Assembly (NCBI RefSeq): GCF_025717005.1
Contig: NZ_JAOVZU010000004.1
Coordinates: forward strand, 186,001 to 250,000
DNA: 64,000 bases
Direction: 5' to 3'
DNA from: Actinotalea endophytica
GTDB lineage: Bacteria; Actinomycetota; Actinomycetes; Actinomycetales; Cellulomonadaceae
Each line of letters begins with the position of its first letter. Position 1 is the stretch's first letter. Below the pieces are notes generated by a model that had not been told where the DNA came from, did not search any database, and saw only the letters and a program-made list of their open reading frames with translations. Shown here in pieces: positions 1-64,000 of the stretch. The position numbers and the translations under genes were made by a program.

Positions 1-592
1 GGATGATGTGCCAGTACGTCTGCCAGCGGCTCGCGCCGTCGATCTGGGCGGCGTCCTCGAAGTCGAGCGACAGGCTGCGGATGTAGCCCGTGGTGAGGAA
101 CACGATCACCCCGATGCGGGTGCCGACCAGGGCGAGGACGTACCCGGCGACCGACCCGGTGAGGTGCGTCTTGGTCAGCAGCACCACGGTCGGCACGATC
201 GCGGGCGGCAGGATGATCGACAGCGCGGTGATGTAGTACGTGGTCAGCAACGACCGCGACCGGGTCCGCGCATACGTCCACGCGGCCATCGAGCCCAGCA
301 GCAGGACGCCGAGGACCACCGGGATCGCCACGAGCAGGCTGTTCTTGAGCCCCACGAAGTAGTGCCCGTCGTTGATCACCGTGGTGAGGTTCTCGAGCGC
401 CGCCCAGGTCGTGGGCAGGGCGACCGTCGGCGTCGCGGCCTCCTGCTCGGTCTTCCACGAGTTGACCAGGAGGACCCAGAACGGCAGGACCACCCACGGG
501 ATCGCGACCAGCGACAGAACGGTGTACCGGATGGTGCGCAGCACCCGGGCACGCGGGCTGACCCACGTGGTGGTGGCGGTGGTCGGGCTCAT
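1..592 (-). CDS. Sugar ABC transporter permease, MalG-type (partial)
   Basis: Inner-membrane permease of a CUT1-family carbohydrate importer. The 5' end is complete (ATG at 592, MSPTTATTTWVSPR) and the C-terminus runs off the left edge of the window. The visible 197 residues hold an N-terminal membrane anchor, several hydrophobic segments and, close to the edge, the coupling-helix EAA-type motif (FEDAAQIDGA) that contacts the ATPase. The start overlaps the stop of the upstream permease by 4 bases (ATGA), so the two are probably translationally coupled. Together with the upstream permease and binding protein it forms one operon read leftward. No ATPase is visible; as is common in Actinobacteria, a shared MsiK-like ATPase elsewhere may serve it. 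The sugar is not predictable. Confidence 0.9.
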   Translation of the reverse strand, partial: MSPTTATTTWVSPRARVLRTIRYTVLSLVAIPWVVLPFWVLLVNSWKTEQEAATPTVALPTTWAALENLTTVINDGHYFVGLKNSLLVAIPVVLGVLLLGSMAAWTYARTRSRSLLTTYYITALSIILPPAIVPTVVLLTKTHLTGSVAGYVLALVGTRIGVIVFLTTGYIRSLSLDFEDAAQIDGASRWQTYWHII

Positions 593-1545
593 CCGTTCAC
601 CTCCCTCTTGCGCAGCGCCCAGATCAGCGGGACGGCGGTCAGGATCACGAGGATCGCGATCATGAAGCTCAGCGCGCTGGACGTCCCGAACAGGCCCTGG
701 CCGTACTGCCGGTAGACCGCGACGTTGAGCACCGAGGTCGCGTCCCCGGGCCCGCCCTTGGTCGTGGCGAAGATCACGTCGAGGGCGCTGAACGAGCCGA
801 CGAGCGTGATCACGATGTTGAACGTGAACGACGGCGCGAGCATCGGCACCTCGATCGACCGGAACCGCCGCCAGGCGCTCGCACCGTCGATCAGGGCCGC
901 CTCGATCATCTGGCGCGGGATGCTGTTGAGCCCCGCGATGTACACCAGCGTGACCAGCCCGCTCCACTTCCACGCATCGATGAAGCCGACGGCGACCAGC
1001 GCGGTGGACTCGCTGCCGAGCCACGAGTACGTGAAGTCACCGGGTACGAACAGCGAGATGAAGGCGTTGATCGGCCCGTCGGGGGCCAGCATCGCGGACC
1101 AGATGTAGCCGGCCGCGAGCGGCGACATCAGCACGGGGACGAAGAAGATCGTGCGGTACACCGAGTTCAGCCGGTTGGTGTCCTGCAGCGCCTTGGCCAG
1201 GGCGAGCCCGACCGTGTTCTGGACCAGCATCGTCGTGGCGGCGAACCCGATGGTCACCAGGGTCGAGTGGCCGAGGATGCCGAGCGAGATCATCGACCGG
1301 AAGTTGTCCAGGCCGTTGAACGAGATCTCGCTGCTGAAGCCCGTCCACTTGGTGAAGCTCAGGACGCCGTTCGCGAGGAACGGGCCGGCGAAGAAGAACG
1401 CGACGAGCAGGATCGCCGGCAGCGCGAACCACAACCGGTAGGCGCCGCCGCGGTGCCGCTCCACGCGCGGCGAGCTCTTGGCGGAGAGCCCGCCGCGCGC
1501 GGCGGTCGTGTACGACGAGGGAAGACCGGCCCTCTTCGGAGACAT
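589..1545 (-). CDS. Sugar ABC transporter permease, MalF-type
   Basis: Second permease of the CUT1 sugar importer. About 318 residues with a long cytoplasmic N-terminus, roughly six membrane segments and a clear EAA motif (IEAALIDGASAWRRFRSIEVP) near residue 215, as in MalF/UgpA-type proteins. Two in-frame ATGs exist, at 1557 and 1545. The purine-rich GAGGG directly abuts the first and lies about 12 bases before the second, so I prefer 1545, but this is not decisive. It lies 29 bases after the binding-protein gene and overlaps the next permease by 4 bases. It acts in the cytoplasmic membrane as a heterodimer with the MalG-type permease. Confidence 0.88.
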   Translation of the reverse strand: MSPKRAGLPSSYTTAARGGLSAKSSPRVERHRGGAYRLWFALPAILLVAFFFAGPFLANGVLSFTKWTGFSSEISFNGLDNFRSMISLGILGHSTLVTIGFAATTMLVQNTVGLALAKALQDTNRLNSVYRTIFFVPVLMSPLAAGYIWSAMLAPDGPINAFISLFVPGDFTYSWLGSESTALVAVGFIDAWKWSGLVTLVYIAGLNSIPRQMIEAALIDGASAWRRFRSIEVPMLAPSFTFNIVITLVGSFSALDVIFATTKGGPGDATSVLNVAVYRQYGQGLFGTSSALSFMIAILVILTAVPLIWALRKREVNG

Positions 1546-1574
1546 GATGACTGGCATCCCTCAGGTCAGGGCTT

Positions 1575-2894
1575 CTACTGCTGGGCCTCGATCGCCTGGT
1601 CGACGTACGCCTGCCAGGTGTCCGCAGCCTCCTGCGGGCTCGCCTGACCGACCAGCACGCTCACCGAGACCTGACCGAAGCTACCGAAGCCGGGGACGGA
1701 CTGGTTGAACGCCGGGGTCGTGCTCGGGTCCATCAGCACGTCGGCGAGCGAGGCGTAGAGGCCGCCCAGGTCCGGGGTCGTCGCGTTGGTCAGGGTCGGC
1801 ACGGCCTGGGCCTCGTCGACGTAGTCCTGGTAGCCCTCGGTGGTGATCCAGTCGATGAAGTCCTTGGCCGCGGCCTCCTTGGTCGCGTCACCGGTGCTCG
1901 GCACGAAGTAGCTGCCGATCGGGCTGGCGGAGTAGGAGCCGATGCCCTTCTCGGCCGAGATCGGGCCGAAGCCGATCGTCTCGTCGACGGTCGCGGTGTC
2001 GCCGCCGCCGGCCTCGTAGAAGAGCGAGATGAAGTCCGAGGGCAGGATGGTCAGCGCGGACGAGCCGTCATAGACCGCCGCGATCGAGTCCTGGAAGGTC
2101 GCCGTGGCGGCGTCGCTGTTCACGCAGCCGGCGTCGACCAGGTCCTTCATCGTGGTCAGGCTCGCCACGATCGGGCCTTCAGGGTCGTTGACCTTGATCG
2201 AGCCGTCGGCCACCCCCTGGCCCCACTGGTCGCCCTCGTTGTAGTCCGCCATGTAGGCGAAGCCGGCGAACATGTTGACCGGGAACTCCGAGCCACCGCC
2301 GATGTTGACCATGTCGGCGCCGCTCGCGGTGACCGCGTCGCAGCTGGTCATCAGGTCGCCGTAGCTGGTGGGCACGTCCACCCCGGCAGCGTCGAGCACG
2401 TCCTTGTTGTAGAACATCCCGAACGACGAGAGCGGGCCGAGCACCGCGCCGTAGACGGCGCCGTCGAGCTCGCCGGCGTCGTTCACCCGGTTGCCGACGA
2501 AGGCCAGGTCGCTCAGGTCGAGCATGTTCTCGGACATGTTGAGCTGCCGCATGTCCTGCGGGGTCGGCACGTACTCGAGGATGTCCGGCCGGTCCCCGGT
2601 GGCCCACTTGGTCTGGACGGCTGTGGTGTAGGTGTCCGCCGGCAGGTCCACGAGCTCGATCGTGTTGCCCGATGCCGCCTCGTACGCCTTGTAGAGGTTG
2701 AGCTGCGGGTCCGCGTCGGCGGACTGGTGCCACATCACCAACGTGACGCCGGTCGGCGCGGACGCCGAGTCGCTGCCGGTGGCCGAGTCGCTCGGGTCGG
2801 AGCTGCCACCGCTCGAGCAGGAGGCCAGGAAGAGAGCGGAGGCTGCGACGGCGGCGGTCATGATCGCCGAACGCCTGACAATCGTTGCTGACAT
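1575..2894 (-). CDS. Extracellular sugar-binding lipoprotein (SBP family 1)
   Basis: Substrate-binding lipoprotein that captures the sugar outside the cell and delivers it to the two permeases downstream. 439 residues. The N-terminus has a short basic stretch, a hydrophobic core and a lipobox (LASC) whose Cys would be lipidated, followed by a Ser/Gly/Asp-rich linker, then the family 1 fold (VTLVMWHQSADADPQ; a repeated W-DYxG-type bilobal region and a C-terminal TWQAYVDQAIEAQQ). Start: GTG at 2897 and ATG at 2894 are adjacent; GAGG lies 7 bases before the ATG, so 2894 is preferred. It is the first gene of the operon. The 190-base gap upstream holds the likely promoter and an inverted repeat. 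Confidence 0.92.
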   Translation of the reverse strand: MSATIVRRSAIMTAAVAASALFLASCSSGGSSDPSDSATGSDSASAPTGVTLVMWHQSADADPQLNLYKAYEAASGNTIELVDLPADTYTTAVQTKWATGDRPDILEYVPTPQDMRQLNMSENMLDLSDLAFVGNRVNDAGELDGAVYGAVLGPLSSFGMFYNKDVLDAAGVDVPTSYGDLMTSCDAVTASGADMVNIGGGSEFPVNMFAGFAYMADYNEGDQWGQGVADGSIKVNDPEGPIVASLTTMKDLVDAGCVNSDAATATFQDSIAAVYDGSSALTILPSDFISLFYEAGGGDTATVDETIGFGPISAEKGIGSYSASPIGSYFVPSTGDATKEAAAKDFIDWITTEGYQDYVDEAQAVPTLTNATTPDLGGLYASLADVLMDPSTTPAFNQSVPGFGSFGQVSVSVLVGQASPQEAADTWQAYVDQAIEAQQ

Positions 2895-3031
2895 CACGGT
2901 TCCTCGTCTTTGAGAAAGCGGCGACCAGGGCAGCCTGATGCTGCCGAGGTGTCATGGCTCGTGGGGGTCACGAACCAACTGTTTTGTCTATCGAATATTT
3001 CACCTTACCGACGTATCTCGTCAACGTCTCC

Positions 3032-3053
3032 GACGTCACGATTCGGTGACGTC
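3032..3053. promoter_or_regulatory. Perfect 8-bp inverted repeat upstream of sugar ABC operon
   Basis: GACGTCAC and GTGACGTC flank a 6-base spacer. It lies in the gap between the sugar-binding-protein gene (start 2894) and the end of the membrane-protein gene (3085), about 140 bases upstream of the binding-protein start. It could be an operator for the leftward operon or part of a terminator for the gene at 3085-3579; there is no T-run. Nearer the operon, around 2970-3000, is an AT-rich stretch (TTTTGTCTATCGAATATTTC) typical of a promoter/operator. Confidence 0.4.
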
Positions 3054-3084
3054 ATCCCAGGGGCGTCGGCGGTGCACGCGTCGG

Positions 3085-3579
3085 TCAGCGCAGCGCGACG
3101 GCGACGCAGACCATCCAGATCACGTTCAGGGCGGCGTTGAGCCGCAGCAGCCAGACCGGCGCGGGTGCGCGCCGGGCGGCGAGCGCCAGTCGGGCCGCGA
3201 ATGCGAGCGCGAGCGCCGTGCCCGCGACCGCGAGCACCCCGCCGCCGGTCAGGCCCGCGGGGATCAGCCATGCCATCGCGATCACGTGCACGCCGTCGCG
3301 CAGCGGCTTGACGTCGGTGGTGGCACCGGCCAGCTGGGCCCCCTCGAGCATCGTGTCGAGGAGCATCCAGGCGAACCCGGCCGCCACCGCCCAGGCCGGC
3401 GCCGGGAGCGCGGCGACCGCGGGGAGCAGCAGCAGGTGGTAGGCGATCCCGAGCAGCCGGGCGGGCCGACCGCCGACCTCGGCGAGCACCCACCGCCCGT
3501 CGCGGCGCAGCGGCAGCGGCACGTGGAAGGCCGCGAACGCCGCAGCGGCAGCGAGCGTCGTCGCAACCACCACCGGCAT
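3085..3579 (-). CDS. Small four-helix integral membrane protein, unknown function
   Basis: 164-residue protein made almost entirely of four hydrophobic segments: the N-terminus, about residues 43-75, about 98-125 and the C-terminus. They are separated by short charged loops (PLRRDGRWVLAEVGGRPARL; ATTDVKPLRDGVH). I do not recognise the family. The start is supported by a strong ribosome site (GGGGAGGAG about 8 bases before ATG). It stands alone between the sugar ABC operon and the PhlG-family hydrolase, same strand as both; the 79-base gap to the hydrolase would allow co-transcription. A membrane location is clear, a role is not. Confidence 0.7.
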   Translation of the reverse strand: MPVVVATTLAAAAAFAAFHVPLPLRRDGRWVLAEVGGRPARLLGIAYHLLLLPAVAALPAPAWAVAAGFAWMLLDTMLEGAQLAGATTDVKPLRDGVHVIAMAWLIPAGLTGGGVLAVAGTALALAFAARLALAARRAPAPVWLLRLNAALNVIWMVCVAVALR

Positions 3580-3658
3580 CGCCTCGCTCCTCCCCTCGAT
3601 CCGTCCGTCCGGTGCTCGGACCTGCGCCCATCGTGGCCCGCCCCGACCGGCGCGTCAG

Positions 3659-4534
3659 TCAGTCCGCGTCGTCCGGCAGGTCCTTGTACTCGGCGTAGAG
3701 GCGGGGCAGGAACTTGCTCAGCTGCTGTGCCTCGGTGGTCGAGTGGGTGATGACCTTCTTGAGGTACCCCTCGTTGAGCATCCAGTCCGGCGTGCTGAGG
3801 TCGCGCACGATCGTCCCGTCCTCGACGCCGTACCCGATCCACTCCCGGGTCACCTTCTCCAGCACGCCCCACGGGTTGATCCGGGACAGCGTCATGAACA
3901 GGTGCGTGCCGGGCAGCGTGACCGACGGGTCCTCGACCGGGTGGAACGACTCCGTGCAGCAGTCCACGAAGCACCCGGCCGCCTTGAGCTCCTGCTCGCG
4001 CTCGGCGGTCAGGCCGAAGTCGCGCGGGTCCAGCTCGTGACGCACCGACCAGAGCATCTCCTCGCCCTCGCCGAGATCGAGCGACTCGACGGTGTAGATG
4101 CCGCCGTGCTTGTCGACACCGTTGATGAAGCCGTGGTCCCAGTGGTCCGCCCGGTTCCAGATCTTGTAGCGGATGTTCCCGACGCCCTCGGGCGTGCTCT
4201 TCGAGCGGATGTTGATCCACCGGAAGTACCAGCCGAGCATCTGCGGCGTGCAGCCGGGGTACGTGGTGTACACGGCCAGGTAGCCGGTGCCGTCCTCGCG
4301 CATGCAGTAGCCGTACTCGACCTCCTCGTACCCGACCGGCCGCAGCAGGTCGGTGAAGCTCTCCGGGAGCGTCGCCTTGCTCGGGTCCATCGGGCCGGCC
4401 TCGATCAGCTGGCGCTGCAGCGGCGCGACCCGGTGCAGCGGGAGGTCCCAGTACTTCGCGAGCGGGAGCGCGCGCTCGGCCTCGGTCAGCTCACGCCGCT
4501 TGGTGACGAGCATCTCGTCGGGGTAGTCGGTCAC
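3659..4534 (-). CDS. PhlG/phloretin-hydrolase-family C-C bond hydrolase
   Basis: Resembles the DAPG hydrolase (PhlG) family. Members are zinc-dependent, non-alpha/beta-fold hydrolases that cut a C-C bond next to a phloroglucinol ring (2,4-diacetylphloroglucinol in Pseudomonas PhlG, phloretin in Eubacterium ramulus). With a GTG start at 4534 (GGAGG five bases upstream) it has 291 residues, close to PhlG. Visible family-like stretches are WYFRWINIRS, KIWNRADHWDHGFINGVDKHGG, a Cys-His-rich TESFHPVED and LPGTHLFMTLSRINPWG, which supply His/Glu residues suitable for zinc. The longer upstream ATG extension is low-complexity Ala/Pro and unlikely. It is divergent from a MarR regulator, a plausible aromatic-sensing partner. 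The exact substrate is unknown; a phloretin- or acylphloroglucinol-type aglycone is inferred from family and window context. Confidence 0.7.
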   Translation of the reverse strand: MTDYPDEMLVTKRRELTEAERALPLAKYWDLPLHRVAPLQRQLIEAGPMDPSKATLPESFTDLLRPVGYEEVEYGYCMREDGTGYLAVYTTYPGCTPQMLGWYFRWINIRSKSTPEGVGNIRYKIWNRADHWDHGFINGVDKHGGIYTVESLDLGEGEEMLWSVRHELDPRDFGLTAEREQELKAAGCFVDCCTESFHPVEDPSVTLPGTHLFMTLSRINPWGVLEKVTREWIGYGVEDGTIVRDLSTPDWMLNEGYLKKVITHSTTEAQQLSKFLPRLYAEYKDLPDDAD

Positions 4535-4633
4535 GGGGTCCTCCATCGGGTTCGCGTCGTCCCCACCGGGTCGGGCCGCCACCGGGCCCGCGGGTCTGGC
4601 TGCGGCGCTGATCGCCGCCAACTACTTCGGCAC

Positions 4634-4662
4634 AGTAAACCACTTGTTTCAGTAGATGGAAA
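4634..4662 (-). promoter_or_regulatory. Candidate promoter for the PhlG-family hydrolase
   Basis: On the minus strand, TTTCCA and TTTACT are separated by 17 bases inside the only AT-rich patch of the divergent gap between the hydrolase (start 4534) and the MarR gene (start 4741). A rough, imperfect inverted repeat (CTTGTTTC and GGAAATAG) overlaps it and could be the MarR operator. Confidence 0.4.
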
Positions 4663-4740
4663 TAGTTTGTGCGTGGCCGGCGCCGCGACGAGTCCTGCGT
4701 GGGCTGATACCGTGACCTGCGGACACGACTGGAGGCTCGG

Positions 4741-5244
4741 ATGGGCGACACGGACCCGACGCTCGCGGACCAGGCGTCCGAGTTCGCCGAGGTGCTCGGC
4801 TACCTCTGGCAGGAGGCGACCCTCGCCACGCGGTCCAAGGGCGGCCTGCCCGTCCTCCCCCCGTCGCAGGCGCTCGCGCTGCGGCTCGTGATCGCGACCG
4901 AGGGCCTCACGCCGACGGCGCTGGCCGCCGAGATGCGGCTGTCCCGGCCGATGGTGAGCGAGGTGCTGCGCAAGCTCGAGGAGCAGGGCCTGGTCGAGCG
5001 TCGGCGCTCGCGGCTCGACGGGCGGTCCGTGGTGCTGAGTGCGACCGATCGCGGGCACTACGTCCGCGAGTCGTTCCGGTCCGGGATCTCCGCGGCGATG
5101 TCCGAGGCCTTCGAGTCGCTGTCCGCCCGGGACATCCAGCGCATCATGCGCAGCATGCCGGCCCTCGACCAGCTGCAGAAGCACCTGTCCGGGATCGCCG
5201 ACCGCGAGGAGGCCGCGGCCGCCGCCCGAGGTCGCGGGGCCTGA
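4741..5244 (+). CDS. MarR-family transcriptional regulator
   Basis: 167-residue winged-helix repressor of the MarR type. The central region carries the expected pattern: a helix-turn-helix (LTPTALAAEMRLSRPMVSEVLRKLEEQGLVER) followed by the wing with the family's DGR signature (RRSRLDGRSVVLSATDRG) and a C-terminal dimerisation helix. MarR proteins usually bind phenolic or other aromatic ligands and lose DNA affinity. It is divergent from the PhlG-family hydrolase with about 206 bases between starts, so control of that gene is the simplest inference. The ATG has GGAGG nearby (about 7 bases). Confidence 0.9.
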   Translation: MGDTDPTLADQASEFAEVLGYLWQEATLATRSKGGLPVLPPSQALALRLVIATEGLTPTALAAEMRLSRPMVSEVLRKLEEQGLVERRRSRLDGRSVVLSATDRGHYVRESFRSGISAAMSEAFESLSARDIQRIMRSMPALDQLQKHLSGIADREEAAAAARGRGA

Positions 5245-5249
5245 CGACC

Positions 5250-5268
5250 GGACCGCGGCCGGCGGTCC
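5250..5268. terminator. Stem-loop after MarR gene
   Basis: GGACCGC and GCGGTCC form a 7-bp stem with a 5-base loop, five bases after the MarR stop and before the convergent end of the RamB-like gene. There is no T-run; a GC-rich hairpin of this kind is typical of actinobacterial termination. Confidence 0.45.
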
Positions 5269-5344
5269 CGGAACCCGAACCTTGGCCGAGGCCGACACTC
5301 CTGGCGCCCGACGGCCGAGCCATGGCCGCGGGCCGCGGCTGGAC

Positions 5345-6859
5345 TCAGCTCGAGTGCCGCTCGAGGAACGCGAACACCTCGCTCTCGTCGACCCCGGGGA
5401 AGCTCCCGCTCGGCAGCGGCGCCAGGATCTGGGTGTGCACCGCCGCGCTGGGCCACGACCGCTCGGCCCAGCGGTCGGCCAGGTCCCGCGGCGGCAGGCT
5501 GCAGCAGGCCGGGTCGGGGCAGGTCGACCGGGTTCGCACCGTCGTCTCCCGACCGCGGAACCAGGTGGCCGACTCGAACGGCACCCCGAAGGCGATCGAG
5601 AACTCGCCCTGGTTCGCCATCCCGGTCTGGGTCGAGGCCCAGTACGTGCCGGCCGGCGTGTCGACGTACTGGTGGTACTCGCTCGTGCGGTCCCGGCGAC
5701 CGAACGCCGCCCTCGCCGGCCAGCGACGGCAGACGGTCTGCCCCACCGACGCACCGGTGCTGTCCACCGGGAACGGGAACCCGTCGTTCTCGTAGCCCTT
5801 GTACAGCGCGCCGTCCACGCCCACCCGCATGAAGTGCACCCGCAGGTCCAGGTGCGAGGTGAGCAGGTTCGTCATCCGCTGGGCAGCGGTCTCGTGCGTG
5901 ACGCCGAACGCGTCGCGGAAGTCCTCGACGGCGAGGTCCTTGGCCCGCTTCGCGCGCTCCAGGAACCCGACCGCGGCCGAGCGCGGCATCAGGCAGGCGG
6001 CCGCGAAGTAGGTGATCTCGGTCCGCTGCCGCATGAAGTCCGAGTAGCTCCGCGGACGCTCGTGCCCGAGCAGGCGGTGCGCGATGGCCTGCAGAGCGAG
6101 CGAGCGCAGGCCGTGGCCGCCGGGGATCGACGCCGGCGGGAGGTAGATCCGCCCGTTCGCCAGGTCGGTCACCGTCCTGGTCGACGACGGCAGGTCGGGC
6201 GTGTGGATGATCGAGAAGCCGAGGCTCTTGGCGATCTCGGCCACGCTGCGGTGGGTGAGCGGGCCGGTCGTGTAGCCGCTCGACCGGACGGCGTCCTCGG
6301 CAACCTCCTCGATCGCCGGCAGGTAGTTGTCGCGCTCGCGCATCCAGGCGTGCAGCGCGGTCGAGGCCCGACGGGCCTCCTCGGGCGTGGCGATCGCCGC
6401 GTCCGCGCGCCGGGCGAGCTCGGTGTGCAGGCCGACGAGGGCCTCGAGGGCCTCGGTGGGCAGGCTCTGGCCGGGCCGAACCTCGGGCAGGCCGAGCGCG
6501 CGGTACGCACCGGTCCGCTGCGCACGGTCCAGCGCGATCTCCAGCGCGGCGCGGTGGGACGGCGGCTCGGGCGCCAGGAGCGCGGCCGCGGGCACACCGA
6601 GCGCCGCGGCGATCGAGCGGAGCAGCGTCACGCGCGGCTCGCGCCGACCGTTCTCGACGAGCGAGAGCTGGCTCGCGGACGCGCCGACCTCCCCGCCGAG
6701 CCGGTCGAGGGTCCAGCCGCGCTCGGTCCGGTAGTGCCGGATCCGCCGCCCGAGGGTGAGCAGGTCGCTGCTCTCCTGCTCGCCGGCGCCGCTCTCCGGG
6801 ATCGCGATGACCGGACCGGCTACCCGCGCCGATGCCGACCCACTCTGCTCCGTCGCCAT
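5345..6859 (-). CDS. RamB/ScfR-like XRE regulator with IrrE-type domain
   Basis: 504-residue regulator related to RamB of Corynebacterium and Mycobacterium and to short-chain-fatty-acyl regulators. Residues about 33-95 form an XRE helix-turn-helix (RIRHYRTERGWTLDRLGGEVGASASQLSLVENGRREP). The middle contains an ImmA/IrrE-like region whose metallopeptidase motif is degenerate (AIAHRLLGHE rather than HExxH), and the C-terminus is a sensor-like domain with a Cys cluster (CPDPACC). RamB proteins control acetate, glyoxylate-cycle and related central-carbon genes. Here it is divergent from pckG, so control of gluconeogenesis is likely. No ribosome site precedes the ATG at 6859, but a TACGGT hexamer sits about 9 bases upstream, so the transcript may be leaderless. 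Confidence 0.85.
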   Translation of the reverse strand: MATEQSGSASARVAGPVIAIPESGAGEQESSDLLTLGRRIRHYRTERGWTLDRLGGEVGASASQLSLVENGRREPRVTLLRSIAAALGVPAAALLAPEPPSHRAALEIALDRAQRTGAYRALGLPEVRPGQSLPTEALEALVGLHTELARRADAAIATPEEARRASTALHAWMRERDNYLPAIEEVAEDAVRSSGYTTGPLTHRSVAEIAKSLGFSIIHTPDLPSSTRTVTDLANGRIYLPPASIPGGHGLRSLALQAIAHRLLGHERPRSYSDFMRQRTEITYFAAACLMPRSAAVGFLERAKRAKDLAVEDFRDAFGVTHETAAQRMTNLLTSHLDLRVHFMRVGVDGALYKGYENDGFPFPVDSTGASVGQTVCRRWPARAAFGRRDRTSEYHQYVDTPAGTYWASTQTGMANQGEFSIAFGVPFESATWFRGRETTVRTRSTCPDPACCSLPPRDLADRWAERSWPSAAVHTQILAPLPSGSFPGVDESEVFAFLERHSS

Positions 6860-6873
6860 GACATGACCGTACC

Positions 6874-6894
6874 GAAAGAATCGCCAAATTTTTC
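6874..6894. promoter_or_regulatory. Candidate RamB-like operator between regulator and pckG
   Basis: Imperfect inverted repeat: left arm GAAAGAAT, right arm AATTTTTC (6 of 8 paired), spacer CGCCA. It is the AT-rich core of the 114-base gap between the divergent regulator and pckG, and broadly recalls the A/T-rich, CAAA-containing boxes described for RamB. Confidence 0.4.
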
Positions 6895-6973
6895 ATCGGA
6901 TGACTGGATCCAGCCCGTCTGAACCGTGGAATCGTCAACAGGGAACTCATCGACACGGCGAGAGAAGGACCCG

Positions 6974-8818
6974 ATGACCACGCTGGCCGAACGGCCCCGC
7001 AACGCCCACCACGACAACGGGCCGCAGACCGAGAACCGACGCCTGCTCGCGTGGGTCGACGACATCGCCCGGCTGACCCGGCCCGACCGGATCGTCTGGT
7101 GCGACGGCTCCGACGCGGAGTACGACGCACTGTGCGAGCTGCTCGTGGAGCAGGGCACGTTCCTGCCGCTCGACCCCGTGCTGCGACCCCGGTCGTTCCT
7201 CGCCCGCTCGGACCCTCGGGACGTCGCGCGGGTCGAGTCGCGGACCTTCATCTGCTCCGAGCGGGAGGAGGACGCCGGCCCCACGAACAACTGGCGCGCG
7301 CCGGCCGAGATGCGCGCCGAGCTCGACGGCGTGTTCGCCGGTGCGATGCGCGGCCGCACGATGTACGTGGTGCCGTTCTCGATGGGCCCGGTCGGCTCAC
7401 CGCTCGCCGAGATCGGCGTCGAGCTGACGGACTCCCCGTACGTCGTGGTGAGCATGCACGTCATGACCCGGGTCGGCACGGCCGTCCTCGACGAGCTGGG
7501 GCCGGACGGCGACTTCGTGCCCGCGGTGCACAGCGTCGGCATGCCGCTGGTCGACGACACCGGGGCGATCCGCGCCGACGTCCCGTGGCCGTGCCACGAG
7601 ACCAAGTACATCTCGCACTTCCCGGAGACCCGGGAGATCTGGTCGTTCGGCTCGGGCTACGGCGGCAACGCGCTGCTCGGCAAGAAGTGCTTCGCGCTGC
7701 GGATCGCCTCGGTCATGGGCCGCGACGCGGGCTGGCTCGCCGAGCACATGCTGCTGCTGCGGCTGACCAGCCCCGAGGGCCGGTCCTTCCACGTCACCGC
7801 GGCGTTCCCGTCGGCGTGCGGCAAGACCAACCTCGCGATGCTGGACCCGACGCTGCCGGGCTGGCGGGCCGAGACGCTGGGCGACGACATCGTGTGGATG
7901 CGGGTCGGGGACGACGGCCGGCTGCGCGCGATCAACCCCGAGGCGGGCTTCTTCGGCGTCGCACCGGGCACCGGCGAGGTGACCAACCCGACCGCGGTCA
8001 CGATGGTCGCGAGCGACACGATCTTCACCAACGTCGCCCTCACCGACGACGGCGACGTGTGGTGGGAAGGCCTGACCGAGCAGGTCCCCGAGCACCTGGT
8101 GGACTGGACCGGGCAGGACTGGACCCCGGACTCCGGGCGGCCCGCCGCGCACCCGAACGCGCGCTTCACGGTCCGGGCCGACCGGTGCCCCTCGATCGCC
8201 CCGGACTGGGAGGACCCGGCCGGCGTGCCGGTCGACGCGATCCTGGTCGGCGGGCGCCGCGCCACGAACGTGCCGCTGGTCACCCAGGCGCGGGACTGGG
8301 CGCACGGGGTGTTCCTCGGCGCGACGATCTCGTCGGAGCAGACCGCTGCCGCCGAGGGGACCGTCGGGCAGCTGCGCCGCGACCCGTTCGCGATGCTCCC
8401 GTTCTGCGGCTACAACATGGCCGACCACTGGGCGCACTGGCTCACGATGGGCGAGCGCCTCGGTGACGCGGCGCCGGAGATCTTCTGCGTGAACTGGTTC
8501 CGCAAGGGCGCCGGCGGCCGGTTCCTGTGGCCCGGCTTCCGGGAGAACTCCCGCGTGCTCGCCTGGGTCGTCCGGCGGCTGGAGGGGTCGGCCGAGGCGG
8601 TCGACTCGCCGGTGGGCCTGCTGCCCACGCCGGGTGCCCTCGACCTGACCGGCCTCGACGTGCCCGAGCAGGACATGACCGAGCTGTTCGCGATCGACCG
8701 CGACTCCTGGCTCGCCGAGGCGGACCTCACCGAGGAGTGGTTCGCTCAGTTCGGCCCGGCGCTGCCGGAGCAGGTCGCCGGGCAGCTGGCCGAGCTGCGG
8801 CGTCGGCTGGGCGACTAG
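6974..8818 (+). CDS. pckG: Phosphoenolpyruvate carboxykinase (GTP)
   Basis: Catalyses oxaloacetate + GTP to phosphoenolpyruvate + GDP + CO2, the entry step of gluconeogenesis. 614 residues, normal for the GTP-dependent family. The kinase-1a/P-loop motif [13 protein letters not shown] lies near residue 280, and the substrate- and metal-binding blocks ([53 protein letters not shown]) are all present. Start at ATG 6974, with GAGAAGGA just upstream; the longer frame from 6926 has no ribosome site. It is single, divergent from a RamB-like regulator and followed by a strong hairpin. Confidence 0.97.
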
Positions 8819-8825
8819 CGAGCGA

Positions 8826-8864
8826 CCGATCGGGTGGTGCCCCGGGCGGGCGCCACCCGATCGG
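8826..8864 (+). terminator. Terminator hairpin after pckG
   Basis: A perfect 12-bp stem (CCGATCGGGTGG / CCACCCGATCGG) extended by three more partly wobble pairs, starting 7 bases after the pckG stop. There is no T-run. Confidence 0.75.
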
Positions 8865-8939
8865 GGCGAGTCCGGTCGGACCTCCCGCCGCGCCGAACGC
8901 CGGATCGGTAGTCTCCCGCCCGACGAAGCGGGAGGCCGG

Positions 8940-9776
8940 ATGGCTGAGCCGATGCTGATCGGTGCGGTTGCGGCGCAGCAGTGCACCGTGGCCCCGGCCA
9001 TGGTGCTCGAGGCGCTGCGCCGCGGCGCCGAGGACGTCGCCGCGCACTCCATGGGCATCGACCTGCGCTGGAGCACGACCGCCATCAACGCCGAGGACGA
9101 CCTCGGACGGCCCGGTGCCGCCACCGTCGGCGACGGCCTCGACCCCGGCTTCGTGGCGGACCGCTGGAGCGACGGCACACCCCAGAGCGGGAGGTTCTCC
9201 GCCCGTTCCTCGGCGATGCAGGACGCGATCCAGGACGACGTCACGCTCTACGACCCGCGAATGGAGGTCGTGACCGTCGCGTGCGACTTTCCCGCCGTCG
9301 TGGGCTGGAGCGACGAGCCCGTCGGTGGGCTGGTCGTGTGGGTCGGCCTGCAGCGTTGGGCGATGTACGGCGGCGGAGCGACCATGGGCTGGGCGGTCGG
9401 ACGCCTCGAGCGGTGGGTGCTGGACACAGCGGTGGCCATCGGGGCCACCGCCGGGTTCCTCACCGCCACCGACCACCCACCGCTCACGACCGAGAGCCCG
9501 TGGGAGCTGGCGACCGGCGCCGCGCCCTCCCTGCGCGACGTCGCCCACAAGGTCTGGGGCTTCGGCTGGGGCACCCTGCTCGGGCGGTCCCAGCTGGATG
9601 CGCTCGAGGGCACCGGCGCGCTGGACGACGCCGAGCTGACGCGGCGTGACCTGCCCGGTGGGCGGGCGTGGCTGCGGCTCCCCGGCGACGACCCGGCCGC
9701 CGTCACCGACGCCCGGATGGACGCGCTGCGCCGGGCGCTGGGGCCCGTGCTGGACCCGGGCCCCGCGCAGGCCTGA
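8940..9776 (+). CDS. Protein of unknown function
   Basis: 278 residues; I do not recognise the family. The start is well supported (GGGAGG four bases before ATG), and codon use matches the neighbours. No signal peptide or membrane segment is evident. Visible features are an N-terminal AAQQCTVAPAMVLEALRRGAEDVAAHS, a glycine-rich MYGGGATMGWAVGRLERWVLDTAVAIGA near residues 140-165 that could form a nucleotide-binding or turn-rich core, and a Trp-rich HKVWGFGWGTLLG near residue 205. It follows the pckG terminator and is likely transcribed alone. Function not assigned. Confidence 0.65.
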   Translation: MAEPMLIGAVAAQQCTVAPAMVLEALRRGAEDVAAHSMGIDLRWSTTAINAEDDLGRPGAATVGDGLDPGFVADRWSDGTPQSGRFSARSSAMQDAIQDDVTLYDPRMEVVTVACDFPAVVGWSDEPVGGLVVWVGLQRWAMYGGGATMGWAVGRLERWVLDTAVAIGATAGFLTATDHPPLTTESPWELATGAAPSLRDVAHKVWGFGWGTLLGRSQLDALEGTGALDDAELTRRDLPGGRAWLRLPGDDPAAVTDARMDALRRALGPVLDPGPAQA

Positions 9777-9909
9777 ACCGCCACAACCCGGACAGCGGGG
9801 CGCGGGCCGCGCTGTCGATCGCCCGCGACCCGTCGAGATGACGGGTCGGGCCCTGTGGTCTCACGGATGGCCTCGGGGTTTCTGACCTGCGGCGACGTCT
9901 ACTTATGAC

Positions 9910-9961
9910 CAGATCACGACAGATAACGGCGAAAGATTGCGTCAGAGGTTTGACAGATCAC
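9910..9961. promoter_or_regulatory. Direct repeats upstream of ribose-type ABC operon
   Basis: CAGATCAC occurs at 9910-9917 and again at 9954-9961, exactly 44 bases apart (about four helical turns, same face). A consensus -35 (TTGACA, 9950-9955) overlaps the second copy, but no good -10 follows at 17 bases. The 242-base gap 9777-10018 is otherwise featureless. The adjacent ROK-type repressor (15767-16978) or an activator could bind here. Confidence 0.4.
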
Positions 9962-10018
9962 TGACGTCACCCCGAGTGTCCTCCTCGGCAAGTCCGCCGA
10001 CGTCGAGGAAGACAACGA

Positions 10019-11017
10019 GTGAGCGCCGTGACCGAAACCTCAGATGCCGCCCAGACCCCCCTCTGGCGCCGCGTCACCACCGCACTGGGCCGCCGTGGCG
10101 GGTCCAGCCTGCTGGCCGGGATCCTCGCCCTGCTGGTGCTCTCGCAGCTGCTGACGACCCCCGCGTTCGGCCGCTGGGCGAACATCGCGAACATCCTCCA
10201 GCAGAACTCGATCATCGGGATCGTCGCGTGCGGCATGCTCCTGATGATCATCCTCGGCGGCTTCGACCTGTCCGTCGGCGCGGTGGGCGCGATGTCCTCG
10301 GTGCTCGCCGCGACCGTGATCGTCCATGTCGGGACGCCCGCCGGGATCGTCGCCGCCGTCCTCGCCGGGCTCGCGGTCGGTGCGGCCAACGGCGCGTTCG
10401 TCGCGCTGCTCGGCATGAGCCCCTTCGTGGTGACGCTCGGCACCCAGAGCGTCGTGCTCGGCGGGCTGTTCGTCGCGACGCAGGCCAACCCGGTCTACGG
10501 CGTGCCCGAGTCCTTCACGCGCCTCGGGCTGGGCCGGATCGCCGGCATCCCGATCGTCACGATCATCTTCGCCGCCGTGGTGGTCGTCATCTGGGCGACG
10601 CTGCGGTTCTCCCGGTTCGGCCACTACGTCTACGCGGTCGGCGGCAACCGCGAGGCCGCCCGCCTCGGTGGCGTGAACGTCCCGCTCGTCACGATCGGCA
10701 CCTATGCGATCGGCGGCACGCTCGCCGGGCTCGCCGGCGTCCTGCTGCTCGCGCAGACCGGGATCGGCCAGCCCGCCGCGGCCAGCACCTGGGCGCTGTC
10801 GGCGATCGCGGCGGTCGTGGTCGGCGGCGTCCCACTGTCCGGCGGAGTCGGCAAGGTCTCCGCGGCCGTGCTCGGCACGTTCCTGCTCGGCGTCGTCTCG
10901 AACGCCTTGAACCTCAACGGCGTCTCGTCCTACTGGCAACCGATGGTCACCGGCTTCGTGATCCTCATCGCGGTCGGCATCGACAGCTACCAGCGGCAAC
11001 GGCGCGCCTCGCGCTGA
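10019..11017 (+). CDS. Sugar ABC transporter permease, RbsC-like
   Basis: Permease of a CUT2-type (ribose/xylose family) importer. 332 residues, largely hydrophobic, with the characteristic GMLLMIILGGFDLSVGAVGAM block near residues 75-95 and AIAAVVVGGVPLSGGVGKVSAAVLGTFLLGVVSNALNLNGVSSYWQ toward the C-terminus, both hallmarks of RbsC/XylH. GTG start at 10019, with GAGGA about 9 bases upstream. First gene of a five-gene operon: permease, binding protein, ATPase, unknown TIM-barrel-like protein and lactonase. The gene order is unusual in that the permease comes first. Substrate unknown; the last two genes point to a modified sugar, sugar acid or glycoside. Confidence 0.92.
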   Translation: MSAVTETSDAAQTPLWRRVTTALGRRGGSSLLAGILALLVLSQLLTTPAFGRWANIANILQQNSIIGIVACGMLLMIILGGFDLSVGAVGAMSSVLAATVIVHVGTPAGIVAAVLAGLAVGAANGAFVALLGMSPFVVTLGTQSVVLGGLFVATQANPVYGVPESFTRLGLGRIAGIPIVTIIFAAVVVVIWATLRFSRFGHYVYAVGGNREAARLGGVNVPLVTIGTYAIGGTLAGLAGVLLLAQTGIGQPAAASTWALSAIAAVVVGGVPLSGGVGKVSAAVLGTFLLGVVSNALNLNGVSSYWQPMVTGFVILIAVGIDSYQRQRRASR

Positions 11018-11075
11018 GGCCGTCGATCACCACCACCCGGGGACGAAGCGGTCCCCACCAACCATGAGGAGAACC

Positions 11076-12083
11076 ATGCGCATCACACGACGCCTCGCGG
11101 CCTCGTTCGTCGCCATCGGCCTCGCCACGTCGATGGCGGCGTGCTCGGGCAGCGCGGACGCGACCGACACGAGCTCCGCAGGTGGGGACGAGTCGTCCGC
11201 CGCCGGCGGGGACCTGCGGATCGGCTACATGATCTGGAACACGTCGGTGCCGTTCTACTCGGGCCTGATCAGCAAGGCCGAGGAGACCGCGGACGAGCTC
11301 GGTGTCGAGCTCGACATCCGCAACGGCGGCGGCGAGCTCGCCAACGAGGTCGCCGTGGTGCAGCAGTTCGTCGCCGAGGACTTCGACATGATCCTGATCA
11401 GCCCGTCCGACCCGACGGGCATCGTCCCGGCGGTCAAGGAGGCGAACGCCGCGGGCATCCCGGTGATGGCGGTCAACACCATGGCCGACACCTCCAGCGG
11501 GGCCGAGATCGTCACCTACGTCGGTGTCGACGACGTCGAGTTCGGCCGGCTCCAGGGCGAGCTGCTCGTCGACGCCATCGGCGAGACCGGCACCTACGCC
11601 TACATCCAGGGCAAGCTCGGCACGTCCGCGCAGCTCCAGCGGCAGCAGGGGCTCGAGGAGTACCTGGCCGACTACCCGGGCATCACCCGGCTCTCCGAGA
11701 TCAGCGCCAACTGGGACAACGCCCAGGCCCTCGCTGCGATCCAGGACACCCTCAACCGGTTCGCACCCGGTGAGATCGACGCGATCGTCGGGCAGGGCCC
11801 GGAGAGCGTGAGCGGTGCCCTGAACGCCAAGGAGAGCGGTCGCACCGACGTCGCCTTCGTGCTCGGCGACTACCCGTCCGACGTCCGCTCGGCGATCCAG
11901 GACGGCGCGGTCTACGGCACGGTCGACCAGATGCCCGACCCGCAGGGCGAGCAGGCCGTGCGCTACGCCTACGCGTGGCTGACCGGCGACCAGGCGTCCG
12001 TGCCGCAGCCGCAGGCCTTCATCGACATGCCGCTGGTCACCGCGGACAACGTCGAGGACGTGCCCGCGGCCTGGGGCGAGTGA
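11076..12083 (+). CDS. Sugar-binding lipoprotein, RbsB-like
   Basis: Periplasmic-binding-protein type I lipoprotein for the CUT2 importer. 335 residues from ATG 11076 (GAGGAG four bases upstream; an ATG at 11064 lacks a site). The signal peptide ends in a lipobox (MAAC) and is followed by a Ser/Asp/Gly linker. The mature part starts GGDLRIGYMIWNTSVPFYSGLISKAEETADELG, the classical ribose-binding N-lobe, and contains QQFVAEDFDMILISPSDPTGIVPAVKEANAAGIPVMAVN, the hallmark hinge region. It hands the ligand to the RbsC-like permease encoded just upstream. Confidence 0.92.
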   Translation: MRITRRLAASFVAIGLATSMAACSGSADATDTSSAGGDESSAAGGDLRIGYMIWNTSVPFYSGLISKAEETADELGVELDIRNGGGELANEVAVVQQFVAEDFDMILISPSDPTGIVPAVKEANAAGIPVMAVNTMADTSSGAEIVTYVGVDDVEFGRLQGELLVDAIGETGTYAYIQGKLGTSAQLQRQQGLEEYLADYPGITRLSEISANWDNAQALAAIQDTLNRFAPGEIDAIVGQGPESVSGALNAKESGRTDVAFVLGDYPSDVRSAIQDGAVYGTVDQMPDPQGEQAVRYAYAWLTGDQASVPQPQAFIDMPLVTADNVEDVPAAWGE

Positions 12084-12136
12084 CCGAGACCCCGCGCCCA
12101 TCCTGACCGACCGATGACGACCGTGGAGCACCTCTG

Positions 12137-13657
12137 ATGCTGACGATGACGCAGATCCGCAAGAGCTTCGGCGGCATCGAGGTGCTCCACGGCGTCGACT
12201 TCACCGTCGAGCCGGGCCAGGTCCACGCCCTCGTGGGCCACAACGGCGCCGGCAAGAGCACCCTGATGAAGGTGCTCGGCGGGCTCTACCACGACTACTC
12301 GGGCACGATCACCCTCGACGGCCGGACCCAGCACCTGCGGACCCCCAAGGAGTCGCTCGACGCAGGCGTCGCGATCATCTACCAGGACTTCGCCCTGGTC
12401 CCCGACCTCGACGTCGCGCACAACATCGCGCTCGGCCGCGAGCCCGGCGGCCGGGGCTGGGGTGGCGTGGCCCACCGTGCCCTGGCCCGCCGCTCCGCGC
12501 AGGAGGCCGAACGCTTCGGGATCACGCTGCCGATGACCACGCCGGTACGCCGCCTCGGCGTCGCCGACCAGCAGCTCACCGAGATCGTCCGGGCGCTCGC
12601 GCGCGACGTCAGCTACCTGGTGATGGACGAGCCGACCGCCCGGCTCGCACCCGCCGAGCGCGCCCAGCTGTTCCGGATCATCGCTCAGCTCGCCGAGCGC
12701 GGCGTCGGCGTCGTGTACATCAGCCACTTCCTCGACGAGGTGGTCGAGGTCGCCGACGTCGTGACCGTGCTGCGCGACGGCGCGGTGCGGGCGGTCGGCC
12801 CCGCCTCGGACTGGACCGCCGACACCCTCGCCCGTGAGCTGGTCGGCGAGGACGAGATCGGCGACCGGCCCGTCGTGCCGGCTCCCGGCGGCCCCGCGGC
12901 ACCGGCACGCAGCGAGACCGGGGCGGGCGCCGCCCGGCTCGAGGTACGAGCGCTCGCGGTCGAGGGCAGACCGCCGACCGACCTCACCGTCGCCGCGGGC
13001 GAGATCGTCGCGCTCGCCGGTCTCGTCGGCTCCGGCCGGACCCGCTGGGCCCGGGCGCTGATCGGCGACCTGCGCACCGAAGGGCGCGTGCTGGTCGACG
13101 GGCGCCCGCTCGGCCGGCGCAACCCGCGCACCTCAGCGCGGGCCGGGCTCCTGCTGGTCCCCGAGGACCGCAAGGTCAACGGCCTGGTCCTGACCGGCTC
13201 CGTCCGCGAGAACATCGAGCTCACCGCGCTCGGCACCCACCTCAGCCGCGGCGGCCTGGTCCGGCTCGCCACGGTGGACCGGGTGGTGCGTGACCTCCTC
13301 GCCCGGTTCCGGGTCCTGCCGCCGAGACCGGAGATCCTCACCAAGAACCTCAGCGGCGGCAACGCGCAGAAGGTGCTCGTCGCCCGCGCCGTGGCCGCCC
13401 GGCCCAAGGCCATCGTGCTCGACCAGCCGACGGCCGGCGTGGACATCGGCGCGAAGGCCGAGCTGCACACCCAGGTCCGGTCGATGGCCGCGGCCGGCAC
13501 CGCCGTGGTCGTGATCTCCGACGACCTCGACGAGATGCTCGACCTCGCCGACCGCGTCGTGGTGCTGGCGAACGGGCAGATGATCCAGGACGCCCCGGCG
13601 GCGTCATTCGACCGGGCGTCCCTGCTGGCGGCCATGAGCAGGACGGCGGTGGCGTGA
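12137..13657 (+). CDS. Sugar ABC transporter ATP-binding protein, RbsA-like (two NBDs)
   Basis: Duplicated ATPase of the CUT2 importer, 506 residues. NBD1 has Walker A GHNGAGKST at residues 34-42 and Walker B VMDEPTARL near 160, with a divergent signature (LGVADQQLTEI). NBD2 starts near residue 270, has the degenerate Walker A GLVGSGRTR usual for RbsA second domains, and an intact signature LSGGNAQKVLVARA with Walker B IVLDQPTAGVD. In this family NBD1 usually hydrolyses ATP. Start at ATG 12137 with GGAG 9 bases upstream. The stop overlaps the next gene's ATG (TGATG), so translation is probably coupled. Confidence 0.93.
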   Translation: MLTMTQIRKSFGGIEVLHGVDFTVEPGQVHALVGHNGAGKSTLMKVLGGLYHDYSGTITLDGRTQHLRTPKESLDAGVAIIYQDFALVPDLDVAHNIALGREPGGRGWGGVAHRALARRSAQEAERFGITLPMTTPVRRLGVADQQLTEIVRALARDVSYLVMDEPTARLAPAERAQLFRIIAQLAERGVGVVYISHFLDEVVEVADVVTVLRDGAVRAVGPASDWTADTLARELVGEDEIGDRPVVPAPGGPAAPARSETGAGAARLEVRALAVEGRPPTDLTVAAGEIVALAGLVGSGRTRWARALIGDLRTEGRVLVDGRPLGRRNPRTSARAGLLLVPEDRKVNGLVLTGSVRENIELTALGTHLSRGGLVRLATVDRVVRDLLARFRVLPPRPEILTKNLSGGNAQKVLVARAVAARPKAIVLDQPTAGVDIGAKAELHTQVRSMAAAGTAVVVISDDLDEMLDLADRVVVLANGQMIQDAPAASFDRASLLAAMSRTAVA

Positions 13658-14778
13658 TGGCCCCGATCATCGGTGTGAAGTGCTACGGGTTCGACTGGAT
13701 GACGCGCCTCGGCCTCGACGAGCGGTCCGCCGCGCGGCTGATGGCGTCGCACGGCGTGGACTGGGCGCTGATCCAGAACACCATGGACCCGCTGCCGACC
13801 AGCGGCGTCGCCCAGGTCCAGCCCGCCCACTACGACGAGCGGCGGTTCCGGGACGAGCTGCGCAACCACGGCATCAAGACCTACGAGTCGACCGCGGTCT
13901 TCTTCCAGCCGGACATGGTCGCCGCGGAACCCGACCTTCGCCCGGTCGCCGACGACGGCAGCCCGATGGAGATGTTCGACTGGTACCTCGGCGTGAGCCC
14001 GCACAGCCGCGACTACCTCGCGCGGCGGGTCGAGCTGATGGAACGCGTCGTGGCGACCCACGACCCCGACGGCGTCTTCCTCGTGTTCATCCGGTTCCCG
14101 GGCTTCTGGGAGGGCTGGACACCGCGGGTGGCCCGGGATCAGATCCACGACTACGGCTTCGCCCCCGGCAGCACCCGCCGGTTCGCCGAGGACACCGGGA
14201 TCGACCTGCCGGACGCCGACCCAGCCACGGTGGCGCGGGTCGTGCTGGCCGAGCACATGGCCGAGTGGGTGCGCTGGAAGTGTGACGTGGTCACCGACGC
14301 GGCGGCCCAGCTCGCCGAGGCGGCCCGCCGCGCGCGGCCGGGCACCGAGACCCTGATCAACGGGTTGGCGTTCCCGCGGGCGGACCGCGGCGACCTCGGC
14401 CGCGAGGTGCTCGGGCAGGACCTGGGGGCGATCTCCGGCGTCGCCGAGCACGTCGAGACGATGATCTACCACCAGATCCTCGGCCGGGACACCGACGCCT
14501 GGGTGGCCGAGGTGGTCGAGGACCTGCGCCCCCGGGTCGCCGGGACGCTGCTCCCCTCGCTGCAGACCTCGGTGGCGTACACCGAGCCGCCGCACCACAC
14601 CGCGGGGCGCGCAGCCGAGCTGCCCCCGAGCGAGGTCGTCGACGTGCTGCGCAGCGTCGCGCGGACGGCCGCCGACGGCGTGACCGTCTACCACTGGACC
14701 GACATCGCCGACGAGGAGATCAACGGCGACGGAGTGATGGCCGCAGGGTTGCGCGCCTACAAGGAGGGTTCGCTGTGA
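13657..14778 (+). CDS. TIM-barrel-like protein of unknown function in sugar operon
   Basis: 373 residues with no signal peptide, so cytoplasmic. I do not recognise the family with confidence. The sequence looks like a beta/alpha barrel of the glycosyl-hydrolase-like type: an N-terminal strand (IIGVKCYGFDW), FFQPDMV, VFIRFPGFWEGW, TLINGLAFPRADRG, and a C-terminal VTVYHWTDIADEEINGDGV rich in acidic and aromatic residues. Repeated strand-end Trp/Asp/Glu clusters would suit carbohydrate binding. ATG 13657 overlaps the ATPase stop by one base and its own stop overlaps the lactonase start by four, so it is firmly inside the operon. A hydrolase or isomerase for the imported compound is a guess. Confidence 0.6.
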   Translation: MAPIIGVKCYGFDWMTRLGLDERSAARLMASHGVDWALIQNTMDPLPTSGVAQVQPAHYDERRFRDELRNHGIKTYESTAVFFQPDMVAAEPDLRPVADDGSPMEMFDWYLGVSPHSRDYLARRVELMERVVATHDPDGVFLVFIRFPGFWEGWTPRVARDQIHDYGFAPGSTRRFAEDTGIDLPDADPATVARVVLAEHMAEWVRWKCDVVTDAAAQLAEAARRARPGTETLINGLAFPRADRGDLGREVLGQDLGAISGVAEHVETMIYHQILGRDTDAWVAEVVEDLRPRVAGTLLPSLQTSVAYTEPPHHTAGRAAELPPSEVVDVLRSVARTAADGVTVYHWTDIADEEINGDGVMAAGLRAYKEGSL

Positions 14779-15701
14779 ACGCAGGGAGCACGGGCGACGC
14801 CGAGCGCGTGGTCGCGACGGGCTTCGCGTACCCCGAGGGTCCGCGGTTCGACGCCACCGGAACGCTGCACGTGGTCGAGCTCGCCGGCGGGACGGTCAGC
14901 CGCGTCGTCGACGGCGAACGTCAGGTGCTCGCCGCGCCGGGCGGCTCGCCGAACGGTGCCGCGTTCGACGCCGACGGCATGCTCTGGGTCGCCAACAACG
15001 GCGGCAACTGGGGCCCGAACGCCTCGACCGGGGGTGTCGCCGGCCCCGGTGGCCTGCGCCCCGCGGCGATCCAGGTCGTCGCCCCGGACGGCACCGTGCG
15101 GGACGTCCTGACCGAGATCGACGGCCGCCCGCTCGACAGCCCGAACGACGTCGCGCTCGACCCGCGCGGCGGCCTCTGGTTCACCGACCCGGTCTGGGCC
15201 ACGCGCGACGCGAGCGGCAGCGCACCCGCCTCCGCGAGCCCGCCGGGCTCGGTCTGCTTCACCGACGGCGAGCGCTCGAGCCGCTGCCACACCGGCATGG
15301 TGTTCCCCAACGGGCTCGCCCTGACCCCCGACTGGTCCGAGCTCGTCGTCGGCGAGACCGGGACCGGCCGGATCCTGGCGTTCCCGATCATCGAGCCCGG
15401 CCGGCTCGGCGAGCCGCGGGTCTGGTGCGAGCTCGGCGACGGCGCCTTCCCGGACGGCATGGCGTGGGACTCGGCGGGACGGCTCGTGGTGGCCGGGACC
15501 GGCTCGGGCGCGCTGTTCGTGGTGTCCCAGGCCGGGCGCGTCGACCGGGTCGCGATGGCCGACGTCGACGTGACGAACCTGTGCTTCGGCGGCCCAGAGG
15601 GACGCGACCTGTACGTGACCGAGGCCGCCCTGGGCCGGGTCGTGGTGCTGCGCTGGGACGCGCCGGGCGAGCCGCTGCCCGCCGGGCCGCGCCTGTGGTG
15701 A
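14775..15701 (+). CDS. SMP-30/gluconolactonase/LRE family protein
   Basis: 308-residue beta-propeller of the SMP-30 family, whose bacterial members hydrolyse sugar lactones. Recognisable elements are the N-terminal ATGFAYPEGPRFDATG, the metal-binding N/D blocks (GSPNGAAFDADGMLWVANNGG; RPLDSPNDVALDPRGGLWFTDPVW), MVFPNGLALTPDWSELVVGETGTGRI and a terminal GRDLYVTEA. The conserved E (PEGP), N (SPNDV) and D (PDGMAWD) that bind the divalent metal are all seen. GTG start overlaps the preceding stop by 4 bases. Last gene of the ribose-type operon. A lactonase suggests that the imported sugar is oxidised to a lactone, though no dehydrogenase lies in this operon. Confidence 0.85.
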   Translation: MNAGSTGDAERVVATGFAYPEGPRFDATGTLHVVELAGGTVSRVVDGERQVLAAPGGSPNGAAFDADGMLWVANNGGNWGPNASTGGVAGPGGLRPAAIQVVAPDGTVRDVLTEIDGRPLDSPNDVALDPRGGLWFTDPVWATRDASGSAPASASPPGSVCFTDGERSSRCHTGMVFPNGLALTPDWSELVVGETGTGRILAFPIIEPGRLGEPRVWCELGDGAFPDGMAWDSAGRLVVAGTGSGALFVVSQAGRVDRVAMADVDVTNLCFGGPEGRDLYVTEAALGRVVVLRWDAPGEPLPAGPRLW

Positions 15702-15766
15702 GGCCGCGCAGGAGCTCCGGCCGCCCGGGCAGGGCTGTGGTCGGGCCGGTCTGAGGCCGCTGTGGC

Positions 15767-16978
15767 TCAGGCCGGCGTGCGCCGTGCGGCCTGGACCCGC
15801 GGCTCTGCGGTCACCGGGTCGATGACCCCGATCGCCATCGCGATCGCACCGTAGACCTCGGCCCGCTCCCCCAGCCGGCTCGCCGTGATCTCCAGGGCCT
15901 GCGCGACGCGGGCCTCGGTACGGTCGGCCATCGACTCGCGCAGGCCCGAGATCGCCCAGTCGCCAGCCCGGGCGAGCGAACCGCCCACGATGACGAGCCG
16001 GGGGTTGAGCGCGTTGCACAGGTTGGCGACCGCGTGCCCCACCTCGCGACCCGCGTCGCGGAGCACGCGGCCCGCACCCGGATGACCCTGCCGGCCCATC
16101 GCCGCGAGGTTGTCGAGCGTCAGCTCGGGGTTGTGGGTCACGGCGTGCAGGGCCTGGGTGAGGTACTCCGACGCCGAGAGCGTGTAGAGGCAGCCGCGGT
16201 TGCCGCACAGGCACACGATCCCGTCGGCCCGGACCTGGGTGTGACCGATCTCCCCGGCGAGGCCGTCGGTGCCGCGGACCAGGCGCCCGTTGACCACGAT
16301 GCCGAGCCCGACGCCGTGCGAGATCTTCACGTAGAAGACGTCGTCCAGGTTGCGGCTCGCGCCGAACACCGTCTCGCCGAGCACGGCGAGGTTCGCGTCG
16401 TTCCAGGCGTGCACCTCCTGGCCCAGCGCGTCGCCGAGCACCTCACCCGGTCGCACACCGTGCCACCGGCTCGCGACGCTGTCCCGCGCGACCCGGCCGT
16501 CCCGCCCGATCGGCTCGGGGATCGCCGCGACGACGCCGTGGCAGGTCTGACCGGGCGCGGCGGCCGCGACGAGCTCGCGGACCACGGCGCGGGTGTGCCG
16601 GGCCGCCTCCTTCGCGGTCGCCTCGATCCCGATGTGTCGCACGCCCCGGGCGAGCACCCGGCCGGACAGGTCCGCGATCGCGATCTGCAGGCGCTCGTGC
16701 CCCGCGTCGATCGCGACCCCGTAGCCCAGCGGCCGGGTGCGCGCGAGCAGCTCGGGGCGCCGCCCCGGCACGTCGGACCTCGGCACGACGAGCGCGTCGC
16801 GCGGCGTCGTCAGCAGGCCCTCCCGCACCAGCTGGTCGACCAGACCGGTCACCGTGGTGCGGGACAAGCCCGTGCGGGCGGCGATCTCACCCCTGGTCAG
16901 GGCCACCGCGCCGGCGAACGCGTCCAGCACCCGAGCGCGGTTGAAGTCGCGCATCGAGGACGACCCGCGCGGCGACAC
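15767..16978 (-). CDS. ROK-family transcriptional regulator (NagC/XylR type)
   Basis: 403 residues: an N-terminal winged helix (RARVLDAFAGAVALTRGEIAARTGLSRTTVTGLVDQLVREGLL, about 10-55) joined to a ROK sugar-kinase-like domain. That domain has the Cys/His zinc cluster (GIVCLCGNRGCLYTLSASEYL, near residue 250) and the ROK signature around GLAGEIGHTQV. In repressors of this type, sugar or sugar-phosphate binding releases DNA. It is convergent with the lactonase gene (66-base gap), and control of that sugar operon is the likeliest role. The start follows an MSPRGSSS N-terminus with a weak ribosome site; ATG at residue 9 (MRDFNR) is an alternative. Confidence 0.9.
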   Translation of the reverse strand: MSPRGSSSMRDFNRARVLDAFAGAVALTRGEIAARTGLSRTTVTGLVDQLVREGLLTTPRDALVVPRSDVPGRRPELLARTRPLGYGVAIDAGHERLQIAIADLSGRVLARGVRHIGIEATAKEAARHTRAVVRELVAAAAPGQTCHGVVAAIPEPIGRDGRVARDSVASRWHGVRPGEVLGDALGQEVHAWNDANLAVLGETVFGASRNLDDVFYVKISHGVGLGIVVNGRLVRGTDGLAGEIGHTQVRADGIVCLCGNRGCLYTLSASEYLTQALHAVTHNPELTLDNLAAMGRQGHPGAGRVLRDAGREVGHAVANLCNALNPRLVIVGGSLARAGDWAISGLRESMADRTEARVAQALEITASRLGERAEVYGAIAMAIGVIDPVTAEPRVQAARRTPA

Positions 16979-17053
16979 GCACCGAGTATGCCCGACGCGT
17001 GCAGCCCCCCGGTCGCACCGCCCACCGCGACGCGGCGGCGACGCCCGCCCCGC

Positions 17054-18313
17054 TCAGGCCAGCCCGTACGGCAGGTCGGTGGCCGCGGCGATCTCGAGCA
17101 GGCGGTTGTACTTCGCGACCCGCTCGCCCCGGGCCGGTGCACCCGTCTTGAGCTGCCCCGAACCGGTGGCCACCGTGAGGTCGGCGATGAACGAGTCCTC
17201 GGTCTCCCCCGACCGGTGCGAGACCATCTGGGTGTAACCGGCCTGCCGGCACAGCCGCATGGCCTCGAGGGTCTCGGACACGCTGCCGATCTGGTTCAGC
17301 TTGATCAGCGCGGAGTTGCCGACCTTGCGGCCGATCGCCTCGGCGATGATCGCCGGGTTGGTCACGAAGATGTCGTCGCCGACCAGCTGCGTGGTGCCAC
17401 CGAGGCGCTCGGTCAGCGCGACCCAGCCGTCCCAGTCGCCCTCGGCCAGACCGTCCTCGATCGACCACACCGGGTAGTCCGCGACCATCGCCGCGTACCG
17501 CTCGATCATGTCGGCGCTGGACAGCCGCTCGCCGTCGACCAGGTAGCCGCCGTCGGACCAGAACTCGCTGGCCGCGGGGTCGAGCGCGATCGCCACGCCA
17601 GCCCGACCGGTCGGGTAGCCGGCCTTCTCGATCGCCCGCACGAGCAGGTCGAGGACGTCCTCCGGCCGGGCGATCTCCGGCGCGAACCCGCCCTCGTCGC
17701 CGAGCCCCGTGGCCATCCCGGCCTCGGTCAGCAGGCCGCGCAGCGCGCGGTACACGTCCGCTCCGGCGCGCACCGCCTCGGGCATCGACGGTGCACCGAT
17801 CGGCGCGACCATGAACTCCTGGAAGTCCAGCGGGTTGGCCGCGTGGGCGCCGCCGTTCAGCACGTTGAAGTGCGGCACCGGAAGCCGCGGGCTCACGCCC
17901 TCGGGCTGCAGCGACCGCCACAACGGGCCGTCGCCCGCGACCGCGCGGGCCACCGCCATCGAGACGCCGACGATCGCGTTCGCACCGAGCCGCGCCTTGT
18001 TCGGGGTGCCGTCCGTCTCGATCATCGCCGCGTCGAGCTCGGCCGGCGACGCCCAGGTGCGCGACCTGGCCAGGTCGGCGAGCTCCCCGTTCACGTTGCC
18101 GACGGCGGTCAGCACGCCCTTGCCGGCGTAGCGGGCCGGGTCCCCGTCACGCAGCTCGACCGCCTCGCGCGAGCCGGTGGACGCGCCGGAGGGCACGCCC
18201 GCCCGTCCGGCCCGCCCGTCCGCGAGAGCCACGTCGACCCGGACGGTCGGGTTGCCGCGCGAGTCCAGGATCTCCAGCGCCGACAGCCCGGCGACCTCGA
18301 AGCCTTCAGCCAT
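17054..18313 (-). CDS. eno: Enolase (phosphopyruvate hydratase)
   Basis: Converts 2-phosphoglycerate to phosphoenolpyruvate in the cytoplasm. 419 residues, slightly short for enolase (about 425-430). Conserved blocks: LDSRGNPTVRVDV, VPSGASTGSREAVELRDGD, GDEGGFAPEI (catalytic Glu), LIKLNQIGSVSET (catalytic Lys) and MVSHRSGETEDSFIADLTVATGSGQLKTGAPARGER. Start at ATG 18313 with GGGAAGG five bases upstream; the longer frame to 18535 is GC-rich spacer. In Micrococcales the housekeeping enolase usually sits beside a septum-formation gene and nucleotide-pool genes; here it stands between a ROK regulator and a secreted esterase, so it may be a second copy. Confidence 0.95.
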   Translation of the reverse strand: MAEGFEVAGLSALEILDSRGNPTVRVDVALADGRAGRAGVPSGASTGSREAVELRDGDPARYAGKGVLTAVGNVNGELADLARSRTWASPAELDAAMIETDGTPNKARLGANAIVGVSMAVARAVAGDGPLWRSLQPEGVSPRLPVPHFNVLNGGAHAANPLDFQEFMVAPIGAPSMPEAVRAGADVYRALRGLLTEAGMATGLGDEGGFAPEIARPEDVLDLLVRAIEKAGYPTGRAGVAIALDPAASEFWSDGGYLVDGERLSSADMIERYAAMVADYPVWSIEDGLAEGDWDGWVALTERLGGTTQLVGDDIFVTNPAIIAEAIGRKVGNSALIKLNQIGSVSETLEAMRLCRQAGYTQMVSHRSGETEDSFIADLTVATGSGQLKTGAPARGERVAKYNRLLEIAAATDLPYGLA

Positions 18314-18535
18314 GACCTTCCCTCTCCGACGGCGCCCGGCGGCGCGCGTCCAGCAGCGGACCGGTGGCGGCAGAGGGGGCGTCACGGCGTCCCCGGTGCG
18401 TGCACCGGAACCAGGGACCGTTGGCGGCGAGCGCCGCGGTTGCGGCGAGCCCCACCGCCGTGACACGACCACCGTAGTCAGTGGCCCGGGCGGCGCGCGC
18501 GACCCGAACGTCCCGAGCCGCGCGCGGCCCCGCAC

Positions 18536-20458
18536 TCACGAGCCCTGGGTGACCTCGGCGACCCAGGCGATGAAGTTCGTGGTGCCGTCGCCGGTCAGCT
18601 CGGCCATGGTGTGCCCCTGGCCCCAGATGGTCGCGAAGTCGACGTCCGCACCGTCGCTCTGCAGCGCGAGCGCGAGGTTCATCTCCACGGTGCTCGCCGT
18701 GTCGCCCTGCTGGATGCCCGTCCGGATCCGCCAGGAGGGCGCGACCGTCGAGGTCTGGTAGCCGTCGTAGGAGTCGGACAGGTAGTACATCGGGTTGTAC
18801 ATCGCCAGCCGGGTCGCGACGTCGGTGCCGAGGCTGTCGGTCTCGGCGAAGTCGGACGTGTACTGCGCCGAACCGTACGAGTCGTCCCAGTCGGCGTACG
18901 TCGAGTACTCGTCCTCGTTCGCGGCGATCACCGCCTCGGACGCGGCGTCGAAGTGCAGACCCTCCTCGCCCAGGCCGAGCACCAGGTTCTCGGTCGCGCT
19001 CGCGTCGATCGCGTCGAACGCACCGACGTCCTTCGACGCGTTCTTCTGGCTCGTCACGAAGCCCTCGAGGCTGGTCACCGTCGCGGTGTTCGAGCTCGCG
19101 TCGTAGCTCACCCACGACGTGTCGGCGTTGAGCGCGGCGATGTAGTCGTCGACGGTCTCGTAGGTCGTCGCGTCGGAGCTGCCGGACGACGTCGTGCCGG
19201 CGGCGTCGTCCGGTGCGGCTCCGCTCGTCGCGCCCGCGGTGGTCGCGTCTGCGGTCGCGTCGCTCGGTGCGTCCCCGGTCGGCGCGGTCCCGTCGGTGGG
19301 CATGCCGGACGGCGCGTCACCCGACGGCGCACCCCCGGTGTCCATCCCGGCCATCTGCTGGCTGCTCGGCGTGTACGGGAACTCGGTGACGGACAGGAAG
19401 TCGTTCAGCGAGTCCGTGATCATCGAGACCAGGTAGTCGTAGTACGAGCCGGCGAGGTACACGCCGTCGCTCGACTCGTCGAGGGTCAGCACGGCCCCCG
19501 AGTCGTCGGTCAGCCCGAGCTGGTCGACGTACTGCGCGTACGCGGTCGCGAGGTCCTGCGAGTACGCGTCGGTCCAGGTCCCGGAGGCGCGGGTGCCGGT
19601 CGTGGCGAACTGGCCCATGTTCCACTCGTAGGCCTCGTTCGCGTAGTCCAGGCTGGTGATCGGGCACCAGGCCATCACGCCGGCGATCGCGTCGCTGATC
19701 GCCTCGCCGTTCGCGTCGGTTATCGCCGCGCCGATCGACTCCAGGTAGGGCGTGTACAGCTCGGAGTCGCCCGAGGCGCCCATCACGGCGCTCTGCGCAC
19801 CGCCACCGCTGTGCCCGAAGACGAAGACGCTGTCCGCGTCCCCGGGGAGCTGCGCGGCGTTGTAGCGCACGTAGCGCACGGCGGCCTTGAGGTCGGTCAC
19901 GCCCCACGGGGCGTTGCCGGTGTAGTCGTCCCCGTTGCTGTCCCGCCCGCGCAGGCCGGCGGCGACGTAGATGAAGCCGGCCTCGAGATAGGACGCGACC
20001 TCGTCGTAGCTGTAGCTCGTCGGCGGGTTCTGGGCCGAGTAGCCCGGGGTGTTCACCGGGAAGACGATCGGGGCGGTGCTCGCGGTGTAGCCGGCGACCT
20101 CGCCGGAGTCGTCGATCGTCGCGGTGTAGGTGCCGTCCCCGTTGTCGGTGGCGTCCAGGTAGGCGCCCGGCACGTAGATGCCCAGCGTCTCGTAGTCCTC
20201 GGACGCGGGCGAGGACACGTAGACGTTGCCGAGCTGGTAGTAGACGTCGTTCGTCTCGTCGTACTGCCACGCGCCCGGGTCGAGCGCGAGCCCGGACGCG
20301 TCGGCGTCCGCCGAGGAGCTGGTGGAGTCCGCCGAGTCGTCGGCCGTGCAGGCCGCCAGGCTCACGGTGCCGAGGGCGAGGGCCGCCACGCCAGCCACCA
20401 CCCGTGCGGTCCGACTCCGACCGAGCCGCCGATCGATCCGACTCCGACCGAGCTGCAT
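18536..20458 (-). CDS. Secreted tannase/feruloyl-esterase-like lipoprotein
   Basis: 640-residue exported alpha/beta-hydrolase resembling the bacterial subtype B tannase group, which cuts galloyl or other phenolic esters. The N-terminus is Arg-rich and then hydrophobic, ending in a lipobox (SLAAC), so it is probably a surface lipoprotein. The nucleophile elbow is FVFGHSGGGAQSAVMG near residue 215; the upstream PWGVTDLKAAVRYVRYNA and downstream VMAWCPITSLDYANEAYEW fit tannase B. A Ser/Ala/Asp/Gly-rich low-complexity insert (about 373-425) interrupts the cap region; a candidate catalytic His sits at IWGQGHTMAEL. Starts at 20512 and 20458 are both possible; AGAGG about 10 bases before the latter decides for it. 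It may feed phenolics to the rest of the window. Confidence 0.65.
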   Translation of the reverse strand: MQLGRSRIDRRLGRSRTARVVAGVAALALGTVSLAACTADDSADSTSSSADADASGLALDPGAWQYDETNDVYYQLGNVYVSSPASEDYETLGIYVPGAYLDATDNGDGTYTATIDDSGEVAGYTASTAPIVFPVNTPGYSAQNPPTSYSYDEVASYLEAGFIYVAAGLRGRDSNGDDYTGNAPWGVTDLKAAVRYVRYNAAQLPGDADSVFVFGHSGGGAQSAVMGASGDSELYTPYLESIGAAITDANGEAISDAIAGVMAWCPITSLDYANEAYEWNMGQFATTGTRASGTWTDAYSQDLATAYAQYVDQLGLTDDSGAVLTLDESSDGVYLAGSYYDYLVSMITDSLNDFLSVTEFPYTPSSQQMAGMDTGGAPSGDAPSGMPTDGTAPTGDAPSDATADATTAGATSGAAPDDAAGTTSSGSSDATTYETVDDYIAALNADTSWVSYDASSNTATVTSLEGFVTSQKNASKDVGAFDAIDASATENLVLGLGEEGLHFDAASEAVIAANEDEYSTYADWDDSYGSAQYTSDFAETDSLGTDVATRLAMYNPMYYLSDSYDGYQTSTVAPSWRIRTGIQQGDTASTVEMNLALALQSDGADVDFATIWGQGHTMAELTGDGTTNFIAWVAEVTQGS

Positions 20459-20580
20459 GGGTTGCCGTCCTCTCATCACGGAGGCACCCATCCGGTCGGG
20501 CCGCCCCCACACGACTCGGCGAACCTAGGACCGCGCTCTGTGCCGGGTGACGGTGCCGGCCATGCGTCGGCTGTGAGCTC

Positions 20581-21858
20581 TCAGCGCGACGGCTCGGGGT
20601 GGTCCCCGCCCAGCACCGCGGTGACCAGCGGCACCCCCGGCCGGTAGGCGACGTGCACCGGGTCGGGGGCGTCGAGCACCTGGAGGTCGGCGCGCGCACC
20701 CACCGCGACCCGGCCGACGTCGTCGCGACGCAGCGCCGCCGCGCCGCCCGCGGTCGCGGCCCAGACCGCCTCCTCGGGTGTCATCCGCATCTGGATCACC
20801 GCGAGCGCCACCGCGAGCGGCATCGACGACGAGTAGCACGAACCGGGGTTGCAGTCGCTCGCGAGCGCCACCGTCGCGCCGGCGTCGAGCAGCGCGCGGG
20901 CGTCCGGCATCGGCCGCCGGGTGGACAGCTCGACCACCGGCAGCAGGGTCGCGACGGTGCCGCGACCGGCCGCCCCGGCCTCGGTGGGGGCGCCACCCGC
21001 CGCGACCGGAGCCGCCCCGGCGAGCAGCGCGACGTCCTCGGCGTCCAGCTCGGTGCAGTGGTCCACGCTCGCGGCCCCGAGCTCGACCGCGAGGCCGACC
21101 GCGCCGGTCCGGGACAGCTGGTGGCCGTGCACGCGCAGGCCGAGCCCGTGGGCCGAACCCGCCTCGAGCACGCGGCGCGACTGGTCCAGGTCGAAGGCGC
21201 CGACCTCGCAGAACACGTCGATCCACCGGGCCAGCGGGGCGCACGCGTCCAGCATCGGCCCGGTGACCAGGTCGACGTAGCCGTCCGGGTCGGCCGCGTG
21301 CTCCGCCGGGACCACGTGCGCGCCGAGGAACGTCGTCTCGGTGGTCAGCTCGCGCGCGATCGCCAGCGACCGTCGCTCGGTCTCGACGTCCAGCCCGTAG
21401 CCGGACTTGATCTCGACCGTCGTGGTGCCCTGCCGGCGCATCTCGGTCAGCAGGGCGGCCGCGCGGGTCCGCAGCGTCTCGTCGCTCGCGGCGCGGGTCG
21501 CGGCGACCGTGGTGCGGATGCCGCCCGCGCTGTACGGCTGGTCGGTCATCCGGGCGGCGAACTCGGCCGACCGGTCGCCCGCGAACACCAGGTGGGCGTG
21601 CGAGTCGACCCAGCCCGGCAGCACCGTGCGCCCGTGCGCGCCCCACCGTGCGTCGCACGCGGGGGCGTCCGCCGACCGGCCGACCCACGCGACCCGGCCG
21701 TCCACGACGACCACCGCTGCGTCGCTCAGCGGCGCCGTCCACGAGCCGCGCGCGGGGTCGTTGGTGACCAGCACGCCGATGTCGTCGACCAGCAGGGACC
21801 GGCCCGCCGCGGGCGCCGGGATCTCGACCGGCCGCGCGAGGTCGTCGGACGGGCTCAT
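20581..21858 (-). CDS. hutI: Imidazolonepropionase
   Basis: Hydrolyses 4-imidazolone-5-propanoate to N-formimidoyl-L-glutamate, the third step of histidine degradation. 425 residues of the amidohydrolase superfamily: metal-binding HAH in [21 protein letters not shown], then [29 protein letters not shown] and SVDHCTEL, and a late catalytic Asp in [17 protein letters not shown]. The start ATG overlaps the HutF stop by 4 bases (ATGA), and this is the last gene of the seven-gene operon reading leftward from 28976. Confidence 0.94.
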
Positions 21859-23231
21859 GACGCCCCATCCTGCAGCGCCGCGAGCGCCCGGGTGAGCAGC
21901 TCGGCCGGGTCGCCGGCCACGGATCGTCCGTCCCGCACCACGTGCCGTCCGCCGACCACGGTGTGCCGCACGTCGGTGGCCGACGCCGCCAGCCACAGCT
22001 GGTCCGGGCGGGCTCCCGTGGTCCGCACCGAGCCCGGGTCGAGCACCGCGAGGTCGCAGGGTGCGCCCACCTCGATCCGGCCGCCGTCCCAGCCCAGTGC
22101 GGCGTACCCGTCCGCCGTGGCGGCGGCCAGCAGCGCGGCCGGGGTGAACGTGCCGCGTCGGCCGGTGCGGAGCCGTTCGTGCATCTCCAGGCCCCGCGCC
22201 TCCTCGAGCATGTCGAGCACCGCGTGCTGGTCGGTGCCGAGGCTCAGCGGGACCCCGGCTGCGGCCAGGTCGCCACCGCGGCCCGGGCCGTCGGCCAGGT
22301 CCCGTTCGGTCGTCGGGCACGCACACACACCGGAGCCGCGCTCGGCGAGCAGCGCGACGTCGGCGTCCGAGACGTGGTTGGCGTGCACGGCGACCAGGTC
22401 AGGGCCGAGCAGCCCGTGCCGGTCCAGCAGGCCGACCGGCGTGACACCGTGCTCGGCCAGGCACCCGGAGACCTCGGCGGGCTGCTCGGCCACGTGCACG
22501 TGCAGCGGGCCGCTCTCGCCGAGCGCGGCGACCGCGGTCAGGTCGGCGGCGCCGACGGCCCGCACCGAGTGCAGCGCGCGGCCGGCGCGCAGGTGGGGTG
22601 CGGCGGGCAGTGCCGCGCGCCGCGCGGCCCACGCCTCGACGGAGCCGTCGTCGAACCGGCGCTGCTCGGCGGACAGCGGCACCGGCCGGCCGTCGGCGTC
22701 CACGCCGCCGCGCCGGTAGAGCGTGTCGAGCAGGGTGATCCGCAGCCCGGCCCGCGCGGCCGCCTCGACCAGCGCCTCGGCCATCGCGGTGGACGGCCGG
22801 TAGGGCGTGCCGTCCGGGTGGTGGTGCACGTAGTGGAACTCGCCCACCACGCCCACGCCGGACAGCACGGCCTCCGTGTACACGGCCGTGGCCAGCTCGA
22901 GGTACGTCTCGGGCGTGAGGCTCGCCGCGACCGCGTACATCTGCTCGCGCCAGGTCCAGAAGGTGCCGCCCTCGGCGTGGGTCCGTCCGCGCAGGGCGCG
23001 GTGGAACGCGTGCGAGTGCGCGTCGGCGAACGCGGGCAGCCCGAGCCCGTCGAGCACGGTGTCGCCGGGCGCCGGTTCGACGCCCTCGTCGATCCCGGTC
23101 ACGACGCCGCCGCCGTGCCGGACCCGGACCCCGGTGGCGACCCGGCCGGCCGGGGGCCGGCCGAGCCAGGCCGTGGGGAGCCAGTAGGCGCCGTCGGTGC
23201 CGGCCGGGCGGGCCGCGGTCGGGTGGGTCAT
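21855..23231 (-). CDS. hutF: Formimidoylglutamate deiminase
   Basis: Removes ammonia from N-formimidoyl-L-glutamate to give N-formyl-L-glutamate (the HutF/HutG branch of the pathway). 458 residues of the amidohydrolase superfamily with the metal site [14 protein letters not shown] near residue 75, [42 protein letters not shown] and a catalytic Asp in [13 protein letters not shown]. It overlaps neighbours by 4 bases on each side. Presence of hutF shows the organism uses the formylglutamate route rather than formiminoglutamase. Confidence 0.94.
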
Positions 23232-24628
23232 CCCTGCCAGCCGGAGCCGGCGCGGTCGCGGATGATCTCGACGAGCGCGGCGGCGCCGAGCCGGGCGTCG
23301 TCGTCCTCGGCGTGCTCGCCCGGGGCATGCGAGATCCCGGACGGGTTGCGCACCACGAGCATCGCGGTGGGCACCCCGGCCTCGGCCAGCACCCCGGCGT
23401 CGTGCCCGGCACCGGACGGCAGGCTAGGCAGCAACGGTCGCCCGTCCGCGCCCGCGGGCGCCCCCGCGGCGGCGAGCGCCACGCGGACGGGGCCCGCCAG
23501 ACGGGCTCCGAGCCCGGCGTCGAACCGCGTGACCGGGGTCCAGGACTCGCGCACCCCGGCCGTCCCCAGCGCCGCCGCGACCTCCGCGACGGCCGCGTCG
23601 ACCGCGACCGGGTCGGCGCCGCGCGCATCGAGCCAGAAGGTGGCCGCGGACGGGATCGCGTTCACCGCCCCAGGATCCACCCGGACCTTGCCGACGGTGG
23701 CGAGCACGCCGTGCCGCTCGGCGGCGCGCCGTGCGGCCAGGACGCCCTCGGCGAGCGCGAGCATCGGGTCCGTGCGCCGGTCCAGCGGTGTCGTCCCGGC
23801 GTGGTTGCCCTCGCCGACGAGGTCGAACCGCCAGCGTCCGTGCGGCCAGATCTCGGTGAGCAGACCGAGCGGTGCGCCCGCCTCGGCCAGCCCGAGCGCA
23901 CCGTGCCGGCACCCTCCGGAGGTCGGCAGGTGCCCCTGCTCGACGTGCAGCTCGACGGCCTCGCCGATCCGGGCGACGCGGACCGGGTCGGGACCCCAGG
24001 CGGCGGGGTCGGCGCCGACCCGACGCGCGGCGTCCGCAGCGGTCACGCCGTCCGGGTCGGCCAAGGCGCCCGCGCGGGCAGGGTCCAACGCTCCGGTCAT
24101 CAGGCGCGACCCGGCGCAGGCGATCCCGAACCGGCCGCCCTCCTCCTCGGCGAACACGGGGACGACCACCGGGCGGTGCGGCCTGAACCCCTCGGCGCGC
24201 AGCCGGGAGACCGCGGCCAGCGCGCTCACCACACCCAACGGCCCGTCGTACGCGCCACCGGCCGGCACCGAGTCCAGGTGCGAACCGACCTGCAGCACCG
24301 CTCCGGGCTCGTCGGCACCGGGCAGGTCGGCGCCCCACCAGGCCCACAGGTTGCCGTTCCGGTCGGTCTCGACGTCCAGGCCGAGTCGCGTGGCGTGCTC
24401 GGTGAACCAGTCGCGCAGGGTGAGCTCGGCGTCGGTGTGCACCAGCCGGGACCAGCCGCCGCCGGCCGCGCGGCCGACGTCGGCGATCTCGGCGAGCAGC
24501 GCCACCGGGTCCAGGTCCCCGAGAGCCGCCACCGAGGCCGGCACTGACGCCGGCACGGGGCCGGCCGCCGTCCCCGGTCCGGTCGCCCCGGCCCCGGGCA
24601 CGGCGGCACCAGGTGTCGCGGCGGCCAT
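23228..24628 (-). CDS. M20-family amidohydrolase (allantoate/N-carbamoyl type), putative N-formylglutamate hydrolase
   Basis: 466-residue di-metal M20 peptidase-fold enzyme resembling allantoate amidohydrolase and N-carbamoyl-L-amino-acid hydrolase. Metal-site landmarks: VGSHLDSVPAGGAYDGPLGVV (His/Asp), FAEEEGGRFGIACAGSRL (Glu pair), ELHVEQGHLP and LPSGAGHDAGVLAEAGVPTAMLVVRN, all as in the family. It sits between hutU and hutF, overlapping both. There is no hutG-type N-formylglutamate deformylase in the operon, so this enzyme is the best candidate for hydrolysing HutF's product to glutamate and formate (inference from position; the same arrangement is known in streptomycetes). ATG 24628 or the adjacent GTG 24631. 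Confidence 0.85.
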   Translation of the reverse strand: MAAATPGAAVPGAGATGPGTAAGPVPASVPASVAALGDLDPVALLAEIADVGRAAGGGWSRLVHTDAELTLRDWFTEHATRLGLDVETDRNGNLWAWWGADLPGADEPGAVLQVGSHLDSVPAGGAYDGPLGVVSALAAVSRLRAEGFRPHRPVVVPVFAEEEGGRFGIACAGSRLMTGALDPARAGALADPDGVTAADAARRVGADPAAWGPDPVRVARIGEAVELHVEQGHLPTSGGCRHGALGLAEAGAPLGLLTEIWPHGRWRFDLVGEGNHAGTTPLDRRTDPMLALAEGVLAARRAAERHGVLATVGKVRVDPGAVNAIPSAATFWLDARGADPVAVDAAVAEVAAALGTAGVRESWTPVTRFDAGLGARLAGPVRVALAAAGAPAGADGRPLLPSLPSGAGHDAGVLAEAGVPTAMLVVRNPSGISHAPGEHAEDDDARLGAAALVEIIRDRAGSGWQG

Positions 24629-26301
24629 CACCGGTCCTCGCGCATCGGGATGCGCACGCCGCGCGCCTGCGCGGTCTCGATCGCCTCGGGGTACCCCGCG
24701 TCGACGTGCCGGATCACGCCCATGCCGGGGTCGTTGGTCAGCACCCGCGCGATCTTCTCGGCCGCGAGCGGCGTGCCGTCGGCGACGGTGACCTGACCGG
24801 CGTGGATGGACCGGCCGATGCCGACACCGCCGCCGTGGTGGATCGACACCCAGGTCGCACCCGACGCCGTGTTGATCATGGCGTTGAGCAGCGGCCAGTC
24901 GGCGATCGCGTCGGACCCGTCGCGCATCGCCTCGGTCTCCCGGTAGGGGCTGGCGACCGAGCCGGAGTCCAGGTGGTCGCGGCCGATCACGATCGGCGCG
25001 GACACCTCACCGGAGGCGACCAGCTCGTTGAACCGCAGGCCGGCACGGTCCCGCTCGCCGTACCCGAGCCAGCAGATCCGGGCCGGCAGACCCTGGAACG
25101 CGACCTTCTCCTGGGCGAGCCGGATCCAGCGGGTCAGCGACTCGTTCTCCGGGAACAGGTCGAGGATCGCCTTGTCCGTGGCGTAGATGTCCTTCGGGTC
25201 GCCGGACAGCGCGGCCCAGCGGAACGGACCCTTGCCCTCGCAGAACAGCGGCCGGATGTAGGCGGGCACGAAGCCCGGGAACGCGAACGCGTCGGAGTAG
25301 CCCGCGGCCTTGGCCTCGGTGCGGAGGTTGTTGCCGTAGTCGAAGACCTCGGCGCCGGCCCGCTGGAACCCGACCATCGCCTCGACGTGGCGGGCCATCG
25401 ACTCGCGCGCGGCCTTGGCGAAGCCGACCGGGTCGGCCTCGCGTGCCGCGTGCCAGTCCTCGAACGCGACCTCGAGCGGCAGGTAGGCGAGCGGGTCGTG
25501 CGCCGAGGTCTGGTCGGTCACGACGTCGATCTCGGCGCCGCCGGCGAGCAGCGTTGGGACGACGTCGGCGCTGTTGCCGAGCACGCCGATGCTCAGCGGG
25601 CGCCGCGCGCGCTTGGCCTCCCCGGCCAGCTCGAGCGCGTGCTCGAGCGAGTCGGCCATGACGTCCAGGTACCGCTGCTCGATGCGCCGGCGGATCCGGG
25701 ACTCGTCGACGTCGACGCAGATCGCCACGCCCCCGTTCATGGTGACCGCGAGCGGCTGGGCGCCGCCCATGCCGCCGAGGCCACCGGTCAGGGTGACGGT
25801 GCCCTCGAGCGAGCCGCCGAACCGCTTGTGCGCGACCGCCGCGAACGTCTCGTAGGTCCCCTGCAGGATCCCCTGCGTGCCGATGTAGATCCACGAGCCC
25901 GCGGTCATCTGGCCGTAGGCCGTCAGGCCGAGCGCCTCGAGCCGGCGGAACTCGTCCCAGGTCGCCCAGTCGCCGACCAGGTTGGAGTTCGCCAGGATCA
26001 CCCGCGGCGCCCACTCGTGCGTGCGCATCACGCCGACCGGCCGGCCGGACTGGACGAGCATCGTCTCGTCGTCGGCGAGCGTGGTCAGGGTGCGCACCAA
26101 GGCTGCATAGGACGGCCAGTCCCGCGCGGCCTTGCCGGAGCCGCCGTACACCACGAGCTCGTCGGGGTGCTCGGCGACCTCGGGGTCGAGGTTGTTCTGC
26201 AGCATCCGCAGCGCGGCCTCCTGGCCCCAGCCGCGGGCGGTGCGGGTGGTGCCGCGCGGGGCGCGCACGGTGTGCGGGACGGACAGGTCGGTGATCGTCA
26301 T
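24628..26301 (-). CDS. hutU: Urocanate hydratase
   Basis: Converts urocanate to imidazolonepropionate using NAD+ as electrophilic cofactor, step two of histidine degradation. 557 residues, the normal length. Diagnostic blocks: [78 protein letters not shown] and the C-terminal [13 protein letters not shown]. Start ATG 26301 with GAGGAG 5 bases upstream; its stop overlaps the M20 gene start by one base (TGATG). Confidence 0.97.
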
Positions 26302-26341
26302 CGGGTCTCCTCGGGCGGTGGGTGGCCGGGCGCGCGGGGGC

Positions 26342-27922
26342 TCAGTCGAGCCCGGCGCCGGACTCGGCCAGGGCGGTGCGGGCGACGTCGAGCAGCTCGC
26401 CGTCGCGCAGCAGCGCGACCGCGGCCTCGATGTCGGGTGACAGGTAGCGGTCCGGGCCGGGGCCCGGGACGCGGGTGCGGAGCAGGTCGCGGACCGCACG
26501 CGCGGCGGGCGACGGGTGGGCGTCCGGCTCGGTGCGCTCGCGCAGGTCGAACGCGCGGGCCGCCGTGAGGATCTCGATCGCCACCACGTCGCGCAGGCCG
26601 TCCAGGGCCCTGCGCAGCTTCAGGCCGGCCGACCACCCCATCGACACATGGTCCTCCTGCATGGCCGAGGACGGGATCGAGTCGACCGACGCCGGGTTCG
26701 CGAGGCGCTTGAGCTCCGAGACGATCCCGGCCTGGGTGTACTGCGCGATCATGTGGCCGGAGTCCACGCCGGGGTCGTCGGCGAGGAACGGCGGCAGCCC
26801 GTGGCTGCGCGCGGTGTCGAGCATCCGGTCGGTACGCCGCTCGCTGATGGACGCGAGGTCGGCGACCGCGATCGCCAGGAAGTCCAGCACGTAGGCGACC
26901 GGGGCACCGTGGAAGTTCCCGTTCGACTCCAGCCGCCCGTCGAGCGTGATGACCGGGTTGTCCACGGCCGAGGCGAGCTCGCGGGCGGCCACTCGCAGCG
27001 CATGGTCGAGGGTGTCCCGCGCCGCACCGTGCACCTGGGGTGCGCAGCGCAGCGAGTAGGCGTCCTGCACGCGGGTGAAGACCCCGGCACCGCGGTGCGT
27101 GACGAGGTCTGACCCGGCGAGCACGGCGGCGACGTTGGCGGCCGAGACCGCCTGGCCGGGGTGCGGGCGCAGCGTCTGCAGGTCGGCGGCGAACACGCTC
27201 GACGAACCCCGCAGGGCCTCGACGCTCATCGCGGCGGCCAGGTCGGCCGCCGACAGGAGCTCGGCCAGGTCGGCCGCGGCCAGCAGCAGCATGCCGAGCA
27301 TGCCGTCGGTGCCGTTGATCAGGGCGAGGCCCTCCTTCTCGACCAGCGTGAGCGGCTCGATGCCGGCGGCCGACAGGGCGTCCGCCGCCGGCAGGAGCCG
27401 GTCCTCGGCGTCCCGCACCGTGCCCTCCCCCATCGCCGCGAGCGCGCAGTGCGCCAGCGGGGACAGGTCGCCGGAGCACCCGAGCGAGCCGTGCTCGCGC
27501 ACGACGGGCGTGATGCCGGCGTCGAGGATCGCGGCATAGGTGCGGGCGACCACGGGTCGCACCCCGGTCCGCCCGGTGCACAGCGTCGACAGGCGCAGCA
27601 GCATGAGCGCTCGGACCACTTCGCGCGGCACCTCCGCACCGGAGCCCGCCGCGTGCGACCGCACCAGCGACCGCTGCAGGTCCTGACGGCGCTCCGGCGG
27701 GATGCTGGTCGTCGCGAGCGCTCCGAAGCCGGTGGAGACGCCGTAGTGCGGTCGCACGTCGGCAGCCAGCTCCTCGATCACCGCCCGTCCGGCGGCGAGC
27801 GCGTCGAGCGCCTCGGCGCTGAGCGCCACGCGGGCGCCGTCCCGGGCGACGGCGAGGACGTCCGCGGGGGCGAGAGGTCCGGTGCCGACCGTGACGGTCG
27901 GCGGTGCGGCGAGCGAGGTCAT
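26342..27922 (-). CDS. hutH: Histidine ammonia-lyase
   Basis: Deaminates L-histidine to urocanate, the committed step. 526 residues. The catalytic MIO prosthetic group forms from an internal tripeptide, here Cys149-Ser150-Gly151 ([16 protein letters not shown]) instead of the more common Ala-Ser-Gly; Ser and Gly are the essential parts, and Cys variants exist in actinobacterial HutH, so activity is expected. Other landmarks: [11 protein letters not shown] near residue 53, [16 protein letters not shown] and [15 protein letters not shown]. Start ATG 27922, with AAGGA close upstream. It follows two cucumopine-synthase-like genes after 111 bases. Confidence 0.96.
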
Positions 27923-28033
27923 GATGTCCTTCTCAGTCTGGTCGCCCTGTCGGAGGAGGGCGGGTGTGGGGTGCGGGATCCGACGACGGCGGGACCCGGG
28001 CACCGCTCCGGCTGGGGCGGGCCCGGGTCGGGC

Positions 28034-28465
28034 TCAGGCGGCGTCGGCGATCCGCAGCTCGACGACCTGGCCCTGCTGGAGCCAGTTGCGGTGGCCGGCG
28101 AGCGCGAGCTCCAGCTCGCCGGACACGACCTCGCCGATGTAGCTGATCTTCAGCGGCTCGTCCGCGAGGTCGTCGCCGTACACGACGCAGAACTGCTGGC
28201 GCGGGTTGTACCAGCAGACCGAGCCGCGGGCGTAGCCCTTCTCCTCGCGCCGCATCGCTCCGACCTCCTCGGTCAGGTAGACGTTCTCCCAGGGCGCGAC
28301 GATCGGCATCGTCCAGAAGACCATCTCTCCGATGATCTTGCCGTGCTGCAGGATGCCCTTCTGCGGCAGCTGCGCTCGGAGCTCGGCGGCGATGCGCGGA
28401 ACCTTGTCCTCGAAGACCTCGATGGTGCAGGTGTCCACACCGTCGACGCTCATGATCAGGTGCAC
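28034..28465 (-). CDS. DUF3830/cyclophilin-like protein, cucumopine-synthase N-half-like (hut operon copy)
   Basis: 143 residues, GTG start at 28465 (GAGGAG 7 bases upstream; an internal ATG at residue 5 has no better site). It resembles DUF3830, a cyclophilin-like barrel that also makes the N-terminal domain of cucumopine synthase, the enzyme that joins histidine and 2-oxoglutarate by a Pictet-Spengler-type ring closure. Shared with its paralog at 30962-31411: ILQHGKIIGE, PWENVYLTEEVGAMRREEKG, VCWYNPRQQF, YGDDLADEPLK, IGEVVSGELELALAGHRNW and QGQVVELR. Cytoplasmic. It lies between the helical-bundle gene and hutH. I infer a two-subunit enzyme acting on a histidine-derived compound; direction (making or opening the ring) is unknown. 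Confidence 0.65.
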   Translation of the reverse strand: MHLIMSVDGVDTCTIEVFEDKVPRIAAELRAQLPQKGILQHGKIIGEMVFWTMPIVAPWENVYLTEEVGAMRREEKGYARGSVCWYNPRQQFCVVYGDDLADEPLKISYIGEVVSGELELALAGHRNWLQQGQVVELRIADAA

Positions 28466-28499
28466 GGGTCTCTCCTCTCGGGGCAGTTCGTGGGTCGGG

Positions 28500-28976
28500 T
28501 CAGGCTTCGACGCGCTTGAAGCCGTTGGTCACGCCCCAGGGGAAGACGGCGTCGACCCACATGTGGAGCTTGTTGACGTAGCTGATGGCCGAGCGGATCA
28601 GCCGGAGCAGCTCGTCGGTGTCGGTGGCGGTCGCGCTGGCCTCGACGAAGCGCTCGATCAGCGCACCGGCCGCGGGCAGGCCGACGAAGTCGAAGAACGC
28701 GGCCTTGTAGCCCACGATCTGCTTGAGCAGCAGCTGGAGGGTTCGCAGGTCCAGGCTCTCGGTCTCGGAGACCTCGATGATCCCCCAGAGCAGCTCGTCG
28801 GAGAGGGTGCGCGCCTCGCCCTCGGCGAAGATCAGCGTCGTCAGGTACTGCCCGTGGGTCCCGGTGCGCCGCGGGACGATGCCGCGTCCGAGATCGGCCA
28901 CCTCCTTCGGGCACTCCAGCCAGATGCGGTCTCGCTCGGCGTCGAGCTCGGCGATGACCTCGTCGATCAGGCTCAC
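28500..28976 (-). CDS. Helical-bundle protein, cucumopine-synthase C-domain-like (hut operon copy)
   Basis: 158 residues, predicted all-helical. GTG start at 28976 with AGGAG 6 bases upstream; it is the first gene of the hut operon. The sequence matches what I recall of the cucumopine synthase C-terminal helical-bundle family: ELDAERDRIWLECP, GRGIVPRRTGTHGQYLTTLIFAEGEARTLSDELLWGIIE, IVGYKAAFFDFVGLPAAGALIERF and YVNKLHMWVDAVFPWGVTNGF. The same blocks recur in the paralog at 31471-31980. It always appears here immediately before a DUF3830 gene, so the two probably form one heteromeric enzyme equivalent to the two-domain synthase. Divergent from an IclR regulator. Confidence 0.62.
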   Translation of the reverse strand: MSLIDEVIAELDAERDRIWLECPKEVADLGRGIVPRRTGTHGQYLTTLIFAEGEARTLSDELLWGIIEVSETESLDLRTLQLLLKQIVGYKAAFFDFVGLPAAGALIERFVEASATATDTDELLRLIRSAISYVNKLHMWVDAVFPWGVTNGFKRVEA

Positions 28977-29013
28977 TGCGGTCTCCTTCCGGTGTCGTAC
29001 CTCCAGTGTGAGA

Positions 29014-29053
29014 CCGGGATTCGCCAATCCGGAAGAATGAATGCGAGCATTCT
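29014..29053. promoter_or_regulatory. Paired palindromes in the IclR-hut divergent region
   Basis: Two inverted repeats lie side by side: GGATT-CGCC-AATCC (29017-29030, with CCGG extending each side) and GAATGC-GA-GCATTC (29039-29052). The region is the control gap between the hut operon (start 28976) and the IclR gene (start 29112), so these are the best candidates for the IclR operator. No convincing -35/-10 pair is visible for the leftward operon. Confidence 0.55.
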
Positions 29054-29111
29054 GTCTCGTCGGCGAGACGTCGGCAGGCGGGTGTTTCGTGGCGGTGACC
29101 GGGAGGTGGCG

Positions 29112-29909
29112 ATGACCGACGTGCCGGCGGCTCGAGCCGTCCTGCAGGTGCTCCGCGTCCTGCGCGCGGCGGGCCAACCGGTGTCCGCCGGCGAGATCGT
29201 CCGGGAGCTCGACCTGCCCCGGTCGTCGGTCTACAAGCTGCTCGGCGCGCTGCGCGACGAGGGCTTCGTCATCCACCTGCCCGAGGAGCGGCGCTACGCC
29301 CTGTCCCTGCGCGCCGCGCGGCTCGTCGCCGACGACCTCACGGACCTGCGCCTGGAACGCATGGCCGTCCCGCTGCTGCGGCGGCTGGTCAGGAGGGTCA
29401 ACGGCCCGGTCGTCGCGCATCTGTCGCTGCTGCGCGGTGCGGACGTGGTCTACCGCGCGACGGTGGACGACCCCGCCGGGCCCCGGCTGCTGGTGGGACC
29501 CGGCATCCACCTGCCGGCGCACCTCACCGCGTCGGGGCGGGCGATGCTGGCCCACCTGCCGACGGCCCAGGTCAGGGCGACCTACCCGACCGCGGACGCC
29601 CTGGTGCACCGGACCGGGCGCGGGCCGCGGACCCCGAGCGGGCTGCGACGGCTCCTGGAGGGTGTCGCCGAACGAGGGTGGGCCAGGGAGGTCGGCGAGG
29701 TGGTCGCCGACCTCGCGTCGGTCGCGGTCGCGGTGCTCGACGACGAGCACAACCCGGTCGCGGCGGTCGGACTGACCTGGGTGGGCACGGAGGTGCCGGC
29801 GCGGATCGGCACCTGGCAGCACGGTGCCGTGCCGACCCAGGCGGAGCTCGCGGCGCAGACCCGGATCACCGCGGACGCGCTGGCGATGCGGGTGCGCGGA
29901 CGCCTCTGA
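29112..29909 (+). CDS. IclR-family transcriptional regulator of the hut operon
   Basis: 265 residues: an N-terminal winged helix (VLQVLRVLRAAGQPVSAGEIVRELDLPRSSVYKLLGALRDEGFV, about 10-55) and the C-terminal IclR effector domain (VVYRATVDDPAGPRLLVGPGIHLPAHLTASGRAMLAHL; VADLASVAVAVLDDEHNPVAAVGLTWVG). IclR effector domains bind small organic acids or aromatic compounds. ATG 29112 has GGGAGG 5-6 bases upstream. It is divergent from the cucumopine-like pair and hut genes, and I infer that it controls them. Streptomyces hut genes are not classically IclR-controlled, so the effector could be the opine-like substrate rather than urocanate. Confidence 0.9.
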   Translation: MTDVPAARAVLQVLRVLRAAGQPVSAGEIVRELDLPRSSVYKLLGALRDEGFVIHLPEERRYALSLRAARLVADDLTDLRLERMAVPLLRRLVRRVNGPVVAHLSLLRGADVVYRATVDDPAGPRLLVGPGIHLPAHLTASGRAMLAHLPTAQVRATYPTADALVHRTGRGPRTPSGLRRLLEGVAERGWAREVGEVVADLASVAVAVLDDEHNPVAAVGLTWVGTEVPARIGTWQHGAVPTQAELAAQTRITADALAMRVRGRL

Positions 29910-29966
29910 AGCGCCCCGGCCGGCTCGGCCGGACGCACACCGCGGCCGGCGGGGCGGGCCTTCCGC

Positions 29967-30848
29967 TCAGACGAACAGGTCGAGCGACGCGACGTACCGC
30001 TCGTACTCCTCCAGACGCTTCTGGGTCGCCACCTCGTCGACCGCGCAGATCGCCTCGAGCAGCATCAGCGAGAGGGCCAGCGGCACGGCGTGCGAGTCGA
30101 ACGACAGCGAGGACTCGACGGGCGCGTAGAGCACGTGGTCCGCGTACCGGGTCGCGGGTGAGGTCGGCGTGTCGGTGATGCAGACGACGGTCATGCCGAA
30201 CCCACGGGCGATCTCCAGGAGCTTGATGGTCTCCTTGGGGTACCGCGGGAGCAGGAAGGCCAGCAGCGCCGAGCCGCCGGCGGTGTGGGCGTGCATCAGG
30301 GCGTCGACCATCGCGACCGTGCCGACGCTGGTCAGCGCGCGGACGTCGGGCAGCGCCTTGGAGGCGAAGTAGCCGAAGTACTGCGCGGCCGGGCCCGCGG
30401 ACCGCAGACCGAGCACGCTCAGCGGCCGGCTCGCGGCCAGGACCTCGGCGGCCGCGCGCAGCGGGGCCGGGTCGGCCATCTGACGTCGCAGCTCCTCCAT
30501 CGCGGCCATCTCGTAGGTGACCGACCGCTGCCACATGTTGAGGTTGGTGAGCTCCGCGGTCCGCTCGTCGTCGGACGGGAGCGCCCGGCGGATCGCGTCC
30601 CGGAACTGCGGGTACCCCTCGAAGCCCACCGCGTTCGCGAACCGCGTCACCGAGGGCTGGCTGACGTGGGCGAGGTCGGCGAGGTCGTTGATCGTCAGGT
30701 ACGGCGCGTCCTGCGCATTGGCGATGAGGCAGTTCATGACCCGGCGTTGCGTCGCGGTCAGCTGCCTGCCTGCCGCGAGCTCGAACAGGAACTGTCGTCG
30801 CGCTCGGACCTGTGGGTCGTCCGACGCGGCGATCTCTTCGGGGCTCAT
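29967..30848 (-). CDS. RpiR/MurR-family transcriptional regulator
   Basis: 293 residues: an N-terminal HTH of the RpiR type (LTATQRRVMNCLIANAQDAPYLTINDLADLAHVSQPSVTRFANAVGFEGYPQFRDAI) followed by a SIS (phosphosugar-isomerase fold) domain (about 135-270; LSVLGLRSAGPAAQYFGYFASKAL, GMTVVCITDTPTSPATRYADHVLYAPVES). RpiR regulators usually sense sugar phosphates, but many control amino-acid-like importers. ATG 30848 with GGAGG 6 bases upstream. It is the last gene of the leftward operon that starts at the binding protein (36294), separated from DUF3830 by a strong hairpin, and probably controls that operon. Confidence 0.9.
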   Translation of the reverse strand: MSPEEIAASDDPQVRARRQFLFELAAGRQLTATQRRVMNCLIANAQDAPYLTINDLADLAHVSQPSVTRFANAVGFEGYPQFRDAIRRALPSDDERTAELTNLNMWQRSVTYEMAAMEELRRQMADPAPLRAAAEVLAASRPLSVLGLRSAGPAAQYFGYFASKALPDVRALTSVGTVAMVDALMHAHTAGGSALLAFLLPRYPKETIKLLEIARGFGMTVVCITDTPTSPATRYADHVLYAPVESSLSFDSHAVPLALSLMLLEAICAVDEVATQKRLEEYERYVASLDLFV

Positions 30849-30920
30849 CTTCGACCTCCATCGTCCCCCGCCGAGGCTCCGGCGAGGCTAACGCTACGTG
30901 TCACCTTGATCGGATGCGCC

Positions 30921-30963
30921 GAGACGCAGGGGCGGCGCGCCGGGCGCGCCGCCCCTGCGTCTC
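30921..30963 (-). terminator. Long hairpin at end of DUF3830 gene
   Basis: A perfect 19-bp stem (arms 30921-30939 and 30945-30963) with a 5-base loop; the stop codon of the DUF3830 gene (30962) lies in the stem. It separates the opine-like operon from the RpiR gene, so either terminates the operon or sets lower expression of the regulator. Confidence 0.75.
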
Positions 30964-31411
30964 AGGCGACCGCGGACTCGGTGCTCTCCTCGTGCAGCCG
31001 GAGCTCGACGATCCCGCCCTGACGCCGCCAGGTGCGCTCGCCGAGCAGGGCCAGCTCCAGCCCGCCGTCGACGACCTCGCCGATCAGGCTGTTCAGCAGC
31101 GGCTCCACGGCGAGGTCCTCGCCGTAGGTCATGACGAGCTGCTGGCGCGGGCTGTAGAAGCAGACGGTCCCGACGATCGTGCCCTTCTCCGCCCGGCGCA
31201 TCCGGCCGATCTCCTCGGTCAGGTAGAGGTTCTCCCACGGCACGACGAAGGGCAGGGTGGCGAAGAGCTGGTCGCCGACGAGCTTGGCGTGCTGCAGCAC
31301 GGTCCGGATCGGGAGCTGCTCCCGGAACACCTTGGCGGTCTCCGGGACCTTGTCGTCCCAGATCTCGAAGGTGCAGATCTTCTTGTCGTCCACGATGTAG
31401 TCGACGAGCAC
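30962..31411 (-). CDS. DUF3830/cyclophilin-like protein, cucumopine-synthase N-half-like (transport operon copy)
   Basis: 149 residues from GTG 31411 (AAGGAAGG upstream). Paralog of the hut-operon protein at 28034-28465: both share a TFEI-type first strand followed by DDKVPE, LQHAKLVGDQ, PWENLYLTEEIGRMRRAEKG, VCFYSPRQQL, YGEDLAVEPL, LIGEVVDGGLELALLGERTW and GGIVELR. The family is DUF3830 with a cyclophilin-like fold. It follows the helical-bundle gene by 59 bases and would form the same kind of two-subunit enzyme. In this operon the partners are two SDRs and an amino-acid ABC importer, so a taken-up amino-acid conjugate is the likely substrate. Conserved Arg, Tyr and Glu residues could form the active site; none is proven. 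Confidence 0.65.
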   Translation of the reverse strand: MLVDYIVDDKKICTFEIWDDKVPETAKVFREQLPIRTVLQHAKLVGDQLFATLPFVVPWENLYLTEEIGRMRRAEKGTIVGTVCFYSPRQQLVMTYGEDLAVEPLLNSLIGEVVDGGLELALLGERTWRRQGGIVELRLHEESTESAVA

Positions 31412-31470
31412 GGTGGTGCCTTCCTTCTCGGGGTGGATGCGCTGGTCGCGCTGGTCTGTGGGGGCCGGGC

Positions 31471-31980
31471 TCAGGACGCCTTGAGGCCTTCGCCGGTCTC
31501 GAGCCCGCTGTCGTCCCGCGGGAACGCGTTGGCCAGGCCCCACGGGAAGACGAAGTCGATCCACATGTGCAGCCGGTTGGCGTAGGACAGCGCCGCGCCG
31601 GTCACCGCGATGAACTCGTCCAGGTCCGCGGCGGCCCGTGCGCCCTCGGCGTAGCGGTGGGTCCACCGGCACGCGACCGGCAGCCCGACGAAGTCGAAGA
31701 AGTCCGCCTTGTAGTCGACGATCTGGGTGACGAACATCTTGAGCGTCTCGAGATCCGCGTCGCCCTTGCGGGCGATCTCCAGCAGACCCCAGAGGATCTC
31801 GTCGGACAGGGTGCGGGCCTCGCCCTCGGCGAACAGCAGGGACGTGAAGTACTGGGCCTTGGGGCCGGTCCCGCGCGGCAGGACGCCCTTGCCGAGGGAC
31901 TGGACGTCCTCGGGAAGCGTCAGCCAGATCCTCTCGCGCTCGCCGTCCAGCTCGGCGATCACGTCGTGAACGAGCGACAT
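31471..31980 (-). CDS. Helical-bundle protein, cucumopine-synthase C-domain-like (transport operon copy)
   Basis: 169 residues, ATG 31980 with GGAGGAG 5 bases upstream. It aligns along its length with 28500-28976: ELDGERERIWLTLP, GKGVLPRGTGPKAQYFTSLLFAEGEARTLSDEILWGLLEIA, IVDYKADFFDFVGLPVAC and YANRLHMWIDFVFPWGLANAF. Predicted all-helical and cytoplasmic. The pairing with DUF3830 is preserved in both loci, which supports an obligate complex. The divergence between the two copies suggests different substrates. Confidence 0.62.
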   Translation of the reverse strand: MSLVHDVIAELDGERERIWLTLPEDVQSLGKGVLPRGTGPKAQYFTSLLFAEGEARTLSDEILWGLLEIARKGDADLETLKMFVTQIVDYKADFFDFVGLPVACRWTHRYAEGARAAADLDEFIAVTGAALSYANRLHMWIDFVFPWGLANAFPRDDSGLETGEGLKAS

Positions 31981-32020
31981 CGGTTCTCCTCCAGGTGAGA
32001 TGGGTGGGGTTCTGGGGTCA

Positions 32021-32803
32021 TCAGACGAGGGCCTTGCCCCCGTCGATGCGCAGCGTGGTTCCGGTGACCTGCAGCGAGGACGTGCTCAGGTGCAGCAACG
32101 CCTCCCACACCGCGTCGAGGTCGATCTCGCGGAGCCGGTGGCCCGCGACGTCGACCGTTCCGTCCTCGTGCGGCTCCACCTCGCCGCGCCCCGCACGGAG
32201 CGCGTCGTTGGTGCCGTCGTCGGACCGGAAGAACTGGGACGGTGCGATCGCGTTGCACGCGACGACCGGTGCGAGCGCGACCGCCAGCTGTTCCATCAGC
32301 CGGGCGAGCGCGGACTTCGCCACCGAGTGCGGGACGAACGTGGGCCAGGCCTCGGTCAGCGAGTTGCCGACCATCGCCACGATCCGGCCCTCGCCCTGCT
32401 CGAGCATCACCCGGGCCGCCGCCTGGCTCAGGAAGAACGGGCCCTTGAGGTTCACACCCAGGGACGAGTCCCACGCCTGCTCGTCGACCTCGAGCCACGG
32501 CGCGGGCCGGAACGTCGACGCGTTGTGCACCAGCACGTCCAGGCGCCCGAAGGCCGCCGTCGTCTCGGCGACGAGCGTGCGGCAGGCCGCGACGTCGGTC
32601 ACGTCGGCCTCGACGGCGACCGCGCGTCCACCCGCCGCCGCGATGCCCCGCACGACCTCGGCGGCGTCGGCGCCCTGGGTCGGGAGGTGGTTGACCACGA
32701 CGGCCGCCCCGGCCGCGGCGTAGCGCTCGACGAACCGGCGACCGGCACGGTCCGCGGCTCCGGTGACCAGGACGACCCGGCCGTCCATCGGCGCGGTCAC
32801 CAC
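32021..32803 (-). CDS. SDR-family oxidoreductase lacking the catalytic Tyr
   Basis: 260-residue classical short-chain dehydrogenase/reductase fold. The cofactor motif is TGAADRAGRRF (residues about 14-24), the NAG-like block is NASTF, and the active-site segment reads S148 ... H159-S-V-A-K163. The usual YxxxK is therefore HxxxK: the general-base Tyr is His. The C-terminus LRIDGGKALV is normal for SDRs. Such a change often means altered chemistry or a non-oxidoreductive role. GTG start at 32803 (GGAGG 6 bases upstream) overlaps the upstream SDR gene by 7 bases. Operon: ABC importer, SDR, this SDR, cucumopine-like pair. Possible dehydrogenase or partner subunit for the upstream SDR. Confidence 0.82.
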   Translation of the reverse strand: MVTAPMDGRVVLVTGAADRAGRRFVERYAAAGAAVVVNHLPTQGADAAEVVRGIAAAGGRAVAVEADVTDVAACRTLVAETTAAFGRLDVLVHNASTFRPAPWLEVDEQAWDSSLGVNLKGPFFLSQAAARVMLEQGEGRIVAMVGNSLTEAWPTFVPHSVAKSALARLMEQLAVALAPVVACNAIAPSQFFRSDDGTNDALRAGRGEVEPHEDGTVDVAGHRLREIDLDAVWEALLHLSTSSLQVTGTTLRIDGGKALV

Positions 32804-33537
32804 GGTTCACCTCCCGCGACGGCGAGCACCTGGCCGGTGAGCGCGGCGCTCGACGGGCCGAGCAGCAGCCCGACCGTCCGGGCGACGTCCGCCGGGGTGG
32901 GCAGCGGCAGCACCCGGCGCAGCCTCGAGACCTGCTCGAGGGCGGCGAACGCGGCGTCCTCCTCGGCGAGGTCGCCGGCGCCGATGTCGACCCGGCCGGG
33001 GGCGACCACGTTGACTCGGACGCCGTGCGGCCCCTCCTCGAGCGCGAGCGTCCGGCACGCGGACTCGGCGGCGGCCTTCCCGAGCGAGTAGAGCGCCAGG
33101 CCCGGGCCGCGGCGGTGCACGAGCGCCCCGCTGACGAAGACGACGGACCCTCGGGTGCTCCTCAGCTGCGGCAGCGCGGCGCGGCACAGCCGCAGGTGGA
33201 CGCGCACGCCGTCGAGCGAGCGCTCGAGGTCGTCGTCGTCGTAGGCGTCGACCGGGGCCGAGCCGTGCGCCGGCCAGGCACAGTTCACCACGGCGGTGAG
33301 CGGCCCGCTGAGCGCCTCGGCCGCCTCGCCGACGACCCGTCGGGACTCGGCGAGCAGGTCACCGCCCACCGCGACGGCCGACCGGCCGTCGGCCCGCGCG
33401 GCAGCAACCGTCGCGGCGGCGCCGTCGGCATCCCGCCGGTAGTGCACCGCGACGGCGAACCCCTCGTCGAGCAGCTCGGCGACGACGGCCCGGCCGAGCG
33501 GACCGGTCCCGCCGGCGACCAGCACACGACCGCTCAT
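32797..33537 (-). CDS. SDR-family NAD(P)-dependent oxidoreductase
   Basis: 246-residue short-chain dehydrogenase. Cofactor motif AGGTGPLGRAV at the N-terminus, active-site Ser in VVFVSGALV, catalytic YSLGK near residue 152, and C-terminal LTGQVLAVAGGEPW. Unlike its neighbour the Tyr and Lys are intact. The NAG block is replaced by NCAW. Arg residues after beta-2 (YRRDADG) favour NADP. ATG overlaps the ATPase stop by 4 bases. It likely oxidises or reduces the compound imported by the adjacent amino-acid-type transporter. Confidence 0.87.
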   Translation of the reverse strand: MSGRVLVAGGTGPLGRAVVAELLDEGFAVAVHYRRDADGAAATVAAARADGRSAVAVGGDLLAESRRVVGEAAEALSGPLTAVVNCAWPAHGSAPVDAYDDDDLERSLDGVRVHLRLCRAALPQLRSTRGSVVFVSGALVHRRGPGLALYSLGKAAAESACRTLALEEGPHGVRVNVVAPGRVDIGAGDLAEEDAAFAALEQVSRLRRVLPLPTPADVARTVGLLLGPSSAALTGQVLAVAGGEPW

Positions 33538-34319
33538 CGGGCGCCGCCGGCCACGAAAGCCTGGACCCGCTCGGACGCGCCGGACCCGAGGATCTCGTCG
33601 ACCGAGCCCGCAGCGACGATCCGGCCGGCCTCCATGAACACGACCTGGTCGGCCACGTCCCGGGCGAAGCCGATCTCGTGCGTGACCACGATCATCGTCG
33701 TCTCGCCCTCGTCGGCGAGGTCGCGCATGACGGTCAGCACCTCACCGACCAGCTCGGGGTCGAGCGCGGACGTCGGCTCGTCGAAGAGCACCAGGCTCGG
33801 GTCCATGGCCAGGGCCCGCGCGATGGCCACGCGCTGCTGCTGACCGCCGGACAGCTGCGCCGGGTAGGCCGCCGCCTTGTCCTCGAGGCCGACCCGGGCC
33901 AGCAGCTCGCGGCCGCGCTCGACCGCTGCCGACCGCGACTTCTTGGCGACGACCACCTGCGCCCGCACGACGTTCTCGAGCGCCGTCATGTGCGGGAACA
34001 GGTTGAAGTCCTGGAAGACCATGCCGATGTGCCGCCGCTGGCGGCACAGCTCGCGGTCGGTGAGCTCGTGGAACCGGCCGTCGGTCATCCGGCGGTGGCC
34101 GATCAGCTCGTCGCCGAGCCAGATGGTCCCGTGCTCGACGGGCACGAGCCGGTTGATCGTGCGCAGCAGCGTCGACTTGCCGGAGCCGGACGGACCGAGC
34201 AGGACGGTGACGGTGCCGGCGGGGACGTCCAGGCTCACCCCGTCGAGGACGCGGGTCGGGCCGTACGACGCCGCGACGTCGCGGATGTGGACCGCGTGGC
34301 GGTCGTGGGTGGCGGTCAT
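33534..34319 (-). CDS. Polar-amino-acid-type ABC transporter ATP-binding protein
   Basis: 261-residue ATPase of the HisP/GlnQ type. Walker A LLGPSGSGKSTLLR near residue 42, Q-loop GMVFQDFNLFPHMTALENV, signature LSGGQQQRVAIARALAMDP, Walker B VLFDEPTSALDPELV and switch His in VTHEIGFA. ATG 34319 overlaps the permease stop by 4 bases. Energises the importer formed with the permease (34316-35311) and binding protein (35398-36294). Confidence 0.95.
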   Translation of the reverse strand: MTATHDRHAVHIRDVAASYGPTRVLDGVSLDVPAGTVTVLLGPSGSGKSTLLRTINRLVPVEHGTIWLGDELIGHRRMTDGRFHELTDRELCRQRRHIGMVFQDFNLFPHMTALENVVRAQVVVAKKSRSAAVERGRELLARVGLEDKAAAYPAQLSGGQQQRVAIARALAMDPSLVLFDEPTSALDPELVGEVLTVMRDLADEGETTMIVVTHEIGFARDVADQVVFMEAGRIVAAGSVDEILGSGASERVQAFVAGGAR

Positions 34320-35311
34320 GCCTGGTCCTCCCGGGATCCGGCGGTCGTCGTCGTGGCGGCGGCGTCGGAGCGCCTCGGCAGGCGCAGCGCGAAGACGCGC
34401 TCGGTCGCGGCAGGCATCGAGGTGGATCCCCGGCCGAAGTAGCGCTCGAGGTGGCCCTGGCCCCAGGACAGCAGGGAGGTCAGGAACAGGTACCAGATCG
34501 AGACGCAGATCAGCAGCGGGATGGTCTGGAAGTTGCGCGCGTAGATGGTCTGCGCGGAGTACATGAGGTCGGCCAGCGCGATGACCGAGACCATCGAGGT
34601 CATCTTGAGCATGCCGATCGTCTCGTTGCCGGTGGGCGGGACGATCACGCGCATCGCCTGCGGCAGCACGATCTGCCGGAAGGACTCGGTGCGGGTCATC
34701 CCGAGCGACGCCGCGGCCTCGGACTGCCCACGCGGGACGGCGAGGATCCCGGCGCGGACGATCTCGGAGAGGTAGGCGCCCTCGTTGAGGCCGAGGCCGA
34801 GGATCGCTGCGCTGAGCGGGGTGATGACGTCGTTGACGTTGGCCGACCACAGGGTCGGGCCGCCCGGGATCGCGATCGAGAGCTCCGGGTAGAGGTAGGC
34901 GAGGTTGTACCAGAAGACCAGCTGGACGAGGATCGGCGTCCCTCGGAAGAACCAGATGTAGACGCCGGCGACCCCGCGGAAGATCCGGCTGTGCGAGACC
35001 CGCATCGAGGCGAGCAGGATGCCGATCGCCAGGCCGATCACCATCGCCACGACGGTGAGGAACAGGGTCATCCAGAGGCCGTTGAGGATCGTCTCCGAGA
35101 AGAGGTACGTGAAGACGACGTCCCAGCCGAACCGCTCGTTGGTGATCAGCGAGTGGGCGAGGGCACCGAGCAGCAGCACGATGACCGCGTACCCCGCCCA
35201 CCTCCCGCGGTGGCGCAGCGGCACCGTGACGACGTCCGGGACCCGGAACGTGTCCGAGGTCGCCGGCGTCGAGGTTGCGCTCGATCCGGACGGCTTCTGG
35301 GAAGAGGGCAT
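34316..35311 (-). CDS. Polar-amino-acid-type ABC transporter permease
   Basis: 331-residue permease of the HisM/GlnP family with a cytoplasmic, Ser/Thr/Pro-rich N-terminus, about five membrane segments, the family block GVYIWFFRGTPILVQLVFWYNLAYLYPE and the EAA-type loop AASLGMTRTESFRQIVLPQAMRVIVPPTGNE. A single permease gene implies a homodimer. It lies 86 bases downstream of the binding protein, with a strong hairpin in the gap. Confidence 0.93.
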   Translation of the reverse strand: MPSSQKPSGSSATSTPATSDTFRVPDVVTVPLRHRGRWAGYAVIVLLLGALAHSLITNERFGWDVVFTYLFSETILNGLWMTLFLTVVAMVIGLAIGILLASMRVSHSRIFRGVAGVYIWFFRGTPILVQLVFWYNLAYLYPELSIAIPGGPTLWSANVNDVITPLSAAILGLGLNEGAYLSEIVRAGILAVPRGQSEAAASLGMTRTESFRQIVLPQAMRVIVPPTGNETIGMLKMTSMVSVIALADLMYSAQTIYARNFQTIPLLICVSIWYLFLTSLLSWGQGHLERYFGRGSTSMPAATERVFALRLPRRSDAAATTTTAGSREDQA

Positions 35312-35350
35312 GGCGGTTCCTTAGCGGAGACGGTCTGGTGCGGCCGCGGG

Positions 35351-35390
35351 CGCGGGGGCGGGGAGGGAGACAGGGCTCCCCGCCCCCGCG
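35351..35390 (-). terminator. Intra-operon hairpin between binding protein and permease
   Basis: A perfect 14-bp stem (CGCGGGGGCGGGGA / TCCCCGCCCCCGCG) with a 12-base loop, 8 bases after the binding-protein stop and before the permease start. It probably causes partial termination or protects the upstream mRNA, so the binding protein is made in excess. Confidence 0.7.
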
Positions 35391-35397
35391 TCCGGCG

Positions 35398-36294
35398 TCA
35401 CTCGCCGATCGGGTTCGTGGTGGCGAGGTTGATGCCGGGCTCCGTCCGAGCCCGCGGGGAGATGTCCCAGTCGTCGAGGATCGACTCGTAGGTGCCGTCG
35501 TCGACGATCTCCTGCAGTCCCTGCTGCCAGGCCTGGATCATCGCGTCGTCGTCCTGGTTGAAGATCATGCCGAGGTAGAGCTTCGGGAGCTCGGAGTTGT
35601 GGTGGACGACGAGGTCCACCGGCGAGGACTGGTTCAGGTAGGCCGCGGCTGCGGTGTCCTGCACGACGAAGTCGACGCGGCCCGAGTACAGGGCGTTGTA
35701 GGTGTCCGCGGCCGAGGGGAACTCGTTGACCGTCACCTCGTCGAGGCCCGCGTCGGCGCACTGCGGGTTGATGGTGTCGGTGATGATCGACACGGTGTCG
35801 AAGCCGGTCTGGGCCCCCATCGACTCACCGCACACGGACAGCGGGTCGGTGTCGTTGATCGGGCCGTCGTAGTCGGCCGTGGTGATGACCGCGGTCTCGG
35901 CGTAGATGAAGTCGAGGAACGTCACCTGCTCCTCGCGCTCGGCGCGGTCGGAGATGCACTCCATCGCGAGGTCGTAACGACCGCTCTGGACGCCGGGGAT
36001 GAGCGAGTCGAAGTCGGTGTTCTCGACCTCGAGCGTCACGCCGATCCGGTCCGCGATCGCGTTCCAGATGTCCGGCTCGAAGCCGACCATCTCGCCGGAG
36101 TCGTCGATCCACTCGCACGGCGGGTAGTTGGCGTCGGTGGCGAGCGTCACGGTGGTGCCCGCGATGCCGTCCGAGCTCGCGTCGTCGGTGGCGGTCGTGG
36201 TGGCGGTGCCGTCGGCGCTGGCACTGCTGCAGGCGGCGAGCCCGAAGGCCATGCCGATGACTGTCGTCATGGTGATGGTGCGGTGTCGAAGCAC
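35398..36294 (-). CDS. Amino-acid-type substrate-binding lipoprotein (SBP family 3)
   Basis: 298 residues from GTG 36294 (GGGAG 5 bases upstream; the longer frame to 36420 reads through an Arg/Pro-rich non-signal region). The signal peptide ends in a lipobox (LAAC). The mature protein shows the family 3 pattern: TVTLATDANYPPCEWIDDSGEMVGFEPDIWNAIADRIG, then AMECISDRAEREEQVTFLDFIY, in which the conserved Arg binds a ligand alpha-carboxylate, and NPQCADAGLDEVTVNEFPSAADTYNALYSGRVDFVVQDTAAAAYL. An amino acid or amino-acid conjugate such as an opine is therefore the expected ligand. First gene of the importer/SDR/cucumopine-like operon. Confidence 0.92.
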   Translation of the reverse strand: MLRHRTITMTTVIGMAFGLAACSSASADGTATTTATDDASSDGIAGTTVTLATDANYPPCEWIDDSGEMVGFEPDIWNAIADRIGVTLEVENTDFDSLIPGVQSGRYDLAMECISDRAEREEQVTFLDFIYAETAVITTADYDGPINDTDPLSVCGESMGAQTGFDTVSIITDTINPQCADAGLDEVTVNEFPSAADTYNALYSGRVDFVVQDTAAAAYLNQSSPVDLVVHHNSELPKLYLGMIFNQDDDAMIQAWQQGLQEIVDDGTYESILDDWDISPRARTEPGINLATTNPIGE

Positions 36295-36441
36295 GTTCGC
36301 TCCCAGGGTCGGTCGGTGACGGGCGGGGGTGGTCCGCGGGCCTCGGGGCCCATCCGGCACGACGATCCTCTGGAATGAAACTTTGCCGAGCAAGACTCCT
36401 CTGAATGGATTTACACACACGTAACCGCGACGCGGCTGATT

Positions 36442-37917
36442 TCACACGGCCGACACGACCGGACGCTCGGCGGACCCCGGCTCCCGGGCCGCCCGGCGAC
36501 GCTCGACGATCCAGCTCACCGCCACGAGCACGAGCGCGACGACGACGATGCCGATCGCCACCGCCGAGGCGGCGCCGACCCCGCCGACGACCGTCTGGTC
36601 CGGCGAGTCCACTGCCGACGCGACCGCCACGGCGTTGAGCACCGCCACGCCGACGGCGCCACCGGTCTGCTGCGCCGACGCCTGCAGCGACGAGGCGATC
36701 CCGCTGCGGCTCAACGGCACCCGCCTGAGCACCGCGGCGAGGGACGGGAAGCCGACCAGGGCCTGCCCGGCCCCGACCAGCACCAGGACCAGCAGCAACG
36801 TCGGGAGGTACGTGGTCGACGGGCGCAGCGTGGCCAACGTCGCCGCACCGAGGCCGGTGCAGACCAGGCCCGGGACGATCAGCGCCTGCGGCCGGACCCG
36901 GTGGAGCAGGCGGCGCACCACGAACGAGTTCAGGGTCAGGATGGTCAGCGTCACGGGCAGGAAGGACAACCCGGTCTGCAGCGCGGAGAAGCCGAGCCCA
37001 CGCTGCTCGAACAGCGTGATGAACAGGAACAGCGCGTTCATGCCCATCCCGCTCACGGCCGCAGCGAGCAGGGCGGACGCGGACGGGGCGTCGCCGAAGA
37101 TCCCCCGCGGCACGAGCGGCATCCGCGAGGTACGACGGCGCCAGGCGAAGCCGCCGATCGCGGCAGCGCCGAGCACCCCGACCAGGAGCCGGATCTCGAC
37201 CCGACCGTCGGCGGGCAGGGCCGCCGCGATGCCGAGACCGGCCACGCCGCCGGTGAGCAGCGCCGCCTCGACGACGTCGACCCGGGTGCGCTCCGGTACA
37301 TGGTCGCGCTCCAGGAAGAGGCGGCTGCCGACCAGCGCGAGGACCGCGAACGGCACGAGGGTGGCGAAGCACGCACGCCAGCTCAGGTACTGCGTCAGCG
37401 CTCCCCCGAGGAGCAGCCCGACCGCGGCCCCCGACGCCGCGATCGACCCGTACACGGCGAGGGCCCGGCTCCGTTCGGCGGGGTCGGTGAACGTCGTGGT
37501 GAGCTTGCTCACCCCGGCCGGGACGAGGAGCGCGGCGAACAGCCCCTGCACGCTGGTCGCGACGAGGAACTGCCACCCCGCCTGCGACAGGCCGGCGACG
37601 GCCGCCGAGCACGCGAAGCCGGTCAGCGCGAGCATCAGGGCGCGCCGGGCGCCGAGGCGATCGGTCAACGACCCGCCGAGCACCAGGAAGCTGCCGAACA
37701 CGAGCGTGTAGCCGGCGACGATCCACGCCCGCGACGCGTCGGCGATCTCCAGGTCGGCCTGGATGCTGGGGATGGCGACGCTGGTCAGCGCCGAGTTCAT
37801 CACCACCATCAGCTGCGCCACGCCGATGGCCACGAGGCCCAGCCAGCGCCGGCGGTCCGGAACGCGGCGGAGGGGCCCCGGATCGCCGTCCGAGGCCCCT
37901 CCGTCCAGCACGGTCAT
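36442..37917 (-). CDS. MFS transporter, DHA2/EmrB-like (14 TM)
   Basis: 491-residue proton-coupled transporter with about 14 hydrophobic segments. Motif A is LGGSLTDRLGARRALM after TM2, and the N-terminal NSALTSVAIPSIQADL pattern is typical of the DHA2 group. ATG 37917 overlaps the stop of the small deglycosidase subunit by one base (TGATG), so it is the last gene of the C-deglycosidase operon. DHA2 members are mostly exporters. Here it could export released aglycone or import the glycoside; position in the operon favours a pathway role. Confidence 0.9.
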   Translation of the reverse strand: MTVLDGGASDGDPGPLRRVPDRRRWLGLVAIGVAQLMVVMNSALTSVAIPSIQADLEIADASRAWIVAGYTLVFGSFLVLGGSLTDRLGARRALMLALTGFACSAAVAGLSQAGWQFLVATSVQGLFAALLVPAGVSKLTTTFTDPAERSRALAVYGSIAASGAAVGLLLGGALTQYLSWRACFATLVPFAVLALVGSRLFLERDHVPERTRVDVVEAALLTGGVAGLGIAAALPADGRVEIRLLVGVLGAAAIGGFAWRRRTSRMPLVPRGIFGDAPSASALLAAAVSGMGMNALFLFITLFEQRGLGFSALQTGLSFLPVTLTILTLNSFVVRRLLHRVRPQALIVPGLVCTGLGAATLATLRPSTTYLPTLLLVLVLVGAGQALVGFPSLAAVLRRVPLSRSGIASSLQASAQQTGGAVGVAVLNAVAVASAVDSPDQTVVGGVGAASAVAIGIVVVALVLVAVSWIVERRRAAREPGSAERPVVSAV

Positions 37918-38303
37918 CAGTCGAGCGTGACGGTGCGCGCGCAGCGGGTGCGCGACGGGAACGGCAGGTAGCTGATCCGCAGGACCTCGATCGCCTCGAC
38001 CGTGTGCTCGCCGCGCAGACCGCCGGGCCGGAGCACCGTGACCGTGGCGGTGTCGGTCAGCTCCCATCGGGTGTCGTAGTCGGTCTCGAGCTCGTCGAAG
38101 GTCCAGGTCCGGTCCCCGAGCGAGAAGCGCAGGGCGTCGGTGGGGACGGCCTCGCCGTCGACCGTGATCTCGAAGGGCTCGACCATCGAGACCCCGAGGC
38201 CCCGGTAGTACGCGATCCGGGAGTCGAACGCGAAGCCGACGGTCTCGTCACCCTCCGTGACGTTGCGCACCGTGCCCTCGCCGATGACGTACGAGTCGAA
38301 CAT
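37917..38303 (-). CDS. C-glycoside deglycosidase beta subunit (DUF6379-like), copy 1
   Basis: 128 residues, predicted beta-rich. It matches the small subunit of C-deglycosidases (CarC, DfgB, DgpB), which with the TIM-barrel alpha subunit cleaves the C-C bond between a 3-keto sugar and an aromatic aglycone. Family-like features: MFDSYVIGEGTVRNV start, YYRGLGVSMVEPFEITVDGE, GDRTWTFDELE and a C-terminal LRISYLPFPSRTRC. The same layout recurs in the proteins at 43312-43701 and 40442-40852. It begins 3 bases after the alpha subunit stop. The assignment rests on size, motif pattern and invariable pairing with the alpha-type gene. Confidence 0.75.
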   Translation of the reverse strand: MFDSYVIGEGTVRNVTEGDETVGFAFDSRIAYYRGLGVSMVEPFEITVDGEAVPTDALRFSLGDRTWTFDELETDYDTRWELTDTATVTVLRPGGLRGEHTVEAIEVLRISYLPFPSRTRCARTVTLD

Positions 38304-38306
38304 CAG

Positions 38307-39302
38307 TCACTCTCCCTGGTCGTCGGCCGCGATGAGCCGCTTCATCATCTGCTGGTGCAGGCCCACCTGGCCGTAGGCGTCGACCGCCTGGATGTCCTGG
38401 ATGTGGCGGTTGCCCTCGTACTCGCTGTTCAGGTACCCGCGGTACCCGCCCTTCTTGAGGGCCGCGATGATCTCGTCGTAGGGGATCGAGTACTCCTCGC
38501 CGCTGTCGAGCATCTCGTAGAACTTGGCGTGGATGTGGATGATCTGGTCGACGTGGTCGGTCAGCCGGGCCGGGTCGGAGTCGATGAAGTGCGTCGTCAT
38601 CCGCGCGAAGTTCACGGTCAGCGGGTCCGCGCCGGAGGCCTCGACCTCGTCGAACAGGGCCTGGGTGTCGCCCTGCTCGTCGTAGTTCTTGACGCAGCGG
38701 GCCACGACGTCCGGGTCGGCGCCGTCGCGCAGCGCCCGGTCGATGATCACCCTCGGGAACTTCCGCACGAAGATCCCGAGGTCGGGGACGCAACCGACCA
38801 CGTCGGTGCCGACCCGCTCCGAGACGTCCAGGTGCCGCTTGATCCAGTCGTCGTCGAAGCTCCACGGCGAGTGGATCTCGACGCCCATCTTCACGCCCTT
38901 GTCACGGGCGTACGGCGCGGCCGCCTCGACCACGCTCGGCGGCGTGTTGACGATGATCCGGATGTTCCGGGCCGGCAGCTTCGCCGCGTGGTCGATGTCC
39001 CGGTGCAGCGAGGCCACCATCTCGTCGTGGGTCAGCTCGCGGTGCTTGTACTTCTTGGTGTCGAGGAACATGTCGTGCGCCACCGAGACGGTGCCGTACT
39101 TCTCCATCCACCCGGCGAAGGTCGCGTAGAACTCGTCGCTCAGGTCGGGGAAGCCCGGCATCATCTGCTCGGCGAGCGTCTCGATGCCCTCGGCGCCGAG
39201 CTCGGCCGCGGCGGCGATGCAGCCCTCGAGGTCCCGCTTGCCCTCGAAGTAGTCGTCCTGGAACGAGTACAGGCTCGCTCCCGTCCGGATGTCATGTGCC
39301 AT
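38307..39302 (-). CDS. C-glycoside deglycosidase alpha subunit (TIM barrel), copy 1
   Basis: 331-residue xylose-isomerase-like TIM barrel resembling CarB, DfgA and DgpC. In that family a divalent metal and His/Glu residues deprotonate a 3-keto C-glycoside so that the aglycone leaves and a 3-keto glucal forms. Strand-end candidates for metal binding are Glu142 and His144 (GVEIHSPWS), Asp174 (VPDLGIF), the His pair in IIHIHAKFYEM near 274 and Glu in LNSEYEGNRH near 300. It lies 108 bases after copy 2 alpha and is coupled to its beta subunit. The strongest alpha/beta match in the window together with copy 3. Confidence 0.78.
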   Translation of the reverse strand: MAHDIRTGASLYSFQDDYFEGKRDLEGCIAAAAELGAEGIETLAEQMMPGFPDLSDEFYATFAGWMEKYGTVSVAHDMFLDTKKYKHRELTHDEMVASLHRDIDHAAKLPARNIRIIVNTPPSVVEAAAPYARDKGVKMGVEIHSPWSFDDDWIKRHLDVSERVGTDVVGCVPDLGIFVRKFPRVIIDRALRDGADPDVVARCVKNYDEQGDTQALFDEVEASGADPLTVNFARMTTHFIDSDPARLTDHVDQIIHIHAKFYEMLDSGEEYSIPYDEIIAALKKGGYRGYLNSEYEGNRHIQDIQAVDAYGQVGLHQQMMKRLIAADDQGE

Positions 39303-39410
39303 TCCCGTGAACCCTTCTCTGCTGCTTGCGATGATCGTGCCGCGCTGGTCCGCGCCGGCGCGTGACTGTCTGGTGCTGGTCCCCGACCCGGACCGTCCGG
39401 GCCGGACGCC

Positions 39411-40442
39411 TCAGCCGGCCGCGGCCGTGAGGCTCCTGCGCAGGAGGGCCTGCTGGGACGCGACCACGTCGAACGCGTCGACGGTCCCGGGCGGGGCGAA
39501 GACGTGCCCCTCCCACTCGGTCGAGATCCAGCCCTGGTAGCGGCTGTCGACCAGCACCGTCGCGATCGAGGGGTAGTCGATCGACGGCTCGTCGCCGACC
39601 TCGTCGAACTCGTAGCACTTGCCGTGCACGTGCACGATGCGCGGTGCGAGCTCGGCCCAGGTCTCGGCCGCGGCGCGACCGTGCATGGTGAACACCAGGG
39701 TCGCCGCGCCGACCGCGTCGTCGGGCTCCCCTGCCGCGCGCGAGGCCTCGGCCCACGCGCCGAAGTTCGCGAACTGGTTGCCCGGGCTGAGCCAGGCCTG
39801 GGTGAGACCGTCGGCGGCGCCCTCCGACAGACCCCGCGCCCGCAGGTCCGCGAGGACGCCCTCCGGGACCCGGCGCATGGTGCTGCTGAAGTCCGGGATG
39901 AAGCCGAGCAACGGGGAGTCGACCGACTCGTAGAACTCCCGGACCCGCATGATCGCCGGCGAGACGGCGCTCTCCGGCGCGTGGATCTCCATGCCCATCC
40001 GGATCCCGTGCTTCTCGGCGCGGGCGAGGCAGCGCTCGATCACCGCGGGGTCGGCGCCGATCTGGATCCGGACCACCGGGAAGCCGAGCGCGGCGGCGGT
40101 GTCCAGCTGGCGGTTGAGGTAGTCGACCATCTCGTCGCGGTCGAGCGAGCGGTCGGCCCGCAGTGCCACGTCCACGTTCGAGCCCAGGCAGGTCGGGACG
40201 ATCCCGAACCGGTCCACCAGGCCGCGCCAGAGGGACACGCTGTCGGCATCGACCTCGGGGAAGGTGCGCAGGCTCTGGAAGCCGACGATCTCCACGCCGG
40301 GGCCCAGACCCCGCCCGGCGACCTCCGCGACCAGGCCGGTCAGGTCGTACTGCCGGGACCACCACTCGTTGGTGAACGAGTACAGCGTCACGCCGAGCGA
40401 GATGCCGGTGCCCGCGACGTCCACGTTGGTGTCGGTCATCAT
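39411..40442 (-). CDS. TIM-barrel sugar isomerase/deglycosidase alpha-like, copy 2
   Basis: 343 residues; divergent third member of the alpha family. Shared strand ends: GMEIHAPES (Glu/His), IPDFSSTM (Asp), VHVHGKCYEFDE and ISTEWEGHVF. It carries an insertion around residues 205-250 (GLTQAWLSPGNQFANFGAWAEASRAAG). ATG 40442 overlaps the stop of its beta-like partner by one base (TGATGATG; a second ATG at 40439 is equivalent). Because it diverges from copies 1 and 3 it may act on another class of glycoside or be a downstream isomerase/hydratase of the 3-keto product. Confidence 0.7.
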   Translation of the reverse strand: MMTDTNVDVAGTGISLGVTLYSFTNEWWSRQYDLTGLVAEVAGRGLGPGVEIVGFQSLRTFPEVDADSVSLWRGLVDRFGIVPTCLGSNVDVALRADRSLDRDEMVDYLNRQLDTAAALGFPVVRIQIGADPAVIERCLARAEKHGIRMGMEIHAPESAVSPAIMRVREFYESVDSPLLGFIPDFSSTMRRVPEGVLADLRARGLSEGAADGLTQAWLSPGNQFANFGAWAEASRAAGEPDDAVGAATLVFTMHGRAAAETWAELAPRIVHVHGKCYEFDEVGDEPSIDYPSIATVLVDSRYQGWISTEWEGHVFAPPGTVDAFDVVASQQALLRRSLTAAAG

Positions 40443-40852
40443 CACTGCTCCCCGCTGCGGACGACGGGCAGGGTGCCGCCATCCTGCACGTGCCGGACGA
40501 GGGCCTTGTCCGGCCCGATGAGGATGTAGGGGATCCGGATCTCGGCCTCGACCCGGAGCTCGACCTGCGTCGCGTCGAGCGTCGCGGGTACGACGAGCCA
40601 CCCCGTGTCCTGGACGAACCAGAACGTCTCGTGCTTCGCCGCGAGCTCGGTGCACGGGATCGTGGCGTCGCCGAGACGGAGCTCGAGCTGGTCGACGCCG
40701 AAGCGCTGCCCGTCGAGCGTGACGGCGACGGACTCCCAGCAGGACAGCGGGAGGCTCCGGTACCACGGGACCCGGACCGGGACGAGAGTCCGGTCGGCCG
40801 CCGCGACGACGGCGTCGCCGGGTGAGATGAGTCGGTCCGTGACGCTCGTCAT
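40442..40852 (-). CDS. C-glycoside deglycosidase beta-like subunit, copy 2
   Basis: 136-residue beta-rich small protein in the DUF6379/CarC-like group: VPWYRSLPLSCWESVAVTLDGQRF, LGDATIPCTELAAKHETFWFVQDTGWLVV and AEIRIPYILIGPDKALVRHVQ follow the same strand pattern as copies 1 and 3 but lack their YYRG element (WYRS here). ATG 40852 with GGGGAGG 5 bases upstream. It directly precedes its alpha-like partner. First full-size gene of the leftward five-gene operon whose promoter lies at 40984-41012. Confidence 0.7.
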   Translation of the reverse strand: MTSVTDRLISPGDAVVAAADRTLVPVRVPWYRSLPLSCWESVAVTLDGQRFGVDQLELRLGDATIPCTELAAKHETFWFVQDTGWLVVPATLDATQVELRVEAEIRIPYILIGPDKALVRHVQDGGTLPVVRSGEQ

Positions 40853-40932
40853 GAGAGCCTCCCCGGCAGGTCGCTGCCCTGGGGCGCGAGCCCTCGTCGA
40901 GTCGTCACAGCACCGTTGAGCGGGTGCGCCAT
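40849..40932 (-). CDS. Possible 27-residue leader ORF coupled to beta-2 gene
   Basis: ATG 40932 has AAGGGG about 5 bases upstream; the 27-codon frame (MAHPLNGAVTTRRGLAPQGS...) ends with TGA overlapping the ATG of the beta-like gene (ATGA). It lies between the mapped promoter and the first structural gene. It could be a leader peptide that couples translation, or a chance frame in GC-rich DNA. No homolog is known to me. Confidence 0.3.
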   Translation of the reverse strand: MAHPLNGAVTTRRGLAPQGSDLPGRLS

Positions 40933-40983
40933 CGGGACCCCTTCTCGCACACGGTTCTGAGAGTGTTGGTCGTACGGTCGTCC

Positions 40984-41012
40984 ATCATATGCACTGTCGG
41001 TGCATAAGACAA
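40984..41012 (-). promoter_or_regulatory. Promoter of the leftward C-deglycosidase operon
   Basis: On the minus strand TTGTCT and TATGAT are separated by exactly 17 bases, close to the sigma-70-type consensus. The -10 lies about 52 bases upstream of the leader ORF and 132 bases upstream of the beta-like gene. The spacer is filled by the inverted repeat at 40988-41006. Confidence 0.75.
40988..41006. promoter_or_regulatory. Operator 1: TATGCAC-N5-GTGCATA
   Basis: A perfect 7-bp inverted repeat with a 5-base centre, located between the -35 and -10 of the leftward promoter, so a bound protein would block RNA polymerase. The same 7-5-7 architecture recurs at 41092-41110 by the divergent promoter. 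Confidence 0.75.
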
Positions 41013-41075
41013 CGCCTGATTTGGAGACGCATGCCGTCTGCCGTGCCACTAGAGCGTCGTCCGACACACTAGAGA

Positions 41076-41104
41076 TTGCATCCGTCCCGACTTATGCATA
41101 TCAT
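41076..41104 (+). promoter_or_regulatory. Promoter of the rightward dehydrogenase/deglycosidase operon
   Basis: TTGCAT and TATCAT separated by 17 bases, 37 bases upstream of the Gfo/Idh/MocA start (41142). The -10 is embedded in operator 2. Confidence 0.65.
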
Positions 41105-41114
41105 GTGCGCAAGT
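41090..41114. promoter_or_regulatory. Operator 2 overlapping the rightward -10
   Basis: A 25-base imperfect palindrome with outer arms ACTT and AAGT. Its core, TATGCAT-N5-GTGCGCA, has the same spacing and nearly the same half-sites as operator 1 (TATGCAC-N5-GTGCATA). One repressor therefore probably controls both operons. The cognate regulator is not obvious; the nearest are the ROK proteins at 43797-44981 and 51116-52396. Confidence 0.65.
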
Positions 41115-41141
41115 CCTGATGCTGTCGTCCGAGGAGATTCC

Positions 41142-42233
41142 ATGCAGCACCGATTCGTGATCGTCGGCTACGGCACGATGGGGTTCACCCACACCCGCAA
41201 CCTGACGGCCCTCGGCATCGAGGTCGCAGGCATCGTCGACATCGACCCCGTAGCGCGCGACGAGGCGGCCGAAGCCGGCCTGCACGTCTACCCGGACCTC
41301 GACGCGGCATGCGCGGACGACACGGCCGACGTCCTGTTCATCTGCACGCCCAACGAGGTGCACCGGCCGATCGCCCTCGCCGGGCTCGCGGCCGGCAAGC
41401 ACGTCGTCACCGAGAAGCCCGCCATGCTCGGCTCGGCCGAGATCGAAGAGGTCATGGCCGCGGCCGAGGCCGCGGACCGCCGGTTCATCGTCCACCAGAA
41501 CCGACGCTGGGACGAGGACTACCTCGTCATGAAGGAGATGTTCGAGGCCCGGACCATCGGTGAGGTGACGTTCATCGAGACCCGCGTCGACGGCTCGCGC
41601 GGCATCCCCGGGGACTGGCGGCGCGACCCCGAGCGCGGCGGCGGCATGGTCCTGGACTGGGGCGTGCACCTGGTCGACCGCCTGCTGCTCATGGTCCCGG
41701 CCCCGGTGCGCACCGTGTACGCGCGACTCAGCTACGCGCTCGGCGCCCCCGTCGAGGACGGCTTCACCATCTACCTCACGTTCGCCAACGGCGTCGAGGC
41801 GCTCGCTGCGTGCACCACCGACAACTACGCGCCGCGACCAAAGTTCCACATGACCGGCCGGCGCGGCACGGCGACGGTGGACGACTGGGAGATGCACGGC
41901 AAGGTCGTGCGCCGGGTCGAGGACGTCGAGCCCGACGCCAAGCCGATCGTCGCCGGCAAGGGCATGACCAAGACCATGGCGCCGCGGATCGTCGACTACG
42001 GCAAGCTCGCGAAGGTCCAGGACAACGTCGAGGTCCTGCCCCTGCCGCGGGTCGAGTCGGACATCAACGACTTCTACCGCAACGTGATCGCCGCGATCGA
42101 GGGCACGGCGGAACCGGCCGTGACCACCCCCTCGGTGCTGCGCTGCATGCGGGTGCTCGAGGCCGCGCGGCGCTCGCACGAGCAGGACGTCGTCGTCGAC
42201 CTCTCCGGCACCGACACCTACCTCGCGTCCTGA
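41142..42233 (+). CDS. Gfo/Idh/MocA-family dehydrogenase (DgpA-like role)
   Basis: 363-residue NAD(P)-dependent sugar dehydrogenase. N-terminal Rossmann motif VIVGYGTMGFTH, the family EKP block (VTEKPAMLGSAEI) near residue 95, and the catalytic segment GGGMVLDWGVHLVDRLLLM with the conserved Asp and His. ATG 41142, GAGGAG 5 bases upstream. In human-gut puerarin metabolism a Gfo/Idh/MocA enzyme (DgpA) oxidises C3 of the glucosyl group so that the alpha/beta deglycosidase can act. This gene directly precedes alpha-3 and beta-3, so the same role is inferred. Its reverse activity could reduce the 3-keto sugar released. Confidence 0.85.
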   Translation: MQHRFVIVGYGTMGFTHTRNLTALGIEVAGIVDIDPVARDEAAEAGLHVYPDLDAACADDTADVLFICTPNEVHRPIALAGLAAGKHVVTEKPAMLGSAEIEEVMAAAEAADRRFIVHQNRRWDEDYLVMKEMFEARTIGEVTFIETRVDGSRGIPGDWRRDPERGGGMVLDWGVHLVDRLLLMVPAPVRTVYARLSYALGAPVEDGFTIYLTFANGVEALAACTTDNYAPRPKFHMTGRRGTATVDDWEMHGKVVRRVEDVEPDAKPIVAGKGMTKTMAPRIVDYGKLAKVQDNVEVLPLPRVESDINDFYRNVIAAIEGTAEPAVTTPSVLRCMRVLEAARRSHEQDVVVDLSGTDTYLAS

Positions 42234-42288
42234 CCACCGTCCTGACCCGCCTCCACGTGAGCACCGGCCCGCAGCCCGAAGGAACCCG

Positions 42289-43308
42289 ATGAGCCAGATC
42301 AAGACCTCGGTCAGCATGTACAGCCTGCAGGACTCCTACGCCCGGCACCGGCTCGACCTCGAAGGGGTGCTGCAGTTCGTCAAGGACGTGGGCGCTCAGG
42401 GTGTCGAGCTGATCAGCGACCAGATGATCACCGGGACACCGTTCCCCAGCGACGCCACCGTGACCCGATGGCGCGACGCCCTCGACCGCTCCGGGCTCGC
42501 GCCGGTGTGCAACGACATCTTCATCAACAGCACGATCTACAAGAACCGCGAGCTGCGGGTCGCCGAGCAGGTCGACCTGCTCAAGCGCGAGCTCGACGTC
42601 AGCAAGCGGCTCGGCTTCGACCTGGTCCGGCTGGTCTCGAACACGCGGGCCGACGTGACCGAGGCCGCCCTGCCGTACGCCGAGCAGATCGGCATGGCGA
42701 TGGCCCTGGAGATCCACGCCGGGATGAGCTTCCAGGGCGGTCTGACCTCCGAGTGGATCCGGATGATGCGCCGCGTGCAGTCGGAGAACCTCGGAATCGT
42801 CGTCGACTTCGGGATCTTCTGCGACCGTCACCCTCGGGTCTCCACCGACTACTTCCGGTCGATCGGAGTCACGCCCGAGGTCGCGGACGCGGTCGAGCGG
42901 ATCTACGTCGAGAACGGCGACACGATGCGCGCGTTCGCGTCCGGCGACGGCTTCGGGGACGTCAGCTTCCCGCCCGAGCTCACCGCGCTGTTCCGCAGCG
43001 ACCTCGACGCCGAGTTCGCGTTCTTCTCCACCGGGTACGAGAGCACCCCGCTGGACGTGCTCGACGAGTACTTCCCGTACATCAGGCACTTCCACGGCAA
43101 GTTCTACGAGATGCTCGAGGACGGCACCGAGTACTCGATCGACTACCCCGCGATCCTCACCCGGCTCAACGCGCTCGGGTACGACGGCTACATCTCCTCG
43201 GAGTACGAGGGCAACCGGTTCACCCCGGTCGACCAGCCGATCCACGACCATGAGCAGGTCCGCCGGCACCAGGCGATGCTCGCCGCCCACCTCAACGACG
43301 GGAAGTGA
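42289..43308 (+). CDS. C-glycoside deglycosidase alpha subunit (TIM barrel), copy 3
   Basis: 339-residue TIM barrel, the closest relative of copy 1 (shared TSVSMYSLQDSYARHRLDLEG, EQIGMAMALEIHAGMSFQGG, IVVDFGIFCDRHPRVSTDYF, HFHGKFYEMLEDGTEYSIDYPAIL and ISSEYEGNRF). Candidate metal/catalytic residues are the Glu and His of LEIHAG (near 137-139), Asp of VDFGIF, His of FHGKFYEM and Glu of SSEYEGN. It follows the dehydrogenase by 55 bases and precedes its beta subunit by 3 bases. The operon dehydrogenase-alpha-beta is a minimal complete set for C-deglycosylation. Confidence 0.78.
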   Translation: MSQIKTSVSMYSLQDSYARHRLDLEGVLQFVKDVGAQGVELISDQMITGTPFPSDATVTRWRDALDRSGLAPVCNDIFINSTIYKNRELRVAEQVDLLKRELDVSKRLGFDLVRLVSNTRADVTEAALPYAEQIGMAMALEIHAGMSFQGGLTSEWIRMMRRVQSENLGIVVDFGIFCDRHPRVSTDYFRSIGVTPEVADAVERIYVENGDTMRAFASGDGFGDVSFPPELTALFRSDLDAEFAFFSTGYESTPLDVLDEYFPYIRHFHGKFYEMLEDGTEYSIDYPAILTRLNALGYDGYISSEYEGNRFTPVDQPIHDHEQVRRHQAMLAAHLNDGK

Positions 43309-43311
43309 CCC

Positions 43312-43701
43312 ATGTTCGACGGGTACGTGTTCACCGACGGCTCGGCCAGGAACGTCGTCGAGAACGGTGAGGTGACCGGCTTCCAGGTCGAGACCCTCAT
43401 CACCTACTACCGCGGCATCCCGCTGTCGATGGTCCACGACATCGAGCTGGTCGTGGACGGCGCCGACGTCCCGCGCGACGAGCTCGTGATCTCCCCCGAC
43501 GGGGAGGACTGGTTCACCCTCGCCGAGGCCGAGACGGTCACCACCTACCGCTGGGAGTACGGCGACCCGCTGTACGTCCGCTGGCTCCACGCGGGCGGCG
43601 TGCCCGCGGGTGAGCACGAGGTGACGCTCAGGCTCAAGATCCGGGTCGCGTACATCCCGGTCCCGTTCGGCGGTGAGCGCACCCGGCTCGTCGCCGTCTG
43701 A
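43312..43701 (+). CDS. C-glycoside deglycosidase beta subunit (DUF6379-like), copy 3
   Basis: 129 residues, strongly similar in layout to copy 1: MFDGYVFTDGSARNVVENGEVTGF, ITYYRGIPLSMVHDIELVVDGADV, DWFTLAEAETVTTYRWEYG and LKIRVAYIPVPFGGERTR. It starts 3 bases after the alpha subunit stop, so stoichiometric co-translation is likely. Last gene of the rightward operon, followed by a strong terminator. Confidence 0.77.
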   Translation: MFDGYVFTDGSARNVVENGEVTGFQVETLITYYRGIPLSMVHDIELVVDGADVPRDELVISPDGEDWFTLAEAETVTTYRWEYGDPLYVRWLHAGGVPAGEHEVTLRLKIRVAYIPVPFGGERTRLVAV

Positions 43702-43710
43702 CCCGCACCC

Positions 43711-43757
43711 CGCGAACGGCCCCGCCGCACGACGTCTGCGCGGCGGGGCCGTTCGCG
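43711..43757 (+). terminator. Terminator of dehydrogenase-alpha3-beta3 operon
   Basis: A perfect 18-bp stem (arms 43711-43728 and 43740-43757) with an 11-base loop, nine bases after the beta-3 stop and 40 bases before the convergent ROK gene end. It probably works in both directions. Confidence 0.85.
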
Positions 43758-43796
43758 AGCGTGACGGCCGCACCCGACGACCGAGACCGGGCGCGG

Positions 43797-44981
43797 TCAG
43801 CCGACGGGAGCGGCGAGCGCTGCCACCTCGGCGTTGATCGAGTCGGCGTCGAGCACGTTGTCCAGCACCAGCCGAGCGGCACCGATCGCGCCGCCGAGCG
43901 CACCACCCTTGGCCAGGACCACCTCGAGGTCGCGGCTCGCGAGCGGCAGCGTCCGGGCGAACACGACCTGACGCACGCCGGAGATGAGTGACTCACCGGC
44001 CGTCGCGAGCTCACCGCCGAGCGCGATGAGCCGCGGGTTGAGCAGCGCGATGCAGGTCGCCAGCACCTCACCGAGCGCCTGCCCGGCCAGCCGGAGCGCA
44101 CGGATCGCCTCGAGGTCGCCCGCCCGGGCGAGCTCGGTGACGTCGTCCGCGTTGTCGGCCCGCACACCGGCCTCGGAGAGCAGCTGGGCGATCCCGATCC
44201 CGCCGGCGACCGTCTCCACGCACCCGGTGTTGCCGCACCGGCACTGCCGCCCGGCCGCAGCCTGGCTGAACACGTGACCGAGGTCGCCCGCGGCTCCCTG
44301 GACACCGTGGACGAGGCGGCCGCCGGTGATGATGCCCGCGCCCACACCCGAGGCCACCCGGATGTACAGCAGCTCGTCGAGGTCGGGGTACGCGACCGTC
44401 TGCTCGCCGAGCGCTCCGAGGTTCGCGTCGTTGTCGACGAAGATCCGGGCGCCGTAGTGGGCCGAGAGCGCCTCGACGATGTCGTAGCGGTCCCACCCGG
44501 GCATGATCGGCGGGCTCGTGGGCCGTCCCGTCGAGTGCTCCACGGGGCCGGGGATGCCGACCCCGACGCCGGCGACCGTCCGGCCCGACCCCACGGACGC
44601 CACGAGCTGGTCCATCGCCGCGACGACCTCGGGCATGACCACGTCGGGCCCGTCGGCGATCTGGATGTCGATCACGGTCGTGGCGATCGGCGTGCCGGCG
44701 AGGTCGGTCAGCGCGAGCGTCGCGTGCCGCACACCGAGGTCGGCCACGAGCACGACCCGGGCCTCCGGCTTGAACTCGTAGGCCGCGGACGGGCGCCCAC
44801 CCGTGCTGGCCTGCGCCTGCGCCGTGCCGACGAGGCCCAGCCGCTGCAACGGGTCGAGGCGCTGACTGATCGTGGCCCTGGTCTGGCCGGTCATCGCGGC
44901 GAGCTCGGTGCGGGTCCGGGTCCGGCCGTCCCGGAGGATCTCGACGAGGTCCCCCGAGGTGCCCCCTCGGTCACCGTCCAC
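43797..44981 (-). CDS. ROK-family transcriptional regulator
   Basis: 394 residues from GTG 44981 (GAGGAG 7 bases upstream); ATG 45005 is an alternative. The winged helix (about 15-60: LVEILRDGRTRTRTELAAMTGQTRATISQRLDPLQRLGLV) is followed by a ROK domain with a DxGxxxxxxAL-type phosphate loop (LVADLGVRHATLALTDL), VDNDANLGALGE and the zinc cluster GHVFSQAAAGRQCRCGNTGCVETVAGG. It is convergent with the deglycosidase operon and downstream of the ABC operon, behind a hairpin. It may control either; binding to the TATGCA operators is possible but unproven. Confidence 0.9.
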   Translation of the reverse strand: MDGDRGGTSGDLVEILRDGRTRTRTELAAMTGQTRATISQRLDPLQRLGLVGTAQAQASTGGRPSAAYEFKPEARVVLVADLGVRHATLALTDLAGTPIATTVIDIQIADGPDVVMPEVVAAMDQLVASVGSGRTVAGVGVGIPGPVEHSTGRPTSPPIMPGWDRYDIVEALSAHYGARIFVDNDANLGALGEQTVAYPDLDELLYIRVASGVGAGIITGGRLVHGVQGAAGDLGHVFSQAAAGRQCRCGNTGCVETVAGGIGIAQLLSEAGVRADNADDVTELARAGDLEAIRALRLAGQALGEVLATCIALLNPRLIALGGELATAGESLISGVRQVVFARTLPLASRDLEVVLAKGGALGGAIGAARLVLDNVLDADSINAEVAALAAPVG

Positions 44982-45050
44982 GGTCGGCCTCCTCGCAGTC
45001 GTCATCCCGCTCGGACGAGACGCTGTCGGCAGTGTTCCACGGACCGCGGC

Positions 45051-45069
45051 GCGGGGCGCAGCGCCCCGC
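45051..45069 (-). terminator. Hairpin after ABC ATPase gene
   Basis: GCGGGGCGC and GCGCCCCGC meet across a single A (effective loop three to five bases), 14 bases after the stop of the DppF-type gene (45083) and before the ROK start. Confidence 0.55.
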
Positions 45070-45082
45070 CCGGCCGGCGCGC

Positions 45083-46102
45083 TCATGGCCGCACGACGGG
45101 TGACGGCACCCAGGCGGGCCGGTTCGACGGCCCGAACAGGTGGCACTCCACGACCTGCTCGCCGACCGGGACCGCCTCCGGTCGTTGGGTCCAGCAGCGC
45201 GACATCACCTTCGGGCAGCGCGGCGCGAACGGGCAGCCCTCGGCCGGTGGCTGGGCCGCGGTCCCGGTGCTGACCGCGGTGGCCCGGCGGCGCGCGCGGC
45301 GCACCCGCTGGACCGCGGGGTCCGGCACCGGCACCGCGGCGAGCAGCATCTGGGTGTAGGGGTGCAGCGGCGACTCGTGCACGGCACGGGCCGGTCCCTG
45401 CTCCATGATGCGGCCGCGGTACAGCACGACGGTGCGCTGTGAGACGTAGGTGACGATCGGCAGGTCGTGTGCGATGAACAGGTAGGCGAACCCGCGCTCG
45501 CGCTGCAGGTCGCCGAGGAGGTTCAGCACCTGGGCGCGGGTCACCAGGTCGAGTGCGCTGACCGCCTCGTCGCAGATGATCAGCTGCGGCGAGATGGACA
45601 GCGACCGGGCGATCGCGATGCGCTGGCGCTGACCGCCGGAGAAGCTCGGCGGGTACCGGTCGGTCGAGTCCTCGGGCAGGCCGACGTCGGCGAGCAGCGA
45701 GGCGACCTTCTCCACGGCCCCGGCCCGTGCCGCACCGCCCTGGACCTCGAGCGGCTCGACCATCGTCCGGCCGACCGTCCGCGCCGGGTTCAGCGAGCTG
45801 TACGGGTCCTGGAAGATCGCCTGGAGCCGGCGGGACACCTGGCGCTGGGTCGCACGGTCGCGATGCGTGACGTCGTGGCCGCCGAACTCGATGCGGCCGC
45901 CGGCCGGTTCGAGCAGGCCCAGGACCGCTCGGCCGATGGTCGACTTGCCCGAGCCGGACTCCCCCACCAGGCCGACGGTCTCGCCTCGCCGGATCTCGAA
46001 GCTCACGCCGTCGACGGCGCGGAACGGCGCACTGCGCCATCCCGTCCCGGGGTACTCGACCCGGAGGTCCTCGACCTTCAGCAGCGTCTCGGTCTCCATC
46101 AT
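45083..46102 (-). CDS. Peptide/glycoside-type ABC transporter ATP-binding protein, DppF/OppF-like
   Basis: 339 residues. Walker A GLVGESGSGKSTIGRAVLGL near residue 45, QAIFQDPYSSLNPARTVG, signature FSGGQRQRIAIARSLSISP (Phe for the usual Leu), Walker B IICDEAVSALD and FIAHDLPIV. The C-terminal oligopeptide/dipeptide extension with the Cys-rich cluster CPFAPRCPKVMSRC, often an Fe-S or metal site, is intact. ATG 46102 overlaps the fused permease-ATPase stop by 4 bases. Last gene of the importer operon. Confidence 0.94.
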   Translation of the reverse strand: MMETETLLKVEDLRVEYPGTGWRSAPFRAVDGVSFEIRRGETVGLVGESGSGKSTIGRAVLGLLEPAGGRIEFGGHDVTHRDRATQRQVSRRLQAIFQDPYSSLNPARTVGRTMVEPLEVQGGAARAGAVEKVASLLADVGLPEDSTDRYPPSFSGGQRQRIAIARSLSISPQLIICDEAVSALDLVTRAQVLNLLGDLQRERGFAYLFIAHDLPIVTYVSQRTVVLYRGRIMEQGPARAVHESPLHPYTQMLLAAVPVPDPAVQRVRRARRRATAVSTGTAAQPPAEGCPFAPRCPKVMSRCWTQRPEAVPVGEQVVECHLFGPSNRPAWVPSPVVRP

Positions 46103-48081
46103 CGCTCCTCGGTGGACGGGTGCGCCGGCGAGATCGCGGCCACCTCCCTGGCGGCCAGGCACCGGCTCAGGTGCCCGGCGTCGACGATCGTGGCGTCGAC
46201 CGGCGCCTGCGTGCACGCCGGCATCCGGAACGCGCACCGCTCCGCGAACCGGCACCCGGTGGGCCAGTCACGCGGCAGGGGCACCCGGCCCGGCAGGGCA
46301 GCCAGCCGGTCGCCCTCCGCCGCCGCGTCCGGCACGGCGGCGAGCAGCCCGCGGGTGTAGGGGTGACCGGGCCGCGCGAACACGTCCGCGGTGGTCCCGG
46401 TCTCGATGATCTCGCCCGCGTACATCACGGCGACCCGGTCCCCGACGTCGGCGAGGACACCCAGGTCGTGCGTCACGAGCACGATCGTCATGCCCTCGGA
46501 GTCCCGCAGGTCGAGCAGCAGGTCGAGGATCTCGGCCTGGATGGTCACGTCGAGCGCCGTGGTCGGCTCGTCCGCGATGAGGATCTCCGGCTTCCCGGTC
46601 AGCGCGAGCGCGATCGCCACACGCTGGGCCATCCCGCCGGAGAGCTGGTGCGGGTAGCTCTGGAACACCGCCATCGGGCGCGCGATGCCGACCTTCGTGA
46701 GCAGCTCGAGCGCCGTGGCCTTCGCCTCGGACCGGGACATGCCGCGGTTCGCCCGCAACGCCTCGACCAGGGCCGAACCGGCGGTGAAGCACGGGTCCAG
46801 GGCCACCATCGGCTCCTGCCCGATCATCGCGATCGTCCGGCCGCGCAGGCGCGCACGATCCTTCTCGGACATCGACGAGACGACGTGCCCCGCGATCGAG
46901 ACCGACGCCGCCTGCACCGCTCCCGGCGCCGGGACCAGGCCGAGGACGGCGAGCGCCGTCATCGACTTGCCGCAGCCGGACTCCCCCACCAGGCCCAGGA
47001 CCTCACCGCGCTTCGCGTGCAGCGACACGGTGTCGACGACGGCGATCTCGCCTGCGTCCTGCGGGAAGGACACCGTCAGGTCGCGCACGTCGAGCGCCAG
47101 GTCCTCGTCCACGAGCTCGCGCGGAGCCGCGAGGCCGCTCGTCCCGTCGGGCGTGAGGGCACGGTCGGCGAGGTTGGCCGGCTTCGGCGCAACCCGCGGA
47201 CGGTCCGAGACCAGCATCGACTCGCGGCGGTTCTGCGGCAGCGACTCGCGCAGGCCGGCGCCGAGCTGGTTGAAGGCGAGCACCGTGAAGATCAGCGCCG
47301 CGCCGATCGGCACCATGAGCCAGGGGTGGTCGTTGATCTCCTGCGTCGCCTGCTGGACGAGCTGGCCCCAGTCAGGTGACTGCGGGTCGAACCCGAGGCC
47401 GAGGAAGGACAGCGACGCGAGGATCAGGAACGCCTGGGCGAGGAACAGGAACGTCTGGACGATCAGCGGCCCGGTCACGTTGGGGAACACGTGCCGGGTG
47501 ATGATCCGCGGCGTGCTCAGCCCGGACACCCGCGCCGAGTCGACGTACAGCAGGTTGCGCGCCGCCTGGGTCGATCCGCGGACCAGCCGCGCGATCGCGC
47601 TGGAGAAGACGACGCCGAGCGAGGCCATGATGACGACGACGTTGTTCCCGGAGATGAACGCGACGGTGACGATGATCACGAAGCCGGGCACGGACAGCAG
47701 GACGTTCACGTAGAACGAGACCGCACTGTCGGCCCAGCCGCCGAAGTACCCGGCGACGAGCCCGAGGACGACGCCGATCACGACCGCGACGACCGCGGTG
47801 AGCACGGCGCCCTGGAGCATGCCGGTCGAGCCGAAGATCAGCCGGGAGAGGATGTCCCGGCCCAGGTTGTCGGTGCCGAGCCAGTGCGTGGCACTCGGCG
47901 GCTCGAAGATCGCGCTGAGGTCCTGCTTCAGCGGGTCGTACGGCGCGAAGAAGTCGGGAAACACGGAGATGAGCACCAGGAGCCCGACCCAGACCAGCGC
48001 GACCACGACGGCCGGCCGCCGGACCATGGCACCGAGCGCCGCTCGGAACGGTGAGCGGGTACCGGTCATGACGGCGCTCAC
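46099..48081 (-). CDS. Fused ABC permease-ATPase (DppC-DppD)
   Basis: 660-residue fusion. Residues about 1-285 are a DppC-type permease (N-terminal TM, WLGTDNLGRDILSRLIFGS, SALARVSGL-like DSARVSGLSTPRIITRHVFPNV EAA region). After a Pro/Asp-rich linker, residues about 320-660 are a DppD ATPase: Walker A GLVGESGCGKSMTALAVLGL, signature LSGGMAQRVAIALALTGKP, Walker B LIADEPTTALDVTIQ, C-terminal Cys cluster GCRFAERCAFRMPAC. The reading frame is continuous, so this is a true fusion, a form also known in other Actinobacteria. GTG 48081 overlaps the DppB stop by 4 bases; the frame could extend to 48108 but that part overlaps dppB. Confidence 0.93.
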   Translation of the reverse strand: MSAVMTGTRSPFRAALGAMVRRPAVVVALVWVGLLVLISVFPDFFAPYDPLKQDLSAIFEPPSATHWLGTDNLGRDILSRLIFGSTGMLQGAVLTAVVAVVIGVVLGLVAGYFGGWADSAVSFYVNVLLSVPGFVIIVTVAFISGNNVVVIMASLGVVFSSAIARLVRGSTQAARNLLYVDSARVSGLSTPRIITRHVFPNVTGPLIVQTFLFLAQAFLILASLSFLGLGFDPQSPDWGQLVQQATQEINDHPWLMVPIGAALIFTVLAFNQLGAGLRESLPQNRRESMLVSDRPRVAPKPANLADRALTPDGTSGLAAPRELVDEDLALDVRDLTVSFPQDAGEIAVVDTVSLHAKRGEVLGLVGESGCGKSMTALAVLGLVPAPGAVQAASVSIAGHVVSSMSEKDRARLRGRTIAMIGQEPMVALDPCFTAGSALVEALRANRGMSRSEAKATALELLTKVGIARPMAVFQSYPHQLSGGMAQRVAIALALTGKPEILIADEPTTALDVTIQAEILDLLLDLRDSEGMTIVLVTHDLGVLADVGDRVAVMYAGEIIETGTTADVFARPGHPYTRGLLAAVPDAAAEGDRLAALPGRVPLPRDWPTGCRFAERCAFRMPACTQAPVDATIVDAGHLSRCLAAREVAAISPAHPSTEER

Positions 48082-49019
48082 GACAGCCTCACCCGCGGGT
48101 CGAGCCACCCCGTCGCCAGGTCGACGGCGAGGTTCGTCAGGATCACCAGGATCGCGAAGACCACGATCGTGCCCTGCACGACCGGGAAGTCGGCGCCCTG
48201 GACCCCGGTGAGGAGCAGGTTGCCGAGACCCGGCGTGTTGAAGATCGCCTCGATCACCACGACCCCGGAGAACACCCCGATGAACGAGATGCCGGTGGCG
48301 ACGGCGACCGGGATCGCGGCGTTTCGCAGCACGTGCTTGGTCAGCACGGCACCGCGGCGGATCCCGGTGGCCTGCAGCGTGCGGATGAAGTCGCGGCTCT
48401 GGACGTCCAGGACGCTGGCCCGGGTCTGCAGCAGGATCTGGCAGGTGTTGGCGATCGCGATCGACGCGACCGGTAGCACGAGGGACTTGAGCCAGCCGAC
48501 CGGGTCCTGGTTGATCGGGACGTACCCGGTGGCGGGGAAGAGCTGGAACGTCAGCGCGAAGACGAGGATGAGGATGTAGGCGACCCAGAAGTTCGGGATC
48601 GCCAGCCCGACGCCGGCGACCTGCTGGATCGCCCGGTCGGTCCAGCCGCCCTTGACCGCGCCGAGCATCCCGAAGGTCACGCCCAGCAGGAGCGACACGA
48701 CCGTGGCGAGGATCGCCAGCGACATCGTCGGGGGCAGCGCGAGGCTGAGCGACGAGACGACCGAGCGCCCGGTGATGATCGACGTCCCGAGGTCGCCGGT
48801 GATCGCCGAGCCGAGCCAGGAGACGTACTGCTCCATCGGCGGCTGGTCAAGGCCGAGCTGCGTGTGCAGGTCGGCGATCTGGGACTGCGTCGCGTTCTGG
48901 CCCAGGATCATCAGAGCCGGGTCGCCCGGGACGAGCTGCATCAGGAGGAACGAGAACGTCGCGACGACGAACAACGTGGGTACGGCGAGCAGGAGCCGCC
49001 GTACAACGAGCCTTGCCAT
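48078..49019 (-). CDS. Peptide/glycoside-type ABC transporter permease, DppB-like
   Basis: 313-residue permease with the classical DppB N-terminus (RRLLLAVPTLFVVATFSFLLMQLVPGDPALMILGQNAT), six membrane segments and the EAA loop FIRTLQATGIRRGAVLTKHVLRNAAIPV. ATG 49019 has GAGGAG about 6 bases upstream. Pairs with the permease half of the fusion protein. Confidence 0.94.
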   Translation of the reverse strand: MARLVVRRLLLAVPTLFVVATFSFLLMQLVPGDPALMILGQNATQSQIADLHTQLGLDQPPMEQYVSWLGSAITGDLGTSIITGRSVVSSLSLALPPTMSLAILATVVSLLLGVTFGMLGAVKGGWTDRAIQQVAGVGLAIPNFWVAYILILVFALTFQLFPATGYVPINQDPVGWLKSLVLPVASIAIANTCQILLQTRASVLDVQSRDFIRTLQATGIRRGAVLTKHVLRNAAIPVAVATGISFIGVFSGVVVIEAIFNTPGLGNLLLTGVQGADFPVVQGTIVVFAILVILTNLAVDLATGWLDPRVRLS

Positions 49020-49100
49020 CAGGGTCTCCTCGGCCTTCGCGGCCCTGGTGGGTGGTCGTCAGGACCGGCCTGACGACCACCCACCTGTCGATGTCGGCCG

Positions 49101-50675
49101 TCAGGCCGGCGTGATCATGTACAGGAACGGCACCGGCGAGCCGGGGGGGCTGTCCACGACGAGCTTCTGGTCGTCGTAGGCGCAGGCGCCGCGGACGAGC
49201 GTCGGCGAGAGGTACCAGGACTCAGTCTGGAACTCCTTGGCGATCTCTTCCAGGATCGCGGTCCGCGCGGCGTCGTCGCCGGCCTGGTCGAGCTGGCCGA
49301 GGAGGTCCTCGATGGTCGGGCTCTCGTTCTGCATGACGTTCCAGAAGCCGTTCGGGCTGACCAGGTTCTCGTACGTGTGGATCGGGTTGGTGCCGATCGA
49401 GAAGTTGTACGTGATCATCGGCCAGGTCTTGGACGTGAGCTGCTGGAAGAAGTCTGCCGACTGGTCGGACAGCTCGAGCGTGATGCCCACCTCGGCGAGC
49501 TGACCTGCGATGGCCTGGGCCGCGTCACCGTAGATGAACGGCACGGTCATCACCTTCACCGTGAACCCGTCGGCGTAGCCCGCCTCGGCGAGCAGCTCCT
49601 TGGCCTTCTCCGGGTCGTAGGGGTAGGTGTCCTTGAGTGCGTCGGTCCACCCGTCGGCCTCGGTCGTGAACGGCGTGGAGTAGCCGGTCTCCGCGGCGTC
49701 GCCGTAGATCGCCGACGCGATCGCCTCGCGGTCGATCGCGTACTGCATGGCCTGTCGCACCCGGACGTCGGCCAGCGGCTCGGACAGGGTGCCGGTGATG
49801 TCGTTGAACATCAGGCCGCGGAAGTCGGTCGAGGTGAGCTTGATCGCCAGGCCCGAGCTGGTGTCGGTGGCGTCGACCGACTGGATCAGGTCGATCTGAC
49901 CGGCCTTCGCCGCGTTGGACGCAGCGGTCGCCTCGGAGAAGTAGGTCAGCTTGATCGTGTCGAACGGGAACGCCTCGGGGGCCCAGTAGTCGGGGTTGCG
50001 CGTGTAGGCCCAGACCTGACCCTGCACCGAGTTGGTGTCGTCGAGCAGGTACGGCCCGGAGCCGGCCGGGGTCGAGCTCAGCGACTCCGGGTTGTCGAAC
50101 GCGGTCGGGTTGACGATCAGGCCGGCGCACGTGCCCAGGTCGGTCATGAAGCCGACGCTCGGCTTGTCGAGCGCGATGTCGACGGTCGTCGCGTCGGTCG
50201 CGGTCGCGGTCACGCCGGCGACCCACTCGTTGCACTCACCCGGCGTCGTCGCGGTCTTGGCGTACTCGAAGTTCGCGACCACGGCGTCGGCGTCCAGCGG
50301 CGTGCCGTCGGTGAACGTCACGTCGTCCCGGAGGGTCAGCGTGTAGTGCGAGGAGTCGGCCTCGGTCCAGTCCGTCACGAGCCAGGGCTGGGGCTCGCCG
50401 CTGGCGTCCAGGTGCACGAGCGAGTCGTACAGCGCCTGGTTGCTGAGCAGGCTGCCGTTGTAGCCGCTCTGCGCCGACCACGGGTCGTAGGTCGTGATGT
50501 CGCCCTGGAGTGCGATGTTCAGCTCACCACCGCCGGCCGCGGACGAGGTGTCGTCCGACGGGGTCGTCGACCCTTCGTCGCTCGTGTTGGTCCCGCCGCA
50601 CGCTGTCACGGCGACGGCGAGTAGGCCGGTGGTCAGCAGCGCGAGCGCTGGCCGGCGGAGTCGTGTCTGCATCAT
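49101..50675 (-). CDS. Substrate-binding lipoprotein (SBP family 5)
   Basis: 524 residues; lipobox VTAC after a hydrophobic signal, then an acidic Ser/Thr linker and the family 5 fold: ELNIALQGDITTYDPWSAQSGYN, LVTDWTEADSSHYTLTLRDDVTFTDGTPLDADAVV, MQYAIDREAIASAIYG and PYDPEKAKELLAEAGYADGFTVKV. Family 5 transporters carry peptides, nickel or oligosaccharides/beta-glucosides. Flanking ROK regulators, polyphosphate glucokinase and deglycosidases make a glycoside the better guess here. ATG pair at 50675/50672. First full-size gene of the importer operon. Confidence 0.92.
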   Translation of the reverse strand: MMQTRLRRPALALLTTGLLAVAVTACGGTNTSDEGSTTPSDDTSSAAGGGELNIALQGDITTYDPWSAQSGYNGSLLSNQALYDSLVHLDASGEPQPWLVTDWTEADSSHYTLTLRDDVTFTDGTPLDADAVVANFEYAKTATTPGECNEWVAGVTATATDATTVDIALDKPSVGFMTDLGTCAGLIVNPTAFDNPESLSSTPAGSGPYLLDDTNSVQGQVWAYTRNPDYWAPEAFPFDTIKLTYFSEATAASNAAKAGQIDLIQSVDATDTSSGLAIKLTSTDFRGLMFNDITGTLSEPLADVRVRQAMQYAIDREAIASAIYGDAAETGYSTPFTTEADGWTDALKDTYPYDPEKAKELLAEAGYADGFTVKVMTVPFIYGDAAQAIAGQLAEVGITLELSDQSADFFQQLTSKTWPMITYNFSIGTNPIHTYENLVSPNGFWNVMQNESPTIEDLLGQLDQAGDDAARTAILEEIAKEFQTESWYLSPTLVRGACAYDDQKLVVDSPPGSPVPFLYMITPA

Positions 50676-50706
50676 TGCTCCGAATCTCCTTGGGTGTACC
50701 GGTATC

Positions 50707-50874
50707 TCAGTGGGGATAGGTCATGGGGCGCGCCGCGACGCACCGTCTGGGGCAGTACCGCGCGTGCCGCTCGGTCGTAGTGTGCGAGCAGCAGGCCATC
50801 GGCTCTGGCGCCGTATCCGCCGCCTCGACCGACGGGATCGGCCGGGTCCGGACGGTCCTGCTCTGCTGCTGCAT
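50707..50874 (-). CDS. Candidate 55-residue Cys-rich leader ORF upstream of SBP5
   Basis: ATG 50874 follows a strong ribosome site (GAGGAGG, 7 bases). The 55-residue product (MQQQSRTVRTRPIPSVEAAD...) has a Cys cluster (MACCSH, YCPRRC) and ends 31 bases before the binding-protein start. It is in the transcript leader of the ABC operon. It may be a translated leader that regulates the operon, or a small protein; chance is possible in GC-rich DNA, but the good ribosome site and position argue for it. Confidence 0.4.
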   Translation of the reverse strand: MQQQSRTVRTRPIPSVEAADTAPEPMACCSHTTTERHARYCPRRCVAARPMTYPH

Positions 50875-50959
50875 GCCGCCACCTCCTCGTGGACTTCCAA
50901 TGGCCCGCCGCTTATGCGTCCGAACGACGGTACTGGATGCAGGTTATGGTACTGGCTGA

Positions 50960-50984
50960 CGTATCACAAGGTGTCTTGATAACG
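50960..50984. promoter_or_regulatory. Imperfect palindrome (TATCACAAG ... CTTGATA) upstream of SBP5 operon
   Basis: Outer bases CGT and ACG flank TATCA-C-AAG and CTTGATA around GTGT. It is AT-rich against its surroundings and lies between the divergent ABC operon and the ROK gene at 51116, so is a likely operator for that ROK protein. Confidence 0.5.
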
Positions 50985-51115
50985 TGGTGGTCACAGTTCA
51001 CCGGATCTTCCGCCAGACATGAGGGCACCGGGACGGCCTTGAGCCCTCGCAGGAGACTGCGGTCCTAGACTCGTGATCATCGCGGCTGCGCCGCGGGACG
51101 TCGGAAGGTGGAGCA

Positions 51116-52396
51116 GTGGTCGTGGTACCCCCGCAGGACCCCTGGGCGCAGGTCGCCGAGGTCGTCCGACTGATCCGCGGCGGCGAGGCACAGACCCGCC
51201 CCGAGCTCGCCGACGTCACCCGCCTCGGGCGCAACGTGATCAGCCAGCGCGTCCAGGCCGCGCACGACCTCGGCCTGGTCCGCCCGTCGGGTGACATGCG
51301 CTCGCGCGGGGGGCGGGCGGCCGACGTCTGGGAGTTCTGCGGCGACGCGGGCCACGTGCTCGTCGGGCTGATCGGGACGACGAGGTTCACGGTCGCGCTG
51401 GCCGGCCTGAACGGCGACGTCCTCGACGAGGTGGTCGTCGACTGGAAGGTGGCCGAGGGGCCGGAGGCCAGCTCGCGGCGGATCGCCCAGGAGATGCGCG
51501 CGCTGCTCGCCGCGCACGAGGTCGACCACCCGTGGGGCATCGGCATCGCCCTGCCGGCGCCGATCGAGTTCACCACCGGGCGCAGCGCCGACCCGGTGGC
51601 GCCCAGCTCGATGAACTACCGGTGGCCGGTCGACTTCGACATCCGGCAGTGGTTCATCGAGGAGTTCCGGACCCCGACCTTCACCGACTCGGTGATCCAC
51701 ATGGTGACGCTCGGCGCGGCCGCGGCGCCGGACGCCCCGGACGACCTGGTCTACGTGCGGATCGGCACCGGCCTCGGCGCCGGGCTGGTCTCCGGTGGCC
51801 GGATCCACCGCGGGGCCACCTGGGTCGCCGGCGAGCTGAACCACGTCACCATGTCGGACGACCCGCGGCGGATCTGCCCGTGCGGCCGCGTCGGCTGCCT
51901 GGAGACCTACTGCAGCGGGTGGGCGATGATCGCGGACGCGCAGCGGATCGCCGCGTCGGGCGCCTCCCCCTACCTCGCCAAGATCGCCGCGACCCGCGAG
52001 CTCGAGCTCGACGACCTGGGCGCGGGCGTCGACTTCGGGGACGCGGCGTGCGTGGAGGTGGTCGCCGGCGCGGCCGACATGCTCGGGCGCGCGCTCGCCA
52101 CCGTGATCACCCTGTTCAACCCGGCTCGTGTGACGATCGGCGGCTTCCCGATCTCGCACAACGGCCTGCTCCAGCGCGTGGTCGAGCGAGCCATCCGCAC
52201 GCACACCCTGGCTGCGTCGATCGCCGGGCTCGAGATCGTCCCGGGCGACCCGGAGCAGCGCGAGGGCATCCACGGCGCCGCGGAGCTCGTGGTGGACGCG
52301 CTGCTCGCACCGGAGAGCCTGGCGACGTGGGGTCCGCTCGGCTCCCCCGTCGGCGTGCCCGAGCTGCTCGAAGGGCCCCAGCAGCCCGGTTCGTAG
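51116..52396 (+). CDS. ROK-family transcriptional regulator
   Basis: 426 residues. An N-terminal winged helix (AEVVRLIRGGEAQTRPELADVTRLGRNVISQRVQAAHDLGLVR) precedes a ROK domain with IGTGLGAGLVSGGRIHRGATWVAGELNHVTM and the zinc cluster CPCGRVGCLETYCSGWAM near residue 260. GTG start at 51116 with GGTGGAG about 3 bases upstream; the first codons GTG-GTC-GTG give alternatives. It is divergent from the SBP5 importer operon and just before ppgK, so it probably controls glycoside uptake. Confidence 0.9.
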   Translation: MVVVPPQDPWAQVAEVVRLIRGGEAQTRPELADVTRLGRNVISQRVQAAHDLGLVRPSGDMRSRGGRAADVWEFCGDAGHVLVGLIGTTRFTVALAGLNGDVLDEVVVDWKVAEGPEASSRRIAQEMRALLAAHEVDHPWGIGIALPAPIEFTTGRSADPVAPSSMNYRWPVDFDIRQWFIEEFRTPTFTDSVIHMVTLGAAAAPDAPDDLVYVRIGTGLGAGLVSGGRIHRGATWVAGELNHVTMSDDPRRICPCGRVGCLETYCSGWAMIADAQRIAASGASPYLAKIAATRELELDDLGAGVDFGDAACVEVVAGAADMLGRALATVITLFNPARVTIGGFPISHNGLLQRVVERAIRTHTLAASIAGLEIVPGDPEQREGIHGAAELVVDALLAPESLATWGPLGSPVGVPELLEGPQQPGS

Positions 52397-52484
52397 ACCT
52401 GGCCCCTCGCACCCGGGCAGATCCGGCACCATCGATGCGTTAGGTGCGATCACTTGTGCATCCCGGGTGCTAAAGTCGCGTCCC

Positions 52485-53288
52485 GTGAGCAGCGACGCAC
52501 CTACCCACGTCATCGGGATCGACATCGGCGGCAGCAGCCTCAAGGGCGGCGTCATCGACGTGGGCGCCGGCGCGCTCGCCGGCCCGCCCCGCTCGGTCGT
52601 CACGCCGGAGCCCTCGACGCCCGAGCTCGTCGCGACGGCCGCCCGCGAGCTCTTCGACCTCCTCGACGGGGCGTCGGTCGGCGGCCCCGTCGGCGTGGCG
52701 TTCCCGGGCGTCGTCCGCGACGGACGCACCTGGACGGCCGCCAACGTGGACCGCTCCTGGGTCGGCGCACCCGCCGAGTCGATCTTCGAGGAGGCGCTCG
52801 GCCGGCCGGTCCGGCTGATCAACGACGCCGATGCCGCCGGCCTCGCCGAGGCGCAGGTCGGCGCCGGTGCAGGCTTCCCCGGGTCGGTCCTCGTGCTGAC
52901 CTTCGGGACCGGGATCGGCTCGGCGCTCATCCACGACCGGCACCTCGTCCCCGGCCTCGAGCTCGGCCACCTCGAGCTCGACGGCGCCGTGGCCGAGCAC
53001 CGGGCCTCCGCGTACGCGAAGCGGCGCGAGGACCTCGACTGGCCCGAGTGGTCGGCCCGCGTCGACCGGTACCTCAACCACGTCGGCCGGCTGGTGAGTC
53101 CCGACCTCGTGGTGGTCGGCGGCGCGATCAGCGCGGACGCCGAGCAGTGGCTGCCGCTGCTGCACGTGGACTTCCCGGTGGTCCCGGCCCGCCTCGGCAA
53201 CGACGCCGGCGCCGTGGGTGCCGGCCTCTACGCGCTCACCGCCACGGCGCCCGACGGGCAGCCGCGGACCGCGGCCCTCGCGGGCTGA
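52485..53288 (+). CDS. ppgK: Polyphosphate glucokinase
   Basis: Phosphorylates glucose using polyphosphate and/or ATP in the cytoplasm. 267 residues, the normal length. ROK-fold landmarks: HVIGIDIGGSSLKGGVIDVG at the N-terminus, VGVAFPGVV, INDADAAGLAEAQVG (catalytic Asp), LTFGTGIGSALI, and the PPGK-specific ELGHLELDGAVAEHRASAYAKRREDLDWPEWSARVDRYLNHV with VVGGAIS. GTG 52485 has no ribosome site but a TAAAGT -10-like box lies 8 bases upstream, so the mRNA may be leaderless. The position beside glycoside import and deglycosylation genes suggests it feeds released glucose into glycolysis. Confidence 0.93.
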   Translation: MSSDAPTHVIGIDIGGSSLKGGVIDVGAGALAGPPRSVVTPEPSTPELVATAARELFDLLDGASVGGPVGVAFPGVVRDGRTWTAANVDRSWVGAPAESIFEEALGRPVRLINDADAAGLAEAQVGAGAGFPGSVLVLTFGTGIGSALIHDRHLVPGLELGHLELDGAVAEHRASAYAKRREDLDWPEWSARVDRYLNHVGRLVSPDLVVVGGAISADAEQWLPLLHVDFPVVPARLGNDAGAVGAGLYALTATAPDGQPRTAALAG

Positions 53289-53302
53289 GCCAGGCCTCAC
53301 GA

Positions 53303-53343
53303 GCCGGCCTCGGACCGCGCCTGCCGCGCGGCTCGGGGCCGGC
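53303..53343 (+). terminator. Terminator hairpin after ppgK
   Basis: An 18-base imperfect stem (15 pairs, arms starting GCCGGCC and ending GGGCCGGC) with a 5-base loop, 14 bases after the ppgK stop. Confidence 0.6.
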
Positions 53344-53381
53344 CACGCGCTGCTGCGTCGAACCCGTCTCAATGGCCGCAG

Positions 53382-53457
53382 AGCGGGCGGAACCATGCTC
53401 GCCTAATGCTTGACACCCGGCGTAAGCCTCTCTACTTTTGCACGTAGCGGGCGGAAC
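53382..53457. repeat. Direct repeat AGCGGGCGGAAC flanking a promoter
   Basis: Identical 12-mers at 53382-53393 and 53446-53457, 64 bases apart (about six helical turns), bracketing the promoter at 53410-53438. This is a plausible pair of binding sites for one regulator with DNA looping over the promoter. Confidence 0.5.
53410..53438 (+). promoter_or_regulatory. Sigma-70-type promoter of Gfo/Idh/MocA-TIM operon
   Basis: Perfect -35 TTGACA, 17-base spacer and -10 TACTTT. Start of transcription would be near 53445, giving a leader of about 55-60 bases before ATG 53502. One of the best consensus promoters in the window. Confidence 0.8.
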
Positions 53458-53501
53458 TTGCCTGGCATACGACGGCGTGAGCACGGCTTAGGAGAACTTC
53501 C

Positions 53502-54605
53502 ATGGACAAGTTGCGGGTTGGCATCATCGGTCTCGGCTTCATCGGGACCGCGAAGCACCTGCCCGGTCTGGCCGCGAACGCGGACCTCTGCGACGTCGTC
53601 GCGTTCTGCGACCTCGAGCTGGACCGCGCCGAGCAGGCCCGCGAGACGTTCGGCTCCGCCGACGCCTACACCACCACCGAGTACCAGCGGCTGGTGGACG
53701 ACCCGAGCATCGACGTCATCCACGTGTGCACGTGGAACATCAGCCACGCCGAGATCACCATCGCCGCCCTCGAGGCCGGCAAGCACGTCATGTGCGAGAA
53801 GCCGATGGCGATCACCGGTGCCGAGGCGCGCGCCATGCTGGAGGCCAGCAGGCGCACCGGGAAGAAGCTCACGATCGGCTACCAGTACCGGCTGCGCGAC
53901 GACGCCCAGTTCCTGCGCGCGGCCGTCGACAAGGGCGAGCTCGGCGAGATCTACATGGCGCAGGCCCACGCGGTCCGCCGGCGCGGCGTGCCGATCTGGG
54001 GCGTCTTCACCGACAAGAGCAAGCAGGGCGGCGGTCCGCTGATCGACCTCGGCACGCACGCACTCGACCTGACCCTCTGGTACATGGGCAACCACGAGGT
54101 CGAGTCCGTCACCGGCACCGTGTTCCACAAGCTCGGCGACAAGCCGGAGGGCAACATGGCCGGGCCCTGGGATCCGGCCACCTACACGGTCGAGGACTCT
54201 GCGTTCGGCTTCGTGAAGATGAAGAACGGCGCGACCGTGTACCTCGAGGCGGCCTGGGCGCTCAACGTCAAGAACTCCCGCGAGGCGTGCGTCACGCTGA
54301 TGGGCACCGACGGCGGCGCGGACATCGAGATGAAGGGCGGCGACTACCAGGTCACGCTCAACAGCGTGCTCGGCAACCAGCTGGTCACCACCGCTCCCGA
54401 GGCCGGGGCCGGCTACTTCGGCTCGGGCGGCAAGACCGTCTCCGGTTTCGAGAAGATGGGCACGCTCGAGGCCCGGCAGTGGCTGCGCGCGATCCTCGAC
54501 GACACCGACCCGCTGGTGCTGGCGGAGCAGGCCTGCGTGGTCACCGAGGTGCTCGACGCGATCTACCGCTCGGCCGAGTCCGGCCAGCCGGTCTACTTCG
54601 ACTGA
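53502..54605 (+). CDS. Gfo/Idh/MocA-family oxidoreductase
   Basis: 367 residues. Rossmann motif VGIIGLGFIGTAKH, CEKPMAITGAEA near residue 100, and the catalytic segment GGGPLIDLGTHALDLTLWYMGN with Asp and His. Sugar or sugar-derivative dehydrogenase using NAD(P). ATG 53502, AGGAG 7 bases upstream. It forms a two-gene operon with the TIM-barrel gene downstream, an arrangement typical of 3-keto-glycoside metabolism and inositol-like pathways. Distinct from the paralog at 41142-42233: longer, with a different C-terminal half rich in Gly and Lys. Confidence 0.88.
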   Translation: MDKLRVGIIGLGFIGTAKHLPGLAANADLCDVVAFCDLELDRAEQARETFGSADAYTTTEYQRLVDDPSIDVIHVCTWNISHAEITIAALEAGKHVMCEKPMAITGAEARAMLEASRRTGKKLTIGYQYRLRDDAQFLRAAVDKGELGEIYMAQAHAVRRRGVPIWGVFTDKSKQGGGPLIDLGTHALDLTLWYMGNHEVESVTGTVFHKLGDKPEGNMAGPWDPATYTVEDSAFGFVKMKNGATVYLEAAWALNVKNSREACVTLMGTDGGADIEMKGGDYQVTLNSVLGNQLVTTAPEAGAGYFGSGGKTVSGFEKMGTLEARQWLRAILDDTDPLVLAEQACVVTEVLDAIYRSAESGQPVYFD

Positions 54606-54633
54606 TCCGCCCGAACGAACCAAGGAGCCAAGG

Positions 54634-55653
54634 ATGCCTCGCCCGGTCACGCTGTTCACGGGCCAGTGGGCCGACCTCCCCTTCGAGGAGGTCTGCCGGC
54701 TGGCCGGGGAGTGGGGGTACGACGGCCTGGAGATCGCCTGCTGGGGTGACCACCTGGACGTCTACCGCGCCGCGGAGGACGACGCGTACGTCGCCGAACG
54801 CAAGGAGATCCTGGCCCGCAACGGGCTGAGCGTGTGGGCGATCTCCAACCACCTCAAGGGTCAGGCCGTGTGCGACGACCCGATCGACTTCCGCCACCGG
54901 GACATGGTCTCGGACCGGGTCTGGGGCGACGGGGAGGCCGAGGGCGTGCGCCGGCGCGCCGCGGAGGAGCTCAAGCTCACCGCCGTGGCCGCCCGCAAGC
55001 TCGGGGTGGACACCGTCGTCGGGTTCACCGGGTCGAAGATCTGGCAGTACGTCGCGATGTTCCCGCCGGTGCCGGACGCGGTGATCGACGCCGGGTACGA
55101 GGACTTCGCGGCCCGGTGGAACCCGATCATGGACGTGTTCGACTCCGAGGGTGTGCGGTTCGCGCACGAGGTGCACCCCTCGGAGATCGCCTACGACTAC
55201 TGGTCGACGAAGCTCACGCTGGACGCGATCGACCACCGGGAGGCGTTCGGGCTGAACTGGGACCCGTCGCACATGATGTGGCAGGAGATCGACCCGATCG
55301 GCTTCCTGGTCGACTTCGCCGACCGGATCTACCACGTGGACTGCAAGGACACGAAGATGGCGACCGGCAACGGCCGCAACGGGCGGCTGAGCTCGCACCT
55401 GCCGTGGGCCGACCCACGCCGCGGCTGGACGTTCGTGTCCACCGGCAACGGTGACGTCCCGTGGCAGCGCGCGTTCCGCACGCTCAACGCGATCGGCTAC
55501 ACCGGCCCGATCTCGATCGAGTGGGAGGACGCCGGTATGGACCGGCTCCGCGGCGCCAAGGAGGCCCTCGACTTCGTGAGGGCCAACCTCTTCGACCCAC
55601 CCACCGCATCCTTCGACGCGGCGTTCAGCACGAACACCCAGCCGGGCGACTGA
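54634..55653 (+). CDS. Sugar phosphate isomerase/epimerase-like TIM barrel
   Basis: 339-residue AP-endonuclease-2/xylose-isomerase-like TIM barrel. Strand-end metal-site candidates: Glu in YDGLEIACWGDH, Glu/His in RFAHEVHPSEIAYDY (about 185), Asp/His in GLNWDPSHMMWQEIDP (about 215), His/Asp in IYHVDCKDTKM and Glu in ISIEWEDAGMD near 300. ATG 54634 with AAGGAG about 5 bases upstream. It is not closely similar to the deglycosidase alpha subunits and has no beta partner. With the upstream dehydrogenase it probably isomerises or hydrates a 3-keto sugar intermediate. Confidence 0.85.
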   Translation: MPRPVTLFTGQWADLPFEEVCRLAGEWGYDGLEIACWGDHLDVYRAAEDDAYVAERKEILARNGLSVWAISNHLKGQAVCDDPIDFRHRDMVSDRVWGDGEAEGVRRRAAEELKLTAVAARKLGVDTVVGFTGSKIWQYVAMFPPVPDAVIDAGYEDFAARWNPIMDVFDSEGVRFAHEVHPSEIAYDYWSTKLTLDAIDHREAFGLNWDPSHMMWQEIDPIGFLVDFADRIYHVDCKDTKMATGNGRNGRLSSHLPWADPRRGWTFVSTGNGDVPWQRAFRTLNAIGYTGPISIEWEDAGMDRLRGAKEALDFVRANLFDPPTASFDAAFSTNTQPGD

Positions 55654-55729
55654 CCGGACGACGCAGCAGGGACCCGGTGCGGCCTCCGACCCCGTCAGGG
55701 CTCGGGGGCCGCACCCGTCTCCCGGACGG

Positions 55730-56710
55730 TCAGTGGCGCACCTCGAGCACGAGCTTGCCGGCCACGGTGCTCGTCGCTCCGTCCCGGTGCGCCGCCGCGG
55801 CGTCGGCCAGCGGATACGTGCGGGCGACGCGCGCGTGCAGCGCACCGGCGGTCATCAGGCGGGCCAGCTCCTGGAGCCCGCCCTCGTCCGGCGCGACCAG
55901 CATCCCGGTCGTCACGCGGACCCCGCGCTCGGCCGCGACGGCCCTGGCGGCGGCCTGGTCGCACGGCCCGATCGGGACGTACGTGCCACCGTCACGGATC
56001 GCGGCCAGGGTGGCGGCCACCGTCTCGGGCGACCCGCCGGCCAGGTCCAGCGCCACGTCGACCGGCGCGGTCACGGCGGCGACGCTCGTCTGCGTGTAGT
56101 CCACGAGCTCGTGCGCGCCGAGGGACCGCAGCCAGTCGTGGTTCGCGGCCCGGGCCGTGCCGACCACGTGCGCCCCGAGCGACACGAGGATCTGCACGGC
56201 GAGGTGCCCCACCCCTCCCCCGGCGCCCTGGACCAGCACGCGCTGGCCCGCCCGCACCCCTGCGACCTCGGTGAGCGCCTGCCACGCCGTCAGCCCGGCG
56301 AGCGGCACGGCGCCGGCCTCGACGAACCCGACACCCTCCGGGACCCGGACGAGCTGCCTGGCCGGCGCGGCGACGTACTCGGCGTACGCCCCCGCGGGCC
56401 GCGGGAACCACGGCATGCCGAACACCCGGTCGCCGACGTCGAAGCGGTACACGCCGGGGCCGACCTCGACCACGACTCCCGCGACGTCCCACCCCAAGAC
56501 GTGCGGCGGCGGCCCGAACGCGAGCGCCGGCGGGGTAGGGGCCCCGGCGCGGGTCTTCCAGTCGACCGGGTTCACGCCGGCCGCGTGGACCTCGACCAGG
56601 ACGTCGCCGGGCAGCACGCGCGGGACGTCGATCTCGGCGAGGGACAGCACCTCCGGCCCGCCCGGCCGGTCCATCACGACGGCCTGCATCCGAGTCGGGA
56701 TCGTCCGCAT
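55730..56710 (-). CDS. Zinc-independent MDR (quinone oxidoreductase-like)
   Basis: 326-residue medium-chain dehydrogenase/reductase of the NADPH:quinone-reductase type. N-terminal MQAVVMDRPGGPEVLSLAEIDVPRVLPGDVLVEVHAAGVNPVDWKTRAG, GWDVAGVVVEVGPGV, and the cofactor motif VLVQGAGGGVGHLAVQILVSLGAHVVGTAR. The Cys ligands of zinc alcohol dehydrogenases are missing. ATG 56710 with GAGGAG 5 bases upstream. Monocistronic, convergent with the TIM-barrel operon. Substrate unknown, possibly quinones or enones from aromatic breakdown. Confidence 0.9.
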   Translation of the reverse strand: MRTIPTRMQAVVMDRPGGPEVLSLAEIDVPRVLPGDVLVEVHAAGVNPVDWKTRAGAPTPPALAFGPPPHVLGWDVAGVVVEVGPGVYRFDVGDRVFGMPWFPRPAGAYAEYVAAPARQLVRVPEGVGFVEAGAVPLAGLTAWQALTEVAGVRAGQRVLVQGAGGGVGHLAVQILVSLGAHVVGTARAANHDWLRSLGAHELVDYTQTSVAAVTAPVDVALDLAGGSPETVAATLAAIRDGGTYVPIGPCDQAAARAVAAERGVRVTTGMLVAPDEGGLQELARLMTAGALHARVARTYPLADAAAAHRDGATSTVAGKLVLEVRH

Positions 56711-56842
56711 CGGTCTCCTCGTGCTCCTGGTCGACGGGCAGCGCTCCCATCCTGCCGCCCCGGGCCTCGACCTGCGCTCGCGGCCCGCGCGGCTCATGAT
56801 GCCGATGGGGGGCGGCGCGCGACCGTCCGGGAGGAGGGTCCG

Positions 56843-57262
56843 ATGGCCGGCTACGGGGACTGGAACCAGAAGGTGATCGACGAGTTCCGCGACAACGACG
56901 GGACGGTGACGACCGCGGGCTTCGGACGCAACCTCGTCCTGCTCCATCACGTCGGGGCCAGGTCGGGTACCGAGCGGGTCTCGCCGGTGATGGGCATCCG
57001 GCAGGACGAGGGCACCTGGCTGATCGCGGCGTCCAAGGCGGGAGCCCCGGAGAACCCGGCCTGGTACCACAACCTCCTCGCGAACCCGGACGTGACCATC
57101 GAGACGCCCGACGACGGCGTGGTCGCGGTCCGCGCGGACGAGCTCGCCGGCGAGGCCCGGGACCGGGCGTGGGCCCGGTTCACCGCGAAGAGCTCGGGCT
57201 TCCGTGACTACGAGGCCCGGACCACCCGGACGATCCCGGTCATCGCCCTGAGGCGTCGCTGA
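56843..57262 (+). CDS. Deazaflavin (F420)-type nitroreductase family protein
   Basis: 139 residues of the Ddn/FDOR-A-like split-barrel family (VLLHHVGARSGTERVSPVMGIRQDEGTWLIAASKAGAPENPAWYHNLLANPDVTIE). Members bind F420 or other flavin-type cofactors and reduce quinones and other acceptors. The GARSG block and NPAWYHNL motif are typical. ATG 56843 with GGAGG upstream. Divergent from the MDR gene; convergent with the CE1 esterase gene, separated by a strong terminator. Confidence 0.88.
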   Translation: MAGYGDWNQKVIDEFRDNDGTVTTAGFGRNLVLLHHVGARSGTERVSPVMGIRQDEGTWLIAASKAGAPENPAWYHNLLANPDVTIETPDDGVVAVRADELAGEARDRAWARFTAKSSGFRDYEARTTRTIPVIALRRR

Positions 57263-57299
57263 GAGCAGCGCCGGGCGCCTGATCCGTGGCCCCGGCGGG

Positions 57300-57337
57300 C
57301 GAGCGGGCCCCGGCGCGACGCTGCCGGGGCCCGCTCG
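57300..57337. terminator. Bidirectional terminator
   Basis: Perfect 15-bp stem (CGAGCGGGCCCCGGC / GCCGGGGCCCGCTCG) with an 8-base loop, between convergent genes (57262 and 57343). Confidence 0.85.
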
Positions 57338-57342
57338 GCGTG

Positions 57343-58755
57343 CTAGTTGGTGCTCCAGGTCGCGAACGGCAGCGGCTGGAACGCGACGCGGGTGACGAAG
57401 TCCTTGAGCAGGATCCGCCACACGTACCACTCGTGGCCACCGTTGACGTAGTCGGTGGACACATGGATGCCGGCAGCGGTCAGGAGGCTGACCTCCTGGG
57501 CCGGTCCGGTGTGGAAGGTGTTCCCCCCGATCCCGAAGCCGACGGCGAAGATCGGGTCCTGCCAGCCGGCGCCGACGAAGACCGACACCTGCTGGAGGGC
57601 GGCGACCTGCTCCGCGCTGAGCGTCGTCCCCGGCGGGAGGCCGGCCGACATCATCCCGTAGTAGCCGAACTGGTCGGTGTTGTAGAGCATGAGCTGGTTG
57701 GTGCGCAGGCCACCGGCGGACAGGCCGGAGTAGGCCCGGTCGGCCGCGTCGGCCGAGACGTTGAAGTTCGCCTCGATGAACGGGAAGACCGTGTTGATCA
57801 GATCGTCACGGTAGGCCTGGTTGTTCGACGAGCTCGGGTAGCCGTTGCCGTTCGGCATCACGACCACCATCGGCTGGACCTCACCGGTGTCGATCAGGTT
57901 GTCCATGATGTTCGCGAGGTTGCCCTGCGTGCTCCAGCCCATGGCGTCCTCACCGCCACCGTGGCTCAGGTAGAGCGTCGGGTACGGCTCGGCCCGCGTC
58001 GGGTCGTAGCCGGGCGGCGTGTAGACGACGAGGTAGTTCGAGTCGGCCGGGTTCACGTGACCGGGCGAGGCGTACGTCAGGAACTGCAACGCGCCCTGCT
58101 CGTCGTTCGGCGCCTGCCACGAGTAGTCGATCGTGTCGAACTTCGCGTCCGAGGGCACGTAGACCTGCGACACGGTCACCGGCGCACCGGTGACCACACC
58201 GTCCACCACGTCCCACGCGGGGTTCGCCGGGTCGGGGACCTCGGTGCAGCCGGACTGGTCCGCCGTCTCGCAGTCGACGTAGAACCCGTAGCTGAACACC
58301 CCGGACGGCAACGGCGTGGTGTAGGTCCACACACCGCTGCTGCCGCGCTCGGTCATGTCGACCACGGGCCAGTTCGGGCTGGTCGAGTTCGGCGACGCGA
58401 TCGGCACGTCGCCCGGCTGCCAGTCGGCAGGCATGATGCCCGGGGTCTCGACCGTGTAGTCGGGCGTGCTGGCCAGCTGCGCCAGCTCGCTCGGCCGCTC
58501 GAAGTACCACTCGCCCTTGATCTGGACCCGCGTCGCAGACGGGTCGTAGTAGCGGAAGGTCACCGTGTAGCCGGTGGGCGCCTTGCCGGTGTGGCGGACC
58601 TGCGGGCCGAGGTCGTGCTGCGAGGACCCGTGGCTGTCCTTGAGGGCCGCCGGGCCGCTCGCGACGGCGGCGGAGGCGCCGACCGACGCGGTGATCAGGC
58701 CGAGGCCGATGACGGCCGCGACGACGCGGCCGGGACGGTTGATGTGTCGTGACAT
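57343..58755 (-). CDS. Secreted CE1-type esterase with N-terminal Ig/CBM48-like domain
   Basis: 470 residues from ATG 58755 (GAGGAG about 9 bases upstream). Signal peptide with Ala-rich cleavage region (SAAVASG). Residues about 60-180 form an Ig/CBM48-like domain (VTFRYYDPSATRVQIKGEW, GVFSYGFYVDCETADQSGCTEV with a likely disulfide), followed by the esterase: VYTPPGYDPTRAEPYPTLYLSHGGGEDAMGW, nucleophile AYSGLSAGGLRTNQLM, and catalytic His in YVNGGHEWYVWRILLKDF. This is the enterochelin-esterase/feruloyl-esterase-like group that acts on plant cell-wall or phenolic esters. Exported. A LacI-like remnant lies just upstream. Confidence 0.85.
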   Translation of the reverse strand: MSRHINRPGRVVAAVIGLGLITASVGASAAVASGPAALKDSHGSSQHDLGPQVRHTGKAPTGYTVTFRYYDPSATRVQIKGEWYFERPSELAQLASTPDYTVETPGIMPADWQPGDVPIASPNSTSPNWPVVDMTERGSSGVWTYTTPLPSGVFSYGFYVDCETADQSGCTEVPDPANPAWDVVDGVVTGAPVTVSQVYVPSDAKFDTIDYSWQAPNDEQGALQFLTYASPGHVNPADSNYLVVYTPPGYDPTRAEPYPTLYLSHGGGEDAMGWSTQGNLANIMDNLIDTGEVQPMVVVMPNGNGYPSSSNNQAYRDDLINTVFPFIEANFNVSADAADRAYSGLSAGGLRTNQLMLYNTDQFGYYGMMSAGLPPGTTLSAEQVAALQQVSVFVGAGWQDPIFAVGFGIGGNTFHTGPAQEVSLLTAAGIHVSTDYVNGGHEWYVWRILLKDFVTRVAFQPLPFATWSTN

Positions 58756-58787
58756 GCGGACGTGCTCCTCGTCATCGAAGGCATTCG

Positions 58788-58919
58788 TCAGGTGGGCGGC
58801 GCGGTGGCCGCCGAGGGGCGCTGGGGCCCGGTCGTGGAGGCGCGGACGAGCAGCGGCACGGCGGGGCGCGTGCCCGGCGCGTGCCGGCGGAGCCGCAGCC
58901 GTGCGGCATGTGCGCTCCT
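58788..58919 (-). pseudogene. C-terminal remnant of a LacI-family regulator
   Basis: On the minus strand, a frame open from an in-frame stop at 58920 to TGA at 58788 reads RLRRHAPGTRPAVPLLVRASTTGP, then a Pro/Ala tail. The VPLLVRASTTGP end is typical of LacI-family C-termini (usually LVVRxSTxPP). No helix-turn-helix or sensor domain remains upstream, so only the last 30-40 codons survive. It precedes the esterase in the same direction, as a LacI gene controlling it would. This is pattern recognition on a short segment, so moderate confidence only. Confidence 0.45.
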
Positions 58920-59047
58920 TCATCGGCGGTCAAGGGCCGCGGCGCGCCCGACGGCGCGGGGCGGCCGACATCGCGGGGCACCGAGCGGTGCGGCCGACGT
59001 CGCCGCGTTCCACTATGCGCCCGCACGGGGCAGGCGCCAACGGGGCG

Positions 59048-59087
59048 CTGCGGCGGCCCCGGCGGGAGAGCGCCAGGGCCGCCGCAG
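59048..59087 (-). terminator. Terminator of secreted protein gene
   Basis: Perfect 12-bp stem (CTGCGGCGGCCC / GGGCCGCCGCAG) with a 16-base loop, 3 bases beyond the stop at 59091. Confidence 0.75.
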
Positions 59088-59090
59088 ACC

Positions 59091-61265
59091 TCAGTCGGTC
59101 ACCTTGATGGCGACCGCACCCTTGCCGTCGAGCGACAGGTCGGTCGTCGAGGTGGCGACCACGGCGAACTGCGTGGACGTCTCGTCGGCCGCGACCGTGA
59201 GCAGCCCGGTGGCTGAGATCGACGTTCCGTCGACGTGCGGCCCGACCAGGCCCCAGGTGACCGACGGGTCGGCCGCGTAGAACTGCTCGGTCGTCCCGCG
59301 GGCGACCTCCCACTCGAACCGGCCGGTCCACGGGGTGACCTCGATCCCGGTCCACCCGACGTCCACGGCCTGCTGCCAGGCCCACTTCTCGTGGGTGATC
59401 CAGTTCGAGGTGCCCCACGGGATCACGTACCCCGGTGCGGCCCGGAGGCCCGGGTCCGCCGCGGTCGGGGCGAGCAGCCGGCCACCGGCGTAGACCTTGT
59501 CGAAGGTCACCGGCGTGCCCGCGACGTCCGTCGTCACGGTCTGGCCCATCCGGCGCGTGATGTACAGCGAGTTGCCGATCAGCTGGATGTTCCGGTCGGC
59601 GACGCCCGAGCCGTCGAACACCGTCGCCTCGGCCGCCTCGCTCGCGAGGTACGGCGTGCCTCCGGCGTCCTCGGCGTAGTAGACGGTCTGGTCGGCGACG
59701 GTCGCCACGAGCGTGTAGGTGGCCGGGGACATCAGCTGCTGCCACGACTCGAGGTTGGTGAACCCGTAGAAGCTGTACGCGGTCACCGTGCCGTCGATGG
59801 TGGTGCCACCGCCGCCCTGCTGCGCCTCGTAGACGTAGACGCTGACGGCGTCGTACGAGGCCTGCAGCGTCGCGGCCGCGAGACCGCCCGCATGCTTGAG
59901 CGACGTGCGGTCGACGGCCACCGTCAGGGTGGTGAAGACCGGGGTGAACGACCAGTTGATCGCCGTGATCGCGACCTGCGTCTCACCGGCCGAGGAGCTC
60001 ACCACGTAGTCCGTGCCGGGCACCAGGACCTTCGAGTCGCCGAGCGCGTTGGACAGCGTCACGGTGACGTCGTCCTGGGTGACCTTGCTCGCGTCGACCC
60101 GCGTCGGCCAGGTGACGTAGACGTCGTCGGCCACGTGGTCGACGAGGTTCGGCAGGTCGCCGGCACCGACCCAGGTCCACACCGGCACCGTGCCCGGGCC
60201 GGGCGGGTCCGCGACCTTGGTGCTGAGCGGGGCGATGACCGGGTCCACGACGATGCCGCTGCCGTAGAGCTCGTCGGCGCCGCCGCCGTAGTCCTGACCG
60301 TAGATCTTCACGTACGCGCCGAACGTCGAGGTCGCGACCGGGAGTCCGTTGTAGGTGATCCCGCTGACCTCGAGCGTGAAGTGGTAGTTGCCCTGGCCGT
60401 CGCCGCCGAGGCAGCTCCACTCCCGGCCGCTGTTCGTGTCGCTGATCAGGTAGCCGTCGGTGTCGATCACGATGTCGCCGGCCTGCAGCGCGTACTGCGT
60501 GGCACCGTGGTGCCACGCACCCGTGAGGGCCGTCCCGGAGAACAGGAACTCCGACGCGTAGTAGCCGTCGCCGTCGACCATCGCGACCGCAGCGGCGCTC
60601 GCGTCGATCTTGCTGTCCCGCAGGCCGGCCAGGCTGAGGGTCAACGTCGCGGACGTGTCCGGGTCGTAGCCGACGTCGATCCCGAAGTCGCTCTTCAGCG
60701 TCGACTTCGACGCGGTGAACGCGCTGCCGAAGATGTCGCTGTCGACCGTCAGCCTCGGGATCACGTACCGGCCCACCCGCACCGCGGCGGGCGCGCGCGA
60801 CGGGGTCTGCCCCGCGACGAGCAGAGCGGACGCCGGGACCTGTGCGTAGATCGCCGCCGGTCCGTTGGTGGCGAAGGCCTCGATCGCGCCCGCGTCGATG
60901 GTCACCGTCAGCGTGGAACGCCCGGAACGCTGGGCCACGGCCACGCCGTCCGACGGCGCGAACGCCGGGACACCGTCCGCGGTCACGAACCAGCCGGTCA
61001 CATCGTCTCCCGGAGACACCGCCCAGGTCGTGCTGCCGAGGGCGCTCAGCTCGACCCGGTAGTCGGTGTCGCGCTCGATGGTGACCTGCCGGCCGTGGAG
61101 GGCGACCCGCGGCGCGGCGGCACCGCGGGTCGACGGGGCGGCCGTCACGGCAGCCCCGTGGCTGCCGACGGCCGGTGACGCGTTGGCGGCGGCTGCCGGC
61201 ACCACGAGGGCGACGACGACCGATGACACGAGCGCGAGGCTTCGCGCTCGCCGACTGACGTTCAT
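59091..61265 (-). CDS. Large secreted protein of unknown function
   Basis: 724 residues from ATG 61265 (AAGGAAG about 8 bases upstream). Clear signal peptide (RRARSLALVSSVVVALVVPAAAANASPA). No lipobox, no LPxTG or other sorting signal. The chain is rich in Gly, Ser, Thr, Asp and short beta strands, suggesting several Ig-like or jelly-roll domains: an N-terminal part with WAVSPGDDVTGWFVTADGVPAF, a middle part with GYYASEFLFSGTALTGAWHHGATQYALQAGDIVI and DTNSGREWSCLGGDGQGNYHFTLEVSG, and a C-terminal part with WITHEKWAWQQAVDVGWTGIEV plus a final Ig-like repeat (VTWGLVGPHVDGTSISATGLLTVAADE, BIG2-like). I do not recognise a catalytic motif. Possibly a binding or adhesion protein. Confidence 0.75.
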   Translation of the reverse strand: MNVSRRARSLALVSSVVVALVVPAAAANASPAVGSHGAAVTAAPSTRGAAAPRVALHGRQVTIERDTDYRVELSALGSTTWAVSPGDDVTGWFVTADGVPAFAPSDGVAVAQRSGRSTLTVTIDAGAIEAFATNGPAAIYAQVPASALLVAGQTPSRAPAAVRVGRYVIPRLTVDSDIFGSAFTASKSTLKSDFGIDVGYDPDTSATLTLSLAGLRDSKIDASAAAVAMVDGDGYYASEFLFSGTALTGAWHHGATQYALQAGDIVIDTDGYLISDTNSGREWSCLGGDGQGNYHFTLEVSGITYNGLPVATSTFGAYVKIYGQDYGGGADELYGSGIVVDPVIAPLSTKVADPPGPGTVPVWTWVGAGDLPNLVDHVADDVYVTWPTRVDASKVTQDDVTVTLSNALGDSKVLVPGTDYVVSSSAGETQVAITAINWSFTPVFTTLTVAVDRTSLKHAGGLAAATLQASYDAVSVYVYEAQQGGGGTTIDGTVTAYSFYGFTNLESWQQLMSPATYTLVATVADQTVYYAEDAGGTPYLASEAAEATVFDGSGVADRNIQLIGNSLYITRRMGQTVTTDVAGTPVTFDKVYAGGRLLAPTAADPGLRAAPGYVIPWGTSNWITHEKWAWQQAVDVGWTGIEVTPWTGRFEWEVARGTTEQFYAADPSVTWGLVGPHVDGTSISATGLLTVAADETSTQFAVVATSTTDLSLDGKGAVAIKVTD

Positions 61266-61520
61266 GGCGACTTCCTTGGGTCGGGATGGACGGGGGGTGG
61301 CGGACGGGTGCCGGCGGAGGGCGACCGTGACGGTGCGCGGGCGGCGCGCCCGAGGAGGCCGGCGGGGCGTCCCGGGCGGGGCACGGCACCGTCGCGGCGA
61401 CGTGCCGGGCGCGGCCGCGTGGCCGGCCATGCCCTCCCCGGCGGCGCGGGACGGGTGCGGGGTGCGCGGTGGCTCGGGAACGTTCGTGCCGGGCACCAAC
61501 CCTTCTTCCGTCCCGTCAGG

Positions 61521-62162
61521 TCAGCCGAGGGCCTGCAGGGTGTCGATGACGCTGTCGATGTGCGCTCTCATGGCGGCCTCGGCGGCCACCGGCTCGTGGG
61601 CCACGACCGCGTCGATGACCGCGAGGTGCTGCTCGAGCGAGACGGCCGCGCGGCCGGGTACGCGCGCCAGGGCGAACCGCTGGCGGACGAGCTGGCCGCG
61701 GATCCGCTCGAGGACCCGGGCGGCCGTACGGTGCCCGGACACCTCGCGCAGGATCGCGTGCAGCTCGGCGTCGAGCTCGAGGTACTCGCCGAGCTCGCCG
61801 GCCGCCACGGCCTCGCGCATCCGTCGTCCGACGTCGGTCAGCCGGTCGACGTCCGCGGGGCCTGCGAGCTGCGCCGCGCGGCGCGCGACGAGCCCCTCGA
61901 CCAGCTGGCGCACCTCGGCGATCTCGATCGCCTCGGCGAGGGGGATCTCCCGGATCCGGGCACCGCGATGGTGCTCGCGCTCGACGATCCCCTCGACCTC
62001 GAGCCGGTGCAGCGCGTCCCGCACGGCTGCCCGGCTCGCGCCGAGCTCCTCGCACAGCTCGGACTCGACCAGGCGTTGCCGAGGCGCGAACTGCCCGCGC
62101 AGCACCGCCTCGCGCAGGTCCTCCGAGACGTCGTCCCGACGGGACGCCTGCTCGGTGGTCAT
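61521..62162 (-). CDS. GntR-family regulator, FadR/FCD type (A)
   Basis: 213 residues: winged helix (LREAVLRGQFAPRQRLVESELCEELGASRAAVRDALHRLEVEGIVERE) and an all-helical FCD effector domain with metal-site His residues (DAELHAILREVSGHRTAARV, EQHLAVIDAVVAHEPVAAEAAMRAHIDSVI). FCD domains bind organic acids or sugar acids with a metal. ATG 62162. Divergent from a second FCD regulator with about 200 bases between them. Target unknown; the secreted protein upstream on the same strand (61265) is not obviously linked. Confidence 0.9.
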   Translation of the reverse strand: MTTEQASRRDDVSEDLREAVLRGQFAPRQRLVESELCEELGASRAAVRDALHRLEVEGIVEREHHRGARIREIPLAEAIEIAEVRQLVEGLVARRAAQLAGPADVDRLTDVGRRMREAVAAGELGEYLELDAELHAILREVSGHRTAARVLERIRGQLVRQRFALARVPGRAAVSLEQHLAVIDAVVAHEPVAAEAAMRAHIDSVIDTLQALG

Positions 62163-62215
62163 GGCTGCGCTCCGAGCAGGGCCGGACCGAGGAGCTCATC
62201 GTCGAGCACACGACG

Positions 62216-62245
62216 ATCGTTGTGCCCTCGGGGAACGACTGTCAA
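62216..62245 (-). promoter_or_regulatory. Promoter of GntR (A)
   Basis: On the minus strand a perfect TTGACA and an AACGAT are separated by 18 bases. The FadR-type palindrome at 62251-62261 lies just upstream of the -35. Confidence 0.5.
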
Positions 62246-62250
62246 TCGTT

Positions 62251-62286
62251 TTGTCCGACAATTTTGCCGACGTTTTGGTCGGACGT
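62251..62286. promoter_or_regulatory. Two FadR-type operators (TTGTC-N-GACAA and TGGTC-N-GACG)
   Basis: TTGTCCGACAA at 62251-62261 is a perfect palindrome around one central base and fits the TnGTnnnACnA pattern of FadR/FCD regulators. A second GTC-N-GAC core is at 62278-62284, 25 bases centre to centre. They lie between the two divergent FCD genes. Confidence 0.65.
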
Positions 62287-62364
62287 GGCATCACCGTGGG
62301 GATGGAAGCGCCACCGCACCACGGGGTGGCCGCCGGGCCCCTCGCGCAGCGGGATGATGGGCCC

Positions 62365-63063
62365 ATGGAGCGCCGAGGTGACCCGCGCCCGGACCGCGGC
62401 CTGGCCGGGGCGCTCCACGACGCGCTGCTCCGCGGCGAGTACGCCCCCGGCCAGCGACTCGTCGAGGCCGACCTCTGCGACCGGTTCGGAGCCAGCCGCG
62501 CCGCCGTGCGGGAGAGCCTGCGGCTGCTCGCGGGCGACGGCCTGGTGGTCCTCGAGCCGCATCGCGGGGCGCGCGTACGGCGCATCACGCTCGACGAGGC
62601 GATCGAGATCGCCGAGGTCCGGGTGGCGGTCGAGGTCCTGCTCGCGCGCCGCGCGGCCGAGCACATCACACCGCAGACCGCGACCGAGCTCCGCGACATC
62701 GCGACCGGGATCCGCGGCGCGATCGAGGGGTTCGACCCCGTCGCGCACTCGGCGCTCAACGAACGCCTGCACCTGCGGATCGCCGAGATCGCCGACCACG
62801 AGACCGCCGCGGCCGTGGTCCGCAAGCTCCGGACCCAGCTGGTCTCCTTCCAGGTCCGGCTGTCGACCCTGTCGGGCCGCGCGCAGACCACCCTGGCCGA
62901 GCACGAGCAGATCACCGCAGCGATCGCCGACGGCGACCCGGACGCCGCCGTCGCGGCCATGCGTCGCCACCTCGAGGGTGCGGTCGCCGCGCTGCGGGCC
63001 CTTCGCGCCTCGGACGGGTCCGACGCGGCGGGGCGCGCGGCCCACGTGGCGGGCGCCGGATGA
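62365..63063 (+). CDS. GntR-family regulator, FadR/FCD type (B)
   Basis: 232 residues from ATG 62365; ATG 62302 would add 21 residues, and neither has a strong ribosome site. Winged helix LHDALLRGEYAPGQRLVEADLCDRFGASRAAVRESLRLLAGDGLVVLEPHRGARVRRI, then an FCD domain (DEAIEIAEVRVAVEVLLARRAAEHI; NERLHLRIAEIADHETAAAVV; LAEHEQITAAIADGDPDAAVAAMRRHLEGAV). It resembles the divergent regulator A, probably an old duplication. Its stop overlaps the aminotransferase start by 4 bases, so the two are co-expressed. Confidence 0.88.
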   Translation: MERRGDPRPDRGLAGALHDALLRGEYAPGQRLVEADLCDRFGASRAAVRESLRLLAGDGLVVLEPHRGARVRRITLDEAIEIAEVRVAVEVLLARRAAEHITPQTATELRDIATGIRGAIEGFDPVAHSALNERLHLRIAEIADHETAAAVVRKLRTQLVSFQVRLSTLSGRAQTTLAEHEQITAAIADGDPDAAVAAMRRHLEGAVAALRALRASDGSDAAGRAAHVAGAG

Positions 63064-64000
63064 ACGACCGCCGCAGCCTGTTCACCCTGGACAGCACGCT
63101 CACCTACCTGAACCACGCCTCGTTCGGCGTGCCGACCCGTACCGCGCTGCGCCGTGCGGACAGCGAGCGACGGCGCCTCGAACAGGACACCGCGACCCAC
63201 CTCGGAGCCGAGCTCGTCCAGCGGCTCGAGACCCAGGCCGCCCACGTCGCCCGCCGGCTCCGGGTTCCGGCGGGCACGCTCGCGCTCACCACGAGCTCGA
63301 CCGAGGGGAACGCCGCCGTCGCGACCTCGTGGCCGCTGTCACCCGGCGACCACGTGCTGCTCCTCGACCTGGAGTACTCCTCGGTCATCCGCGCCTGGCA
63401 GGTCGCAGCCGAACGCGCCGGCGCGGCCGTGGACGTGGCCCACCTCCCGCCGCCTGTGACGCAGGACGGGGTGCTCGCGGCCGTCTCGACGGCGCACCCG
63501 GCGACCACCGTGGTGGTCCTCAGTGCGATCACGTCCTCCACGGCCGTGCGGATGCCGGTCCGCGACGTCGTCGAGGCGTGCCGCCGCCGCGGCATCGACG
63601 TCGTCCTGGACGCGGCGCACGTCGTCGGCCACGTGCCGCTCGACCTGTCGGCTCTCGGCGTCACCGCGGCCTTCGGCTCGTTGCACAAGTGGCTCCCGGT
63701 GCCCCGACCGGTCGGCTTCCTGTGGTTGGCCGACAGGCTGACCGACGTGGTGCGCCCGGCTGCGGTGTCGCTCACCTGGGACGCGACGTCGCTGGTCGAG
63801 AGGTTCAGCTGGCGTGGCACGTGGGACCCGGCGCCTGCCCTCGGCCTGGTCCACGCCTTCGCCGAGCACGACGAGTGGCGCCTGGCCGGCGACCTCGACT
63901 CCGCCGTGGACGTCGCCGACACGCTCGCGACGGGGCTGGTGGACGCCGGGCTGCGCCCGACCGCGGACGGCGCCCTGGTCCCGCCCCGGCTGCGCGGGTT
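63060..64000 (+). CDS. Class V aminotransferase/isopenicillin-N-epimerase-like PLP enzyme (partial)
   Basis: Runs off the right edge; 313 residues seen. A fold-type I PLP enzyme: TYLNHASFGVPT at the N-terminus, TTSSTEGNAAVATSW (cofactor phosphate region), DVVLDAAHVVGHVPLDLSALGV (Asp that pairs with the pyridine N) and SLHKWLPVPRPVGFLW, where Lys is the Schiff-base residue. It belongs to the class V group with isopenicillin N epimerase and cysteine desulfurase-like enzymes. ATG 63060 overlaps the GntR stop (ATGA). Reaction and substrate not predictable. Confidence 0.88.
   Translation, partial: MNDRRSLFTLDSTLTYLNHASFGVPTRTALRRADSERRRLEQDTATHLGAELVQRLETQAAHVARRLRVPAGTLALTTSSTEGNAAVATSWPLSPGDHVLLLDLEYSSVIRAWQVAAERAGAAVDVAHLPPPVTQDGVLAAVSTAHPATTVVVLSAITSSTAVRMPVRDVVEACRRRGIDVVLDAAHVVGHVPLDLSALGVTAAFGSLHKWLPVPRPVGFLWLADRLTDVVRPAAVSLTWDATSLVERFSWRGTWDPAPALGLVHAFAEHDEWRLAGDLDSAVDVADTLATGLVDAGLRPTADGALVPPRLRG

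Follow-up and report, generated by a model that had tools for sequence, protein, structure and literature searches.

Why should two genes related to a ring-forming enzyme stand at the head of an operon for histidine degradation? Pictet-Spenglerases are known as alkaloid builders, and cucumopine synthase, a member of the plant-tumour enzyme family considered here, which couples histidine or tryptophan to a second molecule, joins histidine with 2-oxoglutarate. An earlier note on this locus of the soil bacterium Actinotalea endophytica had read the first two genes of a hut operon as the helical-bundle and cyclophilin-like halves of such an enzyme and proposed that a histidine-derived ring compound is opened to histidine, which is then degraded. 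From the analysis of the whole 64,000-nucleotide stretch of DNA (the window), we consider it likely that the two gene products, HB1 and D1, form a two-subunit retro-Pictet-Spenglerase: a ring compound derived from histidine would be imported, opened by this enzyme and its histidine passed to HutH.

Two small genes precede hutH

HB1 and D1 are followed on the same (minus) strand by HutH, HutU, an M20-family amidohydrolase, HutF and HutI (Table 1), in agreement with the seven leftward genes and the extent of the pair (28034-28976) given in the earlier note. Both start with GTG and have a third-position G+C of 0.96, a strong coding bias, and a stop codon followed by a 34 bp gap separates them as two genes. 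Gaps of 111 bp (D1-HutH) and 40 bp (HutH-HutU) come next and, by their coordinates, the last three junctions of the operon, after HutU, overlap. No sigma-70-like promoter or intrinsic terminator was found around the pair (27850-29150). HutH, HutU, HutI and HutF score over curated cut-offs, HutF through NF006681; against TIGR02022 HutF reaches 405 bits, just under the cut-off of 413. Judged by gene position, the M20 enzyme possibly supplies the N-formylglutamate deformylase step. A gene for a subtype A tannase lies immediately downstream of HutI (window 18536-20512).

Table 1 Features of the pair-hut operon and of the neighbouring block, with window coordinates and the basis of each assignment
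Feature	Position	Strand	Basis
HutI, imidazolonepropionase	20581..21858	minus	TIGR01224 343 bits, cut-off 298
HutF, formimidoylglutamate deiminase	21855..23231	minus	NF006681 542 bits, cut-off 362
M20-family amidohydrolase	23228..24631	minus	NF006770 (allantoate amidohydrolase) 482 bits, cut-off 372
HutU, urocanate hydratase	24628..26301	minus	TIGR01228 916 bits, cut-off 375
HutH, histidine ammonia-lyase	26342..27922	minus	TIGR01225 620 bits, cut-off 539
D1, cyclophilin-like (DUF3830-related) subunit with invariant H41, Y96, E103	28034..28465	minus	Foldseek; Pfam below cut-offs
HB1, helical-bundle subunit of split Pictet-Spenglerase-like pair	28500..28976	minus	PF18631, PDB 3x27, model, Foldseek
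Putative IclR operator GTCTCGNNNNCGAGAC between IclR and HB1	29054..29069		palindrome, genome scan
IclR-type regulator, divergent from pair-hut operon	29091..29909	plus	Pfam IclR_C 8.6e-20, HTH_IclR 4.3e-11
RpiR/MurR-family regulator adjoining pair 2	29967..30848	minus	NCBIfam RpiR-family matches, all under cut-offs
D2, paralogous cyclophilin-like subunit, GTG start	30962..31411	minus	DUF3830 3e-5
HB2, paralogous helical-bundle subunit	31471..31980	minus	PF18631 1.7e-43
SDR1, SDR-fold protein, His for usual catalytic Tyr	32021..32803	minus	NCBIfam SDR, shown matches below cut-offs
SDR2, SDR-fold protein, Tyr kept in window	32797..33537	minus	NCBIfam SDR/FabG-like, shown matches below cut-offs
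ABC importer ATPase, polar amino-acid type	33534..34310	minus	best NCBIfam EhuA 295 bits, below cut-off
ABC importer permease, polar amino-acid type	34316..35311	minus	TIGR01726 81 bits, cut-off 42
ABC importer substrate-binding protein, amino-acid type	35398..36420	minus	TIGR01096 115 bits, below cut-off

HB1 and D1 are split halves of a Pictet-Spenglerase family

In the HMM search that the earlier note had proposed, HB1 matched PF18631 (Cucumopine_C) with 150 bits (5.4e-44), over the Pfam cut-off of 27, and a sequence search found PDB entry 3x27 at 8.2e-17. D1 reached 22.6 bits (1.1e-4) against Cyclophil_like2, 0.1 bit under the cut-off of 22.7, and 21.6 bits (2.3e-4) against DUF3830, under the cut-off of 26; alone it had no PDB match by sequence. 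A profile built from 44 D sequences matched cyclophilin-like proteins with 1e-5 as its best value, and KslB weakly at 0.0027. AlphaFold models of HB1 and D1 (pLDDT 90.5 and 92.7) both had McbB as their top Foldseek match. The D1 model matched McbB at 9.2e-8 (3x27_D, TMq 0.75) and KslB at 1.4e-7 (9ns6_B, TMq 0.77), along with other cyclophilin-like proteins (3kop, 1.2e-7; TM1367, 5.6e-7), and it is by structure that D1 is assigned its cyclophilin-like domain. Ranks 1-31 for the HB1 model were exclusively McbB or KslB chains (TMq 0.84 to McbB), and the next match had an E-value of 0.83. The family relation given in the earlier note is therefore right for both halves, since HB1 is clear by sequence and D1, weak by profile, is clear by structure. 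HB1 and D1 are split halves of the cucumopine-synthase/McbB/KslB-type Pictet-Spenglerase family, encoded as separate proteins, whereas the solved members of this family are single chains.

Of the 51 locus pairs, 44 entered the structure alignment for HB and 42 that for D, together with both pairs of the window. Residues H41, Y96 and E103 of D are invariant in all 60 of the 60 aligned pairs, and E103 of D1 aligned with the glutamate of the YGxLTE motif (TEP/TEY) of McbB-type proteins. By residue count it apparently corresponds to McbB Glu97, and we presume it to be the catalytic glutamate of the HB-D pairs. Glu97 completes aromatization in McbB, as stated in a passage of PMC9366743. McbB and KslB resemble HB1 and D1 in their two domains, their folds and the presumed catalytic glutamate, but differ in being single chains that, by their PDB titles, act on tryptophan in the forward direction, KslB on L-Trp and alpha-ketoglutaric acid. 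Further McbB residues are Arg72 and His87; among the sequences aligned, this histidine was kept only in the McbB-like one.

The D proteins also carry a family-specific WEN segment that is absent from the fused members, from pRi1724 (a mikimopine Ri plasmid) and from Sodalis. This segment, the split chain and the place at the head of hut would fit a fold reused for another step of histidine breakdown, such as hydrolysis or isomerisation of an intermediate, instead of C-C cleavage of an adduct. That reading is very improbable in our judgement: HutH, HutU, HutI and HutF are already in the operon, eight hut loci of congeners do without the pair, and the presumed catalytic glutamate is kept.

A paralogous pair lies behind an importer and two SDR genes

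The paralogous pair mentioned in the earlier note is real. HB2 and D2 are 55% identical to HB1 and D1, over 155 (HB) and 137 (D) residues, and these two HB genes are the only PF18631 genes of the genome; D2 scored 24.5 bits against DUF3830 (cut-off 26) on a slightly longer reading of the gene. Pair 2 sits 2 kb upstream of pair 1, behind an amino-acid-type ABC importer and the two SDR genes. A tree was built from 60 pairs, without locus L059, whose frames are broken, and without the additional HB gene of L018, for which the same strand yielded no D. In this tree pair 1 with its Mycolicibacterium homologue (L016) and pair 2 formed separate clades, each with support 100.

The complete block is found in Microbacterium and Amnibacterium (L013, L015, L017) in the order IclR, importer-SDR2-SDR1-HB2-D2-HB1-D1-HutH-HutU-M20-HutF-HutI, and L014 has a partial block, its front part with only HutH and M20 of the hut genes. 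The window has the same genes as the complete blocks, but with the RpiR and IclR genes between the two pairs; its importer substrate-binding protein matched the L013 homologue at 51%. An RpiR gene also adjoins the pair in L020, L028 and L040 and is annotated in Sodalis (L007). Read by eye, a long G+C-rich inverted repeat follows D2 directly (30921-30963), before RpiR, and could be a transcription end or a regulatory hairpin between the two.

When the window SDR proteins were aligned with four orthologues, SDR1 had His at the catalytic Tyr position in 5/5 sequences and SDR2 had Phe there in 3/5. Canonical SDR oxidation of a side chain is weakened by these replacements.

Linkage to hut genes recurs among relatives in three phyla

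When an alignment of three sequences was scanned against 84,980 species genomes, 47 loci were obtained; one is from Chloroflexi and the others are from Actinomycetota and Pseudomonadota. All 47 have a D gene next to HB, with HB first in 46; L059 is frame-broken and the D of L052 is cut by a contig end. HutH, HutU, HutF or HutI lay within 10 kb or less on either side in 15 loci (L013, L014, L015, L017, L018, L036, L037, L040, L044, L045, L047, L049, L052, L054, L056), and no hut gene was present within that distance in the other 32, some of which are cut by contig ends. One gene each from nine of the 15 was checked against NCBIfam, and eight reached curated cut-offs; the HutH of L049, included in this check, is cut by a contig end. 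For one hut cluster per 4.25-Mb genome, linkage would be expected in about 0.3 of 47 loci, which are not independent of one another. Parsimony on the 60-pair tree, in which a locus truncated by a contig end was scored as unlinked, required 14 changes, suggesting that hut linkage was gained or lost repeatedly.

Arrangements differ among the hut-linked loci. The Chloroflexi locus (L047) reads HB-D-peptide-type importer-HutU-HutH-HutI, the hut genes of Frankia (L040) are divergent from importer-HB-D-RpiR, and the hutH-U-M20-F-I order of the window is also present in L040 and L054. Three hut-linked alphaproteobacterial loci (L036, L037, L045), and no others of the 47, have a Dak1-Dak2 kinase of the dihydroxyacetone kinase family (L037:4325-6160) divergent from the importer-HB-D genes, which hints at a ketose or hydroxy-aldehyde as the carbonyl partner. 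In Bauldia, a second HB (L018:10663-11253) adjoins a window-type pair and hut genes; its best but weak match (27%) is the HB of pRi1724.

A different catabolic module, with a GlnA-like ligase, an aldo-keto reductase and a Rieske oxygenase, surrounds the pair in 21 of the 47 loci (L019, L021-L026, L029-L035, L038, L039, L041-L043, L046, L053), the reductase and the Rieske oxygenase being found in 20 each. Mostly it also includes a luciferase-like monooxygenase, an alpha/beta hydrolase and an ABC importer; its hosts are Enterobacterales, Pseudomonas and Rhodobacterales, and none of the 21 has hut genes. Not all members, therefore, need have a substrate that contains histidine. The Mycolicibacterium homologue of pair 1 (L016; 70% and 82% identity) likewise has no hut gene within 10 kb and no palindrome of the GTCTCGNNNNCGAGAC type, and in place of hut its neighbours (L016:9090-15423) are IclR, a luciferase-like monooxygenase and a FecCD-type importer. 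Both the module and L016 would suit a pair whose substrate is a heterocycle not derived from histidine, such as one from another aromatic amine, with hut linkage reflecting shared regulation or niche only. We regard this as unlikely, as hut linkage recurs across clades and arrangements and the pair heads the operon both in the window and in the Chloroflexi locus, where the importer separates it from the hut genes.

Opine plasmids and biosynthetic-looking settings

Agrobacterium/Rhizobium plasmids offer close parallels. Homologues of the family lie on pAtAg67 among hutH, hutC, hutF, hutI, hutG, hutU, HyuA/HyuB and importer genes, and similar regions occur on pRi2659 and A. vitis pAvF25c. The pAtAg67 homologues are one D-HB and one HB-D fusion, with the same protein accessions as on pAvF25c, from which the domain order was taken. 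A passage in PMC10745273, citing Hooykaas et al. 2022, describes pAtAg67 as having a cucumopine-catabolic region and as being without Vir and T-DNA. Like the window, all three plasmids have two family homologues in the neighbourhood of hut and importer genes and of a regulator. They differ from it in having fused domains instead of split pairs, an annotated HutC regulator instead of IclR and RpiR, and oxoprolinase-type HyuA/HyuB genes; the window has two SDR proteins and no oxoprolinase. Split pairs are found on pRi1724 and Sodalis pHS1, which, like the window, have two separate genes with the same domains and an amine/amino-acid ABC importer nearby, and on pHS1 also RpiR and hutH. Here, however, D precedes HB, the HB proteins are 21-23% identical to HB1, and HyuA and HyuB genes are present, one of the two being truncated in each case where the examined stretch ends.

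HyuA/HyuB-type proteins have been suggested, in a passage of PMC6733357, to open lactam opines. No such oxoprolinase was found among the genes assigned at 20581-36420, and none of the 47 related loci shows an oxoprolinase match. The window block thus differs from the cucumopine and mikimopine regions, and its substrate may not be cucumopine itself; cucumopine as a candidate is weakened. For 2-oxoglutarate as the partner there was no support beyond homology.

All relatives characterised to our knowledge run forwards (McbB and KslB with Trp), and the McbB and KslB structures are titled by forward substrates and products. In Paraburkholderia, the neighbours of a fused HB-D protein (L006:7980-8966) are hisG, hisC and a gene for the regulatory subunit of an ATP phosphoribosyltransferase, a setting that looks like one for synthesis of a histidine-derived compound. 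Another fused relative, in Nonomuraea, lies beside what by eye look like FAD-oxidase and P450 reading frames. These settings would agree with a window pair that works forwards: it would condense histidine and a carbonyl compound, for synthesis or for detoxification, and its place in the hut operon would serve to draw on or balance histidine. The window pair is surrounded by an importer and a full degradation operon, and its plasmid relatives lie in published cucumopine-catabolic DNA; on these grounds we think forward operation improbable.

A palindrome between IclR and the operon

Among the 19 genomes of the genus, eight have HutH, the A. endophytica genome included. In seven congeners, eight hut loci have IclR beside HutH and no HB-D pair, and PF18631 matches are absent from these seven genomes. 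PF18631 is rare, occurring in 1/19 genomes of the genus (its own), 2/221 of the family, 3/396 of the order over cut-off and 1/396 of a phylum sample, the A. endophytica genome being counted in each. The IclR-hut operons of the congeners share with the window the IclR type, the hutH-hutU order and the palindrome, and differ from it in having no pair.

The palindrome GTCTCGNNNNCGAGAC at 29054-29069 is the sole perfect copy in the 4.25-Mb genome, which has 45 places with one mismatch. Two hut loci (L064 and L065) have the same perfect palindrome between IclR and HutH; it stands before HutH in the congeners and before HB1 in the window. Of 18 regions chosen for comparison, 16 had a looser form, GTCY-N8-RGAC, where shuffling of single bases predicts 0.3; the exceptions were L016 and the IclR flank of L040. 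This form was drawn from an earlier region set, three D1-HutH gaps of which were left out of the 18, and four of the five regions new to the 18 have it. It was not found in front of the window importer operon. As a mere motif the palindrome is not enriched within the window, where up to two mismatches gave 12 places (16.4 expected) and GTCY-N8-RGAC five (10.4 expected). Since the loose forms are not enriched there, the argument from the palindrome lies in its exact form and place.

A proposed route from ring compound to histidine

The interpretation given in the earlier note is supported as to family and pathway, while for direction and substrate, as for the carbonyl partner and complex formation, we infer from circumstantial evidence. 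According to our proposal, HB1 and D1 would each contribute a subunit to a single enzyme of the McbB/KslB/cucumopine-synthase family. The ABC importer would take up a histidine-derived tetrahydro-imidazopyridine (cucumopine-, mikimopine- or spinacine-like), on which HB1-D1 would run the Pictet-Spengler reaction backwards. Glu103 of D1 would protonate the imidazole carbon, the ring C-C bond would break to give an iminium, and water would split this into histidine and a carbonyl compound. Histidine would then be degraded by HutH, HutU, HutI, HutF and the M20 enzyme. Pair 2 probably handles another stereoisomer, an analogue or an earlier step, and the pair and the hut genes would be co-induced through the hut IclR regulator; we infer these roles, that of the SDR proteins and the binding of IclR from the gene context.

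What emerges here is a split Pictet-Spenglerase-type enzyme that is joined to a hut operon and probably works backwards. The literature searched, which leaves out Hooykaas et al. 2022, yielded no description of a split HB-D pair in a hut operon. More speculatively, the pairs could form a widespread class of two-subunit retro-Pictet-Spenglerases, by which amino acids are released from naturally occurring rings of an amino acid and a carbonyl compound outside crown-gall ecology. For the hut-linked branch, the substrate could then be an adduct, not yet described, of histidine with a small ketose or hydroxy-aldehyde; in alphaproteobacteria the carbonyl part would go to the dihydroxyacetone-type kinase.

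If the proposal is true, a dedicated Pictet-Spengler enzyme, made of two proteins and placed under the control of the histidine regulon, is run backwards for nutrition. Histidine-derived ring compounds would then be an overlooked food source for bacteria, with relatives of the pair in three phyla, and the substrate prediction made here from the genes is testable.
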